The translations under genes and the position numbers were made by a program. A model generated the notes under the pieces. The model did no database searches and was not told where the DNA came from. It saw only the letters and a program-made list of their open reading frames with translations. From contig CAIQOJ010000110.1 in the NCBI GenBank assembly GCA_903873395.1, positions 1 to 64,000 on the forward strand: a stretch of 64,000 nt of DNA. The letters are read 5' to 3'. Shown here one piece after another: positions 1-64,000 of the stretch. The first letter of the stretch is position 1; each line of letters begins with the position of its first letter. Source of the stretch: an uncultured Acidimicrobiaceae bacterium (GTDB taxonomy: Bacteria > Actinomycetota > Acidimicrobiia > Acidimicrobiales > RAAP-2).

Positions 1-1
1 C

Positions 2-901
2 CGCCTGGCGACCTTGCCGACCATCCATGGGGAGAAGGTGGTCATGCGGGTGCTCGACAAGTCGAGCGTGGTCCTGGGTTTCGGTGACCTCGGTTTCGAC
101 GAAGAGATGCTGGCTGTCTATGAAGGCCTGTACACCAAGCCCTATGGGACGATCCTGGTGACGGGGCCGACCGGATCGGGCAAGTCGACCACCCTGTACA
201 CGACACTTTCGGCGCTCAACTCGCCCGAGAAGAACATCATCACCGTCGAAGATCCGGTCGAGCTTCCCCTGAAGGGCGTCAACCAGATCCAGGTGAACGT
301 CAAGGCGGGGTTGACCTTCGCCACAGCCCTGCGGTCAATCTTGCGAGCGGACCCTGACGTCGTGCTCATCGGAGAGATCCGAGACCGCGAGACAGCGGCG
401 ATCGCCGTCGAAGCGGCACTTACCGGTCACATGGTCTTGGCCACCCTCCATACGAACAGCGCTGCGGCCACGCCGATGCGGCTCATTGAGATGGGTATCG
501 AGCCCTACCTGGTTACGTCGTCACTCTCTGGGGTGCTCGCTCAGCGACTGGCCCGCCGGCTCTGCGTGCACTGCAAGGAGCCGTTCGAGCCGACCGAGGC
601 CGACATCCTGGCCGCAGGGTGGTCGATGGATGAGGTCACGCGCATCGGCGGGATCTCCAAAGTCCATCGATCCGTGGGGTGCACCGCCTGTGCGCAGACC
701 GGCTATCGGGGCCGCCTAGCGCTTTCCGAGCTCTTGTGTATGACCGAAGACATCGAACGATTGATCATCGAAGGAGGATCCGTGGACGAGATCCATCGGC
801 TGGCGGTGGCGCAGGGTATGTCGGGCCTGCGCTCAAGTGGCCTTGACAAGGCAGTAGCGGGCGAAACGACCCTCGAAGAAGTCCTGCGGGTGGTCGCATG
901 A
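2..901 (+). CDS. pilB: Type IV pilus assembly ATPase PilB (GspE family), 5' end outside window
   Basis: This is the C-terminal 299 residues of the cytoplasmic hexameric ATPase that powers pilus extension. The reading frame is open to the left edge, so the N-terminal domain is missing here. Visible motifs are the Walker A loop GPTGSGKST (bases about 161-187), the Asp box EDPVE, the Walker B stretch VLIGEIRD (about 362-385), the His box TLHTN (about 445), and two CxxC pairs (CVHC near 565, CTAC near 679). The tetracysteine zinc site is typical of PilB/GspE and absent from PilT, which favours the extension motor. The stop overlaps the start of the next gene by four bases (ATGA), so the two are probably translationally coupled. 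Confidence 0.95.
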   Translation, partial: RLATLPTIHGEKVVMRVLDKSSVVLGFGDLGFDEEMLAVYEGLYTKPYGTILVTGPTGSGKSTTLYTTLSALNSPEKNIITVEDPVELPLKGVNQIQVNVKAGLTFATALRSILRADPDVVLIGEIRDRETAAIAVEAALTGHMVLATLHTNSAAATPMRLIEMGIEPYLVTSSLSGVLAQRLARRLCVHCKEPFEPTEADILAAGWSMDEVTRIGGISKVHRSVGCTACAQTGYRGRLALSELLCMTEDIERLIIEGGSVDEIHRLAVAQGMSGLRSSGLDKAVAGETTLEEVLRVVA

Positions 902-2493
902 ATCCGACCCGCACCGCGACGCGCAGCGACTGGTCGACCAAGTTGGCCCAAGCGCTGGTCCAATCCGGCTACGAGACTGACGCAGTGCTCAAGCCGGCAC
1001 TGCACGAAGCGATTGCCACTGACCGCACGCTGGCCTACCTCGTCATCAGTCGAGGAATCGTGGGACCCAACGTCGTCATGAGCCTGTTCTCGCAACTGTC
1101 CGAGATTCCTGCGGTTGATCTGGCCCGGTTCACTCCGACGCCTGAGGCAGTGGCGGCACTTCCCGCTCCAGTCGCTGCCGAATATCAAGTAGCAGCCATC
1201 CAATTCGATGGCCGAATCCTGACGGTGGCCTTCGGCGAACCACCCGATCCCCACGACGTCGAAGGCTTGGCATCAGCGGTCGGCTATCGCATCACTCCGG
1301 TCCTCGGAGACCCGCTGCTCATCGAGCAGATGCAGGTCGCTGCCGCCGGCTCCGGAGATGAGCCAGCCCACCACGAAACGGTCGAGCAACTGCTCACCGA
1401 TGGTCTGCCGCCCGTGCCGGAAGGTGCGCCGGCGCTCCACATCGACGATCTTCTCCGCTACGCCGTAGCTGTCGGAGCTTCGGACCTCCATCTCACGGCC
1501 TCGATGCCGGGCACCATCCGACTGAACGGTGCGATCCGCCAGATCGAAGGCTGCCCAATCCTCGACAACGACACGATTCGCGACATGGTGTTCGGCATCT
1601 TGCCGGGATCGCAGCGTGAGCGATTCGAAGAAGAGCACGAACTCGATACCTCTCACTCGATCGCCGGAGTGGGGCGCTTCCGTCTCAACGTGGCACTGCA
1701 GCGGGGCACGGTGTCGGCCGCCTTGCGCCCCATCCCTCATGAGATGCCGACGTTCGATTCTCTGGGGCTGCCGGACTCGATCCGGGCCTTCACGGATCTC
1801 CGACGTGGACTGGTGCTCGTCACCGGACCGACCGGTTCGGGTAAGTCGACGACGCTGGCATCACTCATCGACATCATCAATCGGACCAAGCCGCTCCACA
1901 TCGTCACCGTGGAGGATCCCATCGAGTTCCTCCACGACCACAAGCGGTCGATCATCACCCAGCGTGAGGTGGGGGAGGACACCAACTCCTTCTCGGAGGC
2001 TCTGCGCCGAGTCCTCCGTCAAGACCCTGACGTCATCTTGGTCGGTGAGCTCCGTGATCTCGAGACGATCTCCATGGCGCTGACGGCAGCGGAAACCGGC
2101 CACCTCGTATTCGGGACGCTCCACACCCAGGATGCGCCCCAGACCATCGACCGGATCATCGACGTGTTCCCCACTAATCAGCAAGAGCAGATCCGGGTCA
2201 TGCTCGCCTCGACGCTGGAAGGCGTGGTGACTCAGCAGTTGGTGGTCAATGCCGCAGGCACCGGTCGAGTGGCCTGTGCCGAAGTCATGGTCTGCTCATC
2301 GGGCATCCGCAACCTCATCCGCCAAGCCAAGACGCATCAGATCTACTCGATCATGCAGGTGGGTGCGTCCTACGGCATGCAGACCATGGACCAGGGATTG
2401 GCCAGGCTGGTCAAAGAAGGCGTGATTTCTGAGTCCATCGCCTACGACCGCTCGCAGAACGAAGACGACCTCCGGAACCACCTCGAGGCATGA
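898..2493 (+). CDS. pilT: Type IV pilus retraction ATPase PilT with extra N-terminal domain
   Basis: A 531-residue secretion ATPase. PilT drives pilus retraction and is usually about 340-370 residues. Here residues 1 to about 170 form an added domain that looks like the GspE/MshE N-terminal fold usually seen on PilB. The PilT core follows: Walker A GPTGSGKST at 310-318, EDPIEFLH, LVGELRDLET, TLHTQDAPQT, and the PilT-type motif SGIRNLIRQAKTHQI near 467-481. The zinc CxxC pairs of PilB are absent, which supports PilT. The ATG overlaps the pilB stop. The N-terminal domain could be a c-di-GMP-binding MshEN-type module; that is inference from position, not from recognised ligand residues. Confidence 0.9.
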   Translation: MNPTRTATRSDWSTKLAQALVQSGYETDAVLKPALHEAIATDRTLAYLVISRGIVGPNVVMSLFSQLSEIPAVDLARFTPTPEAVAALPAPVAAEYQVAAIQFDGRILTVAFGEPPDPHDVEGLASAVGYRITPVLGDPLLIEQMQVAAAGSGDEPAHHETVEQLLTDGLPPVPEGAPALHIDDLLRYAVAVGASDLHLTASMPGTIRLNGAIRQIEGCPILDNDTIRDMVFGILPGSQRERFEEEHELDTSHSIAGVGRFRLNVALQRGTVSAALRPIPHEMPTFDSLGLPDSIRAFTDLRRGLVLVTGPTGSGKSTTLASLIDIINRTKPLHIVTVEDPIEFLHDHKRSIITQREVGEDTNSFSEALRRVLRQDPDVILVGELRDLETISMALTAAETGHLVFGTLHTQDAPQTIDRIIDVFPTNQQEQIRVMLASTLEGVVTQQLVVNAAGTGRVACAEVMVCSSGIRNLIRQAKTHQIYSIMQVGASYGMQTMDQGLARLVKEGVISESIAYDRSQNEDDLRNHLEA

Positions 2494-2557
2494 CACCCCA
2501 GACAACGGAGGCGCCAGGCGTGGCCTTCGACAGCTATCAGGCAGGCAGGGAGACATC

Positions 2558-3787
2558 GTGGCACTGACGTTCGACTACAAGGTCCGGGACAAGACGGGAG
2601 ATCTCGTCGAGGGCACCCTCAGCGGTGACAGCATGGCGCTCGTCGTCCGGCGCCTTCGGGAGATGGGCTACATGCCCATCTCCGTGACGCCGCGCTCGGC
2701 CATCAACCTGAAGACCGAGATCAAGATCCCCGGGCTGTCTGGACGGATCAAGCTTCGTGAGATCGCCGTGATGACTCGCCAGTTGTCGACCATGGTCGAC
2801 TCGGGACTGTCGGTGGTGCGCTCGCTCGGGATTCTCGGAAGTCAAATCGACAATCCTGAGCTGGCACGGATCCTCACCGAGGTGCGGCTCGATCTGGAGC
2901 ATGGCTCGTCTCTGTCGGCGGCCTGCTTCAAGCATCCCAAAGTCTTCTCTAACCTCTATTGCACGCTGATCCAGGCTGGCGAAGCCGCCGGCAATCTCGA
3001 CGAGGTACTGAGCAGCCTCGCCGACACGATCGAGAAGCAGGCGCAACTGAACAAGACGATCCGCTCGGCCATGACCTATCCGGCCGTGGTGCTGGCCGTG
3101 ATGCTGGTCATCTTCACCGCCATGATCGTGTTCATCGTTCCGGTCTTCCAGAACCTCTTCACCAGCCTCGGGGGCCAGCTCCCGTTGCCCACCCGGGTCC
3201 TGATCGGCATCTCCAACATCATCACGAGCCCGTGGATGTTGCTCATCATCATTGGGGTCATCGGTGGCATCGTCGCTCTGCGTCGGTGGATCCGCACCGA
3301 CGACGGGCGGCGCACCTGGGACCGACTCCTTCTGCGCCCCCCGATCTTCGGACCCCTCTTCCACAAGTTGGCGCTGGCTCGCGTCTCGTCGACGCTTGCC
3401 TCCATGATCGGATCTGGCGTCCCCATCCTCGAGGCACTCGACATCAGCGCGGACACCGCCGGGAACCGCACGGTCGGCGATGTCCTCATCAGGGCCAAGG
3501 AAGGCGTACGAGAGGGTCGACCACTGGCCGACACTCTTCGCGACAAAGACGACATCATCCCGGTCCTGATGACCCAGATGGTCGAGGTCGGCGAACAGAC
3601 CGGTGCTCTTGACGCCATGCTGCGCAAGGTCGCAGAGTTCTACGACCAAGAGGTCGAGGTGACGGTGAACAACCTGACCGCACTGCTCGAGCCCCTACTC
3701 ACTGTGGTCATGGGCATCGGTGTTGGCATCATGGTGATCTCGCTCTATCTGCCGATGTTCAGCTACATCAAGTTGATCCACAACTAG
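2558..3787 (+). CDS. pilC: Type IV pilus inner-membrane platform protein PilC
   Basis: A 409-residue polytopic protein of the GspF/PilC family. It forms the inner-membrane platform that couples PilB and PilT to pilin assembly. Two repeated T2SF domains are visible: one ends in a hydrophobic segment at about residues 173-197, followed by a second membrane segment at about 218-242. The second copy ends in the C-terminal membrane segment near 378-400. The motif LSTMVDSGLSVVRSL and its second-domain counterpart LASMIGSGVPILEAL mark the duplication. The start is GTG at 2558. The gap to pilT is 64 bases, so the three assembly genes read as one operon in the order pilB-pilT-pilC. Confidence 0.94.
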   Translation: MALTFDYKVRDKTGDLVEGTLSGDSMALVVRRLREMGYMPISVTPRSAINLKTEIKIPGLSGRIKLREIAVMTRQLSTMVDSGLSVVRSLGILGSQIDNPELARILTEVRLDLEHGSSLSAACFKHPKVFSNLYCTLIQAGEAAGNLDEVLSSLADTIEKQAQLNKTIRSAMTYPAVVLAVMLVIFTAMIVFIVPVFQNLFTSLGGQLPLPTRVLIGISNIITSPWMLLIIIGVIGGIVALRRWIRTDDGRRTWDRLLLRPPIFGPLFHKLALARVSSTLASMIGSGVPILEALDISADTAGNRTVGDVLIRAKEGVREGRPLADTLRDKDDIIPVLMTQMVEVGEQTGALDAMLRKVAEFYDQEVEVTVNNLTALLEPLLTVVMGIGVGIMVISLYLPMFSYIKLIHN

Positions 3788-3901
3788 GTTCGACAGCAAG
3801 GCGGGATGGGCGTGCGTACAACACACACCCGCACCTGTCCTCCGAACGGGGTCTAACCACTCGCCTTGCAGCTGAGCGACTACACCCCGTCCATGTTCTA
3901 C

Positions 3902-3929
3902 GTAGTCGCCCCCGCAAATGGGCGACTAC
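3902..3929 (-). other. 10-bp perfect hairpin, possible end structure of a decayed TnpB element
   Basis: Bases 3902-3911 pair perfectly with 3920-3929 around an 8-base loop. It lies downstream of the 3' end of the minus-strand TnpB remnant, where IS200/IS605-family elements carry subterminal hairpins and the 3' part of the guide RNA. It could instead be a simple terminator for pilC, although no T-run follows on either side. Confidence 0.35.
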
Positions 3930-3970
3930 TGCGTGGTTCTGCCTTTTCGTCCCCACTGGGGCACACGGCC

Positions 3971-4018
3971 AGTGCCGCAGTGCCGCAGCGCCGCATTGCC
4001 GTATTGCCGCAGTGCCCG
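3971..4018. repeat. Octamer tandem array, six imperfect copies
   Basis: Six consecutive 8-base units of the form A-G/T-TGCCGC run from 3971 to 4018 (AGTGCCGC twice, then AGCGCCGC, ATTGCCGT, ATTGCCGC, AGTGCCCG). The unit length is not a multiple of three, and the array lies between the TnpB remnant and the hairpin at 3902. No coding role is evident. Confidence 0.8.
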
Positions 4019-4034
4019 TGGGCACTCCGGTCGT

Positions 4035-4442
4035 CTCTGTCCTCGGGTCAGCGTTTCTCGTCTCCGGTCGTAGCCCGGCGACGTCCTGTAGTGATGGCAT
4101 CGGCTGGACGGCTTCCAGCTTGGCCGCGAGCTGTCGCCTGCCCCCGGCTTCGATGGTGCGTGAGGCAGTGACGTCCCGGTCGAGGGACATGCCACAGGTG
4201 CTGCCCTCGGAGACCCGTTCCCAGAGATGCAGTTTGGCTTTCACTGCACTTCTCCCATCGGTCAGACGGGAGGAACAGGTCTTCGTAGAGGGGTAGAACC
4301 GGCCGACCACCGCCAAGGTGGCAGCACGGTCGGGAGACGTGTAGGTGAACGGGCGGCGGAACTCCCCAAAGGAGGCGTCAGCCAAGGACCGGCCAAGGTG
4401 GCGCTTCTTGGTGGCCATGCCCTTGACGTTCAGGTCCTCGAT
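4035..4442 (-). pseudogene. Remnant of IS200/IS605-type TnpB (C-terminal part)
   Basis: Read on the minus strand, this segment keeps recognisable landmarks of the TnpB RNA-guided nuclease C-terminus in order: EDLNVKGM (the RuvC-II glutamate), a LADASFGEFRR stretch, GRFYPSTKTCSS where the zinc finger begins, VKAKLHLWERV, and TCGMSLDRDV (the RuvC-III aspartate). The four-cysteine finger is broken. The second cysteine is replaced and a short stretch is inserted after CSS, and the third cysteine is lost before TCG. The RuvC-I half is absent. The remnant is therefore inactive. Its 5' edge abuts the repeat at 4439-4502, as if that element had cut into it. No TnpA is present. Confidence 0.75.
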
Positions 4443-4502
4443 GGTCCCGGTCATGACGTTGATTGTCAGTCACGATGGCACGGTGCCCGATTTTGGGTAC
4501 AT
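4439..4502. repeat. 64-base dispersed repeat, copy A
   Basis: This segment matches bases 44210-44274 at roughly nine positions in ten by hand alignment. It includes an identical core (ACGGTGCCCGATTTTGGGTA) and the flanking blocks GATGGTCCC, GTCATGACG and TGTCAGTCACG. Similarity fades quickly on both sides. It adjoins the TnpB remnant here but an unrelated sequence at copy B, so it is probably the conserved end of a mobile element. The family is not identified. Confidence 0.7.
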
Positions 4503-4530
4503 GACGTCCCACCTCGCTGCCGAACTCATC

Positions 4531-4563
4531 CACAACTGATCACGACACGCCACAACTGATCAC
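4531..4563. repeat. Two 13-base direct repeats 20 bases apart
   Basis: CACAACTGATCAC occurs exactly at 4531-4543 and 4551-4563. Paired short repeats just inside an element end are typical of transposase-binding ends such as those of IS21-type elements. Here they sit about 30 bases from repeat copy A. No transposase gene accompanies them. Confidence 0.6.
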
Positions 4564-4672
4564 TACAAGTTGCGCATGGCGCTTCCTACGTTGTCGTTGG
4601 CCTCTGGGGCCGTTGGAATTTCGGTAGAGATTCGCGCTTCAGTTCTGATCGGAATCTGCCGATGCCGTTGTC

Positions 4673-5317
4673 ATGGACGCCACCACGTGCTCTCTGCAGA
4701 CCCGCCGCGTCATGAGGAAATTGTCTGCGAGCGACGTCTTGGGTGGTGACGAGCGGACCGACGACGGGTTCACGTTGATCGAACTCATGGTCGTGTTGTT
4801 GGTGTTGGCCATCTTGTTGGCCATCGCCATACCTGCCTACCTTGGCGTCACCTCGAGTGCTGCCAACCGAGCCGCGCAGTCGAATCTCAACCTGGCCCTC
4901 AAAGAGGCCAAGGCCTACTTCAATTCGAACGGTCAGACCTACGGGACAAGTGCGGTGACCAATGGTTCAACGGCGGTTGTCACAGCCATCGGTGCCGGTG
5001 AACCCAGCTTGGCGGTGACCGCGGGTTCCGTTGCGGCCGCACAGTCGGGCTCCACCGTGTCGGTCTACGCCTCGTCGGACGGCAACGGCATCGTGCTCGC
5101 CGCGTGGTCCAAGTCGAAGTGGTGCTGGATCCTTGCCGACAACACCAAAGCGATCAGTACGTCGACGGGAACCGGGGATAACGCTCCCTATGCCACAGGA
5201 GGAGTTCCGACGACGGCTGGCATCGCCTACGGCAAGGTGGCAGCCGCCACCGCGTCTGCCTGTGGCGCAGATCAAGCGTTGACCGCGTCGTACCAGACCA
5301 GCGGGTTTCCGGGCTGA
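4673..5317 (+). CDS. Type IV prepilin-like protein 1
   Basis: A type IV prepilin with a basic leader ending in DDG, then the processed N-terminus FTLIELMVVLLVLAILLAIA with Glu at mature position 5. A PilD-type peptidase should cut after the glycine and methylate the phenylalanine. The leader is 32 residues from the ATG at 4673, or 19 from a second ATG at 4712; neither has a clear ribosome site. The C-terminal domain has two cysteines that could form the pilin disulphide loop, in KWCW and SACG, and ends in GFPG like the other two pilins. It is the most divergent of the three and, unlike them, has no membrane-protein gene directly after it. Confidence 0.88.
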   Translation: MDATTCSLQTRRVMRKLSASDVLGGDERTDDGFTLIELMVVLLVLAILLAIAIPAYLGVTSSAANRAAQSNLNLALKEAKAYFNSNGQTYGTSAVTNGSTAVVTAIGAGEPSLAVTAGSVAAAQSGSTVSVYASSDGNGIVLAAWSKSKWCWILADNTKAISTSTGTGDNAPYATGGVPTTAGIAYGKVAAATASACGADQALTASYQTSGFPG

Positions 5318-5622
5318 TCGGTACCGTTCTCAGAGCAACGGGCGTGCGGCTGGCGATGACGTTCGGGCACTCCGCACTCTTCTTGCATCTGGGCTGACAG
5401 GCTCCTCGACGATCATCTTGCGAGATTCCGGGCATTGCCCACATCGTCCATAGCCCCACGCCGGCAGTGATTACCGCTCGCTGAGCGGATTGCTTCTGTC
5501 CTGCACCCGTAGTGGTGGTGACTTCGTCAACGGAGTGACTTTGTGCCCTGGTTAGGGGCGCGACGGACGTGATCACCATGGAACGAGGGTGCTGGCGCGC
5601 CCACGGACGATGGAGACGCACG
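5318..5622. other. Intergenic region between pilin 1 and pilin 2
   Basis: About 305 bases with no supported gene. A short hairpin (5474-5479 pairing with 5483-5488, 3-base loop) is the only structure noted. A separate promoter for pilin 2 probably lies here, but no convincing -35/-10 pair was found. A good Shine-Dalgarno GGAG at 5612-5615 precedes the chosen pilin 2 start. Confidence 0.5.
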
Positions 5623-6219
5623 ATGACAGAGCGAAACCGCCGAGATGGCGTGATGGACCGGATGCAGGCCAGGGCGAACACGAGTCACCTCGATGAAGGT
5701 TTTACGTTGATCGAGTTGATGGTGGTGCTGTTGATCTTGGCCATCCTGCTGGCCATCGCCATTCCCACCTTCCTCGGCGTGACGCAGTCAGCCAATGATC
5801 GTGCGGCACAGTCGAACCTCCATACGGCGTGGGTGAATGCCGACTCGATCTTTCAAGCCAACGCACAGTCCTTCCCAGCGGCCTCGACGCTGGCCGCATC
5901 GTTGACCGTGGCCGAGCCGGCACTGTCCTTCGTCAGCGGGACCGTCAATACGAGCTCGAACACACCCCAGACCTCAGTGGGCGTGGCCGTCTCCAACGAT
6001 GGGCAGGCCGTCATGTTGGCCGAGATGGCCAAGGGCACGGGAACGTGCTGGTATCAGGCAGACATCGAGATCGCTCAAACTGGCGTGACGGGAGTCGCTA
6101 CGGCCACCACGGCTGCTGGTGCTTGGTACGGCAAACAGACCGGTCAGTCGAGCTGCACTCCCGGGTTTGCCGGCGGCCTGACCGACGTCACCTGGCAGCA
6201 GAACGGCTTCCCTGGCTGA
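5623..6219 (+). CDS. Type IV prepilin 2
   Basis: A 198-residue prepilin. The ATG at 5623 is chosen because GGAG lies eight bases upstream; a longer frame from 5569 lacks such a site. The leader of 26 residues ends in DEG, followed by FTLIELMVVLLILAILLAIA. The body is very similar to pilin 3: both share blocks such as VMLAEMAKGT, the Cys-Trp pair, WYGKQTGQS, CTPGFAGGL and the terminal WQQNGFPG. The two body cysteines would close a C-terminal loop. It is followed after 31 bases by a polytopic membrane protein (6251), an arrangement repeated for pilin 3. Confidence 0.93.
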   Translation: MTERNRRDGVMDRMQARANTSHLDEGFTLIELMVVLLILAILLAIAIPTFLGVTQSANDRAAQSNLHTAWVNADSIFQANAQSFPAASTLAASLTVAEPALSFVSGTVNTSSNTPQTSVGVAVSNDGQAVMLAEMAKGTGTCWYQADIEIAQTGVTGVATATTAAGAWYGKQTGQSSCTPGFAGGLTDVTWQQNGFPG

Positions 6220-6250
6220 TCGTCGGAATCCTGGGTGGGCCATCGCCACC

Positions 6251-7696
6251 ATGAGGCATGACATCATCAGGATGGTGGTCAACTCCGACGACGAGGCTGT
6301 CGATGTGACGCCCATGGCCCCCGTGACCATCTCATCGGCATCGGCCGAAGTGGAGCGGCCATGTGTTGGAGCGGCTCGACCGGAAACCGGTGCAGGCGGG
6401 CAGGACGGCGAAGGAACCGCGGCGCAACGGCCTAGCAGCCATGTGGCGAGTTGGCTGTCTCGCCGGAGATGGCCGATCGCCACCACGGTGATGATGCTGG
6501 GTGTCGGGATCGCCTACCTCCTCTTCTTTGGTGCTGTCGTTCACCATCGACCCATCTGGACGACCGGGGGTGACCTGTGGGGAATCACCCAAGCGGCGCA
6601 AGCCGTGGCTCGTGGCAGGTTCGGAGGGGTCTATGACAGTGGGACCTTCGTCCTCTCGGTGCCCGGAATGGAGGTGCTCCTCGCTCCGGTGGCCAAGGTG
6701 GTCGCCTGGGCCAATTTCACCGCCAACGTCGGGCCCTACCGGTACGACCATCCCACTGCCGCACTGTTGCTGGTGCCCGTCGAGATTCTCGCGGCATCGA
6801 CGGCGGTCTTTGCCGGAGACGCCTTGGCTGAGCGATGGAAGGTGGGAACGGGCCGAAGAGTGGGGCTGTGCCTGGTCATAGGGGCCGTCGCATGGCCTGT
6901 GGCCGTTGTGTGGGGTCACGCCGAGGACTGCTTGTCCGTGGCTATCGCCATCTATGCCCTAATGGCGGTCCTCGACGCCCGGTGGGTCCAGGCTGGCTGG
7001 CTGCTCGGGTTCGCCATTGCCGTCCAGCCATTGGTCGGACTACTCGTTCCGCTTCTGGTCGGTGCTGCCCCGGGTGGACGTCGAGTGGGATTCGTACTTC
7101 GATCGGCTGCCCTGTCGGTGGCTCTCGTGTCCATGGCGCTTATCGATGACACCTCGGCCACCCTGCATGCTGTGCTGCAGCAACCCGCGCCGATCGAGCT
7201 CAATCATGGAACTCCGTGGGCGGCACTCTCGCCCGTTGTGGCCCACACCAGCATCGTGGTCGATGGCGTGCGGCGCCACCTCACGATTGTGGCTGGCGGC
7301 CCAGCCCGGTTGATCTATCTCGCGTTGGCGGTGCTGGTCGGCGTGGTGGTCTGGAGGCGGCCGCAGACTTCGGTCCGCTTGGTGTGGCTTGCCGGCTTAG
7401 TTCTTGTCGGACGCTGCTTCTTCGAGGCCGTGATGACGCCCTACTACCTGGCGCCTCCGCTCATCCTTTGTCTGGTCCTGGCCGCGCGGCACTCCACGCG
7501 TCGATTCATTTCCGCCGTGATCCTCGCACTCGCGGTCACCGTCTTTGCCTACTTCCACCTTGGGTCCTGGGTCTGGTGGCTCTGCGTGGTTGCGTCGATG
7601 GCAACCATTGTCGTGCTCGCCTACCCCTTGTCTGACGTGTCGCCAACGCATGAGCGAGATGGTGGTCGCCATGTCACCCGAGCAATGGTTCCCTGA
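6251..7696 (+). CDS. Polytopic membrane protein, GT-C glycosyltransferase-like, pilin-associated copy 1
   Basis: A 481-residue protein with a hydrophilic N-terminus of about 75 residues, then about ten hydrophobic segments. It is a close paralogue of the protein at 8729. Shared blocks include TGGDLWGI in the first large loop, PGMEVLLAPVA, WGHAEDCL, a VQPLV..LVPL stretch, VVVWRRPQT and FFE.VMTPYYLAPPL. An early acidic loop motif on a many-pass protein fits the general GT-C fold, which uses lipid-linked sugars. I do not recognise a specific family. The start could also be the ATG at 6272; neither has a clear ribosome site. Its position right after a pilin suggests pilin modification, for example glycosylation; that is inference. 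Confidence 0.7.
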   Translation: MRHDIIRMVVNSDDEAVDVTPMAPVTISSASAEVERPCVGAARPETGAGGQDGEGTAAQRPSSHVASWLSRRRWPIATTVMMLGVGIAYLLFFGAVVHHRPIWTTGGDLWGITQAAQAVARGRFGGVYDSGTFVLSVPGMEVLLAPVAKVVAWANFTANVGPYRYDHPTAALLLVPVEILAASTAVFAGDALAERWKVGTGRRVGLCLVIGAVAWPVAVVWGHAEDCLSVAIAIYALMAVLDARWVQAGWLLGFAIAVQPLVGLLVPLLVGAAPGGRRVGFVLRSAALSVALVSMALIDDTSATLHAVLQQPAPIELNHGTPWAALSPVVAHTSIVVDGVRRHLTIVAGGPARLIYLALAVLVGVVVWRRPQTSVRLVWLAGLVLVGRCFFEAVMTPYYLAPPLILCLVLAARHSTRRFISAVILALAVTVFAYFHLGSWVWWLCVVASMATIVVLAYPLSDVSPTHERDGGRHVTRAMVP

Positions 7697-8034
7697 ACAG
7701 GTGACGGACGGTCGCCAAATGAGTGCGGTGCGTGTTGGCAACCCTTTGGAACCCGTTCCGCACCATGGTCGCGACCAAAAACCGGATTCTCTCGGGGATA
7801 CTTGATGGCGACGGGCAGATGGTCGCGGTGTACTCAGATGTCGGGAATTCTCGGCATCGATGACAGTGCTGAGGAGTGCAGTGCGCCTCGGGCCGCAAGC
7901 GATGCCAGTCACTCGTCTCGGCGGACGGTGCACGAGAGTTGATACTCAAGGTCGCTGGCCAATAGGACGAAGGTAGTACTGGTCGGCCTGTAGCCGTCCA
8001 TCCATTGATGCATCAATACAACCAAGGAGCACAC
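7697..8034. other. Long leader region upstream of pilin 3
   Basis: About 340 bases with no supported gene. It separates the first pilin/membrane-protein pair from the second. It ends in a 14-base perfect palindrome (8004-8017) and a strong ribosome site AAGGAG (8024-8029) in front of pilin 3. A promoter is expected here. TTGATA near 7938 could be a -35 element, but the match is weak. Confidence 0.5.
8004..8017. promoter_or_regulatory. 14-base perfect palindrome before pilin 3, possible operator
   Basis: ATTGATGCATCAAT is a perfect inverted repeat ending six bases before the AAGGAG ribosome site of pilin 3. AT-rich palindromes of this size in GC-rich DNA are often dimeric regulator sites, and its position would also let it affect translation. 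No equivalent was seen before pilins 1 or 2. Confidence 0.4.
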
Positions 8035-8625
8035 ATGCTGAACTCCCTCATCACCCGGCTGAACGACCGGCGAGATGCGGCGATGGACCACGGCGAGGAC
8101 GCCGGATTCACGCTCATCGAGCTCATGGTCGTCCTGCTCATCCTGGCCATTCTTCTGGCGATCGCCATCCCGACCTTTCTCGGGGTGACCAAGTCGGCGA
8201 ACGACCGGGCTGCGCAGTCCAACCTGAACACGGCAATCACCAATGCCAAGTCCGTCTTCCAGACGAACTCGCAGTCATATCCGACGGCCACGGCACTGGC
8301 CGCGTCGCTGACCACGGCTGAGCCGTCCTTGTCCTTTGCGGCAGGTGCGGTCAACCAGACGTCGAATGCCAACAATGCCACCGTCGGCATCGCTGTGTCG
8401 GCTACCGGTCAGAGCGTCATGCTGGCAGAGATGGCCAAGGGCACCAGCACCTGCTGGTTCGTTGCTGACCTGGCTTCCGCTGAGAACGGCGTCACTGGTG
8501 CGGCCACCGCATCGTCGGCCGCCGGTACCTGGTACGGCAAGCAGACCGGCCAGAGCGTCTGCACCCCCGGCTTCGCCGGTGGTCTCTCGGGTGCCACCTG
8601 GCAGCAGAACGGTTTCCCTGGCTGA
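8035..8625 (+). CDS. pilA: Type IV prepilin 3, probable major pilin
   Basis: A 196-residue prepilin starting at ATG 8035, five bases after a strong AAGGAG. The leader of 24 residues ends in EDAG, then FTLIELMVVLLILAILLAIA with Glu5. The body closely matches pilin 2 through the C-terminal disulphide-loop region and the WQQNGFPG end. It has the best ribosome site of the three pilins and is followed by a strong terminator (8676-8709), so most transcripts should end after it. For these reasons it is the likeliest major subunit. The name pilA is used in the generic sense. Confidence 0.92.
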   Translation: MLNSLITRLNDRRDAAMDHGEDAGFTLIELMVVLLILAILLAIAIPTFLGVTKSANDRAAQSNLNTAITNAKSVFQTNSQSYPTATALAASLTTAEPSLSFAAGAVNQTSNANNATVGIAVSATGQSVMLAEMAKGTSTCWFVADLASAENGVTGAATASSAAGTWYGKQTGQSVCTPGFAGGLSGATWQQNGFPG

Positions 8626-8675
8626 TCTAGTCAGGTAGCTATCTGGGCGATCCTTATGGATCGACCGACAGTGTC

Positions 8676-8709
8676 AAAAGGGCCCCCTCCTTCGTGAGGG
8701 GGCCCTTTT
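8676..8709 (+). terminator. Strong intrinsic terminator after pilin 3
   Basis: Bases 8676-8689 pair perfectly with 8696-8709 (14 bp) around a 6-base loop, with A-run and T-run arms (AAAAGGG...CCCTTTT). It lies only 19 bases before the start of the second membrane-protein gene, so that gene depends on read-through or its own promoter. Confidence 0.92.
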
Positions 8710-8728
8710 GCGTCCAAGACCTGGAAAC

Positions 8729-10204
8729 ATGCACGTAGTGGTCAACTCCATCCCTGGTAATGCCGATGGTCTTCCCATGACGGTCACTTCGAGCGAGGTC
8801 GAATCCGACGCGCCCATCAACGTCCTCACCGATGCCCCCTGTGCATCGCCCGAGGATGCACCCGTCGATGGACTACCTCACCACGGTGGTCCGCCGGCTT
8901 GGCGCACGTGGATGGCCCGGAGGCGCTGGCCCATCATCACGACGGCGGCCATGTTGGTGGTCGGGATGGCCTATCTGCTGTTCTTCAACACCCTGGTCCA
9001 CCATCAGCCCACCTGGGCCACGGGTGGCGACCTGTGGGGGATCTTCCGTGCGGCCCACTACATCGGCTGGGGATCGTTGGGCGGGGTCTATACCGATGGC
9101 AACGGGGTCGTTGCCCTTCCCGGCATGGAGGTCCTTCTGGCCCCGGTGGCGATGTTGTCGGGCTCCTTGGGCTTGGGTGAGACCTACGGACCCTTTGTGG
9201 CCGCTCACCCCGGGGCGGCACTCCTGCTCATGCCAGCCGAGCTGCTTGCCGCATCGACCGTGGTCTTCGCCTGTGATTCGCTGGCTGAGCGACTCGCCGT
9301 CGTTCGACGGCATCGGATATGGCTGTGTGCGACCGTCGGCATCGTGGCGCTGGCGGCGACGTCCATCTGGGGCCATGCAGAGGACTGTTTGGCCGTCACC
9401 TTTGCCCTCTATGCCATCAAGGCAGCACTAGATGACCGTTGGACCACCGTGGGCTGGCTGATGGGCTTCGGGTTCGCCGTCCAGCCTCTGGTGGCACTTC
9501 TCGTTCCCCTGATGGTGGGTGCCGCCCCGGCAGTCCGACGATTGGGAGTTGTTGTGCGTGCCGCAGCACTGCCGGGCGCCCTGGCCGTCATCGCATTCTT
9601 GGGTGATGCTCAAGATGCCTATCGGGCGCTGGTCCAACAGCCGACACCTCCATCCATCAATCACGCCACCCCCTGGGTGGCGCTCTCCCCGGTCATCACG
9701 CCGTCTGGGACCGTGCACGTCCATGGTGTGCGGCTGCTTCCCCACACGTCCAACTATGTAACGGCGGTGATCGGCGGGACGGCCGAGCGAGTGGCGCAGG
9801 TGGCTGGCGGTCCGGGTCGTCTGATCTATATCGCCTTGGCCGTGCTGGTGGGCGTGGTGGTCTGGCGTCGCCCGCAGACCCCGGCTCGTCTGGTGTGGCT
9901 CGCCGGCCTGGTTCTGGCTGGACGCTGCTTCTTCGAGCCCGTCATGACGCCCTACTACCTGGCGCCACCGCTCTTCCTCTGTCTGGTGCTGGCTGCACGC
10001 CAATCCGGACGTCGGTTCGCTGCGGCCGTGATCTTGGCCCTTGAGGTCACCGTGTTCGCGTATCACCACCTGAACCCATGGGTCTGGTGGCTTCCCGTTG
10101 TCGCCTCAATGGCGACCATCCTGGCGCTTGGCTACCCCACGCCTGAACCGTCGGAATCAGGCAGACCATCCGAACCTGTCGCCTTGGTCTCGCCTGCATC
10201 CTGA
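8729..10204 (+). CDS. Polytopic membrane protein, GT-C glycosyltransferase-like, pilin-associated copy 2
   Basis: A 491-residue paralogue of the protein at 6251 with the same layout: a soluble N-terminus of about 75 residues, a first membrane segment beginning after RRRWP, and then many hydrophobic segments. Identical or near-identical blocks include TGGDLWGI, PGMEVLLAPVA, WGHAEDCL and FFEPVMTPYYLAPPL. Relative to copy 1 it has about 20 extra residues in the loop before AGGPGRLIY. The ATG at 8729 is chosen because an upstream TTG lies inside the terminator hairpin. A role in modifying pilin 3 is inferred from the repeated gene order. Its 3' end overlaps the convergent gene at 10132 by 73 bases. 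Confidence 0.7.
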   Translation: MHVVVNSIPGNADGLPMTVTSSEVESDAPINVLTDAPCASPEDAPVDGLPHHGGPPAWRTWMARRRWPIITTAAMLVVGMAYLLFFNTLVHHQPTWATGGDLWGIFRAAHYIGWGSLGGVYTDGNGVVALPGMEVLLAPVAMLSGSLGLGETYGPFVAAHPGAALLLMPAELLAASTVVFACDSLAERLAVVRRHRIWLCATVGIVALAATSIWGHAEDCLAVTFALYAIKAALDDRWTTVGWLMGFGFAVQPLVALLVPLMVGAAPAVRRLGVVVRAAALPGALAVIAFLGDAQDAYRALVQQPTPPSINHATPWVALSPVITPSGTVHVHGVRLLPHTSNYVTAVIGGTAERVAQVAGGPGRLIYIALAVLVGVVVWRRPQTPARLVWLAGLVLAGRCFFEPVMTPYYLAPPLFLCLVLAARQSGRRFAAAVILALEVTVFAYHHLNPWVWWLPVVASMATILALGYPTPEPSESGRPSEPVALVSPAS

Positions 10205-11226
10205 GAAGGACCAATCGCATCGGGAGCGCTAGTTCTGTCGTCGGACTGCTGGGTCTGGATGCCAGGTTGCGAACCGGTGGTCGGCCCAGTGGATTCACCG
10301 CTGGCGCCTTCCTCGTTCGCCACGGGGAGTGACACGTCGGCCTTCGCCTCCGGAGTTCGGCTGTCGGTGGCATCTCTGTGGCGGTCGACACGCTCGAACT
10401 GGCGTTCCACGTCGGCCCACACCAGAGGGTCTTCGGGTCCGAGGTCGTCGTCCGAATCCGGTGATCGATAGAGGATGACCGCGGCGGCGACCAGCAGAGT
10501 CAGCAGGAAGGAGAGTTTGGAGATGAAGCCCGCCACCTGCTGATCGTTCAGCGGTCGCAGTCCGACGACCTGGGTCGAGCCAGCAAAAGCTGGGTAGAGA
10601 GGGTGGACGGCCAAGATGAAGATGAAGGACAAAAAGACCGGTACGACGGCTTGGGCGACGAGGTAGATCATGCGGATCATCGGTTTGGGCCGGGGGATTC
10701 CCGGCACTCGCCCGATCACCGGTAACCACAGGATCAGCCCGGCGGTAATCGCTACAAGATCAAAGACGCCTCGGGCTATGAGTGACGAGGACTGAGCGGC
10801 AACCAGGGGAGGAGCCATGGGGACAACGACGAGCGCAGTGACGCAGATCACGGCGATAGGCGGCCTGCTCACCCGCAGGAGCGCAGAGTCGACCAACGCT
10901 GGGCGACTGAGGGCGCGCACCACATCGAAGGGAAGACCGGCCAGCAGCATTGGCGCGACCGCGAGGATCAAGAGGCTGCGCTGGAGTACGAGGGCGCACA
11001 GCGACCAGTGAGCCGCCAGATCAGCGATAGGCCAGGTCAGGGCAAGCGCAGCAGAGGCGATGCTCATGGCGAACTTGATGCGCTCGGCCCGTGACCAGGG
11101 GACCGGATGGGCCGCGGAGCGCAGTGCCCTGCGGTGGGCGCCAGCCACCGCACCCACGATGGCAACCAGGATCAGCCACGTAGCGAGGTGTGGTTGCCAC
11201 GCCCATGCCTGAGCAGTTGCGGTCAT
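10132..11226 (-). CDS. CtaG-like cytochrome c oxidase assembly protein
   Basis: A polytopic protein of the Caa3_CtaG type, linked to assembly of caa3 cytochrome oxidase. About seven hydrophobic segments are visible. Typical features are LAAHWSLCALVLQRSLLILA followed by a PMLLAGLP turn, and later PVFLSFIFILAVHPLYPAFA. After the last membrane segment a hydrophilic tail of about 110 residues (Asp/Ser/Thr-rich) is unusually long for the family. The start is taken as the ATG at 11226, nine bases inside a TTG. Its 3' end overlaps the 3' end of the second pilin-associated membrane gene. No oxidase subunit gene lies in the window. Confidence 0.75.
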   Translation of the reverse strand: MTATAQAWAWQPHLATWLILVAIVGAVAGAHRRALRSAAHPVPWSRAERIKFAMSIASAALALTWPIADLAAHWSLCALVLQRSLLILAVAPMLLAGLPFDVVRALSRPALVDSALLRVSRPPIAVICVTALVVVPMAPPLVAAQSSSLIARGVFDLVAITAGLILWLPVIGRVPGIPRPKPMIRMIYLVAQAVVPVFLSFIFILAVHPLYPAFAGSTQVVGLRPLNDQQVAGFISKLSFLLTLLVAAAVILYRSPDSDDDLGPEDPLVWADVERQFERVDRHRDATDSRTPEAKADVSLPVANEEGASGESTGPTTGSQPGIQTQQSDDRTSAPDAIGPSQDAGETKATGSDGLPDSDGSGVG

Positions 11227-11264
11227 GGTAGGCAACTCGTCGTATCAGGCATAGATTGGCGCTG

Positions 11265-12224
11265 ATGCCTTCTGCAAACCCGGTCGAACGGGTGACCAAC
11301 CTGCTTCTCGTACTTCTCGACACGCCGCGGCCGCTCAGTTTGCGCGAACTCACTGAGCAGGTGCCCGGCTATCCCGATGTGGGGACCGAGGCCGCCCGTC
11401 AGTGCTTCTCCCGGGACAAGGCGATGCTCTTGTCTCAGGGTGTGCCGGTGGAGACTCTCGACATCGACAGCGACGAGCAGAAGGGGTACCGGGTCGATCC
11501 CGAGAAGTACTACCTGCCCGACCTCGGACTCGAGCCCGACGAGCAGGCTGCACTCAATCTGGCCGTCGCTGCTGTCCACTTGGGTGAGCCTACCGGGCAC
11601 CATGCGTTGGCCAAGTTGGGAGTCGACGCCGGACGACCGTCCAACGCCGCTGCCAAAGCCGTCGTGGGCCTGGCCCCAATGGGAGACGTGCCTGCGCTTC
11701 CCGAGCTCTTCGACACCATCCGCAACAAGGCGACAGCGACGTTTACTTACAAGAGCGAGAAGCGATCCGTCGATGTTGCCGCCATCCGATTTCATGGCGG
11801 CTATTGGTATGCCATCGGCTGGGATCGCAACCGTGATGCGCCCAGGACCTTCCGGGTCGACCGCATCACCTCAAAGGTGGGTGCCGGTGCCAACGGGTCG
11901 GCTCAGGTCCCCGAGGACTTCGACCCCGTGGACGCCTTTGCCGGTGAACCGTGGGCATTCGGTGAAGGCGAGCGCGTTGAGGTGGACGTGGCTGTAGATG
12001 CTGCGGAAGCCACCCGGGTGACCACCGAGTTGGGTCCGGACGCGGTGACCGAAGCGGCGGAGAACGGAGACATCGTGGTGCGTATGGAGGTCACTGATGT
12101 CGAGGCCCTGATCTCCTGGGTGCTCGGATTCCTTGACCATGCCGAAGTACTCCGCCCGCCGGAAGTGCGTCACGCGATGATCGCCCGACTGGAGGCCTTT
12201 GCTACGTCTGGGGGTGCGACATGA
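11265..12224 (+). CDS. pafB: WYL-domain transcriptional regulator, PafB-like
   Basis: A 319-residue protein with an N-terminal winged helix (about residues 5-70, with LSLRELTEQVPGY) and a WYL domain in the second half (RSVDVAAIRFHGGYWYAIGWD, then TFRVDRI). In mycobacteria PafB and PafC form a heterodimer that activates most DNA-damage genes independently of LexA. The ATG at 11265 is chosen over a TTG nine bases upstream. It overlaps the next WYL gene by four bases (ATGA), the usual pafB-pafC arrangement. The Pup-proteasome genes that often lie upstream in other actinobacteria are absent; the neighbour is CtaG instead. Confidence 0.85.
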   Translation: MPSANPVERVTNLLLVLLDTPRPLSLRELTEQVPGYPDVGTEAARQCFSRDKAMLLSQGVPVETLDIDSDEQKGYRVDPEKYYLPDLGLEPDEQAALNLAVAAVHLGEPTGHHALAKLGVDAGRPSNAAAKAVVGLAPMGDVPALPELFDTIRNKATATFTYKSEKRSVDVAAIRFHGGYWYAIGWDRNRDAPRTFRVDRITSKVGAGANGSAQVPEDFDPVDAFAGEPWAFGEGERVEVDVAVDAAEATRVTTELGPDAVTEAAENGDIVVRMEVTDVEALISWVLGFLDHAEVLRPPEVRHAMIARLEAFATSGGAT

Positions 12225-13183
12225 GTCCGATGCCCACGCCCACGCCCGATCGGCTGCGCCGACTCCTCTCCATGCTCAACTGGCTTGCTCAGGAGGGAGA
12301 TGCCTCGATCGATGAGATGGCGGCTCGCTTCGACCTGACTCCGAGCGAGTTGGTAAGTGAGCTCGAAATGGCCGCTTGTTGCGGTGTTCCCCCCTACAGC
12401 CCCGACCAACTCCTGGAGATCATGGTCACCGATGAGGGCGTAGTTGGTCGGCTCGGTCGCTCTCACGCTCGGCCACGCCGGATGAACTCGAGTGAGGGTT
12501 TTGCCCTTGCTGCAGCGTGTAGAGCTCTGCTGGCTGTGCCGGGAAGCGACCCCAACGGTGCACTCTCTCGTGCGCTGGTGAAGTTGGACCGAGCGCTCGG
12601 TGACGTCAAGGTCACCATCGACCTCGATGCCCCTGATCACCTCGGCCTACTTCGAGAGGCGCTATCGACCCATCGCAAGGTCCGCATCGCCTACTACTCG
12701 GCGGCCGCCAACGAGATGTCCGAGCGGACCGTCGTCCCACATCGCATCTTCACATCCGAGGGCCACTGGTATCTCGACGGTTGGTGTGAGGACGTCGGCG
12801 ACACCCGCCGATTCCGTCTCGACCGCATGGCCACCGCAGTTCTGGCAGCGGCCTTCGACACCTCCGATCCAACGGCATCGCCTGGCGATGGGGGAGCGGG
12901 CGATGAGGTGCCGGTGCAGGCGTTCGTGCCAGGGCCCGACACCCGCACGGTCACCATCGCCGCAGACCCAGCGACCGAGTGGCTCTTCGAGACCATTCCT
13001 GCCGCCACTCAGGTCGGCGAGGACGGTGATCGCCGGGTATGGGAGGTCCACGTGGGCGGAGATGCCTGGCTGGAACGCCTGCTCCTCCGTCTCGGCCCAG
13101 CCAGTGCCGTGGTGGAACCAGCTGAGGATGCTTCATTGGCGACAAAGGCGGCAACGGCGATTTTGGACCGCTACCGCACCTGA
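12221..13183 (+). CDS. pafC: WYL-domain transcriptional regulator, PafC-like
   Basis: A 320-residue partner of the preceding gene. It has an N-terminal helix-turn-helix region (RLRRLLSMLNWLAQEGDASI, then EMAARFDLTPSELVSELEM) and a WYL core with VRIAYYSAAANEMSERTVVP, then GHWYLDGWCEDVGDTRRFRLDR. In the known PafBC system the WYL domains sense single-stranded DNA and switch on the DNA-damage response. The tight ATGA overlap with pafB implies equal production of both subunits. The tatA/tatC genes that follow pafC in mycobacteria are not here. The downstream region instead holds the mobilisation genes. Confidence 0.85.
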   Translation: MSPMPTPTPDRLRRLLSMLNWLAQEGDASIDEMAARFDLTPSELVSELEMAACCGVPPYSPDQLLEIMVTDEGVVGRLGRSHARPRRMNSSEGFALAAACRALLAVPGSDPNGALSRALVKLDRALGDVKVTIDLDAPDHLGLLREALSTHRKVRIAYYSAAANEMSERTVVPHRIFTSEGHWYLDGWCEDVGDTRRFRLDRMATAVLAAAFDTSDPTASPGDGGAGDEVPVQAFVPGPDTRTVTIAADPATEWLFETIPAATQVGEDGDRRVWEVHVGGDAWLERLLLRLGPASAVVEPAEDASLATKAATAILDRYRT

Positions 13184-13210
13184 TCCACCGGCCCGCCCTC
13201 GCCATAGTTG

Positions 13211-13258
13211 TGCCTGGCGACAGTGATGCCTGGCGATAGTGATGCCTGGCGGATTTGA
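13211..13258. repeat. Three 16-base direct repeats upstream of the relaxase gene
   Basis: Consecutive copies start at 13211, 13227 and 13243. The first two differ at one base (TGCCTGGCGACAGTGA and TGCCTGGCGATAGTGA) and the third diverges in its second half. They lie in the 207-base gap between pafC and the relaxase gene. Repeats of this kind can be iterons or part of a transfer origin, but no nick-site consensus was recognised. Confidence 0.7.
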
Positions 13259-13390
13259 TGGCGGGACCACCACGAAGCGAACTCCCCCTGTTGCTGCAGG
13301 AGTTTGCCGTGGCACACTGGGCAAGCACTCGCAGGACACCTCGGTCCGGCCATTGTCGGGGGAGCGCACTCCCCGTGGCCGAGGGAGGCA

Positions 13391-14632
13391 GTGTTGTTGC
13401 GAGCGCAGGTGGTCCGCGCCGAGCGGGCCGACTACTACGTCCATGATCTCCGGCCCGATGGGGTCGGTCGGCCGGCGGGAGAGTCGGCGGGTCTCTGGTG
13501 GGGCCAGGGGAGTGTCCGCCTCGGCCTCCGCGGCGAACCGGAGAGGGATGCGCTCGCCGCCGTCTTGAGTGGCCTCGACCCGCTGGGCGACCGTCCCTTG
13601 CGAGCCAATCGGGGGGAGCGAGCCGCAGGAGGCGTCGACCTGGTGTGGTGTGCCCCGAAATCTGTCAGCGTGCTCCACCTTCTTGGGCCTCCCGAGTTAG
13701 GGACAGCGACCGAAGATGCCCATCGGGCTGCCGTGGCCGAGGCGGCCGCCTATCTCGAGCGTGAAGCCATCGGTGTGAGGAGAACGACTGGTGGCATCGT
13801 GCGTCATCTTCCAGGGCAAGGTGCAGTGGCTGCAGCGTTCCTCCATCGCACGAGCCGAGCTCTCGATCCTCATCTGCACACGCACCTGGTCGTGGCAAAC
13901 GTGGCACAAGGCCCGGATGGTCTGTGGTCGGCGGTGGACACTCGACGACTGTTCGCTCACGTCCGTGCCGCATCCGCCCTCTACGACGGCCACCTTCGTC
14001 ATGAGATGACGCAACGGGCGAGTATCGGATGGGAACGGCGGAGTTCGGGTCGATGGGAGATCGACGGCATCGATCCAGTGCTGTGTCGCACCTTCTCGCA
14101 GCGTGCGGCGTCAATGGACGAGCATCTCCATCGGATGCCTGTCGCTCGATCAGCCCGGGGCACCATCCGTGCCGCATTCCATTCGGACCGACCCGACAAA
14201 GATGCCCGGGTGGCGATGGACGAACTGCGTTACTCGTGGCGCAAGCGTGCGGACGACCTCGGCATAGATCTCACCAACATGGTTGAAGTCATCGGTCGGG
14301 CTCATCGGCACCCAACGGATGCCGATGTTCAGGGTGACCTCTCCTCCGACGTCGCCGAACACAACGGCGTCTCATTGCCGGCGACCAAGCGGCGACTGTT
14401 GGCAACGGTGGCCGACGAGGCGCGCCAGGGTCTTCCTGTCCACCTTGTCGAGGAGCGAGTCGCCATGGCGGTCGGTGTGAGCCCACGTGGCATCGAGCGC
14501 ATGGCTGGAGGTGGGCGGGATATCGGCCGGTATGTGATGCCCGAGTCGGCCCGTACCCAGGTCGGCCTCGATCCGTTCAGTTCCCTGTCGCGACGTGACC
14601 AGAGGTTGGGACGTGAGGTCGGGGGTCGATGA
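13391..14632 (+). CDS. MobF/TrwC-family relaxase domain protein without helicase
   Basis: A 413-residue protein matching the TrwC relaxase domain, which nicks DNA at a transfer origin and becomes covalently attached through tyrosine. Visible family features are the N-terminal tyrosine pair in ADYYVHD (residues 15-16), VDLVWCAPKSVSVLHLL, and the metal-binding histidines in DPHLHTHLVV (161, 163, 165) followed by GLWSAVDTRRLF. Full MobF proteins add a C-terminal SF1 helicase of 600 residues or more; it is missing here. A start at GTG 13391 (or TTG 13394) places the tyrosines at the family position and follows GGGAGG. It converges on a coupling-protein gene. Confidence 0.87.
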   Translation: MLLRAQVVRAERADYYVHDLRPDGVGRPAGESAGLWWGQGSVRLGLRGEPERDALAAVLSGLDPLGDRPLRANRGERAAGGVDLVWCAPKSVSVLHLLGPPELGTATEDAHRAAVAEAAAYLEREAIGVRRTTGGIVRHLPGQGAVAAAFLHRTSRALDPHLHTHLVVANVAQGPDGLWSAVDTRRLFAHVRAASALYDGHLRHEMTQRASIGWERRSSGRWEIDGIDPVLCRTFSQRAASMDEHLHRMPVARSARGTIRAAFHSDRPDKDARVAMDELRYSWRKRADDLGIDLTNMVEVIGRAHRHPTDADVQGDLSSDVAEHNGVSLPATKRRLLATVADEARQGLPVHLVEERVAMAVGVSPRGIERMAGGGRDIGRYVMPESARTQVGLDPFSSLSRRDQRLGREVGGR

Positions 14633-14684
14633 CAGATCTGGCCGTCGAGTCCAGGCGCACGGCGATGATCGGATGTCGCGGCTT

Positions 14685-16142
14685 CTAGCGCACGAGATCG
14701 TTTCCTGTGGCGTCGCGAGAGATGGCGTGTCGTCCCAGGCGGCGCGCGTTGCCGAGGGTCTGCAGGGATCGCCACGGCTCATGTCGATGCGCAGGTGTCA
14801 GGGGAATCCACGTCGCCTCGTTGAGGTGATCGAAGGACAACCCATGGCCTGGATGCCCGTGGGCGATGAGGTCGGGAGGCACCCGGCGCCGCCAGATGCT
14901 GCTCAACTGCTCGCCGGATTGGGCATGTCTGCGGCCCAGAAGGTGGGCCAGTGGATCATCAGAGAACGACAGACCGACCGAGGTCGAACGGGTCCGCAGC
15001 TCTTCTTCGCCGGCCACGATCGACAACGCCTCGAGTGTGCGTGTGTCGCCGATGCCGGGAAGAACGACGGTGGTCCCAAAGAGCGAAGGAAATCCGTCGG
15101 CCTGGGTCGGCCAACGGTGACGAGCTTGGGACAGGTCTTGGAAGCAGGCAAGTGTCACCAGGCCCTGGCCACCCCCCTCGCTGATCATGGAAGGGAGGTC
15201 GGGCAAGGGAGCGATGTTGGCCAGCTCGTCGAGGGCAAGGAGCACGGGCGCTGCAGACCTCGACCTCGTGGACGCCGACCACTGGTACGTGGCGTGGCGC
15301 ACATCGTCGAGGAGCCCCACCACCAGAGGGGCCACCAGCGCTTGATGGTGGGCGGGAGCGGCGATGTAGAGCGCATCGGACGACGACACGAAGGCATCGA
15401 CGTCGAAGTCGGGTTGGCACGTGGCCTCAAGCGCCTCGGCTGAACGGAAGCCACCCAACGCGCCTGATGTGGTGGACCAGATGCCGCTGAGCTCGCGTTC
15501 ATCCGTCGTGGTGATGCCATCGAGCAGGTGGCGGGCCACAGGGTCGGAGCCGGTCGGTTCAGTGGCCAGGATCTGTTGGGCGGGTAGGGCTTGATGGCGG
15601 TCGACCCAGGTCAACACCGTGCGCATATCGGCGCCCTCCAGCGCGGCGGCATGCAGCAGTGGGGCCAACAGTGCCTGGGCCCGTTCATGCCAGTGGTCGC
15701 CGGCTCCGCTCGCCGAGGCGCCAGCGAGCACCAAGGCACGAGCCGTCGACTGAGCGGCGCGCCACGACGTGCACCGCTGGAGAGGTGACCATCGAACTCG
15801 GTGGACACCGGGGCGGTCGGCGACAGATGCCGTCGGGTCAAAGAGGTGGACGGTGCCGAGTTCCTGGCGGGCGGCGCGGGTGGCATCGAGTACGTCGGGT
15901 TTTGTCGAAGTGGTCACCACTGCGCCATTGGCGGCAAGCACGTTGGGAATGATGAACGAGGACGTCTTGCCCGATCTCGGCGGACCGAGAATCATCACGG
16001 ACTGCTCGGCACCGGCCTGACGCCACCCTTGCGCATCTTGTCCGAGGTAGATGCCATGGGCACCGTTGGCCGAAGTGCGTTGCGCTTGGGTCAGTGCACC
16101 CGCGTGTCGATGCCGCACATTCTCGTCATCGTGTTCCGTCAT
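14685..16142 (-). CDS. VirD4/TraG-type coupling protein (type IV secretion ATPase)
   Basis: A 485-residue ATPase of the VirD4/TraG family, which hands relaxase-bound DNA to a conjugation channel. The Walker A loop GPPRSGKT is at residues 53-60, followed by SSFIIPNVL. The Walker B stretch is VLLALDELANIAPLPDLP, followed by a conserved TLACFQDLSQ segment. There is no obvious N-terminal membrane anchor, so it resembles soluble TraG/TraM-recognition members. The ATG at 16142 is used. It faces the relaxase gene tail to tail with a 52-base gap. No other type IV secretion genes are present, so the pair is a mobilisation module or a relic. Confidence 0.88.
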   Translation of the reverse strand: MTEHDDENVRHRHAGALTQAQRTSANGAHGIYLGQDAQGWRQAGAEQSVMILGPPRSGKTSSFIIPNVLAANGAVVTTSTKPDVLDATRAARQELGTVHLFDPTASVADRPGVHRVRWSPLQRCTSWRAAQSTARALVLAGASASGAGDHWHERAQALLAPLLHAAALEGADMRTVLTWVDRHQALPAQQILATEPTGSDPVARHLLDGITTTDERELSGIWSTTSGALGGFRSAEALEATCQPDFDVDAFVSSSDALYIAAPAHHQALVAPLVVGLLDDVRHATYQWSASTRSRSAAPVLLALDELANIAPLPDLPSMISEGGGQGLVTLACFQDLSQARHRWPTQADGFPSLFGTTVVLPGIGDTRTLEALSIVAGEEELRTRSTSVGLSFSDDPLAHLLGRRHAQSGEQLSSIWRRRVPPDLIAHGHPGHGLSFDHLNEATWIPLTPAHRHEPWRSLQTLGNARRLGRHAISRDATGNDLVR

Positions 16143-16430
16143 GTGGCACAACCTTTTCGACGCGGCGCACTGCGCACGGAGCGGTGGCGAACATGAGGTT
16201 CAGCGAGAGACTCTGCCTAGGTCGAGTCCAAATAATCGTTGCAAACAAACGGGTTTTTGTCCATGACCGACATTCGGAGGCCACAGCGACGTGTCTCAGC
16301 GTAGGTCAGTGTTGGTGTCGGCCTTACGTCCGAGCTGACGCGAAGAACGCGCTGACGAGTAGTGATGCTTGACCTGGCGCGCAATGTCCATTTGGCTAGG
16401 CGTCGGTTACGTATCGCTGAGGAGATCACG

Positions 16431-17126
16431 GTGAACAGATCTCAACTCGTCCAGTCGGTGTCCGACAGCACGGTTGTGCCAAGGAAGATCGTCGAAGACG
16501 TGGTGAGTTCTGTGTTTGCCACCGTGATCGCCGAGGTTCGGTCTGGGCGGAAAGTGACGGTCGCTGGGTTCGGTGCATTCACCCCAACGGCTCGAGCTTC
16601 TCGGGTGGGCCGCAATCCGCGGACTGGTGCAGTGGTACCGATCCCGGCGTCTATCGGTGTTCGGTTCTCCACCGGTTCGACGTTTAAGTCGGCATTGAAC
16701 CCCAAGGAGGAAGTACCTATGGCAGAGAAGAAGACAGCGGCCAAGAAGGCTCCGGCCAAGAAGGCAGCAGCAAAGAAGGCTCCGGCCACCAAGGTTGCAG
16801 CAAAGAAGGCCCCGGCTAAGAAGGCTGTTGCCAAGAAGGCTCCTGCCAAGAAGGCTCCGGCTAAGAAGGCTGTTGCCAAGAAGGCCCCAGCAAAGAAGGT
16901 CGTCGCCAAGAAGGCTCCGGCTAAGAAGGCCCCAGCAAAGAAGGTAGTCGCCAAGAAGGCTCCGGCCAAGAAGGCTGTTGCCAAGAAGGCCCCAGCAAAG
17001 AAGGTCGTCGCCAGGAAGGCTCCGGCCAAGAAGGCCCCAGCAAAGAAGGTCGTCGCCAAGAAGGCTCCGGCCAAGAAGGCTCCGGCCAAGAAGGCCCCGG
17101 CAAAGAAGGCAGCGGCTCGCCGCTGA
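16431..17126 (+). CDS. hupB: HU-family nucleoid protein with lysine/alanine-rich H1-like tail
   Basis: A 231-residue protein. Residues 1 to about 94 are an HU/IHF fold with [21 protein letters not shown], the DNA-binding arm. From residue 97 a low-complexity tail of about 135 residues repeats [16 protein letters not shown] and KKVVAKKA, like mycobacterial HupB/Hlp and eukaryotic H1. Such tails bind and compact DNA. The start is GTG at 16431, six bases after GGAG; an upstream frame to 16362 has no site. A strong internal ribosome site precedes an in-frame ATG at the HU/tail junction. The gene is followed by a UUCG-loop terminator. The 288 bases before it hold no supported gene. Confidence 0.92.
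16704..16721 (+). promoter_or_regulatory. Internal Shine-Dalgarno and ATG at the HU/tail boundary
   Basis: AAGGAGG at 16704-16710 lies eight bases before an in-frame ATG at 16719-16721. This is a better ribosome site than that of the full-length gene. Initiation here would make a free tail of about 135 residues beginning [10 protein letters not shown]. It may instead be coincidence within lysine/glutamate codons. Confidence 0.55.
16725..17123 (+). repeat. Coding repeats of the HU tail (15-base and longer units)
   Basis: The tail is built from tandem codon blocks such as AAGAAGGCTCCGGCC alternating with blocks encoding [10 protein letters not shown] and [10 protein letters not shown]. Large near-identical stretches recur (for example around 16870-16960 and 16985-17075). 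The number of units is probably variable between strains through slippage or recombination. Confidence 0.85.
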
Positions 17127-17171
17127 AGCGTTGCTCGGCGTGGCATGCCCACGCCACTGCGGTGTGACCAC

Positions 17172-17193
17172 GTGGGGGCCTTCGGGCCCCCAC
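17172..17193 (+). terminator. Intrinsic terminator after hupB
   Basis: A perfect 9-bp GC stem (17172-17180 with 17185-17193) is closed by a stable TTCG tetraloop. No T-run follows. It lies 45 bases after the hupB stop and between hupB and the convergent deacetylase gene. Confidence 0.75.
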
Positions 17194-17243
17194 TGTCGCG
17201 TCCGTGATTGTGGAACTGCGTGAGGCGTCAGATACCGGGCGAG

Positions 17244-18086
17244 TCAGATGTGATCTATGAGGTGAAAGGCTTCACCTGGGCCTTGGCCAGCAAGGCGCCC
17301 ATGTTGTTCGAGTTGCCATGCCACTTGCTCAGCGAACTCCTCGGCCCCGCTGAGGGCCGACTGACTGGCACCCTGTTCCTCGGTTGGTTCCGGAGGTTCG
17401 CCATCGATGCCCATCGTTGATTCGAGCTGGCTGTGGTGGCAGAGCAAGGCAGCAACCTTTGCTTGCGCATATCCGGCGGCACGTTCCACGTGATTGGCCA
17501 GATCAGGCTCCCACAGCAGTAGCGCAGAAGGGCGATGAGGGCTGGGACCGATGTCGTCAAAGAAATGCGGATCCCTGGCAGCGACAACAGCCCCGAGGGT
17601 GACGAAGCCTGCCGCTCGGTGATCGGGGTGGAGGCGGTAGCGGCGCCATGGATCGTGGCCCAGGATGACATTGGGGCGAATCTCTCGAATGACCCGCACG
17701 ACATCACGGCGCGTGGCTTCGTCATCGGTTAACTCACCGTCGATGCGACCGAGGAAGATGACGTCGTCGGGACGCTCTGCCGAGTCACCGTGGAGGACCC
17801 GTGCGGCAGTCCTGCACTCTGCTTGGCGGGCAGCAACAAGATCGGCAAGGTCGGTGTTGGGATCCCAGCTCCCCTTGGAACCGTCGGTGAGAACGAGGTG
17901 CACGATCCGGCAACCAGCCTCGGCCCATCGGGCCAAGGTGGCCCCAGCTCCGAACTCGATGTCGTCGGGATGAGCTCCGATGGCCAGAGCGGTCTCGGGC
18001 ACAGGAAGGTCGACCGTCACGGGTCCCGTCGTCAAGAGGTCGCCGACAGGAAGCCCTGATCGTGAGCGTTGCCCGGCTTCGGTCAT
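17244..18086 (-). CDS. PIG-L/LmbE-family zinc deacetylase
   Basis: A 280-residue protein of the PIG-L family, zinc enzymes that remove acetyl groups from N-acetylglucosamine-type conjugates (as MshB and Mca do in mycothiol metabolism). The zinc motif AHPDDIEFG is near residue 37 and a second motif HPDHRAAG lies near 153. The ATG overlaps the stop of cofC by four bases, so the two are co-transcribed. Which substrate it uses cannot be read from the sequence. Mycothiol or F420-side metabolism are possibilities, the latter only because of the neighbour. Confidence 0.85.
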   Translation of the reverse strand: MTEAGQRSRSGLPVGDLLTTGPVTVDLPVPETALAIGAHPDDIEFGAGATLARWAEAGCRIVHLVLTDGSKGSWDPNTDLADLVAARQAECRTAARVLHGDSAERPDDVIFLGRIDGELTDDEATRRDVVRVIREIRPNVILGHDPWRRYRLHPDHRAAGFVTLGAVVAARDPHFFDDIGPSPHRPSALLLWEPDLANHVERAAGYAQAKVAALLCHHSQLESTMGIDGEPPEPTEEQGASQSALSGAEEFAEQVAWQLEQHGRLAGQGPGEAFHLIDHI

Positions 18087-18706
18087 GGTTGACCGTCCGC
18101 GTGCAATGCGGCCACCGGGACCACGTCACCAGGCTCGTCGACGTCCCAGGCAAGGTCGGGCAGATCCAGAATGTGGATCGTGAGATCGAGCCTGGCTGCT
18201 TCGACTCTGTGGCGAGCAAACGATCCGGGGCCATACGAGAACCGGAAGCCGGTATCTGTGGGTAGGGCCATCACATTTGTCCCGTTGCCCCACCTGTCTG
18301 GCACCAGGGTCACGCCAACCCCTTGATCCACCTGCGCCAGGCCGGTCGCCCGGGGAAGGTCAGCATGGGAGACGACGACCCGCGTGACGCCCGCTTCTCG
18401 TAGGTGATCGATGCCGGCTTCGACGGCACCATTGAGGCCACGTCCGGGCTCCCAAATGACGAGGGCACCTCGCCGCCTGGCCCATTCGGCAACATCGCTG
18501 TCGTCGCAGACCACGGCCACGGGCAGAGGGGCTGAGGCATCGATCACCCGGTCGGCCATTGCCCGGGCCAAGTGGGCTCGCTCTTCAGGTCCGAGCGCAT
18601 CATGTAGTCGCCGCTTTGCTTCGTGAAAAGCCTTTACTGGGATGAGCACGGCTCGGGACCCCACGGCAAGATCCCCGGTCCATGTGTGAGTCCCAGGGTC
18701 ATCCAT
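18083..18706 (-). CDS. cofC: CofC/FbiD-type phospholactate (or phosphoenolpyruvate) guanylyltransferase
   Basis: A 207-residue nucleotidyltransferase that activates 2-phospholactate or phosphoenolpyruvate with GTP in coenzyme F420 synthesis. Supporting stretches are AVLIPVKAFHEAKRRL at the N-terminus, VVSHADLPRATGL, and GVTLVPDRWGNGTNVMALP followed by FRFSYGPGSFARH. These are characteristic of the family. The ATG at 18706 is chosen; the longer frame to 18865 overlaps the divergent cyclase start and contains no family sequence. No fbiA/fbiB genes are in the window. Presence of this gene implies F420 use, common in actinobacteria. Confidence 0.88.
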   Translation of the reverse strand: MDDPGTHTWTGDLAVGSRAVLIPVKAFHEAKRRLHDALGPEERAHLARAMADRVIDASAPLPVAVVCDDSDVAEWARRRGALVIWEPGRGLNGAVEAGIDHLREAGVTRVVVSHADLPRATGLAQVDQGVGVTLVPDRWGNGTNVMALPTDTGFRFSYGPGSFARHRVEAARLDLTIHILDLPDLAWDVDEPGDVVPVAALHADGQP

Positions 18707-18778
18707 GGCGACAGTGTAGGCAGGCAGTGCCCGATCGCTCCTGTGGGTGGGGAGGCCTAGGGTGGAGGCGTGGACAAG

Positions 18779-20047
18779 ATGACCCCTGCAGCCGGTTTGA
18801 CGTCCCCCCGCACTGCCGAGGAAGAGCACCTCCGGATCGAGGCACTTGCCCGGGTGCGAGCGCAACTTGTTGAGTTGGGCTGCTCGGACGCCGAAGTCGA
18901 CCAGGCCGTCGCCGACGAGGTCATCGATCTACTCATGGTCGATCGTGTTCTCGTGCCATCCGAACGCCTGTTGACCCTCGAAGGCGTGGCCGAGCGCACG
19001 GGCATGTCGGCCGAGGTCGTCCGCCGATTCTGGCGAGCGCTCGGCTTTTTGGATGTAGACGGCGCCGATGCTGCCTTCAGCGAGCTCGACGTCGAAGCAG
19101 TGCAGATCTTCCAAGCCATGGCCGACATGGGCATGGCCGATCTCGAAGTTGCCGTTCAGATGGCACGCGTCATCGGCACCTCGATGGCCCGTGTGGCTGA
19201 GGCCCAGACTGCACCCGGAACGACGCCGGTGCCTCAATCGACGGGTGATCCCGTGCTCGATGCCGACCGGTTCGCTCGCCAAGCCGACACCTACCTGCCG
19301 GCCATGGGGAGGATCCTCGAATACGTCTGGCGACGTCATCTCCAAGCCGCCACTCGTCGATCGGTGGCCCACAGGACCCATGCGGTCGACGAAGGCTTGC
19401 GTCCGGTGATGGCGGTGGGCTTTGCCGACATGGTCGGGTTCACGATGCTCAGCCAGCACCTAGGTGACGAAGAGTTGGCTGCCGTAGTGGCCCGTTTCGA
19501 AGAGCTTGCGCACGACACGGTCATCGCCTTGGGCGGCCGAGTCGTCAAGATGATCGGCGATGAGGTGATGTTCGTAGTGCCTTCGGCGACAGGTGGCGCT
19601 CAGATCGGCCTCAGCCTGGCCGAGGCCTATGCCGATGACGAACTCCTGTCCGACGTGCGTGTGGCTCTCGCCGTGGGCCCCGTACTCACACGGGAAGGCG
19701 ATTTCTACGGCCCGGTCGTCAACTTGGCCAGCCGCCTGGTTGGGGTGGCCAATCCCGGGACCGTCTTGGTGTCTGACGAGTTTCGCCAGGCATTGGAGGA
19801 AGAGGAAGCCGAGGGGATCGAGACCCGACCGCTTCGTACTCGCAATCTGAAAGATCTCGGCCGGGTCCAGATGTTCAAGCTGGTGCGGGCTGGCGTCGGA
19901 CCGGGAGCAGACAGCCATCGCAGCATCCGCTGGGAGCGACTCGGCGGCGTCTTGATGGACCTCGATGAACTCCGCCTACGTCAGATCGAAGACGGGGAAG
20001 CTGCCTCAGTCATCGAGGCGGATGGTGGCGATTCCGTGGGCGCGTAG
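18779..20047 (+). CDS. Class III adenylate/guanylate cyclase with N-terminal regulatory domain
   Basis: A 422-residue soluble cyclase. Residues 1 to about 190 form a helical domain resembling the autoinhibitory, pH-responsive region of mycobacterial Rv1264-type cyclases. The catalytic domain follows. All key residues are present: metal aspartates Asp217 (FADMVGFT) and Asp261 (MIGDEVMF), the purine-specifying Lys257, and the transition-state pair Asn315 and Arg319 (NLASRL). The lysine suggests ATP rather than GTP. It should therefore be active as a homodimer. The ATG at 18779 is preferred to a GTG nine bases upstream because GGAGG then has normal spacing. The 3' end overlaps the convergent mannosidase gene by 42 bases. 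Confidence 0.9.
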   Translation: MTPAAGLTSPRTAEEEHLRIEALARVRAQLVELGCSDAEVDQAVADEVIDLLMVDRVLVPSERLLTLEGVAERTGMSAEVVRRFWRALGFLDVDGADAAFSELDVEAVQIFQAMADMGMADLEVAVQMARVIGTSMARVAEAQTAPGTTPVPQSTGDPVLDADRFARQADTYLPAMGRILEYVWRRHLQAATRRSVAHRTHAVDEGLRPVMAVGFADMVGFTMLSQHLGDEELAAVVARFEELAHDTVIALGGRVVKMIGDEVMFVVPSATGGAQIGLSLAEAYADDELLSDVRVALAVGPVLTREGDFYGPVVNLASRLVGVANPGTVLVSDEFRQALEEEEAEGIETRPLRTRNLKDLGRVQMFKLVRAGVGPGADSHRSIRWERLGGVLMDLDELRLRQIEDGEAASVIEADGGDSVGA

Positions 20048-22732
20048 CGAGAACCTGTCCTCGAATGGATCCACGGCTCGTCCGCGCAGGTCGACGAGCC
20101 ACCCCTTCCGGCCTGGGATCTCCACCACCGACGAGTGGTCGGTCGGATTGAATACCCGCAGTTCGAGGGCCCCGTCGTGGCGACGCAGGGAAGAGACCTG
20201 GGCCCCCGCCACGGTGAGGGCGGCACCTCGATCCGGTCGGCTGCCGCCTCCGAAGGAACTGGTCACGCCCAAGGGCACGAGCAGATCCTCGGCCAGCGCA
20301 TACGGGTCGTCGTGGTGCAGTGCCAGGCCATAGGTCACGTCGACTGGCTGCAGCATCTGCGGGCCCTCGAGGTCATCGAGGGGTCCAGCGGGCATAGGGC
20401 GGAGTGACATGCCGAGACGGGAGAGCTTTCCGGTCGCCCGGAGCAGGGTCAGGGCAAGTGCGGACGCCGCTCGGGCCCCGGAATCAGGGTCCGAGGTGAT
20501 GTCCACCAACTCGTACTCCAGCAAGCCTTCATGGACCACCGTGAGGCCTCCGGACGACACAAACCGCCGCGAGGGAAAGGTAGGCAGGCCGAACTCCTCA
20601 GGCCGCCCTTCGGCGGTCAAACCACGCTCCACCACAGTGAACGCACATTCGGCCCGCGAGGTCGCCGCCGGCTGCGGCAAGGGCAGGTGCACCCGCAGCC
20701 GATGATCCCGCGACGGGTTGGTCCATCGAGTCGTTACGCGCACCAGCGACTCGTCGGCCCGCAGTTCGAGGGTGGTGATCACGTCAACAGTCGTCTGGCC
20801 GACACGAGAGCTGGTCACCTCGTCGACCCGTTCGGGCCAGGTCCAGGTGGTTGTGATGTCCACCGTTGCTCGCACCGGGCCGGTCTCGCCGACGGTGACG
20901 ATCACGGTATCGGGCACATCGATGACGGTGTCGGTCGCCGGCGGTGAGTAGTTGTAGGTGTCGCCGAAGTCGCCGTCGTCCACGAGTCGACCAAATCCAG
21001 CGATGCCATCGATGGCAAATGTTCCCGATGTGGGGTCGACGACGACGTGGACCAGACCGTTCTCGAGCGTGACTGACCCATCGTTCTCAGAGGCAGCCGT
21101 CACCGGATGGGTGAGCAGGGAAGGAGAGACCGTGGCCCAACCAAAGCCGGGCACGGCGTCCATCCGAGCGAGGATCCGACGTTGGGTCGGCTGGTCGATG
21201 GCGACTCGCACCTCGGTGTCCGGGTCGGCGGCGAGTCGAGTGAACAACTCGCGTTTGATCTCTTCGACCGGTGCGTCCTCTCGAGGCTCAGGTCCGAGCA
21301 CCAAGGTGAGGTCGATGCCCGTGTCGTCGACCGTCAGGTTGATGTCGGTCACGTAGGTGTCCTCGTCCAGACGGGATCCCTGCATGACCCCCAGGATCGT
21401 GCGGACCACCTCGCCGGCGAGGGTGATGGTGCCGGGTAGCCCGGGGCGCTCGGAGACGACCTGGACATGAGGACCGGGATCCTCGATGGCCGGGACCACG
21501 ACGTCGACCATGCCGCCTCTCGTGCGCGCCGAAGGATTGGCAACTACAGGCCCCGCAGCGGACATGGAGCGGCCGAGTGAGGCCAGCGCCATGTCGGCTA
21601 GGCCTTCGCCGATGTGGCGAGCCTCGCTGTAGCGATGGAGGACGGAATCGACCACGTCATCGGCCGAGCATGCGCAGATCGAATCGTGGGCGGCGTTGCG
21701 AATGACCAGCTTCCACGCCAGTTCCAGAAACGATGTCGGCCAACGATCGGGCGAGAGGTAGAGGGCACTGAGCGGTTCGCCATACTGCTCCAGCGATCGC
21801 TCAGCCCGGCTGGCCGCCTGCTTGACGTCGACGCGGTTGGAACCGACTCCCATCAGCACGTTCGACCGCCAGCCGGATCGGAGCTCACCGGTCCAGGCAG
21901 GCAGTCCGTGCACTGAGGTGGATGCCAAGTACTCCGACAGCGAGGTCACCTCGAGCTCCAGGTCGCTCTGGATGTCGTTCGCCTCGGCGATCGTGCGGCC
22001 CAACCATGGCTGAGGGCGCAGGTGGTCTGAACCATTCATGACCAACAGAGGTGCACCAGGAGAGAGGAATCCATCGGCCTCGTCGATCAACGCCTGGATG
22101 CGACGCACGAGTTGCTTGGCATCTTCAGGAAGAGCGGCGCCATTGCCGTAGCCAGCAATCAGGTATTCGGCCCGGACACTGGAGCCGTCCGGAGCGGACC
22201 ACAGAAATCCAGTTCTATCGACGGCCGAGGGAACCCCTCGCCACACCACGGCATGCTCAAGTCCCGCTTGGGCGAGGATCTGAGGCATCTGGGCCACGTG
22301 ACCGAACATGTCCGGCAGGTAGCCGACATCCATGACCCCACCGAATGACGCCCCTCGAGCCATACCGGCTTGCAAGTCGCGAACAATGGTCTCAGCCGAG
22401 ACCAAGAACTCGTCCATCAGGATGTACCACGGGCCAACGGTGAGCCGGCCAGCGGCGGCCAAGGCACGCAGGCGTTCTTCGTTCTCCGGTCGGATCTCCA
22501 GATAGTCGTCGATCACCGCCAACTGCCCGTCGAGCATGAAGTGGCGGTAGGACGGGTCCGACTCCATCAGGTCGAGCAGTTCATCGACGAGACGGATGAG
22601 GCCCATCCGAAAGGTCTGGAACGGTGCATACCACTCGCGGTCCCAATGGGTGTGGGGAACCACGGCAACACGACGACGCCCCGTCGTTCCCTGTGCGACC
22701 TGGTCGGTTTCGATTGCTGGATCGCTCGGCAT
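20006..22732 (-). CDS. Glycoside hydrolase family 38 alpha-mannosidase
   Basis: A 908-residue cytoplasmic GH38 enzyme; no signal peptide is seen. It removes alpha-mannose from oligosaccharides or small mannosides. Zinc ligands His29 and Asp31 lie in VPHTHWDREWY. The catalytic nucleophile is Asp141 in GYLPDMFGH. The C-terminal half is the beta-rich GH38 domain. The start ATG at 22732 places THWDREW at the usual family distance; the frame runs on to 23071 but overlaps the divergent acyl-CoA ligase. Natural substrates could be mannosylated lipids, glycoproteins or mannosylglycerate. Its stop lies inside the cyclase coding sequence. Confidence 0.92.
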   Translation of the reverse strand: MPSDPAIETDQVAQGTTGRRRVAVVPHTHWDREWYAPFQTFRMGLIRLVDELLDLMESDPSYRHFMLDGQLAVIDDYLEIRPENEERLRALAAAGRLTVGPWYILMDEFLVSAETIVRDLQAGMARGASFGGVMDVGYLPDMFGHVAQMPQILAQAGLEHAVVWRGVPSAVDRTGFLWSAPDGSSVRAEYLIAGYGNGAALPEDAKQLVRRIQALIDEADGFLSPGAPLLVMNGSDHLRPQPWLGRTIAEANDIQSDLELEVTSLSEYLASTSVHGLPAWTGELRSGWRSNVLMGVGSNRVDVKQAASRAERSLEQYGEPLSALYLSPDRWPTSFLELAWKLVIRNAAHDSICACSADDVVDSVLHRYSEARHIGEGLADMALASLGRSMSAAGPVVANPSARTRGGMVDVVVPAIEDPGPHVQVVSERPGLPGTITLAGEVVRTILGVMQGSRLDEDTYVTDINLTVDDTGIDLTLVLGPEPREDAPVEEIKRELFTRLAADPDTEVRVAIDQPTQRRILARMDAVPGFGWATVSPSLLTHPVTAASENDGSVTLENGLVHVVVDPTSGTFAIDGIAGFGRLVDDGDFGDTYNYSPPATDTVIDVPDTVIVTVGETGPVRATVDITTTWTWPERVDEVTSSRVGQTTVDVITTLELRADESLVRVTTRWTNPSRDHRLRVHLPLPQPAATSRAECAFTVVERGLTAEGRPEEFGLPTFPSRRFVSSGGLTVVHEGLLEYELVDITSDPDSGARAASALALTLLRATGKLSRLGMSLRPMPAGPLDDLEGPQMLQPVDVTYGLALHHDDPYALAEDLLVPLGVTSSFGGGSRPDRGAALTVAGAQVSSLRRHDGALELRVFNPTDHSSVVEIPGRKGWLVDLRGRAVDPFEDRFSLRAHGIATIRLDD

Positions 22733-22753
22733 GCCCACCCCGTCATCTGCGAG

Positions 22754-22812
22754 GCCGGACGTCCCTGGGGTCCGGCGTTGTCCACTAAGACTAGGTGGGG
22801 GCCTTTGCCCCC
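22754..22812. other. Two hairpins in the divergent promoter region
   Basis: One stem pairs 22754-22760 with 22770-22776 (7 bp, 9-base loop). The second pairs 22797-22802 with 22807-22812 (6 bp, TTT-containing loop). They sit between the start codons of the divergently transcribed mannosidase and acyl-CoA ligase genes and could be leader or operator structures. Confidence 0.35.
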
Positions 22813-22864
22813 GAGAACGCCGAGCAAGGGACGGTACGTCCCTGGACCACCCGTGGGATGAGCC

Positions 22865-24394
22865 GTGCTGACATCTTGGACAAATCACCTCGAGAACGAC
22901 GACCCGGCAAGGTCGGATGTATCCGACCTGACCAGAGCTGGCACCCTGGTTGCCGCATGGACCCAGCGGTGGGCAGCCGCCGGTGATGCACCCCTCTGGC
23001 ACGAAGGAGGGCGCTGGTGGAGCGCGGCGGAGTTCGAAGAAGCCACCCGCCGGGCTGCCGGCCGGTGGCACACCGCTGGCCTCGTTCCCGGGGACCGCGT
23101 GCTGTGGTCCACCTCGTCATCAGTGGCCTCGTTGGCGGCCCACGTGGGTGCCCTTCGGGCGGGATTGGTAGTGGTCCCGGCCAACACGTCCTATGGCGAT
23201 CGGGAGTTGGCTCACATCGTGACCGATGTCGAAGCATCGGCAGCCGTGGTGGAGCGACCTGACCAAGAGGCCTGGGTCCGATCGGTGATGCCCGAAGGTG
23301 GTGTTGTCGTCGGCCCTGACCTAGACCTACCTGACGGCGATCCCGGCGAACTCGACGATGTCGGTCCCGATGATCCGGCACTGATCTGTTTCACCTCTGG
23401 AACCACGGGGGCACCGAAGGGGGCGGTTCTGCGACATCGGAACCTCCTGGCATCCGTCGAGGCCGTGCGCCGGGCGTGGCGCTGGACGGCCGACGATCGC
23501 TTGATTCATGCCTTGCCGATCTTCCACGCCCACGGACTGGTGGTCGGTGCATACGGCACAATGGCCGCCGGCGGTTCCGCTGTTCTTCTGAGCGGGTTTG
23601 ATCCAGGGTCGGTGCTCGCCGCGGTGAAGGACCATCGGGCGTCGCTTTTCTTCGGAGTGCCGACGATGTTTCACCGCATGGCGAAGTCGGGGCGTGCCAG
23701 CGAACTAGCTGACCTGCGGCTGTGCGTCTCGGGGTCGGCTCCACTTCCTGCTGCCCTCCACGAGATCATCTCCTCATCCACGGGCCGCGCCGTTCTCGAG
23801 CGCTACGGCATGACCGAGACGCTCATGAACACGTCGACCCCGTATGTCGGCGAGCGCAGGGCCGGCACCGTGGGATTTCCATTGCCCGGCGTCGACGTCG
23901 CCCTGGCTGACAGTGGTGAGGTCCTGCTTCGCGGACCCAACGTCTTCGATGGGTATTGGCGTCGGCCTGGTGCCGATGCCGAGGCGTTCGTCGATGACCC
24001 TGATGGCGGGGGACGGTGGTTCGCCACGGGCGACCTCGGTGAGATCAACGACGGCATGTTGACCATCCGGGGCCGAGCCAAGGAACTGATCATCTCGGGT
24101 GGCTACAACGTCTACCCGGCTGAGGTGGAAGATGTTCTGGCTGCCTACCCAGGAATCGCTGAGGTAGCCGTCACCGGAACGCCCTCCGATGAGTGGGGCG
24201 AGATCGTGACGGCGTGGGTGGTGGTCGACGGGGCGGTTCCCACCGCCGAGGAACTACGCACCTTTTGCGCAGGAAACCTGGCGCCCTTCAAGCAGCCTCG
24301 ACTGGTGCGCTCCGTTGAGGCCCTTCCTCGCAATGCCCTCGGAAAAGTCGTCCGTGCTCGACTGAGCGACGAGGCGCGAGATGGGCTGTCCTGA
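22865..24394 (+). CDS. Acyl-CoA synthetase (AMP-forming), MatB-like
   Basis: A 509-residue ANL-superfamily ligase that adenylates a carboxylic acid and transfers it to CoA. The motifs are in order: TSGTTGAPKGAVLRH (P-loop), the YGMTET motif, WFATGDLG, IRGRAKELIISGGYNVYP, and the catalytic lysine in NALGKVVRARL near the C-terminus. The compact size and the sequence style around YGMTETLMN resemble malonyl-CoA synthetases (MatB), but the acid cannot be assigned by eye. The start is GTG 22865 without a clear ribosome site. The stop overlaps the rnhB start by one base (TGATG). Confidence 0.88.
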   Translation: MLTSWTNHLENDDPARSDVSDLTRAGTLVAAWTQRWAAAGDAPLWHEGGRWWSAAEFEEATRRAAGRWHTAGLVPGDRVLWSTSSSVASLAAHVGALRAGLVVVPANTSYGDRELAHIVTDVEASAAVVERPDQEAWVRSVMPEGGVVVGPDLDLPDGDPGELDDVGPDDPALICFTSGTTGAPKGAVLRHRNLLASVEAVRRAWRWTADDRLIHALPIFHAHGLVVGAYGTMAAGGSAVLLSGFDPGSVLAAVKDHRASLFFGVPTMFHRMAKSGRASELADLRLCVSGSAPLPAALHEIISSSTGRAVLERYGMTETLMNTSTPYVGERRAGTVGFPLPGVDVALADSGEVLLRGPNVFDGYWRRPGADAEAFVDDPDGGGRWFATGDLGEINDGMLTIRGRAKELIISGGYNVYPAEVEDVLAAYPGIAEVAVTGTPSDEWGEIVTAWVVVDGAVPTAEELRTFCAGNLAPFKQPRLVRSVEALPRNALGKVVRARLSDEARDGLS

Positions 24395-25071
24395 TGGCAC
24401 CGGCGAGGCCGTCGTTGCGAACAGAGAAGGCCATGCTGCGCTCGGGCATCGATCGACTGGCCGCAATCGATGAAGTTGGTCGAGGTGCGCCAGCCGGTCC
24501 TGTCACCTGCGGTGTGGTGGTCATCGACCTGACGGTGGGCCGGGTTCCGAGCGGGTTGCGTGACAGCAAACTTCTTTCGGCGTCCCAACGCGAGGCGCTG
24601 ACCAAGCGCATCGACTCATGGGTGCTCGACGGGGCAGTCGGACACGCCTCAGCAGCCGAGATCGATGACCTGGGCTTGACCCAGGCGCTGCGCCGGGCCG
24701 GGTGTCGGGCCCTCGCCCGCATTGCGGTGTCGGTCGATGCCGTCTTGTTGGATGGATCGTTCGACTGGTTGAGCCCACCGGACGAGGCGAGTCTCGTGGC
24801 CGTTGACGACGACGTTGAGGTTGTCGTGCCCCCGGTGACGACCAAGGTGAAGGCTGACCTGACGTGTGCATCTGTGGCTGCGGCCAGCATTCTGGCCAAG
24901 GTCGAACGGGATGCGCTGATGGTTGCTCTGGCCCTGGAGTACCCCGGGTATGGATGGGAGTCCAACAAGGGCTACGGCGCACCAGTGCATCTGGAGGGGA
25001 TCAGGCGCCTGGGCCTGACTTCCCAGCACCGACAGACGTGGAAGACAGCCCTGGTGGAGGATTCGGTGTGA
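24394..25071 (+). CDS. rnhB: Ribonuclease HII
   Basis: A 225-residue enzyme that cuts the RNA strand of RNA-DNA hybrids and removes single misincorporated ribonucleotides. The catalytic DE pair is D26/E27 in AIDEVGRG, followed by LRDSKLLSASQRE, the aspartate in LLDGSFDW, and the aspartate in VKADLTCASVAAASILAKVERD. The tail YGWESNKGYG is also characteristic. The loop after GRG reads APAGPV where GPLAGPV is usual, a mild variation. It is translationally coupled to the acyl-CoA ligase. Confidence 0.95.
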   Translation: MAPARPSLRTEKAMLRSGIDRLAAIDEVGRGAPAGPVTCGVVVIDLTVGRVPSGLRDSKLLSASQREALTKRIDSWVLDGAVGHASAAEIDDLGLTQALRRAGCRALARIAVSVDAVLLDGSFDWLSPPDEASLVAVDDDVEVVVPPVTTKVKADLTCASVAAASILAKVERDALMVALALEYPGYGWESNKGYGAPVHLEGIRRLGLTSQHRQTWKTALVEDSV

Positions 25072-25217
25072 GGCAACGATGCGTGGAGCCACTCACGTAG
25101 CAACGGCCATCACCAGTGAGCAGGGACCGAGGCACGACATGGTTGGGCAGACGTCATGCTTGAGGGGCTGGCCCCCATGGGCCCCGCCACTCCTCACTGC
25201 CCAGTCGGGCTGGATCG

Positions 25218-26453
25218 CTAGGCCGGGTTGGGTTCTTTGGGAAGTCCGAGCACGCGCTCGCCGATGATGTTGCGGAGCACCTCGTCGGATCCGCCGGCAA
25301 TGCGCATGCCCGGTACGCCAAGGAGGTACTCGGTCCACGCGAACGTGCCCCAGGCACCCGTGTCTGCGGTCAGGCTCATGCCGAAGATGGCGTCGAGGAC
25401 CTCGTTGGTGCGCAGCATGTTGGCCGTCAACGACATCTTGGCGAGTGACATCTCGGGGCCGGGAAGTTCACCGGCAGCAATTTTGGCCATAGCTCGCTGG
25501 TTGGTATACCGAGCCACCCGTTCGTTGATGACAATGTCGGCCAACTGCTGGCGGATCAGAGGGTCCGTGTTGCGTCCAGTGGCTTTGGCCGACTCGATGA
25601 GGCGAGTCGTGGCCGGCAGGCCGACGCCTCCGCCCCCACCTCCGATAGCGGCGCGCTCGTTCATCAGCGTGGTCAGGGCGACGGTCCAGCCGCCGTTGAC
25701 ATCGCCGAGTCGATGGGAGTCGGGGACCCGAACATCGGTGAAGAAGACCTCGTTGAACGATGCCCCACCGGTCATCTGGCGCAGCGGACGCACCTCGACG
25801 CCGGGGGCGTGCATATCAACGACGAAGCCGGTGAGGCCTCGGTGCTTGGGAAGGTCCGGGTCGGTCCGGCAGATGATCTCGCCGATGTCAGACACCTGAG
25901 CACCCGAGGTCCACACCTTCTGGCCGTTCAGTACCCACTCGTCGCCGTCGCGCACTGCCCGGGTCTGAAGGGATGCCAGATCCGAACCCGACGAGGGCTC
26001 GCTGAAGAGCTGGCAGGCCACGATGTCGCCCCGCCACATCTTGGCGAGGTACGCCTCCTTCACTTCGTCGGTGGCGTGATCAAGGATCGTGGGAGCCACC
26101 ATGCCGAGGCCGATGCCGTAGATCGAGAGCGAGGGCGTGTCGAAGGAGGCGTAGAGGGCGCTCCACGCCTGCTGGTGTTCCTTGGTGAGCCCTCGGCCTC
26201 CATACTCGACGGGACCGGTGATCCAGCCGAAGCCGGCGTCGTAGACCTTTTGGGCCCACGTCCGGGCAATCTCGAGATTGACAAGGTCCTCTTCGGGCGT
26301 CCGCTCTGGGAACAGACTGACGTCCTGGGTGCCCTTGCCCCACACGAACGCCTCGACAGAGCGCTTCGGTGCATTGGCTTCAAGGAAGGCCCGACCGGCG
26401 GTCTCGAACTCCTCAATGGTCGGAACTTCAGCTTGGATGGCGATGGCGGTCAT
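25218..26453 (-). CDS. Acyl-CoA dehydrogenase
   Basis: A 411-residue FAD enzyme of the acyl-CoA dehydrogenase family, which introduces the alpha-beta double bond in acyl-CoAs. Visible features are VACQLFSEPSSGSDLASLQT (substrate/FAD region), GEWVLNGQKVWTS-like sequence, the middle beta domain, and the C-terminal helical domain with a glycine-rich insert (GGGGGGVGLP) and IAGGSDEVLRNIIGERVLGLP at the end. The ATG at 26453 follows GGGGAG at good spacing. It stands alone, divergent from the DMT transporter. The substrate is not assignable, although the sequence resembles actinobacterial members used in steroid or branched acid degradation. Confidence 0.88.
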   Translation of the reverse strand: MTAIAIQAEVPTIEEFETAGRAFLEANAPKRSVEAFVWGKGTQDVSLFPERTPEEDLVNLEIARTWAQKVYDAGFGWITGPVEYGGRGLTKEHQQAWSALYASFDTPSLSIYGIGLGMVAPTILDHATDEVKEAYLAKMWRGDIVACQLFSEPSSGSDLASLQTRAVRDGDEWVLNGQKVWTSGAQVSDIGEIICRTDPDLPKHRGLTGFVVDMHAPGVEVRPLRQMTGGASFNEVFFTDVRVPDSHRLGDVNGGWTVALTTLMNERAAIGGGGGGVGLPATTRLIESAKATGRNTDPLIRQQLADIVINERVARYTNQRAMAKIAAGELPGPEMSLAKMSLTANMLRTNEVLDAIFGMSLTADTGAWGTFAWTEYLLGVPGMRIAGGSDEVLRNIIGERVLGLPKEPNPA

Positions 26454-26567
26454 CTCGGGCTCCCCTGGGGATCTGACGGTCAAGCGTTAGCGTAATCCCT
26501 CATTTTGGCCAAGCACAGTCCGAACTCCTCGCTCCGCCACCCGCAGAGAGGCCCGCTGGGCTAGACC

Positions 26568-27515
26568 GTGGACGTGGCCTATTTTCTAGCCCTGCTAGCT
26601 GCGATGGCCAACGCCCTGAGTGCGATCTTCCAGCGCATCGGTGTGCAAAATGCCCCGAGTGACTCGGCCATGAGCATGCGGTTGGTCCGGCATGCGTTTT
26701 CCAACGCCATCTGGTTCCTGGGTCTCGCCATGATCGGCGTCGGCTTTCTGCTCCAAGCAGTGGCCCTGCGATTTGGGCAGCTGACCTCGGTGCAGCCCCT
26801 GGTCACTACTGAACTCGTGTTCTTGGTCCTGATCCTCGGTACATGGTTCCGCTATCAGCTGACCTGGCGTGAATGGACCGGAACCCTGGCCGCAGCGGGG
26901 GGTCTGGCTGCCTTCTTGATCGCAGCAGGATCGGCTCAGGGTGACATCGTGCCGACGAACCGAGCCTGGGTGACGACCTTTGTCGTGATCGGCATCGCCA
27001 CTGCTGGTTGCGCTTCACTCGGGTTCGTGGGCCCCCGGTGGTTCCGAGCAGCGGCATTCGGGGCAGCAGGGGCAGTGATGTTTGCACTTTCCGCGGCATT
27101 GACAAAGAGGCTGACCGACCTGGTGGCGTCCGGATGGGGCCATGTCTTCACCAACTGGGACCCCTATGCCTTGCTCGCCACCGGGGTGATCGGGCTGTTT
27201 CTCCTCCAGAGCTCGTTCCACGCCGGTCCGGTAACGGCTTCGCAGGCATCACTGACCATCGTTGATCCGCTGGTGTCGGTGGCTATTGGCATTGCCCTGT
27301 TCGGCGACCATGTTGCTACTGCGGGATGGCACCTTCCCGTCGAGGTGGTGGCGGGTATTGTCGTCGTTGTCGGTGTGCTGATCCTGTCGACGTCATCATT
27401 GGTGGCAGGAGCCAAAGATGAGTCGGGCCACGGCGATCGTCTCGAGCGCCAACCGCCTCGGGCCAGCCCCCCTCTGTCTCCGTGGGCAGGGGCAGGAACG
27501 ACATCCGATCCCTGA
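26568..27515 (+). CDS. DMT-superfamily membrane transporter
   Basis: A 315-residue integral membrane protein with about nine to ten hydrophobic segments and the internal duplication typical of EamA/DMT transporters. The first half includes MANALSAIFQRIGVQNAP and FLLQAVALRFGQLTSVQPLV. The second repeats that pattern as LLQSSFHAGPVTASQASLTI and VDPLVSVAIGIALFGD. A hydrophilic tail follows the last segment. Start is GTG 26568. The substrate is unknown; this actinobacterial group is usually annotated only as DMT family. The stop codon is the first part of a 14-base tandem array. Confidence 0.82.
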   Translation: MDVAYFLALLAAMANALSAIFQRIGVQNAPSDSAMSMRLVRHAFSNAIWFLGLAMIGVGFLLQAVALRFGQLTSVQPLVTTELVFLVLILGTWFRYQLTWREWTGTLAAAGGLAAFLIAAGSAQGDIVPTNRAWVTTFVVIGIATAGCASLGFVGPRWFRAAAFGAAGAVMFALSAALTKRLTDLVASGWGHVFTNWDPYALLATGVIGLFLLQSSFHAGPVTASQASLTIVDPLVSVAIGIALFGDHVATAGWHLPVEVVAGIVVVVGVLILSTSSLVAGAKDESGHGDRLERQPPRASPPLSPWAGAGTTSDP

Positions 27516-27598
27516 TACTGCAGACCCGACTCTGCAGGCCTGACTCTGCAGACTTGGTTCTGGGCCGTCGACCCTGCTGGCCCGACCCTGCCTGCCCG
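27515..27598. repeat. 14-base tandem array, six imperfect copies
   Basis: Six 14-base units run from 27515 to 27598, for example ACTCTGCAGGCCTG, ACTCTGCAGACTTG, ACCCTGCTGGCCCG and ACCCTGCCTGCCCG. The array begins at the stop codon of the DMT gene and occupies most of the gap to the convergent epimerase gene. The period is not a multiple of three, so it is not decayed coding repeat. Confidence 0.82.
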
Positions 27599-27652
27599 AC
27601 TACTCGTGACTGGGCCCGATCGCAGGGGAAGCCCTCGGCGATCGATCGTCAA

Positions 27653-28576
27653 CTAGGAACTGGCGAGGACCGAGACGACGGCCTCATCAAGCGTCGGATG
27701 GTCGAAGGTGAATCCAGATGCCACCAGCTGCTCGGGAAGCACTCGCTGGCTCGACAAGACCATCTCGGTGGCCATGTCGGACCCAAGGACAGCCTTAAGG
27801 GCCAGAGAGGGGACGGCAAGAGCGGCGGGCCGGTGCAGGGCCGCGCCCAGCGCTTTGGCCAGGGCGCGGTCGGTGGCGGGCGCAGGTGCTGTGGCATTCA
27901 CGGGTCCCGACAGCGATGGTTGCGTCAGGCAATGGAGGATCACTCGGACCTCGTCGCCAAGTGTGATCCAGCTCCGGTACTGCAGGCCGGAGCCGATGGG
28001 TCCGCCCAAGCCGAGCCGGAAGAGGGGGAGCTGCTTGCCCAGGGCTCCGCCGGACGCAGCCAGCACAATCCCGGTCCGGAGCAACACGGTGCGAATACCG
28101 GCTTCTGCGGCCGGAGCGGCTGCCGCCTCCCATGCCTGGCAGATGTCGGCCAAGAATCCGGTGCCGGCCTCGGAGTGCTCGCTCAACTCCTCGACACCTC
28201 GATCGCCGTAGTACCCGATGGCTGAAGCACTCACGAGGACCGGTGGGCGGGGATCAAGTGCCACCAGTGCCTTGACCAAGAGCGATGTCGAACGCGTCCG
28301 ACTCTCCATGAGTTCGACCCGTCGGGCCGGGGTCCATCGCCGATCGCCGATGCCGGCTCCGGCCAGGTGGACGACTCCGTCGTAGGGTCCTGCAGCCTCG
28401 AGCGTTGCGAAGTCGAGCCGACCCGATGCGGGATCCCAGTTGACGTCGGCCACCATGGAGTGGGCCGGTCGGCCACCACCGCGAACCAGACGCACGACGG
28501 TGTGGCCACCGGCTGCGAGCGCGTCGACGAGTGCGCTTCCGATGAGCCCTGATGAGCCGGTGACGAGAATGTTCAT
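27653..28576 (-). CDS. TIGR01777-family NAD-dependent epimerase/dehydratase-like protein
   Basis: A 307-residue Rossmann-fold protein of the TIGR01777 (YfcH/SULA-like) group. It begins MNILVTGSSGLIGSALVDAL, the NAD(P)-binding GxxGxxG loop, then has VVHLAGAGIGDRRW, SASAIGYYG in place of the usual YxxxK segment, LLRTGIVLAASGGAL and PVNATAP. The C-terminal DUF1731-type region ends FTFDHPTLDEAVVSVL. The biochemical role of this family is poorly defined. It overlaps the upstream alpha/beta hydrolase stop by four bases, so the two are co-transcribed. Confidence 0.88.
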   Translation of the reverse strand: MNILVTGSSGLIGSALVDALAAGGHTVVRLVRGGGRPAHSMVADVNWDPASGRLDFATLEAAGPYDGVVHLAGAGIGDRRWTPARRVELMESRTRSTSLLVKALVALDPRPPVLVSASAIGYYGDRGVEELSEHSEAGTGFLADICQAWEAAAAPAAEAGIRTVLLRTGIVLAASGGALGKQLPLFRLGLGGPIGSGLQYRSWITLGDEVRVILHCLTQPSLSGPVNATAPAPATDRALAKALGAALHRPAALAVPSLALKAVLGSDMATEMVLSSQRVLPEQLVASGFTFDHPTLDEAVVSVLASS

Positions 28577-29397
28577 GCGGAGGAACCTGCCTTCTGTGTG
28601 GCCCGCTGCACCGTCGCACGGACGAATCCAGCGAATGCATCGGGGTGAGTGAGGTGTGCGCCGTGTCCGGCACCATCGATCTCTATGAGTTCGGAGCCGA
28701 CGGTATGTTCGATGAGCCACTCCACAGCATCACGGTGGTGGGGGAGTGAGTTCGTGCCGCGACCCAGCACCAAAGGGACGGTGAGCCGGGTCACGTCGAA
28801 TGGAGCCTCGGTGATGCGGACCGAGGCGAGATCGGCCACTAGGGCGGGGCCGTCTGCTCGTCGGGCCAGCCGAGTGGCCTCGGGGAGTCGGTCCCAGGCC
28901 GAGTCACCGACCATGCGGCGGAAGAAGCGCTCAGCGATCACCCCGGGTTCATCGGCTACGTCAGCAGATAGCGGCTTCGCCACCTGCTGGTCGGTGGAAC
29001 GAGGCGAGCGGCTGTTGGCCTCGCGGAGCCATGGGAGCGGCGGCTCAAAGGCGGCGACGCTGACCAGCGGGGCGGCCCCTTGGAGGCGCAAGGCCGCTGC
29101 CAAGGCGATCACCCCACCCAGGCTGTGGCCTATGACAACCGCAGGTCGATCGTCGATCACTGACAGGAGGTCGTCCACATGACCGTCGAGTGTGCGCTGT
29201 CCCGGACCAGCGGGGAGCGATCGGTCATAGCCCCGACGGTCGTAGGTGACCGTGGGCAGGTCGACGAGGCGGCGTACGACTCGGGCAAAGCTGGCCGCTC
29301 GGTCGAGTGAGCCGTGGACAAAGACGACGATCGGTTCGTCACCGGAGCCGCGCTTGGGTCCGCGTTCATCAATCACGAGGGGCAGGTCAGAGGCCAT
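28573..29397 (-). CDS. Alpha/beta-fold hydrolase
   Basis: A 274-residue hydrolase. The oxyanion region is VFVHGSLDRAASF, the nucleophile elbow is VIGHSLGGVIALA with the catalytic serine, and the histidine lies in GAGHGAHLTHPDAF near the C-terminus. No lid or signal sequence stands out, so it is a cytoplasmic esterase or similar enzyme of unknown substrate. The start is set at ATG 29397 (MASDLPLVIDERG); an upstream in-frame ATG near 29457 is possible. It is the first gene of a two-gene operon with the TIGR01777 protein and is divergent from the second HU gene. Confidence 0.85.
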   Translation of the reverse strand: MASDLPLVIDERGPKRGSGDEPIVVFVHGSLDRAASFARVVRRLVDLPTVTYDRRGYDRSLPAGPGQRTLDGHVDDLLSVIDDRPAVVIGHSLGGVIALAAALRLQGAAPLVSVAAFEPPLPWLREANSRSPRSTDQQVAKPLSADVADEPGVIAERFFRRMVGDSAWDRLPEATRLARRADGPALVADLASVRITEAPFDVTRLTVPLVLGRGTNSLPHHRDAVEWLIEHTVGSELIEIDGAGHGAHLTHPDAFAGFVRATVQRATQKAGSSA

Positions 29398-29548
29398 TGA
29401 CGCCAGCCTGACAGGTGCCGTGGGTCGCCCGCCATCTTCGATTGACCATGGTGCCATGGAGGTCGATTTGAGCCCGCGCGGCGTAAATCCAACCTTTTTG
29501 CTTCGCCATCGGGCATTCTGTGGGTCGTTAACCGACCAAGGAGTGCAT

Positions 29549-29857
29549 GTGTCTCTTACCAAGTCCGACCTCATCACCGCCGTTGCTGCCCACACGGGCA
29601 TGACCTCGAAGGACATCGCCACCGCGCTGAGCGGCATCGAGGACGTCGTTGTGGCCAACGTCGCCAAGGGCGAGAAGGTCGTCATCACCGGCTTCCTCAC
29701 CTTCGACCGCACGGCTCGCGCCGCTCGCACCGGTCGCAACCCGCAGACGGGTGAGGCCATCAAGATCAAGGCATCGAAGAGCCCGAAGGTTTCGGCTGGC
29801 GCCTCGTTCAAGAAGGTCGTCAACGGTGTGTCGCCTGCACCCAAGCTGAAGAAGTAG
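29549..29857 (+). CDS. HU-family DNA-binding protein, short form
   Basis: A 102-residue HU protein. It reads SLTKSDLITAVAAHTGMTSK at the N-terminus, then GEKVVITGFLTFDRTARAAR and TGRNPQTGEAIKIKAS in the DNA-binding arm, ending in a short lysine-rich tail (KLKK). It lacks the long tail of the first HU gene. The start is GTG 29549, five bases after AAGGAG. It is monocistronic with a strong hairpin downstream, as expected for an abundant nucleoid protein. The two HU genes suggest division of labour between compacting and non-compacting forms. Confidence 0.94.
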   Translation: MSLTKSDLITAVAAHTGMTSKDIATALSGIEDVVVANVAKGEKVVITGFLTFDRTARAARTGRNPQTGEAIKIKASKSPKVSAGASFKKVVNGVSPAPKLKK

Positions 29858-29891
29858 CACTACGCCGTGCTGTGCACGGCCTGATGTAGTG

Positions 29892-29934
29892 ACAGAAGGG
29901 TGGCGACGGGTATTTCCCCGAGCCACCCTTCTGT
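29892..29934. terminator. Bidirectional terminator hairpin between HU and queE
   Basis: A 13-bp perfect stem (29892-29904 with 29922-29934) with a 17-base apical region. It lies between the convergent HU and queE genes and can serve both. There is no long T-run. Confidence 0.75.
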
Positions 29935-29996
29935 CGCGTCCCGGGACAGGTCGCGGCGGGCGCCCTGGGTGAACGTGAACGTAGGAGTTCGCCGTT

Positions 29997-30812
29997 TCAG
30001 AGCTGGCCGATGGCCTTGTGGGTCTGAGGGATTACCCGGACGCGCGGGTGGCGGTTGAGTGCCCGGGCCTGGAGCTCGAGCACCTGTGTCGGACTTGGCA
30101 CGGCTGTTGCGGCACCGAATGCCGAGAGCGGCTGCAAGAAGACCTCCACGGCCTCGGGCATGTCGCTAGACGCCTGAGCCACCAGGTCGATCGCTGCGTC
30201 GAACTCGTCGACGTCGGTATCCGCGCTGATCACGATCTTGACCCACGTGGTCAGGCCCGAGGCGAGGGCTTGCGCTAAAAACCGGGATTGGGTGGTCGGA
30301 GCAACGAGTTCGCCGTCGACGCTCGGAAGTTTGATGTCCATGCTCACGTAGGTCAGCCCCGGTGCTGCTCGACGAAGTGCCGGGACGAGGGTCCCGTTGG
30401 TCTCCACCATGACGGGCCATCCGCGCTCGGTCATGAGTCCTGCCAGTCGCTCGAGCCGGCTGCCCTGAAGCAGCGGCTCTCCTCCCGTCAGGCTGATCGA
30501 GTGGTGAGGGGTGTGGTCCCACAGTCGGGCCACTGCCTCCATCACGTCTTCCATCGCCAGGGGGCTCGTCGTCTCTATCCAATCCCGACTGCCGGGCGTC
30601 TGTTCGATCCGACAAGGCCCAGGACGACGCTCGAGTGCTTCGGGCTGGTCGCAGTAGTTGCAGCGGATGTTGCATCCCGTCAGACGGACGAAGACCTGCC
30701 GCTCGCCGACCAGCGCTCCTTCCCCCTGAATAGCCGAGAAGATTTCGGTGATCAACACGTCACGTGGGACGGCGGCACCCGCGGGCGAAGGTGAAGTCAC
30801 AGCGTCAGTCAT
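29997..30812 (-). CDS. queE: 7-carboxy-7-deazaguanine synthase QueE (radical SAM)
   Basis: A 271-residue radical SAM enzyme that rearranges 6-carboxy-tetrahydropterin to 7-carboxy-7-deazaguanine, the second step to preQ0. The N-terminal FSAIQGEGALVGERQVFVRL is diagnostic, followed by the cluster motif CNIRCNYC. SLTGGEPLLQ and MVETNGT mark the SAM-binding core. It is the last gene of queD-queC-queE. Between the CxxxCxxC motif and the glycine motif there is a longer insertion (about 35 residues), as in the QueE subgroups with extended cluster loops. Confidence 0.95.
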   Translation of the reverse strand: MTDAVTSPSPAGAAVPRDVLITEIFSAIQGEGALVGERQVFVRLTGCNIRCNYCDQPEALERRPGPCRIEQTPGSRDWIETTSPLAMEDVMEAVARLWDHTPHHSISLTGGEPLLQGSRLERLAGLMTERGWPVMVETNGTLVPALRRAAPGLTYVSMDIKLPSVDGELVAPTTQSRFLAQALASGLTTWVKIVISADTDVDEFDAAIDLVAQASSDMPEAVEVFLQPLSAFGAATAVPSPTQVLELQARALNRHPRVRVIPQTHKAIGQL

Positions 30813-30858
30813 TGCCTGTCCTGCTCGTTGGAGTCGCTTCTAGAAGTTCATGGTCCAT

Positions 30859-31599
30859 CTATGCGGGATCCGTCTGATTGGGATCCGTCTGGCTGAGATT
30901 GGTGCCTGGCAGATCCGTGCCCGCCGTGTTCAACGGAACACCCAGGGATGGATCGATGGTTCCTGCCTCGGCGAAGCCGCGGGCCCGGAGCACGCATGCG
31001 TCGCAGGAGCCGCATGGTTGGTCGCCGCCTCGATAACAGGACCACGTCATGTGCAGCGGTGCCCGCTCGGCTATGCCGAGTTCCACGATCTGGGCTTTGG
31101 TCAATGAGATCAGCGGCGTGCGAATTTCGATCGGGTTGCCTTCTACGCCCCGCTTCTGCCCGGTGGCGGCCACCCCTCGGAAGGCGTCGATGAACTCGGG
31201 CCGACAGTCCGGATAGCCCGAGTAGTCGAGGGCATTGACCCCGATCCAGATGGCGTCGAGGTCACGTGCCTCAGCAACTCCGAGAGCGACAGCCAGGAAG
31301 ATCGAGTTGCGGGCCGGCACGTAGGTGACCGGGATGCCGTCAGTGGATCCGGAGTCGGGAACGGACAAGGAGTTGTCGGTCAGTGCCGAACCTCCCCACG
31401 CCGAGGCATCAAGGCGCACGACGAGTTGTTCGGCACCGTAGTGGGTGGCTACGGCGGCGGCTCGCTCGAGCTCGATGCGATGACGTTGGCCGTAGTCGAA
31501 GGTCAGCGCCATCGGAGCCGTCCCTCCTTCGCCTGAAGCGAGCGCCATGCAGACCGTCGAGTCGAGGCCGCCCGAGAGAACGACGAGATGTCCGGCCAT
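30859..31599 (-). CDS. queC: 7-cyano-7-deazaguanine (preQ0) synthase QueC
   Basis: A 246-residue ATP-dependent ligase that turns 7-carboxy-7-deazaguanine into preQ0. The PP-loop is VVLSGGLDSTVC at residues about 6-17, followed by ALTFDYGQRH, PARNSIFLAVALG, NALDYSGYPDCRPEF, and a zinc site of four cysteines in CYRGG..CGSCDAC. The ATG at 31599 is two bases after the queD stop. The last 22 residues are an odd low-complexity tail of TDL/TNL/TDP units encoded by a 15-base DNA repeat (30865-30924). The tail is outside the folded family and probably added by repeat expansion. Confidence 0.94.
   Translation of the reverse strand: MAGHLVVLSGGLDSTVCMALASGEGGTAPMALTFDYGQRHRIELERAAAVATHYGAEQLVVRLDASAWGGSALTDNSLSVPDSGSTDGIPVTYVPARNSIFLAVALGVAEARDLDAIWIGVNALDYSGYPDCRPEFIDAFRGVAATGQKRGVEGNPIEIRTPLISLTKAQIVELGIAERAPLHMTWSCYRGGDQPCGSCDACVLRARGFAEAGTIDPSLGVPLNTAGTDLPGTNLSQTDPNQTDPA
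30865..30924. repeat. 15-base tandem repeat encoding the QueC C-terminal tail
   Basis: Four units start at 30865, 30880, 30895 and 30910. The first two are nearly identical (GGGATCCGTCTGATT and GGGATCCGTCTGGCT) and the others are degenerate. In the queC frame they give pentapeptides of the type x-Q/G-T-D/N-x. Confidence 0.75.
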
Positions 31600-31601
31600 G
31601 A

Positions 31602-31970
31602 CTACGAGTTGGATTCCGAGATGACATCGACCCAGGAGTCGGCTGTCTCCCAGAGACGTAGGGCAGTTGGCTCGATGCCTGCGGTAGTGAGCACGGCCCA
31701 AATCTCGTGAGCCAAGAGCTCGGCCGTGGGATTCTCCACCAACTGATTGAGGTCCTGGTGGTCAAAGCGTTCGATGACCTCGCGTTGCACCACCTCGTGG
31801 AGCACGTCGAAGTCAAGGACGACCCCATTGGCATCCAGGGGACCCTCGAGAGTGACGTCTAGGCGATAGGAGTGGCCGTGCAGATTTCGGCACTTACCGG
31901 GGTGCCAGGCAAGCCTGTGGGCAGCCTCGAAGCGGAAGGTGCACGTCACGCGGGTGCGAAGTCCGGCCAT
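31602..31970 (-). CDS. queD: 6-carboxy-5,6,7,8-tetrahydropterin synthase QueD
   Basis: A 122-residue enzyme of the PTPS/QueD family that converts dihydroneopterin triphosphate to 6-carboxy-tetrahydropterin, the entry to deazaguanine synthesis. The zinc histidines are in FRFEAAHRL and LHGHSYRLDVTLEG, and the catalytic cysteine precedes them in KCRNLHGH. The motif FDHQDLNQLVENPTAELLA is typical. It is the first gene of the queD-queC-queE operon, with queC only two bases downstream. No folE, queF, tgt or queA is in the window, so the final product (queuosine, preQ0 or a DNA modification) is not decided. Confidence 0.94.
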   Translation of the reverse strand: MAGLRTRVTCTFRFEAAHRLAWHPGKCRNLHGHSYRLDVTLEGPLDANGVVLDFDVLHEVVQREVIERFDHQDLNQLVENPTAELLAHEIWAVLTTAGIEPTALRLWETADSWVDVISESNS

Positions 31971-32102
31971 GACGGTGACGCTACCGGACGTCAGGGTCTC
32001 TTCTTGCGCTCGGCCATCGACCTTCAGTGAAAGCCGCAGGTTGGCCGCTGTTGCGCCCCATTGCCAAGTCCGGGGGGCAGTCAGGACCGGTAGCCTTGGG
32101 GC

Positions 32103-35801
<3,699 letters not shown>

Positions 35802-35852
35802 CCGCTGATGGCTGACGTCTGACAGCCGCTCGGCCTGGCGCCGGTCGAAGGC

Positions 35853-37199
35853 TCAGGTCAGGAAGTCGCGAGCTAGGCCGATCCACATCTCGGTCGACAG
35901 GCGGAGCGACTCGACGTCGACATGTTCGTCGATGCCGTGGAACATGGCCCCATACTCCTCGAAGGAGATGGCTCGGCTGTGCAGGCCAAAGCCGTAGGAG
36001 ACGCTTCCCAAGGTGCGCGTGTAGCGCGCATCCGTGGCCCCAACCGAGAGGTAGGGAAGGATTCGGCCACCCGGATAGAAGCCCTCGGTGACACGCTGCA
36101 GGGCATCCCACAGTGGTGTGTCGATGGGGGAGAGGGTGGCCGGCTCTTCGGCCAAGAAGGCGATCTCCACGTGGTCGACGAGGTCGCCGAGCACATCGGC
36201 GAGCATGGCTCGAACCTCGCCGGTGTCCCAGCCCGGAAGCGACCGGATGTCGAGCTCGAGCTCGACGCGATCCGGGATGACATTGGTCTTGGTTCCAGCT
36301 CGCAGAACTGTGGGGGCAATGGTGGTGTGGGTGCAGGCGTGGGCCTGGCGGGCAAGGCCGAGCAAGGGAAGGTTGTCGCAGAAGTCGTCGATCTGTGCGG
36401 GGTCGAGGAATGGCTCGGCGAGTTCGGCGGGCAGGCCAAGGCCTGAGATGAAACGGGTCCACGCCTCGTGGAGGTCCGGGGTGGGCCGATAGGCATCGAT
36501 CCTGCGAATCACTTCGGCCGCAGTCACCAGGGCATTGTCGGTGCGAAGGGGCTGGGATGCGTGTCCCGGAGTTCCTTTGATGGTGAGCACGCACCAATAG
36601 ACCCCCTTTTCGCCCACCAGCACGGGCAGTCGGGCGGCACCGTCCATTCCGTCCATGGGGAAGCCACCTGACTCCGTGATGACATAGTCGGTGCGGATGT
36701 CCTCGGCGGCGGTGTCGCACAGCCAACGAGTGCCAAACGTCGACAACGCCTCCTCGTCGGCGACGGCGATGTAGTGGAGGTCGCCCAAGGGCCGAAAGCC
36801 CGACGCGGCCAGATGGCGCATGCTGGTAGCCATGGTGGCCGTCAGGTTCAGCATGTCGATTGCTCCACGCCCCCACACCGACCCGTCAATCAGTTCGCCC
36901 CCAAAGGGGTCATGCGTCCAGTCGTCGGCGTTGGCCGGCACCACGTCAGTGTGTCCGAGCAAGGTGAGGCTCGGGGCGGTGGGATCTGACCCGGCGAGCT
37001 TGGCCACAAGCGACGTTCGACCCGGAGCGGGCTCGTAGGTCTGGAGGTCCACGCCTGACCCCTCGAGGTAGGAATGGATGATGGAGGCGCTGCGATCCTC
37101 GTGGCCCGATGCAGCGGTGCCGTCGTTGACGCAGGCATTCCGGATCAGGTGCTGGAGGAGATCGGTGGCTTCGCCCGTGCGGTTCGACTCGTCGCTCAC
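35853..37199 (-). CDS. M20-family metallopeptidase/carboxypeptidase
   Basis: A 448-residue M20 peptidase. Two-zinc ligands are visible in TLLGHTDVVPA, VWGRGAIDM, VADEEALST, and the C-terminal MFHGIDEHV; VITESGGFP also matches the family. The inserted dimerisation domain begins GTPGHASQPL. It is similar to cytosolic dipeptidase/carboxypeptidase PM20D1-like or DapE/ArgE relatives, but the specific substrate is not clear. No signal peptide is present. It ends just after kgd in convergent orientation (51-base gap). Confidence 0.9.
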   Translation of the reverse strand: MSDESNRTGEATDLLQHLIRNACVNDGTAASGHEDRSASIIHSYLEGSGVDLQTYEPAPGRTSLVAKLAGSDPTAPSLTLLGHTDVVPANADDWTHDPFGGELIDGSVWGRGAIDMLNLTATMATSMRHLAASGFRPLGDLHYIAVADEEALSTFGTRWLCDTAAEDIRTDYVITESGGFPMDGMDGAARLPVLVGEKGVYWCVLTIKGTPGHASQPLRTDNALVTAAEVIRRIDAYRPTPDLHEAWTRFISGLGLPAELAEPFLDPAQIDDFCDNLPLLGLARQAHACTHTTIAPTVLRAGTKTNVIPDRVELELDIRSLPGWDTGEVRAMLADVLGDLVDHVEIAFLAEEPATLSPIDTPLWDALQRVTEGFYPGGRILPYLSVGATDARYTRTLGSVSYGFGLHSRAISFEEYGAMFHGIDEHVDVESLRLSTEMWIGLARDFLT

Positions 37200-37338
37200 A
37201 CGGCGATCCTAGGTCTTTGGCGTGTGTGCGAACCCGGCACCCTGATCGCCAAGAGGCCAAACGTTTTGCCGCGAGGTAGGTACTCCAGCCCGACCATGAC
37301 CGATGTATTGCTGCTCGGATGATTGACTGGAGGAACTT

Positions 37339-38700
37339 ATGGACCCCGAATCACCAGCGCGACGTCAGATCGTCGTCGACGGCTCGAACCTCGCCACCGA
37401 GGGCCGCACCGCTCCAAGCCTGGCGCAGTTGGACGAAGCGATCCACGCGTTTCTCAGCGAACACCCTGGATTTTCCTCGGCCGAGGTCATTGTTGTGGTC
37501 GATGCCACATTCGGCCATCGGATTGACCCTGCAGAGGTGCCAGCATTCGAGCAAGCCATCGAACACGGCGAACTGGTGACACCGCCAGCTGGAGCAGTCG
37601 GCCGGGGTGACGGGTTCATCTTGCGCATCGCCGAGAAATCGGGCGCCCTCGTCCTCTCTAACGACTCCTTCCAAGAGTTCCACGCAGAACGCCCTTGGCT
37701 CTTCGAGCCAGGCCGCCTCATCGGCGGCAAGCCGGTGCCGGGCGTGGGTTGGGTCTTCACTCCCCGCACTCCAGTGCGAGGTCCAAAGAGTCGGGCCGTG
37801 ACGAGTCAGGCCAAGCGCGAAGCTCGAGGACCCGGGAGTGCCAACCAAGGTAGTGACACAGAACGGCCCACCTCCACCACGGGTGCTGCGTCATCTCGGG
37901 GAGGCAAGCAGAGCCGAGTGGCAGAGACTCCGCCGCCTGCTTCGCCGTCCGATGAACCACAGACGTCCACCGTGGTCAAGGTCCTCAAGGCCATCAAGGT
38001 GATCAAGGGCGGGAAGGCTGCCAAGGCGACCAAGGCCGCCAAGGCCACTAAGGCTGCCAAGGCGACCAAGGCGACCACATCCTCCACTGCCACCAAGGCC
38101 TCATCAGCATCTAAGGCACCAGCATCGAAGGCACCAGCGTCGAAGGCGGGAGCGTCGAAGGCACCAGCGTCGAAGGCACCAGCGTCGAAGGCACCAGCGT
38201 CGAAGGCGGCAGCGACCAAGGCCGCTGGATCCAAGGCGGGCACATCGACCGAATCAACCGAATCAATGGATGGATCAGCCGATGCACCCCGGGCAGCGCG
38301 ACCGAAAAAGGCCACCAACGCTGGATCAGCACCGAAGTCCGCCCCTGCATCGAAGACCGCCAAGGGAGCATCGGGATCAGGACCAGCCGATGGTCCGGAT
38401 CGCCCGGCACCTGCCCGCGTCCCCCGTACAACGGAAGAGCTCAACGATCCCAAGTCGTTCTTCGACTTCATCGGCGCTCATCCCGTCGGCAGTTCGTTCG
38501 AAGGGACGGTGGCGGCGTTCACGTCGCATGGCGCCCACATCGATGTCGAAGGGATGCTCTGTCATGTCCCCCTTCGCAACCTCGGTGACCCCGCCCCCCA
38601 AAAGGCTCGCCAGGTGCTGACCAAAGGGGAGACCCGGACCTTCTCTCTGGTATCGCTTGATGCACCACGCCGTCGAGCTGAGGTCACTCTCGTCGAGTGA
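37339..38700 (+). CDS. NYN (Zc3h12a-like) ribonuclease domain - Lys/Ala linker - S1 RNA-binding domain
   Basis: A 453-residue protein of three parts. Residues about 8-150 look like a NYN/PIN-fold nuclease of the Zc3h12a type. Acidic residues sit in IVVDGSNLATEG, VVVDATFGHR, GRGDGFILRIAEK and LVLSNDSFQEF, and the domain ends near PGVGWVFTP. Residues about 155-365 are a disordered linker with runs of KAxKA and SKAPA, encoded partly by a 15-base array. Residues about 372-453 (SFFDFIGAHPVGSSFEGTVA, then HIDVEGMLCHVPL) resemble an S1/OB-fold RNA-binding domain. A strong GGAGG precedes the ATG. A role in RNA cleavage or turnover is inferred; I know no characterised homologue. Confidence 0.75.
   Translation: MDPESPARRQIVVDGSNLATEGRTAPSLAQLDEAIHAFLSEHPGFSSAEVIVVVDATFGHRIDPAEVPAFEQAIEHGELVTPPAGAVGRGDGFILRIAEKSGALVLSNDSFQEFHAERPWLFEPGRLIGGKPVPGVGWVFTPRTPVRGPKSRAVTSQAKREARGPGSANQGSDTERPTSTTGAASSRGGKQSRVAETPPPASPSDEPQTSTVVKVLKAIKVIKGGKAAKATKAAKATKAAKATKATTSSTATKASSASKAPASKAPASKAGASKAPASKAPASKAPASKAAATKAAGSKAGTSTESTESMDGSADAPRAARPKKATNAGSAPKSAPASKTAKGASGSGPADGPDRPAPARVPRTTEELNDPKSFFDFIGAHPVGSSFEGTVAAFTSHGAHIDVEGMLCHVPLRNLGDPAPQKARQVLTKGETRTFSLVSLDAPRRRAEVTLVE
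38113..38217 (+). repeat. 15-base tandem array inside the NYN-S1 linker
   Basis: Seven 15-base units, mostly AAGGCACCAGCGTCG with variants, run from 38113 to 38217 and encode KAPAS pentapeptides. The length is in frame, so copy number can change without frameshift. Confidence 0.88.
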
Positions 38701-38887
38701 GCCTTCGCCGCCGGTCCGAACTGCCCGCCGGTCCGAACTGCCTTGCTCTCACCCACTCCCGGTTGATCCCCGTGTGAAGCCGGCGCCCGGCCTCCGCGTC
38801 AATCGCCCGATCGGGTGACAGTCGTCGGTGACGCTGCAGCCCGAGCTCTCGGCCCATGGGACCGCTGACCGCCGATACCCTGTGGCC

Positions 38888-39328
38888 GTGCGAGCCGACG
38901 ACTACCTGCCTCATCGTGACCCCTTCTTGTTCGTGAGCGAACTGCGATCCGTCGAGCCCGGTGCCTCGGCGAGCGGTGCTTGGCAGCTGACCGGCGACGA
39001 AGCGTTCTTTGCTGGGCACTTCCCCGGTCGGCCGACGCTTCCTGGTGTGCTGATGGTGGAGGCACTTGCTCAGCTCGGGGGAGTCGCTGTGCTGGCCGAC
39101 CCGGCGCATGCCGGCAAACTCCCGCTGTTCGGCGGGATCGAGCGTGCTCGTTTCCGCCGCCAGGTGGTGCCGGGTGACCTTCTCGAGCTCCAGGTGACTC
39201 TGGGGCGTATGTCGGCGAGGGCGGGGAAGGGGTCGGGCCGTGCCACGGTCAATGGCGAGTTGGCCTGTGAAGCGGAGCTGCTCTTCGTGCTGGTCGATGC
39301 GCAGCCATCCACGGACACCGAGGCCTGA
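38888..39328 (+). CDS. FabZ-like 3-hydroxyacyl-ACP dehydratase
   Basis: A 146-residue hotdog-fold protein matching FabZ, which dehydrates 3-hydroxyacyl-ACP in fatty acid synthesis. The catalytic histidine is in DYLPHRDPFLFVSEL, followed by GHFPGRPTLPGVLMVEALAQ with the catalytic glutamate, and then FRRQVVPGDLLELQV. The GTG at 38888 begins the family-like sequence; GTG 38882 or 38828 are alternatives, and none has a strong ribosome site. It lies just before exonuclease III with a 4-base gap. No other fatty-acid synthesis genes are nearby except plsX far downstream. Confidence 0.87.
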   Translation: MRADDYLPHRDPFLFVSELRSVEPGASASGAWQLTGDEAFFAGHFPGRPTLPGVLMVEALAQLGGVAVLADPAHAGKLPLFGGIERARFRRQVVPGDLLELQVTLGRMSARAGKGSGRATVNGELACEAELLFVLVDAQPSTDTEA

Positions 39329-39332
39329 TCCG

Positions 39333-40106
39333 GTGCGTATCGCCACGTGGAACGTGAACTCGCTGACGGCCCGACTGGCCCGTGTCGAGGAGTGGATCGC
39401 CTACGCCCAACCTGACGTGCTCTGTCTCCAAGAGACGAAACAGGCGGATGTCGCGTTCCCTCACGGCGCCTTTGCCGCGCTGGGTTATGAGTCGGCACAC
39501 CATGGGGACGGCAGGTGGAACGGGGTAGCCATCATCAGTCGGGTGGGTTTGGACAGAGTCTCCACGGGCATGGGATCGGAGCACGATGCCGAAGGAACCC
39601 GCCTCATCGCCGCTGACTGCGGTGGGGCCCGAATCGTGTCGGTCTACGTACCCAACGGTCGTGCTCTTGATGACCCGCACTACCCAGCGAAGCTGGCGTG
39701 GCTAGGCCGCCTCCGAGAGTTCTTGGACGAGACGACGTCGTCGGATCAGCCTCTGGCCGTGTGTGGCGATTTCAATGTGGCCCCTGAAGACCGTGACGTG
39801 TGGGACCCTTCGCAGTTCGACGGTATGACCCACGTGAGCGAACCCGAGCGGGCTGCCTTGGCCGAACTCGAGGCCTGGGGTCTGGTCGATGTCTTCCGAC
39901 GGTGCTACCCCGATGACAGGCTGTTCAGTTGGTGGGACTACCGAGGGGGTTCGTTCCATCGCCACCGAGGCATGCGGATCGACCTGATCCTGGCCACGGA
40001 AGTCCTAGCTGAGCGGACCAGTTTTGCCCTCATCGACCGTCAAGCGCGCAAAGGTGAGAAGCCTTCCGACCACACACCGGTGTTCATCGACACGTCTGTC
40101 GAGTGA
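39333..40106 (+). CDS. xthA: Exodeoxyribonuclease III (AP endonuclease)
   Basis: A 257-residue base-excision repair nuclease of the ExoIII/APE1 family that cuts abasic DNA. The motifs are complete: RIATWNVNSLTAR, LCLQETK (the metal glutamate), GARIVSVYVPNG, LAVCGDFNVAP (the catalytic Asp/Asn), RIDLILAT, and PSDHTPV at the end with the general-base histidine. The start is GTG 39333, four bases after the FabZ-like stop. It precedes a convergent helicase gene with a 15-base gap. Confidence 0.95.
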   Translation: MRIATWNVNSLTARLARVEEWIAYAQPDVLCLQETKQADVAFPHGAFAALGYESAHHGDGRWNGVAIISRVGLDRVSTGMGSEHDAEGTRLIAADCGGARIVSVYVPNGRALDDPHYPAKLAWLGRLREFLDETTSSDQPLAVCGDFNVAPEDRDVWDPSQFDGMTHVSEPERAALAELEAWGLVDVFRRCYPDDRLFSWWDYRGGSFHRHRGMRIDLILATEVLAERTSFALIDRQARKGEKPSDHTPVFIDTSVE

Positions 40107-40121
40107 TCAGCGGCCAATCGC

Positions 40122-41765
40122 TCACCGGCCGAGTGCAGCCCGGAGGTCGGCGAATCGATCCGCACTGGCGGGGGTCGGCCCCAGGCTGTCACCTGCCCGG
40201 GTGGCGACGTCCAGATCGGCCAACCACGGCGAAGCCTGGCGCTCCATCGAGCGCCCAGACTTCATGATCCGGTGCTGCGCCCATGAGCAGTCGAGGTCGA
40301 CCGCCGCTCGTGTGAGAGCGACGTAGAGCAGACGACGTTCTTCGGCAATGGCGTCGGGAGTGGTGGCATGGACGATGGGGACGTAGCCGTCCTCGAGACC
40401 GACTACGAACACGGTCGGCCATTCGAGCCCCTTGGCCCGATGGAAGGTGGCTAGCTCGACCCAACCGTCGGGTTCAGCGGCACCGCTGGTCTCCTGGGCT
40501 GGCGCACGAGGGCGGAGTCGAGCAGCTCCCGCACCGCCGGTTTGTGGGGGTTCGAGCTCGATCTCCTCGGCAGCCGGTGCGAACCGACACGGGATGCCGT
40601 GGCGATCGAGCGCTTGGCGGATCGTGGCGAGTTGATCGTGGGTGCGTGCGAGGACGGCCTGGTCGGACCACTTCGTGCCTGCCGCCGCCCTGGCCGAGAG
40701 ACGCTGAGCCACTCCGTCGGCCTCGGCCTGGCTGTCGGGGTAGGCGGTCAGCGTCGGCAGGGGTCCGTCGGCGACCGCCGACGTTGGCGGGGCCACCTGC
40801 GCGGGACCCAGGGCAGCCACTGCGGCGGCCACCACTTGGGGCGTGCACCGGTGATTCGATTCGAGGCGGACCACTTCGAGGCCGGGCATGAGGCTGGGCA
40901 GCGTGTGGAGCAGGCTCGGATCAGCCCCATTCCAGCCGTAGATGGATTGGTTGGGGTCTCCAACGGTGCATACGTCACCCGCTTCACCCGCAATGGCCTG
41001 GATGAGTCGGAACTGGGCTGGGTTCACGTCTTGGAACTCGTCTACGGACAGGTGTCGATATCGCCAATGGATCTGCTGGGCGAACCCAAGGTCAGACTCG
41101 ATGAGGCTGGCTGCATCGAGCAAAAGGTCGTCGAGGTCGATCTGGCGTCGGCGGTGGAGCAACTCCTGGTAGGCGGCGAATGTCTCGGCAACACTGGCGA
41201 CAGGAACATCGACGGACCGGGAGGCTGCGGCAACGGCGGCCGTGTACTCCCCGGGGTCCAGGCCTCGAGCCTTTGCCCAACCGATCTCGGTGTCGATGGA
41301 TCCGGCGGTCGATCGATCCCCCGTCAGGGTGACGAGGTCGCGCCATCGTCGGTCGGAGACGTCAGGCGGGGGCCGCCCGGCATCGGCCGCGTGCTTGCGC
41401 AACAGGGCGAGCGCCAGCTGATGGAGGGTGCCTGCCCGCACGCCAGCGGTGGGCACGCCACCTGGTCCGGCTGGTTGGGATACGGCGACGCCGTAGTGGG
41501 TGAGCCTGTGACGGAGTTCGTCGGCAGCTTTGCGGGTGAACGTGCAGACGATGGTGTGGTCAGCCTCGGCCGTGCCATCGAGGATGCGTCGAGCGACCCG
41601 AAGTGTGAGGACCCTGGTCTTGCCGGTTCCAGCCCCAGCCACGATGCACAACGCTCGAGCCGGCGTATCGACGGCCCGCAGTTGCGCGTCGGTCAGATGT
41701 TCTCGAGCGTGCAGGTAGCCCGATGACCCGTGTTCGTCGGGGCTACTGAAGACAGGCACATCCAC
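40122..41765 (-). CDS. UvrD/Rep-family DNA helicase, short form
   Basis: A 547-residue SF1A helicase. Motifs in order are TDAQLRAVDTPARA (Q-motif), GAGTGKTRVLTLR (Walker A), CTFTRKAADEL, LSVDEFQDVNPAQFRLI (Walker B), GDPNQSIYGWNGA, LESNHRC, ATFHRAKGLEWPTVFVVGLED and LLYVALTRA. It ends about 60 residues after motif VI, with no HRDC or long C-terminal domain, so it is shorter than mycobacterial UvrD2 (about 700), which it resembles most. The first half of the 2B subdomain is also reduced. The start is GTG 41765. A role in DNA repair or replication restart is likely. Confidence 0.9.
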   Translation of the reverse strand: MDVPVFSSPDEHGSSGYLHAREHLTDAQLRAVDTPARALCIVAGAGTGKTRVLTLRVARRILDGTAEADHTIVCTFTRKAADELRHRLTHYGVAVSQPAGPGGVPTAGVRAGTLHQLALALLRKHAADAGRPPPDVSDRRWRDLVTLTGDRSTAGSIDTEIGWAKARGLDPGEYTAAVAAASRSVDVPVASVAETFAAYQELLHRRRQIDLDDLLLDAASLIESDLGFAQQIHWRYRHLSVDEFQDVNPAQFRLIQAIAGEAGDVCTVGDPNQSIYGWNGADPSLLHTLPSLMPGLEVVRLESNHRCTPQVVAAAVAALGPAQVAPPTSAVADGPLPTLTAYPDSQAEADGVAQRLSARAAAGTKWSDQAVLARTHDQLATIRQALDRHGIPCRFAPAAEEIELEPPQTGGAGAARLRPRAPAQETSGAAEPDGWVELATFHRAKGLEWPTVFVVGLEDGYVPIVHATTPDAIAEERRLLYVALTRAAVDLDCSWAQHRIMKSGRSMERQASPWLADLDVATRAGDSLGPTPASADRFADLRAALGR

Positions 41766-41912
41766 GGAACCCGAGGCTAGCGGGAGGGTGGTGAGTCCTC
41801 ATGGGGCAGGGCAGACCGAGCAAGCACCGCTGATCTGAGCGTCATCGGTAGGGTGGGGCGATGGCCACTCCCGATGACGCCGGCCGGTGGGCACCGCGGT
41901 CCTGCTGACGTC

Positions 41913-42425
41913 ATGGCTTCGTTCCACCTCAATCTTCGCCCCTCTGAAGAGGTCTTGGTCGACCTGCGTCCGCATTGGTCCTTTCTGTGGGGACCGTTGC
42001 TCGTGGCTCTCGTCGCCCTTGCCGCAGGGATCACCCTGGATGTGGCTCTGCCCAATACTTCAGTGGAAGCACACTGGGTGGAGGGGATCGTGGTGGCTAT
42101 CGGCTGTGCCTGGCTCGTGCTCCGCGTGGCTCGGTGGCGTCGGACAGGTGTGGTCCTGACGACAGATCGGGTGATCGACCAGTGGGGTGCGGGGCGAAAG
42201 AATCGGGTAGAGATCCCCTACGACGCCATCGAACAGGTCGTGGTCGACCAAAGCCTGCTGCGGAGCCTGGCGGGCACAGGAACCATCGAGATGCTGGTTT
42301 GGGGCGAGGGCGCGCTCCATCGCATCCACGATGCTCGAAAGCCAGCCGTGCTGGCTCGCATCATCACCCGGCGACTCGGCCCTCGTCCGGACTGGGTGCC
42401 GTGGCCCGGAGATCGGACGGACTGA
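41913..42425 (+). CDS. Membrane-anchored PH-domain (bPH2/DUF304-type) protein
   Basis: A 170-residue protein with two membrane segments near residues 26-45 and 55-72, followed by a YdbS-type bacterial PH domain with the telling stretch TGVVLTTDRVIDQWGAG, RVEIPYDAIEQVVVDQSLL and GTGTIEMLVWG. Such proteins are common in actinobacteria and of unknown function. The ATG at 41913 is chosen because homologous sequence begins there; two upstream in-frame ATG codons have no clear ribosome site. It ends 39 bases before the convergent galactokinase gene. Confidence 0.8.
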   Translation: MASFHLNLRPSEEVLVDLRPHWSFLWGPLLVALVALAAGITLDVALPNTSVEAHWVEGIVVAIGCAWLVLRVARWRRTGVVLTTDRVIDQWGAGRKNRVEIPYDAIEQVVVDQSLLRSLAGTGTIEMLVWGEGALHRIHDARKPAVLARIITRRLGPRPDWVPWPGDRTD

Positions 42426-42464
42426 TCTGCCGGGACCGCCCGTGACGTCGTCAGTCTGTGGTGC

Positions 42465-43499
42465 TCAGCTCGCCGAACGTGCCACTGTGCCGTCGACGGC
42501 CTCGACTACCCAGGCTGGCCGACCGAGTTCCGCCGGGTCGACTGCGTCCTTGTCGGCGAGCAGGACAACGCACCCGCCGAACCCAGCTCCGGTGAGGCGC
42601 GCACCGTGCACGCCTGGCCGTTGACGGAGGTCGGCCACCAAGGCGTCGAGGTCAGGCGTGGAAACTTCGAAGTCGGCCGACAAGCTGCGGTGCCCTTCGT
42701 CCAGGAGGGATCCGGCGAGGACAAGGTCAGTGGACCCGAGGGCTTCGGCCACTCCATGCACACGTGTGCACTCGGTCACCACGTGCCGGGCCCGCCGGTG
42801 AATCAGGGGATCCGAGATCGCTTGTAGGTCGGAAAGGGAGGCACGACCGAGGACGCCCACGATCTGCTCTCCCTGTCGGCACTCGGCCACACGGGCCGCA
42901 TAGGGGGCAGTCCGCAGATCTCTACGGAGACCGGAGTCGACGATCACCACGTCGACCGAGGGCGGAAGGCGAACCTGGTGGGTGGCGCCGGAGAAGAAGT
43001 CGATTGACAGTGCATGACCGGCCTGCCCGCCGGCGCAAACCAAGGGGTCCATGAGGCCCACAGGGACACCGATGAGGTGTTCGGCCTCCTGGCACATGCG
43101 GGCGATGTGGTGGGCTGACCCGGGACTACCGAAGAGGTTCGCCAGAGCCACACAGAGTGCGGCACTCGAGGAGAGACCAGCGCCGGTCGGCAACGTGGAC
43201 GCCAGGTGGAGTCGTCCCGGCCCCACTGGGCCGACCAGGTGAAGCATGGCCGCAATCAACCGGGCCCAGCCGGGCTCGATCCGGGTCAAGTCTTCAGCAT
43301 CCATGGGAATCGAAAGGTGGACAGCGTCGTTTCGATACGCCTCCGACGTCACGACGACGTCTGATCCCTCACCGGGGGTCCAGGATGCGTCGATGCCGAG
43401 ACCGATGGCCATGGGAAGGGCCACGCCGGAGTTGTAATCGGTGTGATCGCCGATCAGATTCACGCGCCCAGGGCCGGTGGCATGGATCGTGCTTGCCAC
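42465..43499 (-). CDS. galK: Galactokinase
   Basis: A 344-residue GHMP kinase that phosphorylates galactose at C1. The galactokinase signature GRVNLIGDHTDYN lies at the N-terminus; Asp replaces the usual Glu in the GEHTDY motif, a conservative change. The ATP loop is LPTGAGLSSSAALCVALAN, and the third GHMP motif is RLTGAGFGGCVVLLAD. The start is GTG 43499, five bases after AAGGAGG. galT, galE and a transporter are not adjacent. Stand-alone galK is found in several actinobacteria. Confidence 0.93.
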   Translation of the reverse strand: MASTIHATGPGRVNLIGDHTDYNSGVALPMAIGLGIDASWTPGEGSDVVVTSEAYRNDAVHLSIPMDAEDLTRIEPGWARLIAAMLHLVGPVGPGRLHLASTLPTGAGLSSSAALCVALANLFGSPGSAHHIARMCQEAEHLIGVPVGLMDPLVCAGGQAGHALSIDFFSGATHQVRLPPSVDVVIVDSGLRRDLRTAPYAARVAECRQGEQIVGVLGRASLSDLQAISDPLIHRRARHVVTECTRVHGVAEALGSTDLVLAGSLLDEGHRSLSADFEVSTPDLDALVADLRQRPGVHGARLTGAGFGGCVVLLADKDAVDPAELGRPAWVVEAVDGTVARSAS

Positions 43500-43611
43500 G
43501 ATGGCCTCCTTCGGGGTGACGAGCCAAGGCTGTGCGGCGCGGACAACGCCCACCCTAGCGATAGGCGTTGGCTGGCGAGGAGTGGCCAAGGCCCGAATAC
43601 ACTTCGAGTCC

Positions 43612-44106
43612 ATGTTTGATGAACTGCTTGCCGCCAATGCCACGTATGTGGACCACTTCACCCTGCAGGGCATTGCCCCCGCTGCCGCCAAACAGTTCGC
43701 CCTCGTCACCTGCATGGATTCCCGGATCGAGCCCCTGGCCATGCTGGGACTCCAGCCCGGCGACGCGAAGATCATGCGGAATGCTGGCGGTCGAGTAACT
43801 CCCGACGTACTGCGTTCGTTGGTACTGGCTGTGGCCTTTCTCGGTGTGTCGGAGATTGCTGTCATGCAGCACACGAACTGCGCACTAGCCGACCAGAGTG
43901 ATGACGACCTGCGGGCACGGCTGGCCAAGGCGGGGACCGAGGGCGCCGATGACTGGGAGTTCTTGGCCATGCCTGATCCCGACGCCGCCCTGGCTCAAGA
44001 TGTCGCCACCGTTCGAGAGTGTGACCTGTTGCCAGAAGGCATACGGATCGAGGGGTGGCGCTACGACGTGCATTCAGGCGCCATCGCACGCATCCTGACT
44101 GCCTGA
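43612..44106 (+). CDS. Beta-class carbonic anhydrase
   Basis: A 164-residue zinc enzyme for CO2/bicarbonate interconversion. The zinc and catalytic motif CMDSRIEPL gives Cys and the Asp-Arg dyad. MRNAGGRVTPDVLRSLVLA, then FLGVSEIAVMQHTNC supplies the histidine and second cysteine. It belongs to the short beta subclass common in actinobacteria. The ATG at 43612 is chosen; upstream in-frame sequence runs into the galactokinase promoter. It is divergent from galK, with about 110 bases between the start codons. Confidence 0.92.
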   Translation: MFDELLAANATYVDHFTLQGIAPAAAKQFALVTCMDSRIEPLAMLGLQPGDAKIMRNAGGRVTPDVLRSLVLAVAFLGVSEIAVMQHTNCALADQSDDDLRARLAKAGTEGADDWEFLAMPDPDAALAQDVATVRECDLLPEGIRIEGWRYDVHSGAIARILTA

Positions 44107-44209
44107 ATCAAGCGATAGCGCAGGGTGACCCGACATCTTCGGGGGTCGATGAGAGGTAACCGTTATCGGATCGAGTAGATGTCGATCGCCCCGGTCAGGT
44201 ACTCCTCGG

Positions 44210-44274
44210 CGATGGTCCCCGTCATGACGCTGCATGTCAGTCACGGGTGTGACGGTGCCCGATTTTGGGTACAT
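44210..44274. repeat. 65-base dispersed repeat, copy B
   Basis: Second copy of the segment at 4439-4502, in the same orientation, roughly 90 percent identical by hand alignment. It lies in the gap between the carbonic anhydrase and CoA-transferase genes. On the minus strand the copies share a start-like MTGTI; here the frame continues for only 20 codons (44225 down to 44163), whereas at copy A it enters the TnpB remnant. Confidence 0.7.
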
Positions 44275-44395
44275 CCCATCTCACGTTGCTGGCGAACTCG
44301 GCCGCATTTGACCACTGGCCCGGTGTGCGCCACCATCCGGCCATGATGATTCTGTCGATCTCCTGCTCGAACTCACCTGCAGCACGGTGCGCCCG

Positions 44396-45541
44396 ATGAG
44401 CGGCCCCCTCGAAGGCGTACGCATCATTGAGCTGGCCGGCCTTGGTCCAGCGCCGTTCGCCGGCATGATGCTGGCCGATGCCGGGGCAGACATCATTCGG
44501 GTCGACCGGGCCGACCGGGCCACCTATCCACCCCGTGAGGACCCGCACGTCGATCTGATGAATCGTGGCCGCCGCTCGGTGGCCGTCGATCTCAAGCATC
44601 CCGACGGAGTGGCCTTGGTGCTCCGCTTGGTCGAGCAGGCCGACGGACTCATGGAGGGTTTCCGCCCTGGAGTGGCTGAACGGCTAGGTCTTGGGCCAGA
44701 GGAGTGTCTGGCCCAGAACCCCAAACTCGTCTACGGACGTATGACGGGTTATGGCCAGGATGGCCCTATGGCCCCGGCGGCAGGTCACGACATCGACTAC
44801 ATCGCCCTGTCCGGCGCTCTCGAGGCCATCGGAAGGGCCGGCGAGCGCCCCGTGCCCCCTCTCAACCTGGTGGGGGACTTCGGCGGTGGAGGCATGCTGC
44901 TGGCCTTCGGCATGGTGTCAGCCATCCTCGGTGCACGGAGCACCGGGGTCGGCCAGGTCATCGACGCGGCCATGGTTGACGGAGCCGCAGCGCTCATGAC
45001 CATGACCTACACACTGCGGTCGGCAGGGGTGTGGGGTGACGTTCGAGGGACCAACCTGCTCGACACCGGCGCCCACTTCTACGAGGTCTATGAAACAGCC
45101 GACGGTCGCTACATGGCCGTGGGGGCAATCGAGCCGCAGTTCTACGCTGAACTGATCAGGTTGCTGGGCCTCGAGAACGATGATCTTCCCGGGCAGATGG
45201 ACAGCGCCGCCTGGCCAGCCATGAAGGATCGCTTCGCTTCGATCTTCGCCACCCATACCCGTGACGAATGGGAGGCCGTCTTTGCCGGCAGTGATGCCTG
45301 TGTCGCTCCGGTGCTCTCACCCGCCGAAGCACCGGATCATCCTCACAACAAGACGAGGAACACCTTCACCGAGGTGGCCGGCGTAGTCCAGCCCGCTCCG
45401 GCGCCTCGGTTCCTCGGAACACCTGGTTCGATTCGACGACCGCCACCGAATCCTGGACAACACGCTGATGAGGCGCTGGCCGAATGGGGCTTGTCTTCGA
45501 ACGAGGTCACCGATCTGCGCACCTCGGGGGCTATCGGCTGA
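44396..45541 (+). CDS. Class III CoA-transferase / alpha-methylacyl-CoA racemase family
   Basis: A 381-residue enzyme of the CaiB/BaiF-AMACR family. It begins GPLEGVRIIELAGLGPAPFA with the family's CoA-binding NRGRRSVAVDLKHPDG next. AGHDIDYIALSGALEAIG contains the racemase histidine, and the later DTGAHFYEVYETADGRYMAVG carries the paired acidic residue. These two support alpha-methylacyl-CoA racemase over a CoA-transferase. Its role would be epimerising branched acyl-CoAs for beta-oxidation, consistent with the acyl-CoA dehydrogenase elsewhere in the window. ATG 44396 is preferred to GTG 44387; neither has a ribosome site. Confidence 0.88.
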   Translation: MSGPLEGVRIIELAGLGPAPFAGMMLADAGADIIRVDRADRATYPPREDPHVDLMNRGRRSVAVDLKHPDGVALVLRLVEQADGLMEGFRPGVAERLGLGPEECLAQNPKLVYGRMTGYGQDGPMAPAAGHDIDYIALSGALEAIGRAGERPVPPLNLVGDFGGGGMLLAFGMVSAILGARSTGVGQVIDAAMVDGAAALMTMTYTLRSAGVWGDVRGTNLLDTGAHFYEVYETADGRYMAVGAIEPQFYAELIRLLGLENDDLPGQMDSAAWPAMKDRFASIFATHTRDEWEAVFAGSDACVAPVLSPAEAPDHPHNKTRNTFTEVAGVVQPAPAPRFLGTPGSIRRPPPNPGQHADEALAEWGLSSNEVTDLRTSGAIG

Positions 45542-45661
45542 CGGCCAAGGGACCATCGCCGTGGGCCGAGGAGTCTGTGGGGGTTGAATAGGGATTGTGG
45601 CCCTTGGAAGCGGGGATCCACAGGTTTACCGTCAAGACCATTCGAACCGACGGAGGCCCCT

Positions 45662-45955
45662 ATGGCGCATGTGATCACCCACTTCTTCCCAGGCGGAACT
45701 GCCGAGCAGTATGAGGCGGTGGTGCAAGCAGCTCATCCGGTCGGGGCATTGCCTCCCGGACAGAGCTTCCATGTTGCTGGGCCCACTGAGGGCGGCTGGC
45801 TCGTGGTCGCCGTGTGGGACTCCAAGGCCACCAGCGACCGGTTCGTCCACGAGGTCCTGATCCCCACGTTGACTACAGCGCCTATCGGGTTTGCAGGCCC
45901 ACCCATCGAACGTTCGGCTGAAGTGGCCAGTCTGGTCGCCTCGGTGCACGTCTGA
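45662..45955 (+). CDS. Small conserved protein, possible alpha/beta-barrel (ABM-like)
   Basis: A 97-residue soluble protein. GGAGG precedes the ATG by five bases, so it is likely real. MAHVITHFFPGGTAEQYEAV at the start and WLVVAVWDSKATSDRFVHE in the middle give a beta-alpha-beta pattern similar to dimeric ferredoxin-like barrels of the antibiotic-monooxygenase type. The function is unknown. It stands alone between the racemase and the Lrp-type gene. Confidence 0.75.
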   Translation: MAHVITHFFPGGTAEQYEAVVQAAHPVGALPPGQSFHVAGPTEGGWLVVAVWDSKATSDRFVHEVLIPTLTTAPIGFAGPPIERSAEVASLVASVHV

Positions 45956-46007
45956 CTCCAGACGCATAGGCACACCCCCCGGCAGGGATCGACGGGCGTG
46001 GTGGTGT

Positions 46008-46286
46008 TCAGTCAGACGTCGGGAGGCGTTCGGGGGTGCTCGAGGTTCCCTCGAGGTTGACCACCGGGCAGGTGACGGTCCGAATGATGCCTTCGATCTG
46101 TTGGATCGCCCCCACCACCATGCGTCCAAGTTCGTCCACGCCTGAGGCCTCACACCGGGCGATCACGTCATAGGGTCCGGTCACCCCTTCGGCGGACACG
46201 ACCCCCGATACTTCCGCGGCGGCTCGTGCCACGCCTGCTGCTCGGCCCACTTCGGTCTGGATCAGGACGAAGGCACGAACGGGCAT
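46008..46286 (-). CDS. Lrp/AsnC ligand-binding (RAM) domain protein
   Basis: A 92-residue stand-alone RAM domain without a DNA-binding helix-turn-helix. It reads PVRAFVLIQTEVGRAAGVAR, EVSGVVSAEGVTGPYDVIAR and GRMVVGAIQQIEGIIRTVTC, the usual beta-alpha-beta-beta-alpha-beta layout that binds amino acids as an oligomer. Such single-domain members (like mycobacterial stand-alone RAM proteins) may regulate by pairing with full-length Lrp proteins. It is divergent from the MFS gene. Confidence 0.88.
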   Translation of the reverse strand: MPVRAFVLIQTEVGRAAGVARAAAEVSGVVSAEGVTGPYDVIARCEASGVDELGRMVVGAIQQIEGIIRTVTCPVVNLEGTSSTPERLPTSD

Positions 46287-46401
46287 CACTGGCTCCTCGG
46301 CATGAGACAGCACCCGGGCGGGCGCGGCGGTTTCTTGGACCGGCCCATCATGCCACCGGCAGTCACGCTGCCCCATCGTCCAGGCGACCTACCATGCCGC
46401 C

Positions 46402-47922
46402 GTGGGAGTACGCGAGCGAGGAGACCAGTTCCGTCGACTGGTCCGGTCGTCGGTCGCCGACTTGTTCGAGCAGGGAAGCCCTTTTGGCCGCTTGGCTCTT
46501 ACCCATGTACTGATGACTGCAGGAGACACGCTCTTCGCCATCTCCCTGGCGGGATCACTGTTCTTCTCGATCTCCCCGACGGCGGCCAAGGACAAGGTTC
46601 TGCTCTACCTGCTCTTGACCATGGGTCCCTTCGCCATCGTGGCCCCGGCGCTGGGCCCCCTCATCGACCGCAGTCGTGGTGCGAGGCGGGCCATGGTGGT
46701 TGCATCCGCACTTGGTCGATGCGTGCTGTGCCCGTTCGTGGCTCGAGACATCCACTCCCTGCTGCTCTTCCCTGAAGCATTCATGATGCTGGTCCTCTCG
46801 AAGGTCTACCTCGTCACCAAGGGCGCGTTGGTGCCCGAGATGGCTGAACTCGAGCTCCACGGTCCCGAGGGTTTGGCCCCAGTGCCGGTCACCGGGCCCC
46901 GACCGACGGGCCGACCCTCGCCTCGACCAGCCGGCCGAGGCGAGCCCACGCCGCCCTATGGCACACCGGTGGTCCACGTCGAGGATCCCGGCGGAGGGGG
47001 TGAGGTGGTCGAGCCGGATCTCGCCACACTGAACGCTCGCCTGGGACTACTGGCGTCCTTGGCGGGATTCGTCTTTGCCTTGCCGGGGATCGCCGTGTTG
47101 AAACTCGTGGGGGCACCCGCTGTGCTCTGGTTCGCCGGGGCCGTGTTCGCCGGGGCTGTCATTGCCGGCGTGCGACTCCCCGTCCGTCGTGCCGCTCGTC
47201 TGGCCCGGCAACGAGGGGAGCGTCCGCTCAGCGGGCGCATGTCCATGCCTGACACCGTCCTCGCCCCTGACGTCGTCGGCTCCTTGGCTGGCGAGGGAAC
47301 AGCGGGTGACGGTGAGGACATCGATCCCGTGTGGCTGGCCGACCAACGCGATCTTGCCGTCTTTCGGCCCATCGCCGGACTGCCGGTGATGCTGGCCCTG
47401 ACGCCGATGTCGGTGTTGAAAGGACTGCTTGGCTTCCTCACGTTCCTCTACGCGTTCGGTCTGCGCCGATCCGGAGCGGCCACCTGGTGGTTCGGCTTGC
47501 TGATCGGCGCCCTCACCGTGGGTGCTATCGCTGGCGTGCTCCTGGTCGGTCGTCTTCGCAAGGTGCTGACCGAAGAGCAGATGCTCACTGCGGCGCTGTG
47601 GGCCGTGGCTGTCGTTGGTCTGCTCGGATGGTTCGTGTCCGTCCGGGCTATCCAGGCGCTGGTGGCTGTGGTGGTCGGCGCAGCGGGTGCAGTGGCCAAG
47701 CCATCCTTTGATGCACTGGTGCAGGTGTGGGTAGCCGAGTCGGACCAGGGTCGCGCCTTCTCCAGGTTCGAGACCCGCCTGCAGCTCATGTGGGTGGTGG
47801 GATCACTCGCCGGCGTCGTCCTCTCGCTGGCCATCCCCGCGGGCAGTCTGGCCATGGCAGCGGTGGCGATGACGGGCGCTCTGATCTACATGAGTAGCCT
47901 GCGCACGTCTTCAGGACCGTGA
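46402..47922 (+). CDS. MFS-type membrane transporter
   Basis: A 506-residue integral membrane protein with about twelve hydrophobic segments. The cytoplasmic loop after the second segment holds GPLIDRSRGARRAM, the MFS loop 2-3 motif. Between segments about 4 and 5, a proline/glycine-rich hydrophilic stretch of about 50 residues intervenes (residues about 165-205), and another of about 60 residues lies in the centre. The substrate is unknown. The start is GTG 46402. It is followed by a strong terminator shared with the convergent PEPCK gene. Confidence 0.8.
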   Translation: MGVRERGDQFRRLVRSSVADLFEQGSPFGRLALTHVLMTAGDTLFAISLAGSLFFSISPTAAKDKVLLYLLLTMGPFAIVAPALGPLIDRSRGARRAMVVASALGRCVLCPFVARDIHSLLLFPEAFMMLVLSKVYLVTKGALVPEMAELELHGPEGLAPVPVTGPRPTGRPSPRPAGRGEPTPPYGTPVVHVEDPGGGGEVVEPDLATLNARLGLLASLAGFVFALPGIAVLKLVGAPAVLWFAGAVFAGAVIAGVRLPVRRAARLARQRGERPLSGRMSMPDTVLAPDVVGSLAGEGTAGDGEDIDPVWLADQRDLAVFRPIAGLPVMLALTPMSVLKGLLGFLTFLYAFGLRRSGAATWWFGLLIGALTVGAIAGVLLVGRLRKVLTEEQMLTAALWAVAVVGLLGWFVSVRAIQALVAVVVGAAGAVAKPSFDALVQVWVAESDQGRAFSRFETRLQLMWVVGSLAGVVLSLAIPAGSLAMAAVAMTGALIYMSSLRTSSGP

Positions 47923-47946
47923 GGACGCACACGGTCCCTGGACGCA

Positions 47947-47974
47947 CCAGAGGGGCCCCGTAGGGCCCCTCTGG
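47947..47974. terminator. Bidirectional intrinsic terminator between MFS and pckG
   Basis: A 12-bp perfect stem (47947-47958 with 47963-47974) around a 4-base loop, lying between the stops of two convergent genes. A second small hairpin (GCCCC/GGGGC) follows at 47991-48002. Confidence 0.85.
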
Positions 47975-48008
47975 GTCAAACAACGACGAGGCCCCGTGGG
48001 GCACCATT

Positions 48009-49799
48009 TCAGCCGAGCAACTCCTCGAGTCGGTCGACCTCGCCAGCCAACGCTGAAGGCAACTTGGCGCCGAACGAGGCGTAGTGCTCACGGATGGAAG
48101 GCACCTCGGCCCGCCACTCCTCGGGATTCACGGTGAGCAGCTCGCGCATGTCGTCGTCGGACACATCGAGGCCACTGACATCGATGGCGCCTTCTGATGG
48201 CACGAAGCCGATGGCGGTCTCGATGGCATCACCCTTGCCACTGACCCGGTCGAAGACCCACTCGAGGACCCGTGAGTTGTCGCCGTAACCAGGCCACAGC
48301 CACCGGCCGTCGGCGTCCTTGCGGAACCAGTTGACGTAGAAGATCTTCGGGAGCTTCTCGGGGTCGGCCGATTCGCCGATCTCAAGCCAGTGAGCGAAGT
48401 AGTCGGCCATGTTGTAGCCACAGAAGGGGAGCATGGCGAAGGGGTCACGACGGAGGTTGCCCACGGCGCCAGCTGCTGCTGCCGTCGTCTCTGAAGCCAT
48501 GATCGAGCCCAGGAAGACACCGTGCTGCCAGTCGCGGGACTGGAAGACCAAGGGGACGACCGAAGCTCGACGACCTCCGAAGAGGATGGCGTCGATCGGC
48601 ACGCCAGCCGGGTCTTCCCACTCTGCTGCGATGGCGGGATCCTGGGATGCAGGTACCGTGAATCGAGCATTGGGGTGGGCGGCAGGACCGTCGGAGTCCG
48701 GGGTCCAGTCTTCGCCCTTCCATGAGGTCAGGTGGGCCGGAGCCTCGTCGCTCATCGACTCCCACCACACGTCACCGTCATCAGTCAGGGCGGTGTTGGT
48801 GAAGATGGCGTTGCCGTCCAGGGTGAGGATGGCATTGGGGTTGGTCTGGGTGTTGGTGCCTGGGGCAACGCCGAAGAAGCCCGCCTCGGGGTTAATGGCG
48901 TAGAGGCGGCCATCGGCACCGAACTTCATCCAGCAGATGTCGTCGCCCACCGTCTCGACCTTCCAGCCCGGCAGGGAGGGGATGAGCATGGCCAGGTTGG
49001 TCTTGCCGCACGCCGAGGGGAAGGCCCCGGTGACGTAGCGGGTCTCGCCCTCGGGCGAGGTCAACTTCAAGATGAGCATGTGCTCGGCCAGCCAGTTGTC
49101 GTCGCGGGCCATGACCGAGGCGATGCGCAGGGCGAAGCACTTCTTGCCCAAGAGGGCATTGCCGCCGTAGCCCGAGCCATACGACCAGATCTCGCGAGTC
49201 TCGGGGAAGTGGACGATGTACTTGTTGTCGGCATCACACGGCCACGGCACATCGGCCTGGCCATCGGCCAGCGGAGCGCCGACGGAGTGCAGGCAGGGAA
49301 CGAACTCGCCGTCAGTGCCGAGCACGTCGAGGGCGCCCTTGCCCATGCGGGTCATGATGCGCATGGAGACGGCCACGTACGGCGAGTCGGTGAGCTCGAC
49401 GCCGATGTGGGCGATCGAAGAGCCCAGCGGACCCATGGAGAACGGCACCACATACATGGTGCGCCCCTTCATTGATCCTTCGAACAGGTCGGTGAGCACT
49501 CCACGCATCTCGGCGGGGTCGCGCCAGTTGTTGGTCGGGCCGGCATCGGCTTCGTCGGCGGAGCAGATGTACGTGCGATCCTCGACGCGAGCGACATCAC
49601 CTGGGTCGGAGTGGGCCCAGTAGCTGTTGGGCCGCTTGGCATCAGCGAGCTTGGTGAAGGTGCCGTTGTCGACGAGGAGCTGACATAGACGGTCGTACTC
49701 TTCGGCCGACCCGTCGCACCAGACCACCTCACTGGGCTGGGTAAGTGCGGCGACCTCGTCGACCCATGCGATCAGCTTCTTATGCTCAGTGGGGGGCAT
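48009..49799 (-). CDS. pckG: Phosphoenolpyruvate carboxykinase (GTP)
   Basis: A 596-residue GTP-dependent enzyme that makes phosphoenolpyruvate from oxaloacetate, the first step of gluconeogenesis. Family motifs are [40 protein letters not shown], the P-loop [14 protein letters not shown] with the hyper-reactive cysteine, [26 protein letters not shown], and [12 protein letters not shown]. The ATG at 49799 follows AAGGAAGA by eight bases; an upstream ATG at 49820 lacks a site. With Kgd it places TCA-gluconeogenic metabolism in this window. It is monocistronic. Confidence 0.97.
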
Positions 49800-50011
49800 C
49801 GGCTGGTTCTTCCTTCTCATCGGTACGGCACTGCCGTACGCCTCACGAATGCGGCTTGATCTTCGGGTCCCCATGGCAGCCAGAGTCGACTGCCACTGTG
49901 ATCCTGCAGGACGCCGACGAACGTGTCGACATCCACCGGGACACCGTCCCGGCACGGGAGCACCATGTTAGCGGTGACACCGGTGGGCAATGGTAGGCAG
50001 AAGAGGTGCAG

Positions 50012-51061
50012 ATGCCCAATTCGAAACGAGTTCTAGGCGACCGGAACGGGGGAGCAGATGATGTGGCGTCCACATCCCGGGAAGATCACGATGAGTTTGC
50101 TGTCATCGAGCGACTGCGCCGCCGCTTCGCCCCGGTTGGTGAGACCCGCCTGGCGGACGGCGATCTCGGCATCGGGGACGACGCCGCACTGGTCTCGTTG
50201 CCATCGAATCCCGTGGTCATCGCCACCGATCTCGTGGTCGAAGGCGTGCACGTCGACCTGGACATCTCGGGTCCAGCCGATGTGGGCTGGAAGTCCGTCA
50301 TGGTCACCGTGTCGGACCTGGGTGCCATGGGCGCTCAGGTGCACGCTCTGCTCCTGTCCGTCGTTGTTCCCCATGGATTTCCTATCGACGACTTGGCTGA
50401 TGGGGTGGCTCAGGCTGCGGAAGTTGCGGGTGGACCAGTCGTAGGAGGCGACCTTTCTTCGGGGGAGAGGCTGGTCGTCTCGGTGACCGCCATGGGATCG
50501 CTGGGTGCCCCCATGGACCTCCCGGCACTCCGGCGCGATGGGGCTCGACCCGGAGACCTGCTCGTGGTCACGGGTCCGCTGGGTGCATCGGCAGCCGGAC
50601 TGCGTCTTGCTCGAGCGGGATTCTCAGCAGGCAATGCGCTCGCATCGGCAGAGGCCGAACTCCGTGCACCAGAAGCGGCGGCCGTGGCCGCCCACCGGCG
50701 CCCGGTGGCGCGTCTTGCGGAAGGCGAGGTGGCCCGGCGATTCGGAGTTCATGCGGCCATCGATATCTCCGACGGCTTGGTGGCCGATGCCGTGCATCTG
50801 GCTGAAGCCTCGGGCGTCGGCATCGACCTCGTGGTGGATGAGTCCGTGGTGGCGCCCGCAGCGACACGTGACGAGGCACTCGGAGGCGGGGAGGACTACG
50901 AACTGCTCTTGGCTACTTCAGATCTCGCCGGACTCACCGAGGCACTGACCTCAGCGGGTCTGCGCAGTCCAATCGTGGTCGGGCGGTGTTCACCTGATGC
51001 CCAACGACGCACCTTGGATGGCGGTCATTTACCCAAGGCGGGGTGGCGACACCACATCTGA
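50012..51061 (+). CDS. thiL: Thiamine-monophosphate kinase
   Basis: A 349-residue AIR-synthase-fold kinase that makes thiamine pyrophosphate from thiamine phosphate. Motifs are HDEFAVIERLRRRF at the N-terminus, LGIGDDAALV, VIATDLVVEGVHVDLDIS, VGWKSVMVTVSDLGAMGA, GGDLSSGERL, the AAIDISDGLVADAVHLAEAS stretch and GGGEDYELLLAT. ATG 50012 is used because AAGAGG lies five bases before it; GTG 50006 is the alternative. No TPP riboswitch was recognised upstream. It is divergent from pckG. Confidence 0.93.
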   Translation: MPNSKRVLGDRNGGADDVASTSREDHDEFAVIERLRRRFAPVGETRLADGDLGIGDDAALVSLPSNPVVIATDLVVEGVHVDLDISGPADVGWKSVMVTVSDLGAMGAQVHALLLSVVVPHGFPIDDLADGVAQAAEVAGGPVVGGDLSSGERLVVSVTAMGSLGAPMDLPALRRDGARPGDLLVVTGPLGASAAGLRLARAGFSAGNALASAEAELRAPEAAAVAAHRRPVARLAEGEVARRFGVHAAIDISDGLVADAVHLAEASGVGIDLVVDESVVAPAATRDEALGGGEDYELLLATSDLAGLTEALTSAGLRSPIVVGRCSPDAQRRTLDGGHLPKAGWRHHI

Positions 51062-51207
51062 ACTACCGGCATCTGGCATTGACAATCAGTGAGCCAAGCG
51101 ATGGGTCGGGCCATCCGCTCAGCACTGCGTGAAGCCATGCGCTGCGCCGGTGAGAGCAGGTCATGGGTGACCTAGCCACCAGCCCACCCCTGGGGGGCGG
51201 TGGAGTC

Positions 51208-51417
51208 TCAGCCCTGGTAGTTGCGGGCAGGTCGCTTGGTGACCTTGCCCGAGCGGATGCACGAGGTGCAGGCGCTCACGCGCTTGGGGGTGCCGTCGAT
51301 GATGGCCCGCACCTTCTGCACGTTGGGATCCCAGCGTCGCTTAGTACGACGGTGGGAGTGGCTCAGGTTCATGCCGAACGACGGCTTCTTGCCGCACACC
51401 TCACATACAGCTGCCAT
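51208..51417 (-). CDS. rpmB: Ribosomal protein bL28
   Basis: A 69-residue 50S ribosomal protein. It reads MAAVCEVCGKKPSFGMNLSH, then RWDPNVQKVRAIIDGTPKRV and ends RPARNYQG. The CEVC and CTSC pairs make this the zinc-binding (C+) form. In some actinobacteria zinc-free L28 paralogues exist under Zur control; none is seen here. It is divergent from the fakA-like gene, as in many bacteria. Confidence 0.96.
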   Translation of the reverse strand: MAAVCEVCGKKPSFGMNLSHSHRRTKRRWDPNVQKVRAIIDGTPKRVSACTSCIRSGKVTKRPARNYQG

Positions 51418-51489
51418 GTCGCTCCGCACTTCCTGGTCACATCCCCGTAGGGAACCTCTGGGTAAGCCACAAAGGTTAGCATCCTGCCC

Positions 51490-53166
51490 ATGGTCGCCCC
51501 AGCCGCACTGGATCCCGTGCTCCTCTGTCGTGTCATCGGTACGTTCCGGGACGGCTTGCGCACCCACCAGCAAGTCATCAATCGGCTCAACGTCTATCCG
51601 GTTCCTGATGGCGACACGGGTACCAACATGGCGCTGACGCTCGAGTCGGTGGCCGCTGAACTCGATGGTTTGGATGATCCGACGTTGACCGAAGCGTGCA
51701 AAGCCATTACGCACGGATCGCTCATGGGTGCCCGGGGCAACTCCGGGGTCATCCTCTCGCAACTTCTTCGGGGACTGTCCGCGGGACTCGATGTCGCCGA
51801 TGGCTCACCGGGACCTGCAGCGCTCGTCGAGGCCCTCGCCACTGCGGATCGACTGGCCCGAGAAGCGGTCATGCGACCCGTCGAAGGAACCATCTTGACT
51901 GTGGCCCGTGGTGCTGCCGAGGGCGCTGCGGCAGTGGCGGGCGATGGGGCAACACTTGTGTTGGTGGCCGAAGCGGCTCGGGCCGGTGCGCTCGAGGCGC
52001 TGGCTCGCACGCCTGACCTGCTCCCGGTTCTGGCTCAGGCCGGCGTGGTGGATGCCGGAGGCACGGGGTACGTGCTCTTCTTCGATGCGCTTCTGAGCGT
52101 GCTCGACGGCCGGCCCATGCCCGAACCGCCTGAGCTGCCCGATGCGCCAGCGGCTCCGCAGCGCCGGGCGTCAGATCCCCAACCTGGGGATGAGGCGCAC
52201 GCCGCGCTGGCTGGGTTGCGCTACGAGGTCATGTACCTGCTCGAAGCGGCCGACGAGACGGTGCCGGCCTTCAAGGAGGTTTGGGCCGGTCTCGGCGACT
52301 CCATCGTCGTCGTGGGCGGGGAAGGACTGTGGAACTGCCACATTCACACCGATGAGGTCGGCCCGGCGATCGAAGCCGCCCTCGATGCCGGACGCCCACG
52401 GAACATTCGGGTGACCGATCTGCTCGAGGAGGTCGAAGAAGAGCGCTGGGTGCGCGAGCACGCAGGCGAAGCCGAATCCGGTGCCTCGCACATCCCGCTC
52501 GGGCCGACCCCGGTGACCAGCGTGGTGGCCGTAGCCAGCGGAGACGGCATCGGTCGCATCTTCCGCTCCTTGGGCGCTCAGCGTCTGATCGCTGGTGGTC
52601 AGTCCATGAACCCATCGATCGCCGAGTTGGTGGCCGCGGTCGACGAGTTGGCATCCGACGAGGTCATCGTGCTGCCCAACAACGGCAACATTCGCCCGGT
52701 GGCCAATCGGGTCGACGAGTTGAGTGCCAAGCGGGTCTGGGTGGTGCCCACCGAGACCATTGCCGAAGGTTTCGCCGCACTGATGGCCTACGACCCTGAA
52801 GCGGGCGGCCAGGCCAATGCCGAGGCCATGGAGGCCACAGCCCGCCGTGTCGTCCCTGGCGAAGTCACTCGGGCCGTCCGCGACTCGGAGACCGATGCAG
52901 GCCCAGTGCGCAGCGGAGACTGGCTCGGTCTCTCCAGGGACGGCATCGAGGTGGTGGAGGATTCGCTGGCTGCAGCAGCCTGCTCGTTGCTCGAGTTGTT
53001 GGTCACTGACGATCATGACCTGGTCACGATCATCGAGGGTGAGGGCTCAGGCGCAGCCGACACCCGACGGATCACCGAGTGGCTCAAAGAGGCTCGACCC
53101 GTGGTCGAGACCGAGGTCCACCACGGCGGCCAACCGCTCTACCCCTACCTGTTCTCTATCGAGTGA
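51490..53166 (+). CDS. DAK2/FakA-like fatty acid kinase-family protein
   Basis: A 558-residue protein with an N-terminal DhaL/DAK2 nucleotide domain (RLNVYPVPDGDTGTNMALTL, then SLMGARGNSGVILSQLLRG, and VRPVEGTILTVARG-like sequence), a central linker, and the C-terminal DegV-related FakA region with VIVLPNNGNIRPVANR and PTETIAEGFAAL. In firmicutes FakA phosphorylates fatty acids bound by FakB. The gene order rpmB / fakA-like / recG is conserved across Gram-positive bacteria. The Asp23 gene (yloU) that often precedes it is missing here. Start is GTG or ATG at 51490. Confidence 0.87.
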   Translation: MVAPAALDPVLLCRVIGTFRDGLRTHQQVINRLNVYPVPDGDTGTNMALTLESVAAELDGLDDPTLTEACKAITHGSLMGARGNSGVILSQLLRGLSAGLDVADGSPGPAALVEALATADRLAREAVMRPVEGTILTVARGAAEGAAAVAGDGATLVLVAEAARAGALEALARTPDLLPVLAQAGVVDAGGTGYVLFFDALLSVLDGRPMPEPPELPDAPAAPQRRASDPQPGDEAHAALAGLRYEVMYLLEAADETVPAFKEVWAGLGDSIVVVGGEGLWNCHIHTDEVGPAIEAALDAGRPRNIRVTDLLEEVEEERWVREHAGEAESGASHIPLGPTPVTSVVAVASGDGIGRIFRSLGAQRLIAGGQSMNPSIAELVAAVDELASDEVIVLPNNGNIRPVANRVDELSAKRVWVVPTETIAEGFAALMAYDPEAGGQANAEAMEATARRVVPGEVTRAVRDSETDAGPVRSGDWLGLSRDGIEVVEDSLAAAACSLLELLVTDDHDLVTIIEGEGSGAADTRRITEWLKEARPVVETEVHHGGQPLYPYLFSIE

Positions 53167-53179
53167 CCCCTCCGGCCGA

Positions 53180-55471
53180 GTGACCCCTGTGGCGTCAGAA
53201 GGCAACGACGCTGCTTCGCCGACAGACCAACCGCCTGGCCGCCCGGTCGAGCGGCGCCTTGGTCAGTTGGCCGAACTGCCTGTCACCGTGCTGCACGGGG
53301 TCGGGGATCGGGTTGCCTCGGATCTGGGTGAGTTGGGCATCGTCACCGTGCTCGACCTCCTCACCCACTACCCACGGCGGTACGTGGATGGCACCCGCAT
53401 GGTCACTCTGGGGGAGCTCGTAGAAGGAGACAAGGCAACGGTGTTGGCCCGGGTCTCTCGGGTTACTGCACCGCCGTCACGAGGTGGCCGAGGGAGAGGC
53501 CGTGCGCCGTCCCGGGTTTCCCTGCAGGTAACCGATGGTCGAGGGCATCTCACCGTGGTGTTCTTCAACCAGCCATGGCGAGCCAAACAGCTTCCTGTGG
53601 GGGCACTGGCGCTGTTCTTCGGCCCGGTCGCCTCCTACCGGGGTGCGCTGCAGATGGTGAACCCGACGGCCGAGGTGCTCCAATCGGCCGACGAGCCCAA
53701 CAGAGAGTCGGGGGAAGCATCACCCAGGGGAGGCGTGCCCGAGGAAGGGTTTGGTGGCCGGGTCTATCCGGTCTACCCACTCTCGGAGAAGGCCGGCCTC
53801 ACCTCGGCTCGTATCTCCCGGTTGGTCCACGAGGCTCTCGACCGGGCCGGCGCGTTCGCTGATCCCGTGCCGGAGTCCGATCGGGAGCGCCTAGATCTAC
53901 AGGCTCGAACCCCGGCGTTCGCAGGGATCCACCGTCCCCGTTCCGTGGGCGAGGTGGAGCCAGCCCGGCGCCGCTTAGCCTTCGACGAACTACTCCGCCT
54001 CCAGCTGGCGCTGGTGCTGCGACGGTCCCGCCTGGAAGAGGATGCCCGAGGCATCCGCCACATCGTCGCCCGTTCCGATGGGACCCCCACGCTGGTCGAG
54101 CGCTTCGTGGCTGGTCTGCCGTTTGCCCTCACCAGCGCACAGGTGAGGGCGATCGATGTACTGATTGGCGACCTGGCGAGCCCACTTCCCATGCACCGAC
54201 TCCTCCAGGGTGACGTGGGCGCCGGCAAGACGGTGGTGGCACTGGCCGCCCTTCTCATCGGCATCGAAGGAGGACATCAGGGGGCGTTGATGGCCCCCAC
54301 GGAGGTGCTTGCCGAGCAGCACGCCACCGGCATAGGACGCCTCGTGGAAGGCTTGATGGTGCCCGACCCGACCACGCTCGAGGGCAGCCGTCCACTTCGA
54401 GTGACACTGTTAACCAGTCGGACCTCGGCCGCCGAGCGGGCTGGGATCCATGCCGGATTGGCAGACGGCAACGTCGATCTCGTGGTCGGTACTCATGCGC
54501 TCTTGACCGACAGTGTGACCTTCCGTTCCTTGGGTGTGGCCGTCATCGACGAGCAGCATCGATTCGGAGTGGAGCAACGAGCCGCGCTGCGAGACAAGGG
54601 TCGAGGTGCGGACCAACAAGGAAGTGACCCTGATCTGTTGGTCATGACAGCTACCCCCATTCCTCGCACGGCGGCAATGGTCGTCTTCGGCGACCTGGAC
54701 ATGACCATCATCGACGAACTCCCACCAGGGCGCCTGCCGGTGGTGACCCGGTGGGCCCGCACCCCGCTCGAGGAGGAAGAGGCTTGGGCCACCATCCGCG
54801 AGCAAGTGGGGGTAGGACGACGGGCCTTCGTTGTCTGCCCGCTGGTCGAAGGATCCGACAAGATCGCTGCTGCTTCGGCGGTAACCGAGGCGAACCGCCT
54901 AGCCGAAGGCGAGCTGGCCGGGTTGCGTGTCGGACTGCTGCATGGCCAGATGAGGCCTGCTGACAAAGAGGCCGCCATGGATGCCTTTCGGACTGGCGAA
55001 CTCGACGTGCTGGTGTCGACCACGGTCATCGAGGTGGGAGTCGACGTGCCCGACGCGTCGGTCATGGTGATCGAGGACGCCGACCGGTTCGGTATCGCTC
55101 AGTTGCATCAGTTGCGAGGTCGGGTGGGCCGCAATGGCGAACAGGCTTGGTGCTTTCTTCTGTCGGGATCTGAGAGCCCCGAATCCGAGGCTCGCCTGAC
55201 CGCTCTCGAGAAGAGCACCGACGGCTTCGTCTTGGCCGATGTTGACCTGGAGTTGCGAGGCGAGGGGACAATTCTGGGTGCTCGGCAGAAGGGTCGGTCC
55301 GACCTGCGACTAGCCCGGCTGTTGTCCGACCGGGACCTGGTGGCCGATGCTCGAAACGTTGCCGAGGCCCTCGTTGGCGCCGATCCCCACCTGACACATC
55401 ACCCACTGCTTGTTGAGGAGCTTCGACTATTCGTCGACGATGACGAGGCCGAGTTCCTGTTCAAGAGCTGA
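53180..55471 (+). CDS. recG: ATP-dependent DNA helicase RecG
   Basis: A 763-residue helicase that rescues stalled replication forks and remodels branched DNA. The N-terminal wedge (OB) domain includes LLTHYPRRYVDGTR and VFFNQPWRAKQLP. The helicase motifs are LLQGDVGAGKTVVA (Walker A), APTEVLAEQHA, LVVGTHALL, VIDEQHRFGVEQR (DExH), MTATPIPRTAAM, and the C-terminal RFGIAQLHQLRGRVGR. GTG 53180 is taken as the start, 13 bases after the fakA-like stop. The wedge domain carries a glycine/arginine-rich insert (RGGRGRGRAPSR) and a hydrophilic loop near residue 175. Confidence 0.96.
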   Translation: MTPVASEGNDAASPTDQPPGRPVERRLGQLAELPVTVLHGVGDRVASDLGELGIVTVLDLLTHYPRRYVDGTRMVTLGELVEGDKATVLARVSRVTAPPSRGGRGRGRAPSRVSLQVTDGRGHLTVVFFNQPWRAKQLPVGALALFFGPVASYRGALQMVNPTAEVLQSADEPNRESGEASPRGGVPEEGFGGRVYPVYPLSEKAGLTSARISRLVHEALDRAGAFADPVPESDRERLDLQARTPAFAGIHRPRSVGEVEPARRRLAFDELLRLQLALVLRRSRLEEDARGIRHIVARSDGTPTLVERFVAGLPFALTSAQVRAIDVLIGDLASPLPMHRLLQGDVGAGKTVVALAALLIGIEGGHQGALMAPTEVLAEQHATGIGRLVEGLMVPDPTTLEGSRPLRVTLLTSRTSAAERAGIHAGLADGNVDLVVGTHALLTDSVTFRSLGVAVIDEQHRFGVEQRAALRDKGRGADQQGSDPDLLVMTATPIPRTAAMVVFGDLDMTIIDELPPGRLPVVTRWARTPLEEEEAWATIREQVGVGRRAFVVCPLVEGSDKIAAASAVTEANRLAEGELAGLRVGLLHGQMRPADKEAAMDAFRTGELDVLVSTTVIEVGVDVPDASVMVIEDADRFGIAQLHQLRGRVGRNGEQAWCFLLSGSESPESEARLTALEKSTDGFVLADVDLELRGEGTILGARQKGRSDLRLARLLSDRDLVADARNVAEALVGADPHLTHHPLLVEELRLFVDDDEAEFLFKS

Positions 55472-55562
55472 TTCGAAACCTTGGTCATGTCTCGGTCAAC
55501 CCCAGGTCCCGCCTCACGAGTGGGGTGATTACGGATGGTGGTTCGATTCCTGATGCCTCCAG

Positions 55563-55602
55563 CCTTCAGGAATGACCAGCGACCTTCAGGAATGACCAGC
55601 GA
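55563..55602. repeat. Exact 20-base tandem duplication after recG
   Basis: CCTTCAGGAATGACCAGCGA occurs twice in tandem at 55563-55582 and 55583-55602, in the gap between recG and the first thioesterase-like gene. The copies are identical, so the duplication is recent or maintained. Confidence 0.9.
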
Positions 55603-55659
55603 CCGAATTGCACCCGTGGGCCATTGATTCGAGTCGGTGCCCGATGTTTCGATTGACGT

Positions 55660-56505
55660 ATGCAGGAGGCTCACGCCGAGAACGCGCTGGAACCTGATGG
55701 GCCCATCGCGCCTATTTTCTCCATCCACACCTGGAATCAGGACGAGGACCACGACCGTGCTCTTGCACCGCTCTTGGATGGCCATCGGATCATCGGAATC
55801 AAGCGCCCTGAGCGTCTGGGGATTGGACGATGGGGCGTGCAGCGCCGTTGGGTGACCAACGCCATCGCCCAGATTGATGCCTCAGGGGTAGAGGGACCGT
55901 TGCACCTCTTGGGCTGGTCCAACGGGGGAAGGCTGGCCTTTGCTGTCGCCACCGAGTTGCGTCGGCAGGGTCGAGCGGTGGCTTGGATCGGAGCGATCGA
56001 CGTCCCCGGCGAATGGCCAGGCCGACTGTCTCGACTCGGTGTGTTCCGACAGCTCTGGGCTCAGGATCACTCGCCGGTCTATCGGCGGGCACTCCTGAAG
56101 AAGGCTGCTGTGTCCCGGCCCAAGTATGCGTTGTTTGCGTTGGCCGCTGTTCTCCTGCGTCCCTTTCGAACCATGACGTTCGTTAAGAAGCGGTCCCAGG
56201 GCAAGGTCTTCCGCTATCTCGACCCCGCAATGCGAGAGGTCTGGCAACTCTCCTGGTCCTATCGATTCCAGGTCATCGATGTACCTCTGGCCCTCTACGC
56301 GTGCACCAAGACGACGCAGCGTGAGGGCTTTGGGGACGAGATGCTCCGTTGGAAACCCTTCGCTGGCGCAGGTATTCGGTCCTATCCGATCGAGGGCGAT
56401 CACTTCACGCTGTTCGACCCCGAAAACATTGGAGGTCTGGCTGGCGCAATCGTCACCTCGATCGATGATCTTGCGCGCCAAACTCCCCAGTTGGCGGCAC
56501 GATGA
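55660..56505 (+). CDS. Thioesterase-like alpha/beta hydrolase, paralogue 1
   Basis: A 281-residue protein similar to stand-alone NRPS/PKS thioesterases. It begins with IFSIHTWNQDEDHDRALAPL and has the nucleophile elbow LLGWSNGGRLAFAVATEL, where Ser is the catalytic residue. The catalytic histidine is in IEGDHFTLFDP near the end. The first 20 residues, with a conserved IFSIHTW, resemble the start of the thioesterase fold after condensation modules, but no NRPS genes lie nearby. A close paralogue follows at 56991. The substrate is unknown, and its usual acyl partner is not visible in the window. Confidence 0.72.
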   Translation: MQEAHAENALEPDGPIAPIFSIHTWNQDEDHDRALAPLLDGHRIIGIKRPERLGIGRWGVQRRWVTNAIAQIDASGVEGPLHLLGWSNGGRLAFAVATELRRQGRAVAWIGAIDVPGEWPGRLSRLGVFRQLWAQDHSPVYRRALLKKAAVSRPKYALFALAAVLLRPFRTMTFVKKRSQGKVFRYLDPAMREVWQLSWSYRFQVIDVPLALYACTKTTQREGFGDEMLRWKPFAGAGIRSYPIEGDHFTLFDPENIGGLAGAIVTSIDDLARQTPQLAAR

Positions 56506-56990
56506 GGCCCGCCATTGGTGGTGGGAGGCGCCGTCGTGAGCCGTTAGAACATCCCGGCCAGACGTTCCTCGACGCCCGAGTCCACCCAGAGGTCTCCCGG
56601 GCGACCCACTGATCCATCGCCCAGCGGGCGACCCACTGATCCATCGCCCAGCGGGCGACTGCACCGGTATCGGCCGACACTTCCTGTCACGGGGATGGGC
56701 ACGGAGCCAGTCAGTCAACAACCACTGTGGGCAGTCGTACCCGACTCCCTGCACACCGAACTCCAGGGCACCAAGCAGTGAGGTCTTCGATCTCTAGCAA
56801 AGGAACTTCGTGATCTTTGGCAGCGAATGGAGATGAGGGATGAGTGGGTCCTTCATCAACGGCGGCGACTTCGGACGGCCGCGTTGTCCTGTCTTCGGCG
56901 ACCGTAACGAAGCCGGCCTGCAACGTTCTGCCACCGACCTGCACCACGCCATGACTTGGGTCACACCTCGATTGTTGGTGGGATGGAGAT
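56506..56990. other. Gap between the two thioesterase-like genes
   Basis: About 485 bases with no convincing gene. It contains a 27-base tandem repeat (56599-56652). Several open frames occur but lack ribosome sites and family sequence. A possible site GGAG at 56984-56987 precedes the start of the second paralogue at short spacing. Confidence 0.6.
56599..56652. repeat. 27-base tandem repeat, two exact copies
   Basis: A 27-base unit beginning GGGCGACCCACTGATCCATC is repeated exactly at 56599-56625 and 56626-56652, with the start of a third copy at 56653. It lies between the two thioesterase-like genes. Confidence 0.9.
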
Positions 56991-57881
56991 ATGGGCGGGA
57001 GCGTTCTAGGAACTCGAAACCCAGATCGTGCAGGGTTACCCCCGATTTTCTCCATCCACACCTGGGACCAGGACGATGCTCACGACCGAGCGCTGGCGCC
57101 ACATCTGGGTGGCCGTCCCGTCATCGGCATTGCCCGACCCAGCGAACTGGGCCTCGGCCGATGGGGTGTGGAGCAGCGTTGGGTGGACAACGCCATCGAC
57201 CAGATCGATGCTTCGGGCACGACGGGACCGGTGTATCTCATGGGGTGGTCGGCGGGCGGAAAGTTGGCGTTTGCCGTGGCATCCGAACTCCGACGTCGAC
57301 GCCGTCATGTGGCCTGGATAGGGATTCTGGATGTGCAGGCCGAGTGGCCGGGCCGGCTGACTCGGCTTGGGGTCTATCTGCAACTTCGACGTCGAGAACG
57401 GACGCCTTCGTATCGCAGAAATCTAAGGCGCCAGGTTCGTCGGCGGAATGGGTATGCAGTGGCCGCCTTGGCATCGGTTCCACTACGACCTCTTCGTGGC
57501 ACATCGCTGCTCGACCGATGGTCCCACCGATCGTGGGTACGGCTCCTCGACCCCTCGCTATGTGAGGTATTCCAACTGCTCTATGCACTGGGCCATGGAC
57601 CCATCGACGTACCAATTGCCGTGTTCTCCACCGCCGGTCGGGCGACCGAGGCCGGTGACGAGGCGCTCTGGTGGGGCCTCTTCGCACACGGCGGCCTCCG
57701 CTGCTACTCGGTCGGTGGCGGCCATTTCGACATGTTCGCACCGAAGCACATCGTCGATCTGGCTGAAGCCATCGGTACGTCGATCAATGATGCCGCATGG
57801 GACCAGGAGCGCAGGGGAGATGTCGTCGTGACCATGCACCGCACGGGCGAGAGTCCCGACAGCACGCCGATACCCGCGTGA
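56991..57881 (+). CDS. Thioesterase-like alpha/beta hydrolase, paralogue 2
   Basis: A 296-residue paralogue of the preceding gene. Shared landmarks are IFSIHTWDQDDAHDRALAPH, IGIARPSELGLGRWGVEQRW, DQIDASGTTGPVYLMGWSAG with the serine elbow, WIGILDVQAEWPGRLTRLGV and the histidine region GGGHFDMFAP. The two differ mainly in the lid between residues about 135 and 200, which in thioesterases controls substrate choice. An extra C-terminal stretch of about 15 residues is present here. The duplication interrupts the usual recG-rsmD order. The function is unknown. Confidence 0.72.
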   Translation: MGGSVLGTRNPDRAGLPPIFSIHTWDQDDAHDRALAPHLGGRPVIGIARPSELGLGRWGVEQRWVDNAIDQIDASGTTGPVYLMGWSAGGKLAFAVASELRRRRRHVAWIGILDVQAEWPGRLTRLGVYLQLRRRERTPSYRRNLRRQVRRRNGYAVAALASVPLRPLRGTSLLDRWSHRSWVRLLDPSLCEVFQLLYALGHGPIDVPIAVFSTAGRATEAGDEALWWGLFAHGGLRCYSVGGGHFDMFAPKHIVDLAEAIGTSINDAAWDQERRGDVVVTMHRTGESPDSTPIPA

Positions 57882-57971
57882 CCGTGCCCACGTCGCACAT
57901 CTTCACTCGTGGATGTTGATGTCCTGATGGGAACTCGGAGGAACCGAGGTATCCGCCGGTAGGGTGCCTTC

Positions 57972-58529
57972 ATGCGTGTGATCGGTGGCGACCATCGCGG
58001 TCGGCGGTTGACGGCTGTCGTGGGTGACAATGTTCGACCGACCTCGGACCGCGTGCGTGAGGCCATGTTCGACATCCTCTTCAGTCTGGGCGGTGTGGAT
58101 GGCCTCCAGGTCCTCGACCTGTTTGCCGGGACTGGAGCTCTGGGCATCGAGGCACTTTCCCGTGGGGCGTCGTCGGTCACCTTCGTCGAGAACGACCGCC
58201 GTACCGCCCAGACCGTGCGCGCCAATCTGGCTGCTGTGGGCCTGACGGATGCCGAGTCTTCTGGGGACGCAACCGTCGTGGTGGCTGATGCCGAGTCCTG
58301 GGTCCACTCGACGCAGGCTCGGTACGATCTCGCTTTCTGTGACCCTCCCTACGGCTTCTCTGGTTGGGCGAAACTGCTCGATCATCTGCCTTCCGACGTG
58401 GCCGTACTCGAGTCTGGTGCGCAGCTCGAGATGCCCGAGGATTGGGAAGTCCTCAGATCGAAGCGGTACGGGACTACCATCGTCACCGTCGCCCGGTCGG
58501 AGCGGGCTGACCGGAAAGGTGTCTCGTGA
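57972..58529 (+). CDS. rsmD: 16S rRNA (guanine966-N2)-methyltransferase RsmD
   Basis: A 185-residue SAM-dependent methyltransferase that modifies G966 in 16S rRNA. It reads MRVIGGDHRGRRL at the start, then RPTSDRVREAMFDILFSLG, the SAM-binding VLDLFAGTGALGIEALSRGA, and the catalytic CDPPYGF. It is followed by coaD with a 4-base overlap (GTGA), the standard bacterial rsmD-coaD arrangement. Confidence 0.94.
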   Translation: MRVIGGDHRGRRLTAVVGDNVRPTSDRVREAMFDILFSLGGVDGLQVLDLFAGTGALGIEALSRGASSVTFVENDRRTAQTVRANLAAVGLTDAESSGDATVVVADAESWVHSTQARYDLAFCDPPYGFSGWAKLLDHLPSDVAVLESGAQLEMPEDWEVLRSKRYGTTIVTVARSERADRKGVS

Positions 58530-59008
58530 GGATCGCTCTCATTCCAGGGTCGTTCGACCCGGTGCACAATGGGCACCTGGAGGTCATTGAGCGGGCGGCC
58601 AGCCTGTTCGATGAAGTCGTGGTTGCCGCCCTGCGCAACCCCCAGAAGTCCGAGTCCCTGTTCGACCTCGACGAGCGGCGCGACATGCTCGAGGAGACGG
58701 TGGCCCACTTGGCCAACGTCCGCATCGTGTCGGTGGCCACCTTGGTCGTTAACGTGGCCGAGGACGTGGGTGCGAGCGCCATCGTCAAGGGCCTACGAGC
58801 AGTGTCCGACTTTGAGAACGAACTGCAGATGGCGCAGATGAACAAGCAGCTCTCGGGAGTCGAGACGCTCTTCATCCCGACGAGTTCGGCGTATTCGTTC
58901 GTGGCCTCGAGGCTGCTGCGTGAAGTGGCCCGCTTCGGCGGCGATGTGGCTGCCTTCGTGCCGCCACCAGTGGCCAAGCGACTCCAGGAGAAGTTCAGCG
59001 ATGAGTGA
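58526..59008 (+). CDS. coaD: Phosphopantetheine adenylyltransferase
   Basis: A 160-residue nucleotidyltransferase catalysing the fourth step of coenzyme A synthesis. The N-terminal motif is ALIPGSFDPVHNGHLEVIE with the HxGH ATP-binding pair. KGLRAVSDFENELQMAQMN and the C-terminal TSSAYSFVASRLLREVA are also characteristic. The start is GTG 58526, overlapping the rsmD stop. Its stop overlaps the next gene by eight bases. Confidence 0.96.
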   Translation: MRIALIPGSFDPVHNGHLEVIERAASLFDEVVVAALRNPQKSESLFDLDERRDMLEETVAHLANVRIVSVATLVVNVAEDVGASAIVKGLRAVSDFENELQMAQMNKQLSGVETLFIPTSSAYSFVASRLLREVARFGGDVAAFVPPPVAKRLQEKFSDE

Positions 59009-59591
59009 TCTCTTCGACGATCTCGACGATCAAGTGGAAGCGGTGGCTGACGATGACACCGAGGCCTACCTGGCTGACGCACTAGCGCTCGTCAACACCG
59101 CCAAGGCCATGCCGTTGTCGTCCTCGGTCCTCGTGCAGCGAGAGGAGTTGGTCGAACTCTTGGAGATCGCCCTCCAGCGCCTTCCTGAGGAGTTGCGAGA
59201 AGCCCGACGGATGCTGGCCGACCGTGAAGCCTTCGTGGCTGAGTCGCAGCGCACGGCTGACGGGATCATGGAAGAGGGTCGCATCCATGCCGAGCGCATG
59301 GTGCAGCGCACCGAAGTGGTCCGCCAGGCCAACCATGTGGCGCAGCGGATCCTGGACGATGCCAATGAAGAGGCCCGCCGCAGGCGCCATGAAGTCGACG
59401 ACTACGTCGGCCGTCAACTGGCCCGTTTCGAGATCGTGCTCGACCGCACGCTCAAGACGGTGCAGGCCGGTCGCGAGAAACTCCAGCCCGCACCGATGCC
59501 CAACGTGGAGATCGGCGACCAAGGCGACACCATTGTCACCGCACCTGGATCCGAGGAAGCCGAGGCGTTCTTCGACCAGGACCTCGACTGA
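59001..59591 (+). CDS. DivIVA-like coiled-coil protein, SepIVA-type
   Basis: A 196-residue acidic coiled-coil protein. The stretch from about residue 40 to 165 is predicted helical and rich in Glu/Arg (VQREELVELLEIALQRLPEE, then ANEEARRRRHEVDDYVGRQL). A gene of this type between coaD and the DUF177 gene matches SepIVA of mycobacteria (about 245 residues), which is needed for septation and cell elongation. It is shorter here and lacks the longer C-terminal part. The ATG overlaps coaD by eight bases. The DivIVA-like assignment rests on position and composition. Confidence 0.7.
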   Translation: MSDLFDDLDDQVEAVADDDTEAYLADALALVNTAKAMPLSSSVLVQREELVELLEIALQRLPEELREARRMLADREAFVAESQRTADGIMEEGRIHAERMVQRTEVVRQANHVAQRILDDANEEARRRRHEVDDYVGRQLARFEIVLDRTLKTVQAGREKLQPAPMPNVEIGDQGDTIVTAPGSEEAEAFFDQDLD

Positions 59592-59598
59592 GGCCTCG

Positions 59599-60228
59599 GT
59601 GGCTCCCGTCGAGCCCCCGGTGGCGTCATCCGCTGAGGGGTTGCCGCAGCCAGAAGATCATGCCGGCCCCGATGTCCGGCGCGGCCAGATGGACGCCAGT
59701 CGACCTGATCGGCGCCCGTTCCGAGTGCAGGTGGCCGCCCTACGCAAGCAGAACGGCACGACTCGTGATGAGCATCGGTCTGGCCCGATCGCTGACTTGG
59801 GCGCAGTGTCGGTCACGGTGCCCGCCGCCGAAGACGTCACCTGTGACCTCACCCTGACGTCGTTTCCCGGCGGGATCACGGTGACCGGGCAGGTCCGAGC
59901 ACCTTGGGTGGGGGAGTGCCGGCGGTGCGGTGGGTCGGTGGAAGGCACGGCGATGGCCGAGGTCCGTGAGCACTACGCCCCCAAAGAAGGCAAGGTCGGC
60001 GACGAGGAGGCCTACCCGTTGGTGGGCGACGAGATCGACCTGGAACCTTTGGCTCGAGATGCGGTGCTGCTCGGCTTGCCTCTGGCCCCCCTGTGTGATG
60101 CCGACTGCCAGGGCTTGTGCCCCACCTGTGGGGCGAATCGCAACACGGATACCTGTGCCTGCGAGGCGCCGCTGGACCCCCGGTGGGCGGCCCTGGACAC
60201 CCTGCGTGACGAGGGCCCGCCAACTTGA
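59599..60228 (+). CDS. DUF177/YceD-family protein
   Basis: A 209-residue protein of the YceD/DUF177 family, co-transcribed with rpmF in most bacteria and linked to 23S rRNA processing. The core reads FRVQVAALRKQNGTTRDEHR, then VRAPWVGECRRCGGSVEG and the C-terminal cysteine cluster DCQGLCPTCGANRN, followed by CAC, a probable zinc site. An N-terminal extension of about 30 residues is proline/glutamate-rich. The start is GTG 59599 after GAGG; ATG 59689 is possible if the extension is not translated. Confidence 0.85.
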   Translation: MAPVEPPVASSAEGLPQPEDHAGPDVRRGQMDASRPDRRPFRVQVAALRKQNGTTRDEHRSGPIADLGAVSVTVPAAEDVTCDLTLTSFPGGITVTGQVRAPWVGECRRCGGSVEGTAMAEVREHYAPKEGKVGDEEAYPLVGDEIDLEPLARDAVLLGLPLAPLCDADCQGLCPTCGANRNTDTCACEAPLDPRWAALDTLRDEGPPT

Positions 60229-60245
60229 CCTAGGATGTCGCCCCT

Positions 60246-60425
60246 ATGGCCGTCCCAAAGAAGAAGACCTCTAAGGCGAAGAGCCGCAGCCGCCGAGCAT
60301 CCAACTGGGTGCTCAAGGTACCGGCGCGCTCCGTCTGCCCCCAATGCCAGACCGCGAAGCAGCCTCACGTGGTGTGTCCGACCTGCGGTTGGTATAAGGG
60401 CCGTCAGGCTCTCGACGTCGACTAG
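60246..60425 (+). CDS. rpmF: Ribosomal protein bL32
   Basis: A 59-residue 50S protein. It begins MAVPKKKTSKAKSRSRRASN and ends LDVD. Two CxxC pairs (C31/C34 and C44/C47) form the zinc ribbon of the C+ type. It is preceded by the DUF177 gene, as in nearly all bacteria. Its TAG stop shares one base with the GTG start of plsX (TAGTG), so ribosome coupling is likely. Confidence 0.96.
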   Translation: MAVPKKKTSKAKSRSRRASNWVLKVPARSVCPQCQTAKQPHVVCPTCGWYKGRQALDVD

Positions 60426-61477
60426 TGGCGAGGCGCACACCGCGCCCCACGGGGGAAGCATTCCGGTCCCTACCGGTTGCCGTCGACGCCATGGGCGGCG
60501 ACAAGGCACCTGAAGAGATCCTCGCAGGAGCGCGCACGGTAGCCGAGGCTGGATCTATTGGGGTTGTCCTGGTGGGTCCTCCCGAGCAGATGGGGGACAC
60601 CGGCGACATGCCGGTCATCGCCTGCACCGAGATCATCGGTATGGACGAAGACCCGGGAAACGGGGTTCGTAAGAAGAAGGACTCCTCGTTGGTGCGCGCC
60701 GCAGAGGCCGTGCGTGACGGCCAAGCCATGGCCATGGTTTCCGCCGGCAACACCGGGGCCACTATGGCGTCAGCACTGCTGCGCATGGGACGTCTTCCCG
60801 GGGTCATCCGGCCGGCCATCGCCACGCCGATTCCCGACCTGCGCAAGGAGTACCCCACACTGCTCCTTGATGCTGGCGCCAACGCTGAAGCCACCTCGCA
60901 GATGCTGGTCCAGTTCGCTCAGATGGGCGCTGCCTACTCTCGTCAGCGCTACGGGGTGAGCCGCCCACGAGTGGCCCTGCTTTCCATTGGCGAGGAGAAG
61001 TCCAAAGGGACGCCGCTGGTCAAAGAGACCCACGGCATACTCGCCGAAGGCGGCTCGGGTGACTTCGACTTCGTGGGCAATGTCGAAGGTCGGGACTTCT
61101 TCGACAACCAGGCCGATGTGATCGTCACCGACGGCTTCACGGGCAATGTGGCGCTCAAGACGCTGGAAGGGACGCTCCGGTTCCTCATGTCCGCTCTGGG
61201 AGACATCTTCGCAAAGCCTGAAGTGGCGGACGCGGCGAATGCGCTCCTCCCTCATCTCCTGCCCTTGGCTGGAAGACTCGACCCAGAGACGACCGGAGGC
61301 GCCATGCTGCTCGGTGTGGATGGGGTCTGTGTGATCAGCCACGGTTCGTCCACTCGGGTGGCCATGGTGAATGCAATCACCGTGGCGCACGACGTGGCAG
61401 TGGGTGGCTTGGTCGAGGCGGTGGCTACGGCGATCCGTCCTGACGGCCCGTCGGAGTCACCCACCGACGTCGAGTAG
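60425..61477 (+). CDS. plsX: Phosphate acyltransferase PlsX
   Basis: A 350-residue enzyme that makes acyl-phosphate from acyl-ACP, starting phospholipid synthesis. It reads LPVAVDAMGGDKAPEEILAG, then KKKDSSLVRAAEAVRDGQA, SAGNTGATMASALLRMG and VTDGFTGNVALKTLEGTLRF. The start GTG 60425 overlaps the rpmF stop. rnc, which often follows in actinobacteria, is absent; a convergent membrane protein comes next after six bases. Confidence 0.95.
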   Translation: MARRTPRPTGEAFRSLPVAVDAMGGDKAPEEILAGARTVAEAGSIGVVLVGPPEQMGDTGDMPVIACTEIIGMDEDPGNGVRKKKDSSLVRAAEAVRDGQAMAMVSAGNTGATMASALLRMGRLPGVIRPAIATPIPDLRKEYPTLLLDAGANAEATSQMLVQFAQMGAAYSRQRYGVSRPRVALLSIGEEKSKGTPLVKETHGILAEGGSGDFDFVGNVEGRDFFDNQADVIVTDGFTGNVALKTLEGTLRFLMSALGDIFAKPEVADAANALLPHLLPLAGRLDPETTGGAMLLGVDGVCVISHGSSTRVAMVNAITVAHDVAVGGLVEAVATAIRPDGPSESPTDVE

Positions 61478-61483
61478 GCCTCT

Positions 61484-63355
61484 TCACGGTGAAGGCGGTG
61501 GCCCGGGTCCCTCGCCGGGGGGAACGGCGACCACGGCACACAGACACGTACGCCGACTGATGACCACATCGAGGCGAGCCAGCTCGTAGAGCGAGGTCTG
61601 AGACAGACCTGGAACGGCAGCCAAGGCGAAGGGTGCGAGCGGCGAAGCCAGTTCGGGCACCGCATCGGCCCGGCCTGCCGCCACGAGTTGGTCGGACAGC
61701 ATGGTCACCAGTGTGCGCAGTCGGGCCTCGTCTCTGGGCGGGAGGGGGTGTGTGGCGGCCACGACCTCGGCACCAGGAAGTGCCTCGATGGTGAGGGTGG
61801 TGATGGTGTCTTCGCTGACCAGCCACTCGGTGGCCACCTGGGTCGGTGCCTTCACCCGGGACCAGCCAAAAGCTGGGCCGAGTCCGGGATCGACGCCAAG
61901 TGGTCGTCCGGCGCGGGCAAGTTGGTCGACGAGTGCGGCGTGGAGGCCTCCCAGAGGGGTGCCGGCCACTCGGAGAAGCGTCGGGCTCGTCGGCGGGTGC
62001 TGGTCGTTGATCTGGGTGGCCAGAGCCGCAGCCACCGGCGCCATGGGAAGCACCCCTGAGGGTGTGGTCACCACCGCGGTCGTCAAGGACGCTGAGGCTG
62101 CGACCGTCAGGGCGAGAAGGCCTGCCGCTCCCCACTGCAGCGCTCGGGTGTGTTGCATGGTGAGGACCTCACCTGCGGCTGCGGTCCCGAGGATGCAGAT
62201 TCCTGCACCGAGGGCCACACGCCACGAGAACAGGTAGGCAAGTGGTGCGCCACGCACGCTGGAGATGGCCAGGACGCCTGCTGTCGCCACGAGTGCGAGC
62301 AGCTCGACCAGGAGGCAGAGGTCCCGGCGGCCACCTCGGCGAACGATCAACCACGCCGAGGTCAGGAGCATGACACCCACCAGAAGCCAGCCCATACCTG
62401 ACGGATGTGGCCCACCGGAGAACGGGTCGACGGGATCGACCCCACCCAACCACGGTGGTCGCCATCGGAACTCGGTTGCCATGAGGCCGAGGCCGGATCT
62501 CAGGCCGACCAGAGGGAGTTTCGAGCCTGGCTCCATCCCCAAGGCGGCATTAATCAGATGCACGAAGTTCCCCGGAGGCCGCCGGACGGCATCGAGCGCT
62601 ACGGGGATAAGGAACAGGACGCCAACGGCGATACCCGACATGCTCCATGGTCGGATGGCCATGGCCGGTCGTCCTGCTCGCCGTTCGGCGCGCACGAGAC
62701 AGATGACGGCCCAGATGCCGCCGGTAACAACGACGAGCGTGTACCCCACGTGGGCTTCGACCAAAAGCAGGCCCACCACAGTCAGTCCCGGGAGGTGTCG
62801 GCTGGCACCCTGGGCCACCACCCATGCCTGGAGCAGGAAGAGTACGAAGAATGGCAGGGCAACGTTCGGGTTCCACAGGACCAGAAGTTGCTGGGAACCG
62901 AGAGCGGCCGCCACTGTCGCTTGGACGGCTACCCAGGGCAGGACTCGACGGAGGCCACCGGTGCTCCACGCCAGGCGCGCGGTGAGCGCCACGGCCAGTG
63001 CTTCGAGTGCCACCTGAGCACACAGGGTGGCCCAGGAGGACCCTCCGCCGATGGCGGACAATGGCGCCTCGAGCCAGTAGAGGAGGGGGCCGGGATGGCT
63101 CCAGCCCATCCGGCTATAGGCACCGGTGAGCGGGGTCAAGGGCCCGAGCGGCCAGACATCGTGAACTCGCAGGTCGAAGATGGCCGAATCGCCCACTGGT
63201 GTGAACGACCGTCCGGCGTGGATGGCCAGTGCCGCAGCAGCCGGGACGAGTGCTGCGATCGTGACGATGACAGCTACCGCCAGGCGCCAACGGTGGCGGT
63301 GACCCCGCTCGCCCTCGAGGCGCTCTGCGCCCAGCTCAGAAGCCGCCAGCGGCAA
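61484..63355 (-). CDS. Large polytopic membrane protein, GT-C glycosyltransferase-like
   Basis: A membrane protein of about 623 residues with roughly ten to eleven hydrophobic segments in the first 420 residues and a soluble C-terminal domain of about 190 residues. The first loop after the N-terminal segment includes PVGDSAIFDLRVHDVWPLGP and YSRMGWSHPGPLLYWLEAPL, a pattern seen in actinobacterial GT-C-like or mannosyl/arabinosyltransferase-type proteins. No family is confidently recognised. TTG 63355 is chosen as start because it precedes the first membrane segment and overlaps the upstream hydrolase stop by 20 bases; the frame stays open far beyond. It is unrelated in sequence to the pilin-associated pair. 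Confidence 0.65.
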   Translation of the reverse strand: MPLAASELGAERLEGERGHRHRWRLAVAVIVTIAALVPAAAALAIHAGRSFTPVGDSAIFDLRVHDVWPLGPLTPLTGAYSRMGWSHPGPLLYWLEAPLSAIGGGSSWATLCAQVALEALAVALTARLAWSTGGLRRVLPWVAVQATVAAALGSQQLLVLWNPNVALPFFVLFLLQAWVVAQGASRHLPGLTVVGLLLVEAHVGYTLVVVTGGIWAVICLVRAERRAGRPAMAIRPWSMSGIAVGVLFLIPVALDAVRRPPGNFVHLINAALGMEPGSKLPLVGLRSGLGLMATEFRWRPPWLGGVDPVDPFSGGPHPSGMGWLLVGVMLLTSAWLIVRRGGRRDLCLLVELLALVATAGVLAISSVRGAPLAYLFSWRVALGAGICILGTAAAGEVLTMQHTRALQWGAAGLLALTVAASASLTTAVVTTPSGVLPMAPVAAALATQINDQHPPTSPTLLRVAGTPLGGLHAALVDQLARAGRPLGVDPGLGPAFGWSRVKAPTQVATEWLVSEDTITTLTIEALPGAEVVAATHPLPPRDEARLRTLVTMLSDQLVAAGRADAVPELASPLAPFALAAVPGLSQTSLYELARLDVVISRRTCLCAVVAVPPGEGPGPPPSP

Positions 63356-64000
63356 AGGCGGCCAGATCCCGAGCCGTGTCCCGACTGATGTCCGGACAAG
63401 CGATGGTGAAGATTTCCGTGCCGTGCATGGTGCCCATGACTTGGCGGCAACGAGCGGCAACGCCTGCTTCGAGAAGGAGTCGGTAGAAGGCGACGCCTTC
63501 GTCACGCAGAGGGTCGCACTCGTTGACGCTGATGACCGTTCGGGGCAGTGAGGCCACATCGTCGACGGAGGCGAACAAGGGCCAAGCCAACGGGTCTCGG
63601 GCCTCGAAGGCCTCAATGCCGTAGGCCAACTTCGCTCGGTTGGAGTGGAGGTCGAGGAGGATCCCGTTGTTCTCCGTGCTCGATGGCAGGTCCTCTCGTG
63701 GCCACTCGCCGGCCAGGTAGGGGCAGAGGGCGTACAGGCCCGAGATGAGGCCGAGGTCACCCTCACGAGCCAGGCGCATGCCGGTGGCCAGCGTCAAGTT
63801 CCCGCCGCCACTCTCTCCGGCCACCACGATGCGATCAGGGTCGATGCCGAGTTGTGCGGCATTGGCCGCCACCCAGCGCACGCCAGCCACACAGTCATCG
63901 AGTCCTGCGGGGAAGGGTGCCACTTCGGGCACCGACGAGGGGACGATGGAGTTGCGGAAGTCGACCATGATCACGGCCACTCCGTTGGCGGCAATCAACT
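63336..64000 (-). CDS. Alpha/beta hydrolase (HSL/lipase family), 5' end outside window
   Basis: The C-terminal 221 residues of a hormone-sensitive-lipase-type esterase. The gene runs off the right edge, so the HGG oxyanion motif is not seen. The catalytic serine lies in VVAGESGGGNLTLATGM, the aspartate in SVNECDPLRDEG, and the histidine in GTMHGTEIF. These indicate a carboxylesterase of the abhydrolase_3 type acting on short or medium acyl esters. The 3' end overlaps the start of the GT-C-like gene by 20 bases, which suggests co-transcription. Confidence 0.87.
   Translation of the reverse strand, partial: LIAANGVAVIMVDFRNSIVPSSVPEVAPFPAGLDDCVAGVRWVAANAAQLGIDPDRIVVAGESGGGNLTLATGMRLAREGDLGLISGLYALCPYLAGEWPREDLPSSTENNGILLDLHSNRAKLAYGIEAFEARDPLAWPLFASVDDVASLPRTVISVNECDPLRDEGVAFYRLLLEAGVAARCRQVMGTMHGTEIFTIACPDISRDTARDLAAFAAGGF

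What the first reader, a model, noticed from the sequence alone, without database searches (positions are those of the whole stretch)
13184..16142. Minimal mobilisation module with only a relaxase and a coupling protein
A MobF relaxase domain lacking its helicase converges on a VirD4-type ATPase, with no other conjugation genes. The key tyrosines, histidines and Walker motifs look intact, so both may be active. Either this is a relic kept under selection or a two-component transfer or DNA-processing system that borrows other machinery.
Basis: partly seen in the sequence, partly recalled or inferred. Interest (0 to 1): 0.55.

Follow-up and report, generated by a model that had tools for sequence, protein, structure and literature searches.

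The report
Split chromosomal DNA-transfer machine in Acidimicrobiales
The odd gene pair is not a leftover of a mobile element: it is half of a DNA-transfer machine that a large group of bacteria has kept built into its chromosome in two separate places, in a group that has lost the usual gene for taking up DNA from outside.

Summary
A helicase-less MobF relaxase (window 13391-14632, 413 aa) converges on a membrane-anchor-less VirD4/TrwB ATPase (14685-16142), both intact. The reading as a 'minimal module' is not. The pair sits at one fixed chromosomal place (CtaG, PafB-PafC, relaxase> <VirD4, HU, PIG-L, CofC) across a whole family and beyond, under purifying selection, without mobile-element borders. 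Elsewhere on the chromosome the same genomes carry a compact T4SS operon (DUF6112, SCO6881, SCO6880, VirB4, VirD4), also at a fixed place (divergent from a SenX3-like kinase). Relaxase and T4SS divergence correlate (rho 0.88). Both loci carry the same direct-repeat promoter motif in about half of the genomes tested (absent from the window's own genome). In family f16 relaxase and T4SS are divergent neighbours sharing one copy. In the order, genomes with this system lack the DNA-uptake channel ComEC and relatives without it have ComEC, but this is probably one clade-level event. Best reading: a domesticated, vertically inherited, split DNA-export (conjugation-type) system. DNA transfer itself is inferred.

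The parts
13391..14632 (+). Single-domain MobF (TrwC-fold) relaxase, 413 aa, GTG start; Y15/Y16 at 13433-13438, D83 at 13637, H152 at 13844, H163 at 13877, H165 at 13883
14685..16142 (-). Soluble VirD4/TrwB-type coupling ATPase, 485 aa, ATG start; Walker A lysine K59 at 15966-15968, Walker B D305-E306 near 15225-15230; no transmembrane segment
11256..12224 (+). PafB-like WYL/WCX regulator, fixed upstream neighbour
12221..13183 (+). PafC-like WYL regulator (HTH_PafC), directly upstream of the relaxase; adjacency also kept in other families
13207..13252 (+). Three tandem copies, 16 nt apart, of (GT)GATGCCTGGCGA between PafC and the relaxase; possible regulator or oriT site, not conserved in relatives
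   Evidence: function unproven
16362..17126 (+). HU with a lysine/alanine histone-H1-like tail (15-nt coding repeats); fixed flank of the locus, contigs often end here

Best explanation
The pair is the DNA-processing half of a domesticated, chromosome-encoded type IV DNA-export (conjugation-type) system that was split into two fixed chromosomal loci. Shown: an intact relaxase and an intact coupling-type ATPase, vertical inheritance at a fixed place, and purifying selection. Shown: a T4SS operon (DUF6112, SCO6881, SCO6880, VirB4, membrane-anchored VirD4) at a second fixed place, diverging in step with the relaxase. Shown for about half of the relatives tested: a promoter motif shared by the two loci, hence one regulon. 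Inferred: the relaxase nicks an unidentified chromosomal oriT through Y15 and stays on the 5' end. Inferred: the soluble ATPase delivers or feeds the relaxosome to the T4SS, and single-stranded chromosomal DNA is passed to neighbouring cells or released. Inferred: with the helicase domain lost, a host helicase unwinds the strand. The PafB-PafC neighbourhood suggests, but does not show, coupling to ssDNA or DNA damage.
For: Pair in 36 of 37 family genomes. PafB-PafC-relaxase-VirD4 order in 32 of 39 fetched pair loci. Catalytic residues kept. dN/dS 0.08-0.25 for the relaxase in 7 of 8 close pairs, 0.34 in the pair with decayed G006. T4SS beside SenX3 in 33 of 40 loci of the first batch, 14 of 20 of the second and 7 of 8 of the 'missing' genomes examined. 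VirB4 in 31 of 34 MAG genomes that carry the PafBC-linked relaxase. Distance correlations relaxase-VirB4 0.88 and relaxase-SCO6880 0.88, 0 of 1000 permutations as high. De novo motifs from the two loci agree. A matrix trained only on 26 T4SS promoters of other families has its best hit of the whole relaxase locus upstream of the relaxase in 17 of 33 genomes. The reverse test gives 37 of 52, 0.6 expected by length. Local dinucleotide shuffles: 13 of 33 with p<0.01 against 2 of 33 for the reversed matrix. In f16 the best site of the 20-kb locus lies in the divergent relaxase|T4SS gap in 3 of 3.
Against: No oriT was found and no DNA transfer was measured. The motif is missing upstream of the relaxase in 15 of 33 genomes (one more ranks second) and is missing at both loci in the window's own genome. 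Column-shuffled matrices also rank the site first in 8.4 of 33 on average and up to 15, and the reversed-matrix control also combined to a low p (4e-9), so part of the signal is AT-richness. VirD4 is absent next to the relaxase in some relatives (L166, L170, L175, L206), so the pair is not obligatory. T4SS not demonstrated in G006, G012 and G060.
Confidence: 0.62

Rival explanations
1. Domesticated for an internal task: the relaxase, soluble ATPase and membrane complex process or move chromosomal DNA inside the cell (damage response, segregation), without transfer between cells.
For: Fixed neighbourhood with PafB-PafC; mycobacterial PafBC is activated by ssDNA (PMC11804915, abstract). Streptomyces cmdABCDEF, whose genes resemble SCO6878/6880/6881, affects chromosome segregation and sporulation (PMC2782261, Discussion read).
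Against: A complete envelope T4SS with a second, usually membrane-anchored VirD4 and a shared promoter motif are more than internal processing needs. The relaxase keeps all transesterase residues; the cmd paper passages read mention no relaxase. The relaxase has its own promoter motif between pafC and its start in many genomes, so it need not follow pafBC.
Confidence: 0.25
2. Relic of an integrated conjugative or mobilisable element in decay.
For: Homology to plasmid and ICE proteins; helicase domain lost; G006 shows a broken relaxase N-terminus and a split VirD4; C-terminal extensions without a recognisable helicase in relatives.
Against: Fixed place in more than 30 genomes, intact frames, dN/dS like neighbouring pafB and pafC. 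Mobile long-form relaxases form a separate group of 45 rows, SH-aLRT 97. No direct repeats flank the pair and GC is not unusual.
Confidence: 0.04
3. Autonomous two-component mobilisation module that borrows the transfer apparatus of passing plasmids or ICEs.
For: In the window only two genes are present; a second, more distant VirB4 occurs in some of these genomes (G007, G011, G013, G018, G036).
Against: The host's own T4SS is nearly universal at a fixed locus, co-diverges with the relaxase and shares its promoter motif.
Confidence: 0.05
4. The T4SS now exports proteins; the relaxase acts only as a DNA-binding regulator.
For: Domesticated T4SSs often lose DNA transfer; most Patescibacteria T4SS clusters lack a relaxase (PMC12102498, passages).
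Against: Here the relaxase is retained with catalytic Tyr and three His across families.
Confidence: 0.04

Closest known systems
MobF relaxases TrwC (R388) and TraI (F, pKM101, pCU1)
   Same: Fold, three-His metal site, catalytic Tyr pair, aspartate
   Different: 413 aa, no helicase, one Tyr pair only, chromosomal and vertically inherited
TrwB/VirD4/Cagbeta coupling proteins
   Same: Walker motifs and fold
   Different: No membrane anchor; a second, usually membrane-anchored VirD4 sits in the T4SS operon
Gonococcal genetic island ssDNA-secreting T4SS (PMC8716806, search listing with start of abstract only)
   Same: Chromosomal T4SS plus relaxase thought to export chromosomal ssDNA
   Different: From general knowledge an acquired island in some strains; here two separate fixed loci across many families, single-domain relaxase
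Patescibacteria chromosomal T4SS (PMC12102498, passages)
   Same: Clade-wide chromosomal monoderm-type T4SS
   Different: Most of those clusters lack a relaxase; here the relaxase is retained
Streptomyces cmdABCDEF / SCO6878-6881 (PMC2782261)
   Same: SCO6880 and SCO6881-like membrane proteins plus a VirB4-like ATPase on the chromosome
   Different: No relaxase mentioned in the parts read; developmental phenotype

Membership tests
MobF (MOBF) relaxase | Score over the curated MobF model (NF041492, cut-off 100) | tested here: met
   198.1 bits
MobF (MOBF) relaxase | Catalytic Tyr, Asp and three His | tested here: met
   Y15, D83, H152, H163, H165; residue roles for TrwC are recalled
MobF (MOBF) relaxase | C-terminal SF1 helicase domain (usual, not part of the MobF model) | tested here: not met
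   No helicase family hit in the window protein or in seven PafBC-linked relatives of 590-901 aa; an AAA_30 domain is present in G057 L071
MobF (MOBF) relaxase | Nicks a cognate oriT | not testable with these tools
   No oriT identified
VirD4/TrwB coupling protein | T4SS-DNA_transf and TraG-D_C domains with Walker A and B | tested here: met
VirD4/TrwB coupling protein | N-terminal transmembrane anchor | tested here: not met
   No N-terminal hydrophobic segment in 40 homologues by a hydropathy window
Conjugative T4SS | VirB4, VirD4 and membrane channel subunits | tested here: met
   SCO6880 252 bits, VirB4-like P-loop, VirD4, SCO6881 (weak), DUF6112 at a second locus
Integrative conjugative or mobilisable element | Borders, integrase, variable chromosomal position | tested here: not met
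   Fixed synteny; no flanking direct repeats in 9500-19500; integrase not searched separately
Gonococcal-type ssDNA secretion system | Relaxase-dependent ssDNA release | not testable with these tools
   needs culture work
Natural transformation (ComEC) | ComEC in the genome | tested here: not met
   PF03772 absent in the own genome and in 37 of 37 family genomes

The most novel reading that the evidence does not exclude
One large clade of Acidimicrobiales gave up natural transformation (ComEC) and runs gene exchange through a permanently built-in chromosomal conjugation machine, split over two loci and wired into one regulon next to the ssDNA/DNA-damage regulator PafBC: conjugation as a core cellular function rather than a trait of mobile elements.
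Probability: 0.33. Interest if true: 0.88.

Novelty: new variant of a known kind. Interest (0 to 1): 0.72.

Why it matters
Conjugation genes are normally treated as parasites or passengers. Here relaxase, coupling ATPases and T4SS look like core genes: fixed position, purifying selection, recognisable even in lineages with genomes of only 1.4-2.5 Mb (genus g10), and mutually exclusive with the competence channel in this order. That makes 'can conjugation become a cell's own sex organ?' testable in a culturable organism (probably Acidimicrobium ferrooxidans). Guglielmini et al. 2011 called identifiable conjugative systems in actinobacteria surprisingly few (PMC3158045, passages); a split, clade-specific system like this could contribute to that.

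Tried and rejected
Tried: oriT search by inverted repeats and alignment upstream of the relaxase and between VirD4 and HU. No structure conserved across relatives. The window's 16-nt iterons are not at its T4SS locus beyond chance.

Tried: G006 as a natural experiment (broken relaxase plus missing T4SS). Its contig starts at SenX3, so absence of the T4SS cannot be shown. 'Missing' or partial T4SS in G001, G034, G390, G392, G413, G021 and G008 proved to be operon genes beside SenX3, mostly cut by contig ends.

Tried: class-wide co-occurrence. 32 of 345 genomes had no hit in any of the three searches and their kinship was not printed, so order members lacking everything may be hidden there.

Rejected: that the catalytic tyrosine pair is missing. 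The PF08751 match starts at position 16 and I first suspected this; the relatives' sequences show the pair. In one search the printed 'D' column is one position off and was not used; D83 is taken.

Rejected: VirD4 as an obligatory partner, since PafBC-relaxase occurs without it in several lineages.

Literature: searches found no description of this system in Acidimicrobiia; one returned one paper (sponge metagenome, listing only).

Full report
THE PAIR. Window 13391-14632 (+) encodes a single-domain MobF relaxase and 14685-16142 (-) a VirD4/TrwB-type ATPase; they converge with about 50 bases between. The relaxase has the TrwC fold (model pLDDT 81; TM 0.85 to TrwC-oriT structures by target length) and the catalytic set Y15, D83, H152, H163, H165. 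In an alignment of 37 rows the three His are invariant, Y15 is Tyr in all 35 rows with a residue there, and D83 is kept in 34. Only one Tyr pair is present and no helicase is detected. The ATPase has Walker A and B and the Cagbeta/TrwB fold but no membrane anchor.

FIXED PLACE. The own genome has one TrwC hit. Of 61 genomes (own plus 60 relatives) 51 have TrwC; in the own family (f1, 37 genomes, 21 genera) 36 have it and 36 have the VirD4 homologue, with G034 lacking both. In 39 fetched pair loci, 32 show the order PafB, PafC, relaxase> <VirD4 by tblastn, mostly with CtaG upstream and HU, PIG-L, CofC, cyclase and GH38 downstream. Of the other seven, L083 and L092 are cut by contig ends and L085 has an insertion; L079 proved to be PafBC-linked by profile; L071, L099 and L100 lack the context. 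A second, named collection (80 loci) extends PafB-PafC-relaxase to many Acidimicrobiales MAGs, some without VirD4. By coordinates PafC lies within about 1.1 kb of the relaxase on the same strand in 12 of 30 further genomes queried; in most of the rest the relaxase place was not printed, or it lies on another contig or beside the T4SS. In a tree of 118 relaxase domains, 45 long, non-PafBC relaxases form one group (SH-aLRT 97); PafBC-linked ones lie outside it. Relaxase dN/dS is 0.08-0.25 in seven close pairs and 0.34 in the pair involving decayed G006; PafB and PafC give 0.10-0.28. No direct repeats of 18 or more flank the locus within 9500-19500 other than the HU tail, GC is ordinary, and plasmid relatives are all below 60% identity, the eight listed at 27-35% (capped at 5000 records). 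It is therefore not a recent or decaying element.

THE OTHER HALF. A second VirD4 of the own genome led to a five-gene T4SS operon on another contig: DUF6112, an SCO6881-like multi-TM protein, SCO6880 (252 bits), a VirB4-like P-loop ATPase and VirD4. It lies divergent from a SenX3-like kinase. That arrangement recurs in 33 of 40 fetched loci, 14 of 20 loci of a further batch from other families and 7 of 8 genomes that seemed to lack part or all of it; in the eighth (G006) the contig ends at SenX3. VirB4 by search: 42 of 61 relatives and 31 of 34 MAG genomes with the PafBC-linked relaxase; the remaining three of the 34 (G390, G392, G413) have DUF6112 beside SenX3. In five order members without the pair (G042, G048, G049, G050, G058) the SenX3 relative has no T4SS gene beside it. 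A SenX3 tree puts 54 of 56 T4SS-linked rows on one side (SH-aLRT 92; G073 and G385 are long branches elsewhere), so fixation was probably a single event. A VirB4 tree sets most core rows apart from eight mobile, f16 or f52 rows (support 85; one f16 row falls among core rows). Pairwise distances of relaxase and VirB4 (rho 0.88), SCO6880 (0.88), PafC (0.89), VirD4 (0.86) and SenX3 (0.79) correlate; none of 1000 permutations reached these.

ONE REGULON. De novo motif search on 52 SenX3|DUF6112 gaps gave cAtGAAAaa.caTGAAA.a.cTTGAAA; on 33 relaxase upstream regions (G006, G025, G030 and G057 dropped as broken, truncated or long-form) it gave ..AAaAACATGAAAtg..ATGAAA. A matrix trained only on 26 non-f1 T4SS gaps has its best match in the whole relaxase locus inside the 170 bases upstream of the relaxase in 17 of 33 genomes (the window locus was scanned over its first 30 kb). 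Controls: column-shuffled matrices reach 8.4 on average and 15 at most (60 shuffles); the reversed matrix 10; the reverse complement 0. Composition thus explains part. Local dinucleotide shuffles: 13 of 33 at p<0.01 against 2 of 33 for the reversed matrix; combined p 6e-25 against 4e-9. A strict direct-repeat pattern is in 5 of 33 upstreams (shuffles 0.02 on average, 1 at most) and 11 of 52 gaps (0.07, 1 at most). Reverse test: 37 of 52. The motif tends to be present or absent at both loci together (5, 1, 4, 13; p 0.018, not corrected for kinship). In 2.84 Mb of loci, most off-target sites over 16 bits are in AT-rich loci. In family f16 relaxase and T4SS are divergent neighbours, and the best site of the 20-kb locus lies in their shared gap in 3 of 3. 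The window's own genome lacks the motif at both loci; it has 16-nt iterons upstream of the relaxase instead.

COMEC. PF03772 is absent in all 37 f1 genomes and in G044, G051, G056, G057 and G060, and present in the other 19 of the 61 relatives. The first 41 carry at least one half of the relaxase/T4SS system (T4SS unresolved in G006 and G012); G060 (80% complete) has neither. Of the 19 with ComEC, 6 have a VirB4 hit. ComEC is absent in all 34 MAG genomes. Class draw of 345: of 156 order genomes with printed kinship, 63 lack ComEC, of which 63 have a relaxase hit and 62 VirB4 (the other, G001, is cut by a contig end); 93 have ComEC, of which 27 have a relaxase hit and 16 VirB4. Another 32 genomes had no hit in any search and could not be placed. 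Outside the order, f52 has ComEC and a T4SS without SenX3 or a relaxase hit, so the exclusion is not a law. Because the carriers look like one clade, this is about one evolutionary event.

ORGANISMS. Carriers are mostly MAGs titled Acidimicrobiaceae or Acidimicrobiales. G073 is one contig of 2,158,157 bases, the length published for Acidimicrobium ferrooxidans ICP-T (PMC3035218, passages); the identification rests on that alone. It has the SenX3-linked T4SS and a relaxase hit and no ComEC.

READING. A conjugation-type DNA-export system has become a fixed part of the chromosome, split into a relaxase/soluble-ATPase locus and a channel locus. What is exported, where the oriT is, and whether PafBC (ssDNA-activated in mycobacteria; PMC11804915, abstract) controls it are not shown. 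The main rival is a purely internal DNA-processing role.

Noticed in passing
window 898-8625: Type IV pilus genes (T2SSE/MshEN ATPase 898-2493, pilin-like N_methyl proteins at 4673, 5569 and 8005) lie a few kb from the relaxase in a genome without ComEC; the pilin at 8005 recurs in several relatives' loci.
   Followed up: partly
window 3768-4454 (-): Short protein with a Cas12f1-like TNB domain (TnpB-type) inside the pilus region.
   Followed up: no
window 16362-17126: HU fused to a lysine/alanine histone-H1-like tail with 15-nt coding repeats; many relatives' contigs end within about 1 kb of it, probably an assembly effect.
   Followed up: partly
L325 (G068) and class family f52: T4SS of the same kind without SenX3, with no relaxase hit and with ComEC, in small genomes of another order.
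   Followed up: partly
L298 / L085 (G006): Only clearly decayed copy: insertion between pafC and relaxase, relaxase N-terminus with YY lost, VirD4 split.
   Followed up: partly
L166, L170, L175, L206: AT-rich or divergent relatives keep PafB-PafC-relaxase with intact active site but no VirD4 beside it.
   Followed up: partly
L061 18230-18310: In the window's genome the T4SS promoter lacks the CATGAAA repeats and holds CTGGCA-type repeats; the relaxase upstream holds CCTGGCG repeats. Possibly a switched regulator site; not tested.
   Followed up: no
L149, L192, L208, L209: MAGs titled Acidobacteriota, Chloroflexota or Alphaproteobacteria carry actinobacterial-type relaxases; probably mislabelled or misbinned contigs.
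   Followed up: no

Follow-up and report, generated by a model that had tools for sequence, protein, structure and literature searches.

Gene and Domain Organization

Does a single gene of an uncultured Acidimicrobiaceae bacterium encode a nuclease together with the means of holding it on RNA? The gene in question, called NYN-S1 here, lies in a window of 64,000 nucleotides, which is the whole stretch of DNA that was analyzed. Its product is predicted to consist of an RNA-cutting enzyme, an RNA-binding domain, and a long, positively charged disordered stretch. The features of the gene and its surroundings are collected in Table 1. NYN-S1 is present in a single copy and is the sole PF11977 match in its own genome. 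The identity of the two domains, NYN and S1, is almost certain.

The structure of the protein was modelled with AlphaFold2, using 49 aligned sequences. As the original prediction had anticipated, both an NYN and an S1 fold were obtained; the NYN blocks within residues 11-140 had pLDDT values of mostly 80-91, and the S1 domain reached about 97. A second model was made for a relative (L140) in which the charged segment forms a C-terminal tail. With the tail removed, both domains scored mostly above 90, and the pTM was 0.58, as expected for domains that are flexibly joined. The relative placement of NYN and S1 is not fixed by AlphaFold, and this counts against the tethering mechanism proposed below. 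No named NCBIfam family exists for the NYN-S1 fusion; the relatives gave partial matches only, mostly to ribosomal S1. In the open-access literature, no paper was found that deals with an NYN-S1 protein or with NYN domains of Acidimicrobiia. A perfect 17-base tandem repeat (CCGCCGGTCCGAACTGC x2) is located at 38708-38741 of the window, starting 8 bases past the NYN-S1 stop codon. The chance expectation of such a repeat within the window is 0.08.

Table 1. Features of the NYN-S1 gene and of its neighbourhood in the window.
Feature	Coordinates	Strand	Basis or remark
kgd (multifunctional 2-oxoglutarate dehydrogenase), upstream neighbour	32103..35801	+	conserved neighbour
M20 peptidase gene, between kgd and NYN-S1	35853-37199	-	opposite strand
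GGAGG, likely ribosome-binding site	37329..37333	+	5 nt upstream of ATG, read from sequence
NYN-S1 gene	37339..38700	+	453 aa, ATG 37339 to stop 38700, one open frame
NYN (Zc3h12a-type PIN-like) nuclease domain, residues 8-148	37360..37782	+	PF11977 and structure matches
Asp14 codon, DGSN motif, predicted metal ligand	37378..37380	+	invariant 89/89; aligns with DGSN of ZC3H12A/C, KHNYN
Asp55 codon, invariant acidic residue	37501..37503	+	89/89
Asp91 codon, GRGD motif, predicted metal ligand	37609..37611	+	89/89; aligns with second Asp of ZC3H12A/C DD pair
Asp109 codon, SND motif, predicted metal ligand	37663..37665	+	89/89; aligns with SND of ZC3H12A/C, KHNYN
Disordered Lys/Ala/Ser-rich segment, residues 164-364	37828..38430	+	nearly all pLDDT < 50; composition; net charge about +24
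9/18/27-base in-frame arrays, K-A-A / K-A-T	37976..38100	+	Tandem Repeats Finder
15-base in-frame array, SKAPA repeats	38105..38222	+	Tandem Repeats Finder; 7.9 copies, 88% matches
S1 OB-fold domain with preceding helix, residues 370-453	38446..38697	+	pLDDT about 97; VIA Z 15.1 to RpsA
FabA-like hotdog protein, downstream neighbour	38828..39328	+	PF07977, 1.1e-23
Exonuclease III-like protein (xth), downstream neighbour	39315..40106	+	PF03372, 1.8e-36

NYN Domain and Its Acidic Site

The N-terminus had been likened to the Zc3h12a-type NYN nucleases, and this resemblance was borne out by both profile and structure comparisons. PF11977 (RNase_Zc3h12a) matched residues 8-118 with an E-value of 3.6e-8 and 33.7 bits, above the Pfam cut-off of 23. 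The same profile matched all 88 members scanned with Pfam (39 tail-type and 49 linker-type, named after the position of the charged segment) at E <= 0.01. The model has a PIN-like alpha/beta fold. Its VIA Z against solved structures was 13-14 for the Regnase family (13.9 for ZC3H12C (7ndk), 13.8 for KHNYN, and 13.3 for MCPIP1/Regnase-1), and 12-12.6 for PRORP1/2, with the value of 12.6 belonging to PRORP2. When the profile of the domain was searched against the PDB, KHNYN was found at 1.9e-5 and ZC3H12C/A at about 3e-5.

Putative catalytic acidic residues are present. In an alignment of 89 relatives, D14, D55, D91, and D109 show no variation, and neither do G15, S16, N17, S107, and N108. Where Regnase has the first Asp of its DD pair, NYN-S1 has Gly90, and its way of binding metal may therefore not be the same. 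NYN-S1 has the PF11977 domain, the DGSN and SND motifs, and the PIN-like fold in common with Regnase/ZC3H12 and KHNYN. In those proteins the RNA tether is a CCCH zinc finger or a KH domain, whereas in NYN-S1 it would be formed by S1 and the Lys/Ala-rich disordered segment. Since no CCCH zinc finger family was among the Pfam matches of the 88 members scanned, NYN-S1 is not a Regnase proper. It also differs from these proteins in being bacterial and chromosomal, with a housekeeping-like distribution.

Another bacterial protein with an NYN fold is the CRISPR-associated ribonuclease of Bacteroides. Three catalytic Asp are listed both for its active site and for that of human MARF1 (PMC11346440). 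This distant protein, from B. fragilis, is a Mn-dependent, non-specific single-strand endoribonuclease which requires the first Asp (PMC11346440). It is unlike NYN-S1 in that its nearest structures are VPA0982 and MARF1, it is encoded in a CRISPR locus, and S1 is not mentioned in the paper (PMC11346440). For NYN-S1, the conserved site leads us to predict a metal-dependent endoribonuclease activity.

A second NYN paralogue, shorter and distant, was seen beside the NYN-S1 gene in four genomes (G047, G055, G150, and G240), in frames of 153-256 aa with E-values of 1e-10 to 1e-15.

S1 Domain

The S1 domain proposed for the C-terminus was found as well. In the window protein, the match to PF00575 (residues 381-448; E 0.0025, 18.6 bits) is below the Pfam cut-off of 22, but the profile was detected in 35 of the 39 tail-type and 18 of the 49 linker-type relatives, at best with 9e-10. 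These matches, together with the pLDDT of the model, secure the identity of the domain. Compared with residues 280-366 of M. tuberculosis RpsA, the S1 model, a five-stranded OB barrel, gave a VIA Z of 15.1 and an rmsd of 1.1 Å. The family S1 profile, searched against RpsA of the same genome, matched domain 4 best (28.0 bits, leading helix included) and domain 3 next (19.1). The fourth S1 domain of RpsA is thus the nearest by structure and by own-genome profile, at an identity of about 22-25%. In contrast to RpsA, NYN-S1 has a single S1 domain, which is fused to a nuclease.

The 49-sequence alignment shows no variation at four residues of the domain, H397, G398, D441, and R445. We take the positions of H397, D441, and R445 to correspond to the RNA-binding residues described for the S1 domain of PNPase. 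RNA binding by the S1 domain of NYN-S1 is predicted. An S1 fold can also bind proteins or the ribosome instead of free RNA, which is a point against the tethering mechanism.

Charged Lys/Ala-Rich Segment

The Lys/Ala stretch had been described as a disordered linker expanded by 15-base repeats. Its disorder and the in-frame 15-base repeats were confirmed; its role as a linker was not, since a tail after S1 takes its place in over a third of the members. Placement of the segment was classed by simple length and charge thresholds in 110 distinct members. This revealed 58 proteins with the segment between NYN and S1, 40 with the segment after S1, 7 with both, and 5 under the thresholds. In tail-type members the spacer between NYN and S1 is short, mostly 36-85 aa, and the stretch is therefore not essentially a linker. 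Mapped on the tree, the four placement labels require 15 changes versus 42.7 in shuffles, which indicates that placement is inherited yet has shifted several times. All eight members from other orders are tail-type and form one clade, so the tail state may be older, as far as an unrooted tree allows.

Of the 106 complete members, every one has a net positive charge in its longer disordered segment (+5 to +60, median +27), which contains 17% K and 27% A. Tandem arrays of differing units were found inside it in 95 of these members, and the period is divisible by three in 94 of the 95. Consequently, repeat turnover continually rewrites the segment while charge and frame are retained. The expansion by 15-base units holds for the array at 38105-38222 and is specific to the window species, not a trait of the family; the repeat units of the relatives differ, with the same chemistry. 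An affinity of the charged segment for RNA or RNP is predicted.

In two relatives, L089 and L021, two IF2_N domains (PF04760) were detected between NYN and S1, at 2e-16 and 1.5e-15, respectively. The two are sisters on the tree with 97% SH-aLRT. Outside this family, IF2_N is known as a domain of translation initiation factor IF-2. Judged by eye, L116 carries the same motif.

Further observations concern the stretch between the domains. A short motif, AIAxATxEA...P and then RRRR before S1, is conserved in the short linker of the A3 tail-type members. The motif is predicted as a helix in the L140 model (residues 164-177) and was not seen in the window protein. In L014 and L035, which are identical in sequence, NYN and S1 do not share one reading frame but lie in two that overlap, as after a frameshift inside the repeat tract; this break could be real or an assembly error. 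An antisense ORF of 221 aa with FDAGA repeats (37806-38471, minus strand) is thought to be non-genic, a by-product of the in-frame K/A repeats.

Genomic Context, Distribution, and Selection

Most loci share the order kgd, NYN-S1, FabA/Z-like gene, and xth, with kgd on the same strand. The name kgd was assigned from the sequence. In 26 of 53 loci the NYN-S1 start is <=30 bp from the kgd stop or overlaps kgd. Elsewhere the two genes are separated by an opposite-strand gene, either for a HAD-type hydrolase or, as in the window, for an M20 peptidase. The gene order looks ancestral. Because of these intervening genes, the adjacency to kgd denotes a conserved locus and not a pathway, and a function read from the neighbourhood was rejected. 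The neighbours are metabolic or DNA-repair genes, and none of them is a partner that hints at a substrate. Elsewhere in the window (29997-31701, minus strand), QueC adjoins a radical SAM protein, which is likely a 7-deazaguanine (queuosine precursor) pair.

A NYN-S1 match was obtained in 59 of 61 close genomes, in one of them (G044) only via K/A-rich sequence. Most of the Acidimicrobiales members checked carry the gene. In the class sample, 58 of 198 genomes were positive, including families outside the order, and 140 were without a match. Among the 396 genomes sampled from the phylum, 28 were positive. Every one of them is a member of the class Acidimicrobiia, no NYN-S1 was found outside this class, and no genome but these 28 has any PF11977 match. 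The best 80 loci listed in a GTDB scan bear Acidimicrobiia or unclassified actinobacteria labels, apart from one MAG labelled Acidobacteria. No NYN-S1 match was found in plasmid records, in phage records, or among the PADLOC defence models; a defence or mobile-element origin was rejected on these grounds.

The dN/dS ratio is well under 1 in both domains, at about 0.05-0.1 for NYN and, for the most part, 0.06-0.2 for S1. Among near relatives, dN of NYN is about 0.1, and dS is 1.2-2.2. This data indicates that NYN-S1 is under strong purifying selection. The gene is chromosomal and vertically inherited, with conserved synteny. The low dN/dS and the recurrence of the fusion in the 110 distinct members of the tree argue that it is more than a product of chance. 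It allowed us to conclude that the architecture is real, well conserved, and apparently uncharacterised, with known parts in a new arrangement throughout a whole bacterial lineage.

Proposed Mechanism and Alternative Explanations

We consider it probable that NYN-S1 is a nuclease with an RNA tether, i.e., a predicted metal-dependent endoribonuclease that S1 and the polycation would keep bound to RNA. The protein would be an accessory endoribonuclease of Acidimicrobiia. Its NYN/PIN-like domain would bind one or two divalent metal ions via D14, D91, and D109 (with D55) and would hydrolyse single-stranded RNA. The S1 domain, whose closest counterpart is domain 4 of RpsA, would likewise bind RNA in single-stranded form, and the positively charged disordered segment would provide non-specific RNA/RNP affinity and reach. 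The catalytic domain could thereby be kept near mRNA, possibly at the ribosome, or within an RNA-rich assembly. We infer a role in RNA turnover, and likewise the substrate.

Besides RNase E/G and RNase J, the same genome encodes an RNase P RNA (RF00010, 239 bits). NYN-S1 would therefore be an extra RNase, and its service as a substitute for any of the three was rejected. It may take part in RNA turnover or processing alongside RNase E and RNase J, without replacing either. Across the class, no correlation was found between the presence of the gene and the absence of RNase E/J; with or without NYN-S1, a genome almost always has RNase E/G and in most cases RNase J. Two genomes with NYN-S1, G240 (one contig, 95% complete) and G213, have no RNase E/G match by PF10150. 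RNase E shares the logic proposed for NYN-S1, since it combines a nuclease, S1, and a long disordered segment able to gather RNA and partners. The two differ in their unrelated nuclease folds and are encoded separately in this genome.

A narrower form of the tethering mechanism is an mRNA endonuclease docked on the ribosome, in which S1, the polycation, and, in one lineage, IF2_N would put NYN on 30S or translating ribosomes, to cut mRNA there much as Rae1/YacP of Bacillus does. The closeness of S1, with its leading helix, to the fourth domain of RpsA and the two IF2_N domains of L089 and L021 point to the ribosome, but they prove nothing. IF2_N is limited to one small lineage, and many proteins with S1 domains do not sit on the ribosome. 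To our knowledge, Rae1/YacP of Bacillus subtilis belongs to a different NYN family, without S1 and without a polycationic segment, which weakens the analogy. It is likewise a bacterial protein of the NYN superfamily, and in the passage quoted in PMC11346440 it is a translation-linked RNase which acts in a ribosome-dependent manner. On this evidence, docking on the ribosome is a tentative and rather unlikely reading. Somewhat less likely still is a more elaborate proposal, namely a class-specific, ribosome- or mRNP-tethered endoribonuclease that would give Acidimicrobiia translation-coupled mRNA decay by a Regnase-type nuclease, independent of RNase E and J. Here the polycation, selected for charge alone and repeatedly moved between linker and tail, would drive recruitment into RNA-rich assemblies.

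NYN-S1 might instead process the ends of stable RNA (rRNA or tRNA), in analogy to PRORP and other PIN-type enzymes; structured precursors would then be its substrates, recognised through S1 and the basic segment. The resemblance of the fold to PRORP1/2 agrees with this, and the wide conservation in the order and the strong purifying selection would suit a housekeeping role. However, the RNase P RNA leaves no need of NYN-S1 for tRNA 5' maturation, and the 140 class genomes without a match make an essential universal step unlikely. With regard to PRORP/HARP features, no PPR domain was among the Pfam matches of the window protein and the 88 members. We regard stable-RNA processing as improbable.

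It is very improbable that the nuclease is inactive and that the protein binds nucleic acid or organises the nucleoid, its K/A stretch acting in the way of histone H1/HU tails and its NYN fold serving only as a scaffold. The K/A segments of a few relatives gave weak matches to the histone H1-like HC2, and Gly stands in for one of the two Asp in the Regnase DD pair. Nevertheless, few parts of the protein are as conserved as the four acidic residues and the DGSN, GRGD, and SND motifs around them, for which a mere scaffold would have no need. Finally, toxins and defence systems often employ PIN/NYN folds, but it is scarcely credible that a single-copy gene in conserved synteny with kgd and xth encodes the toxin of a toxin-antitoxin system or a nuclease directed against phages; there is no antitoxin-like partner and no match in PADLOC, plasmids, or phages.

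Significance

Work on PF11977 nucleases has centred on their control of immune mRNAs in animals. In NYN-S1, the same domain is broadly conserved in a bacterial lineage, is under strong selection, and is joined to an RpsA-like S1 domain; every PF11977 match in the phylum sample belongs to the NYN-S1 lineage. The more than 100 relatives, in which the charge of the segment is kept and its sequence and position are not, form a natural comparison set for the role of disordered segments in RNases. With NYN-S1, the RNA metabolism of actinobacteria would gain an RNase that is so far uncharacterised.
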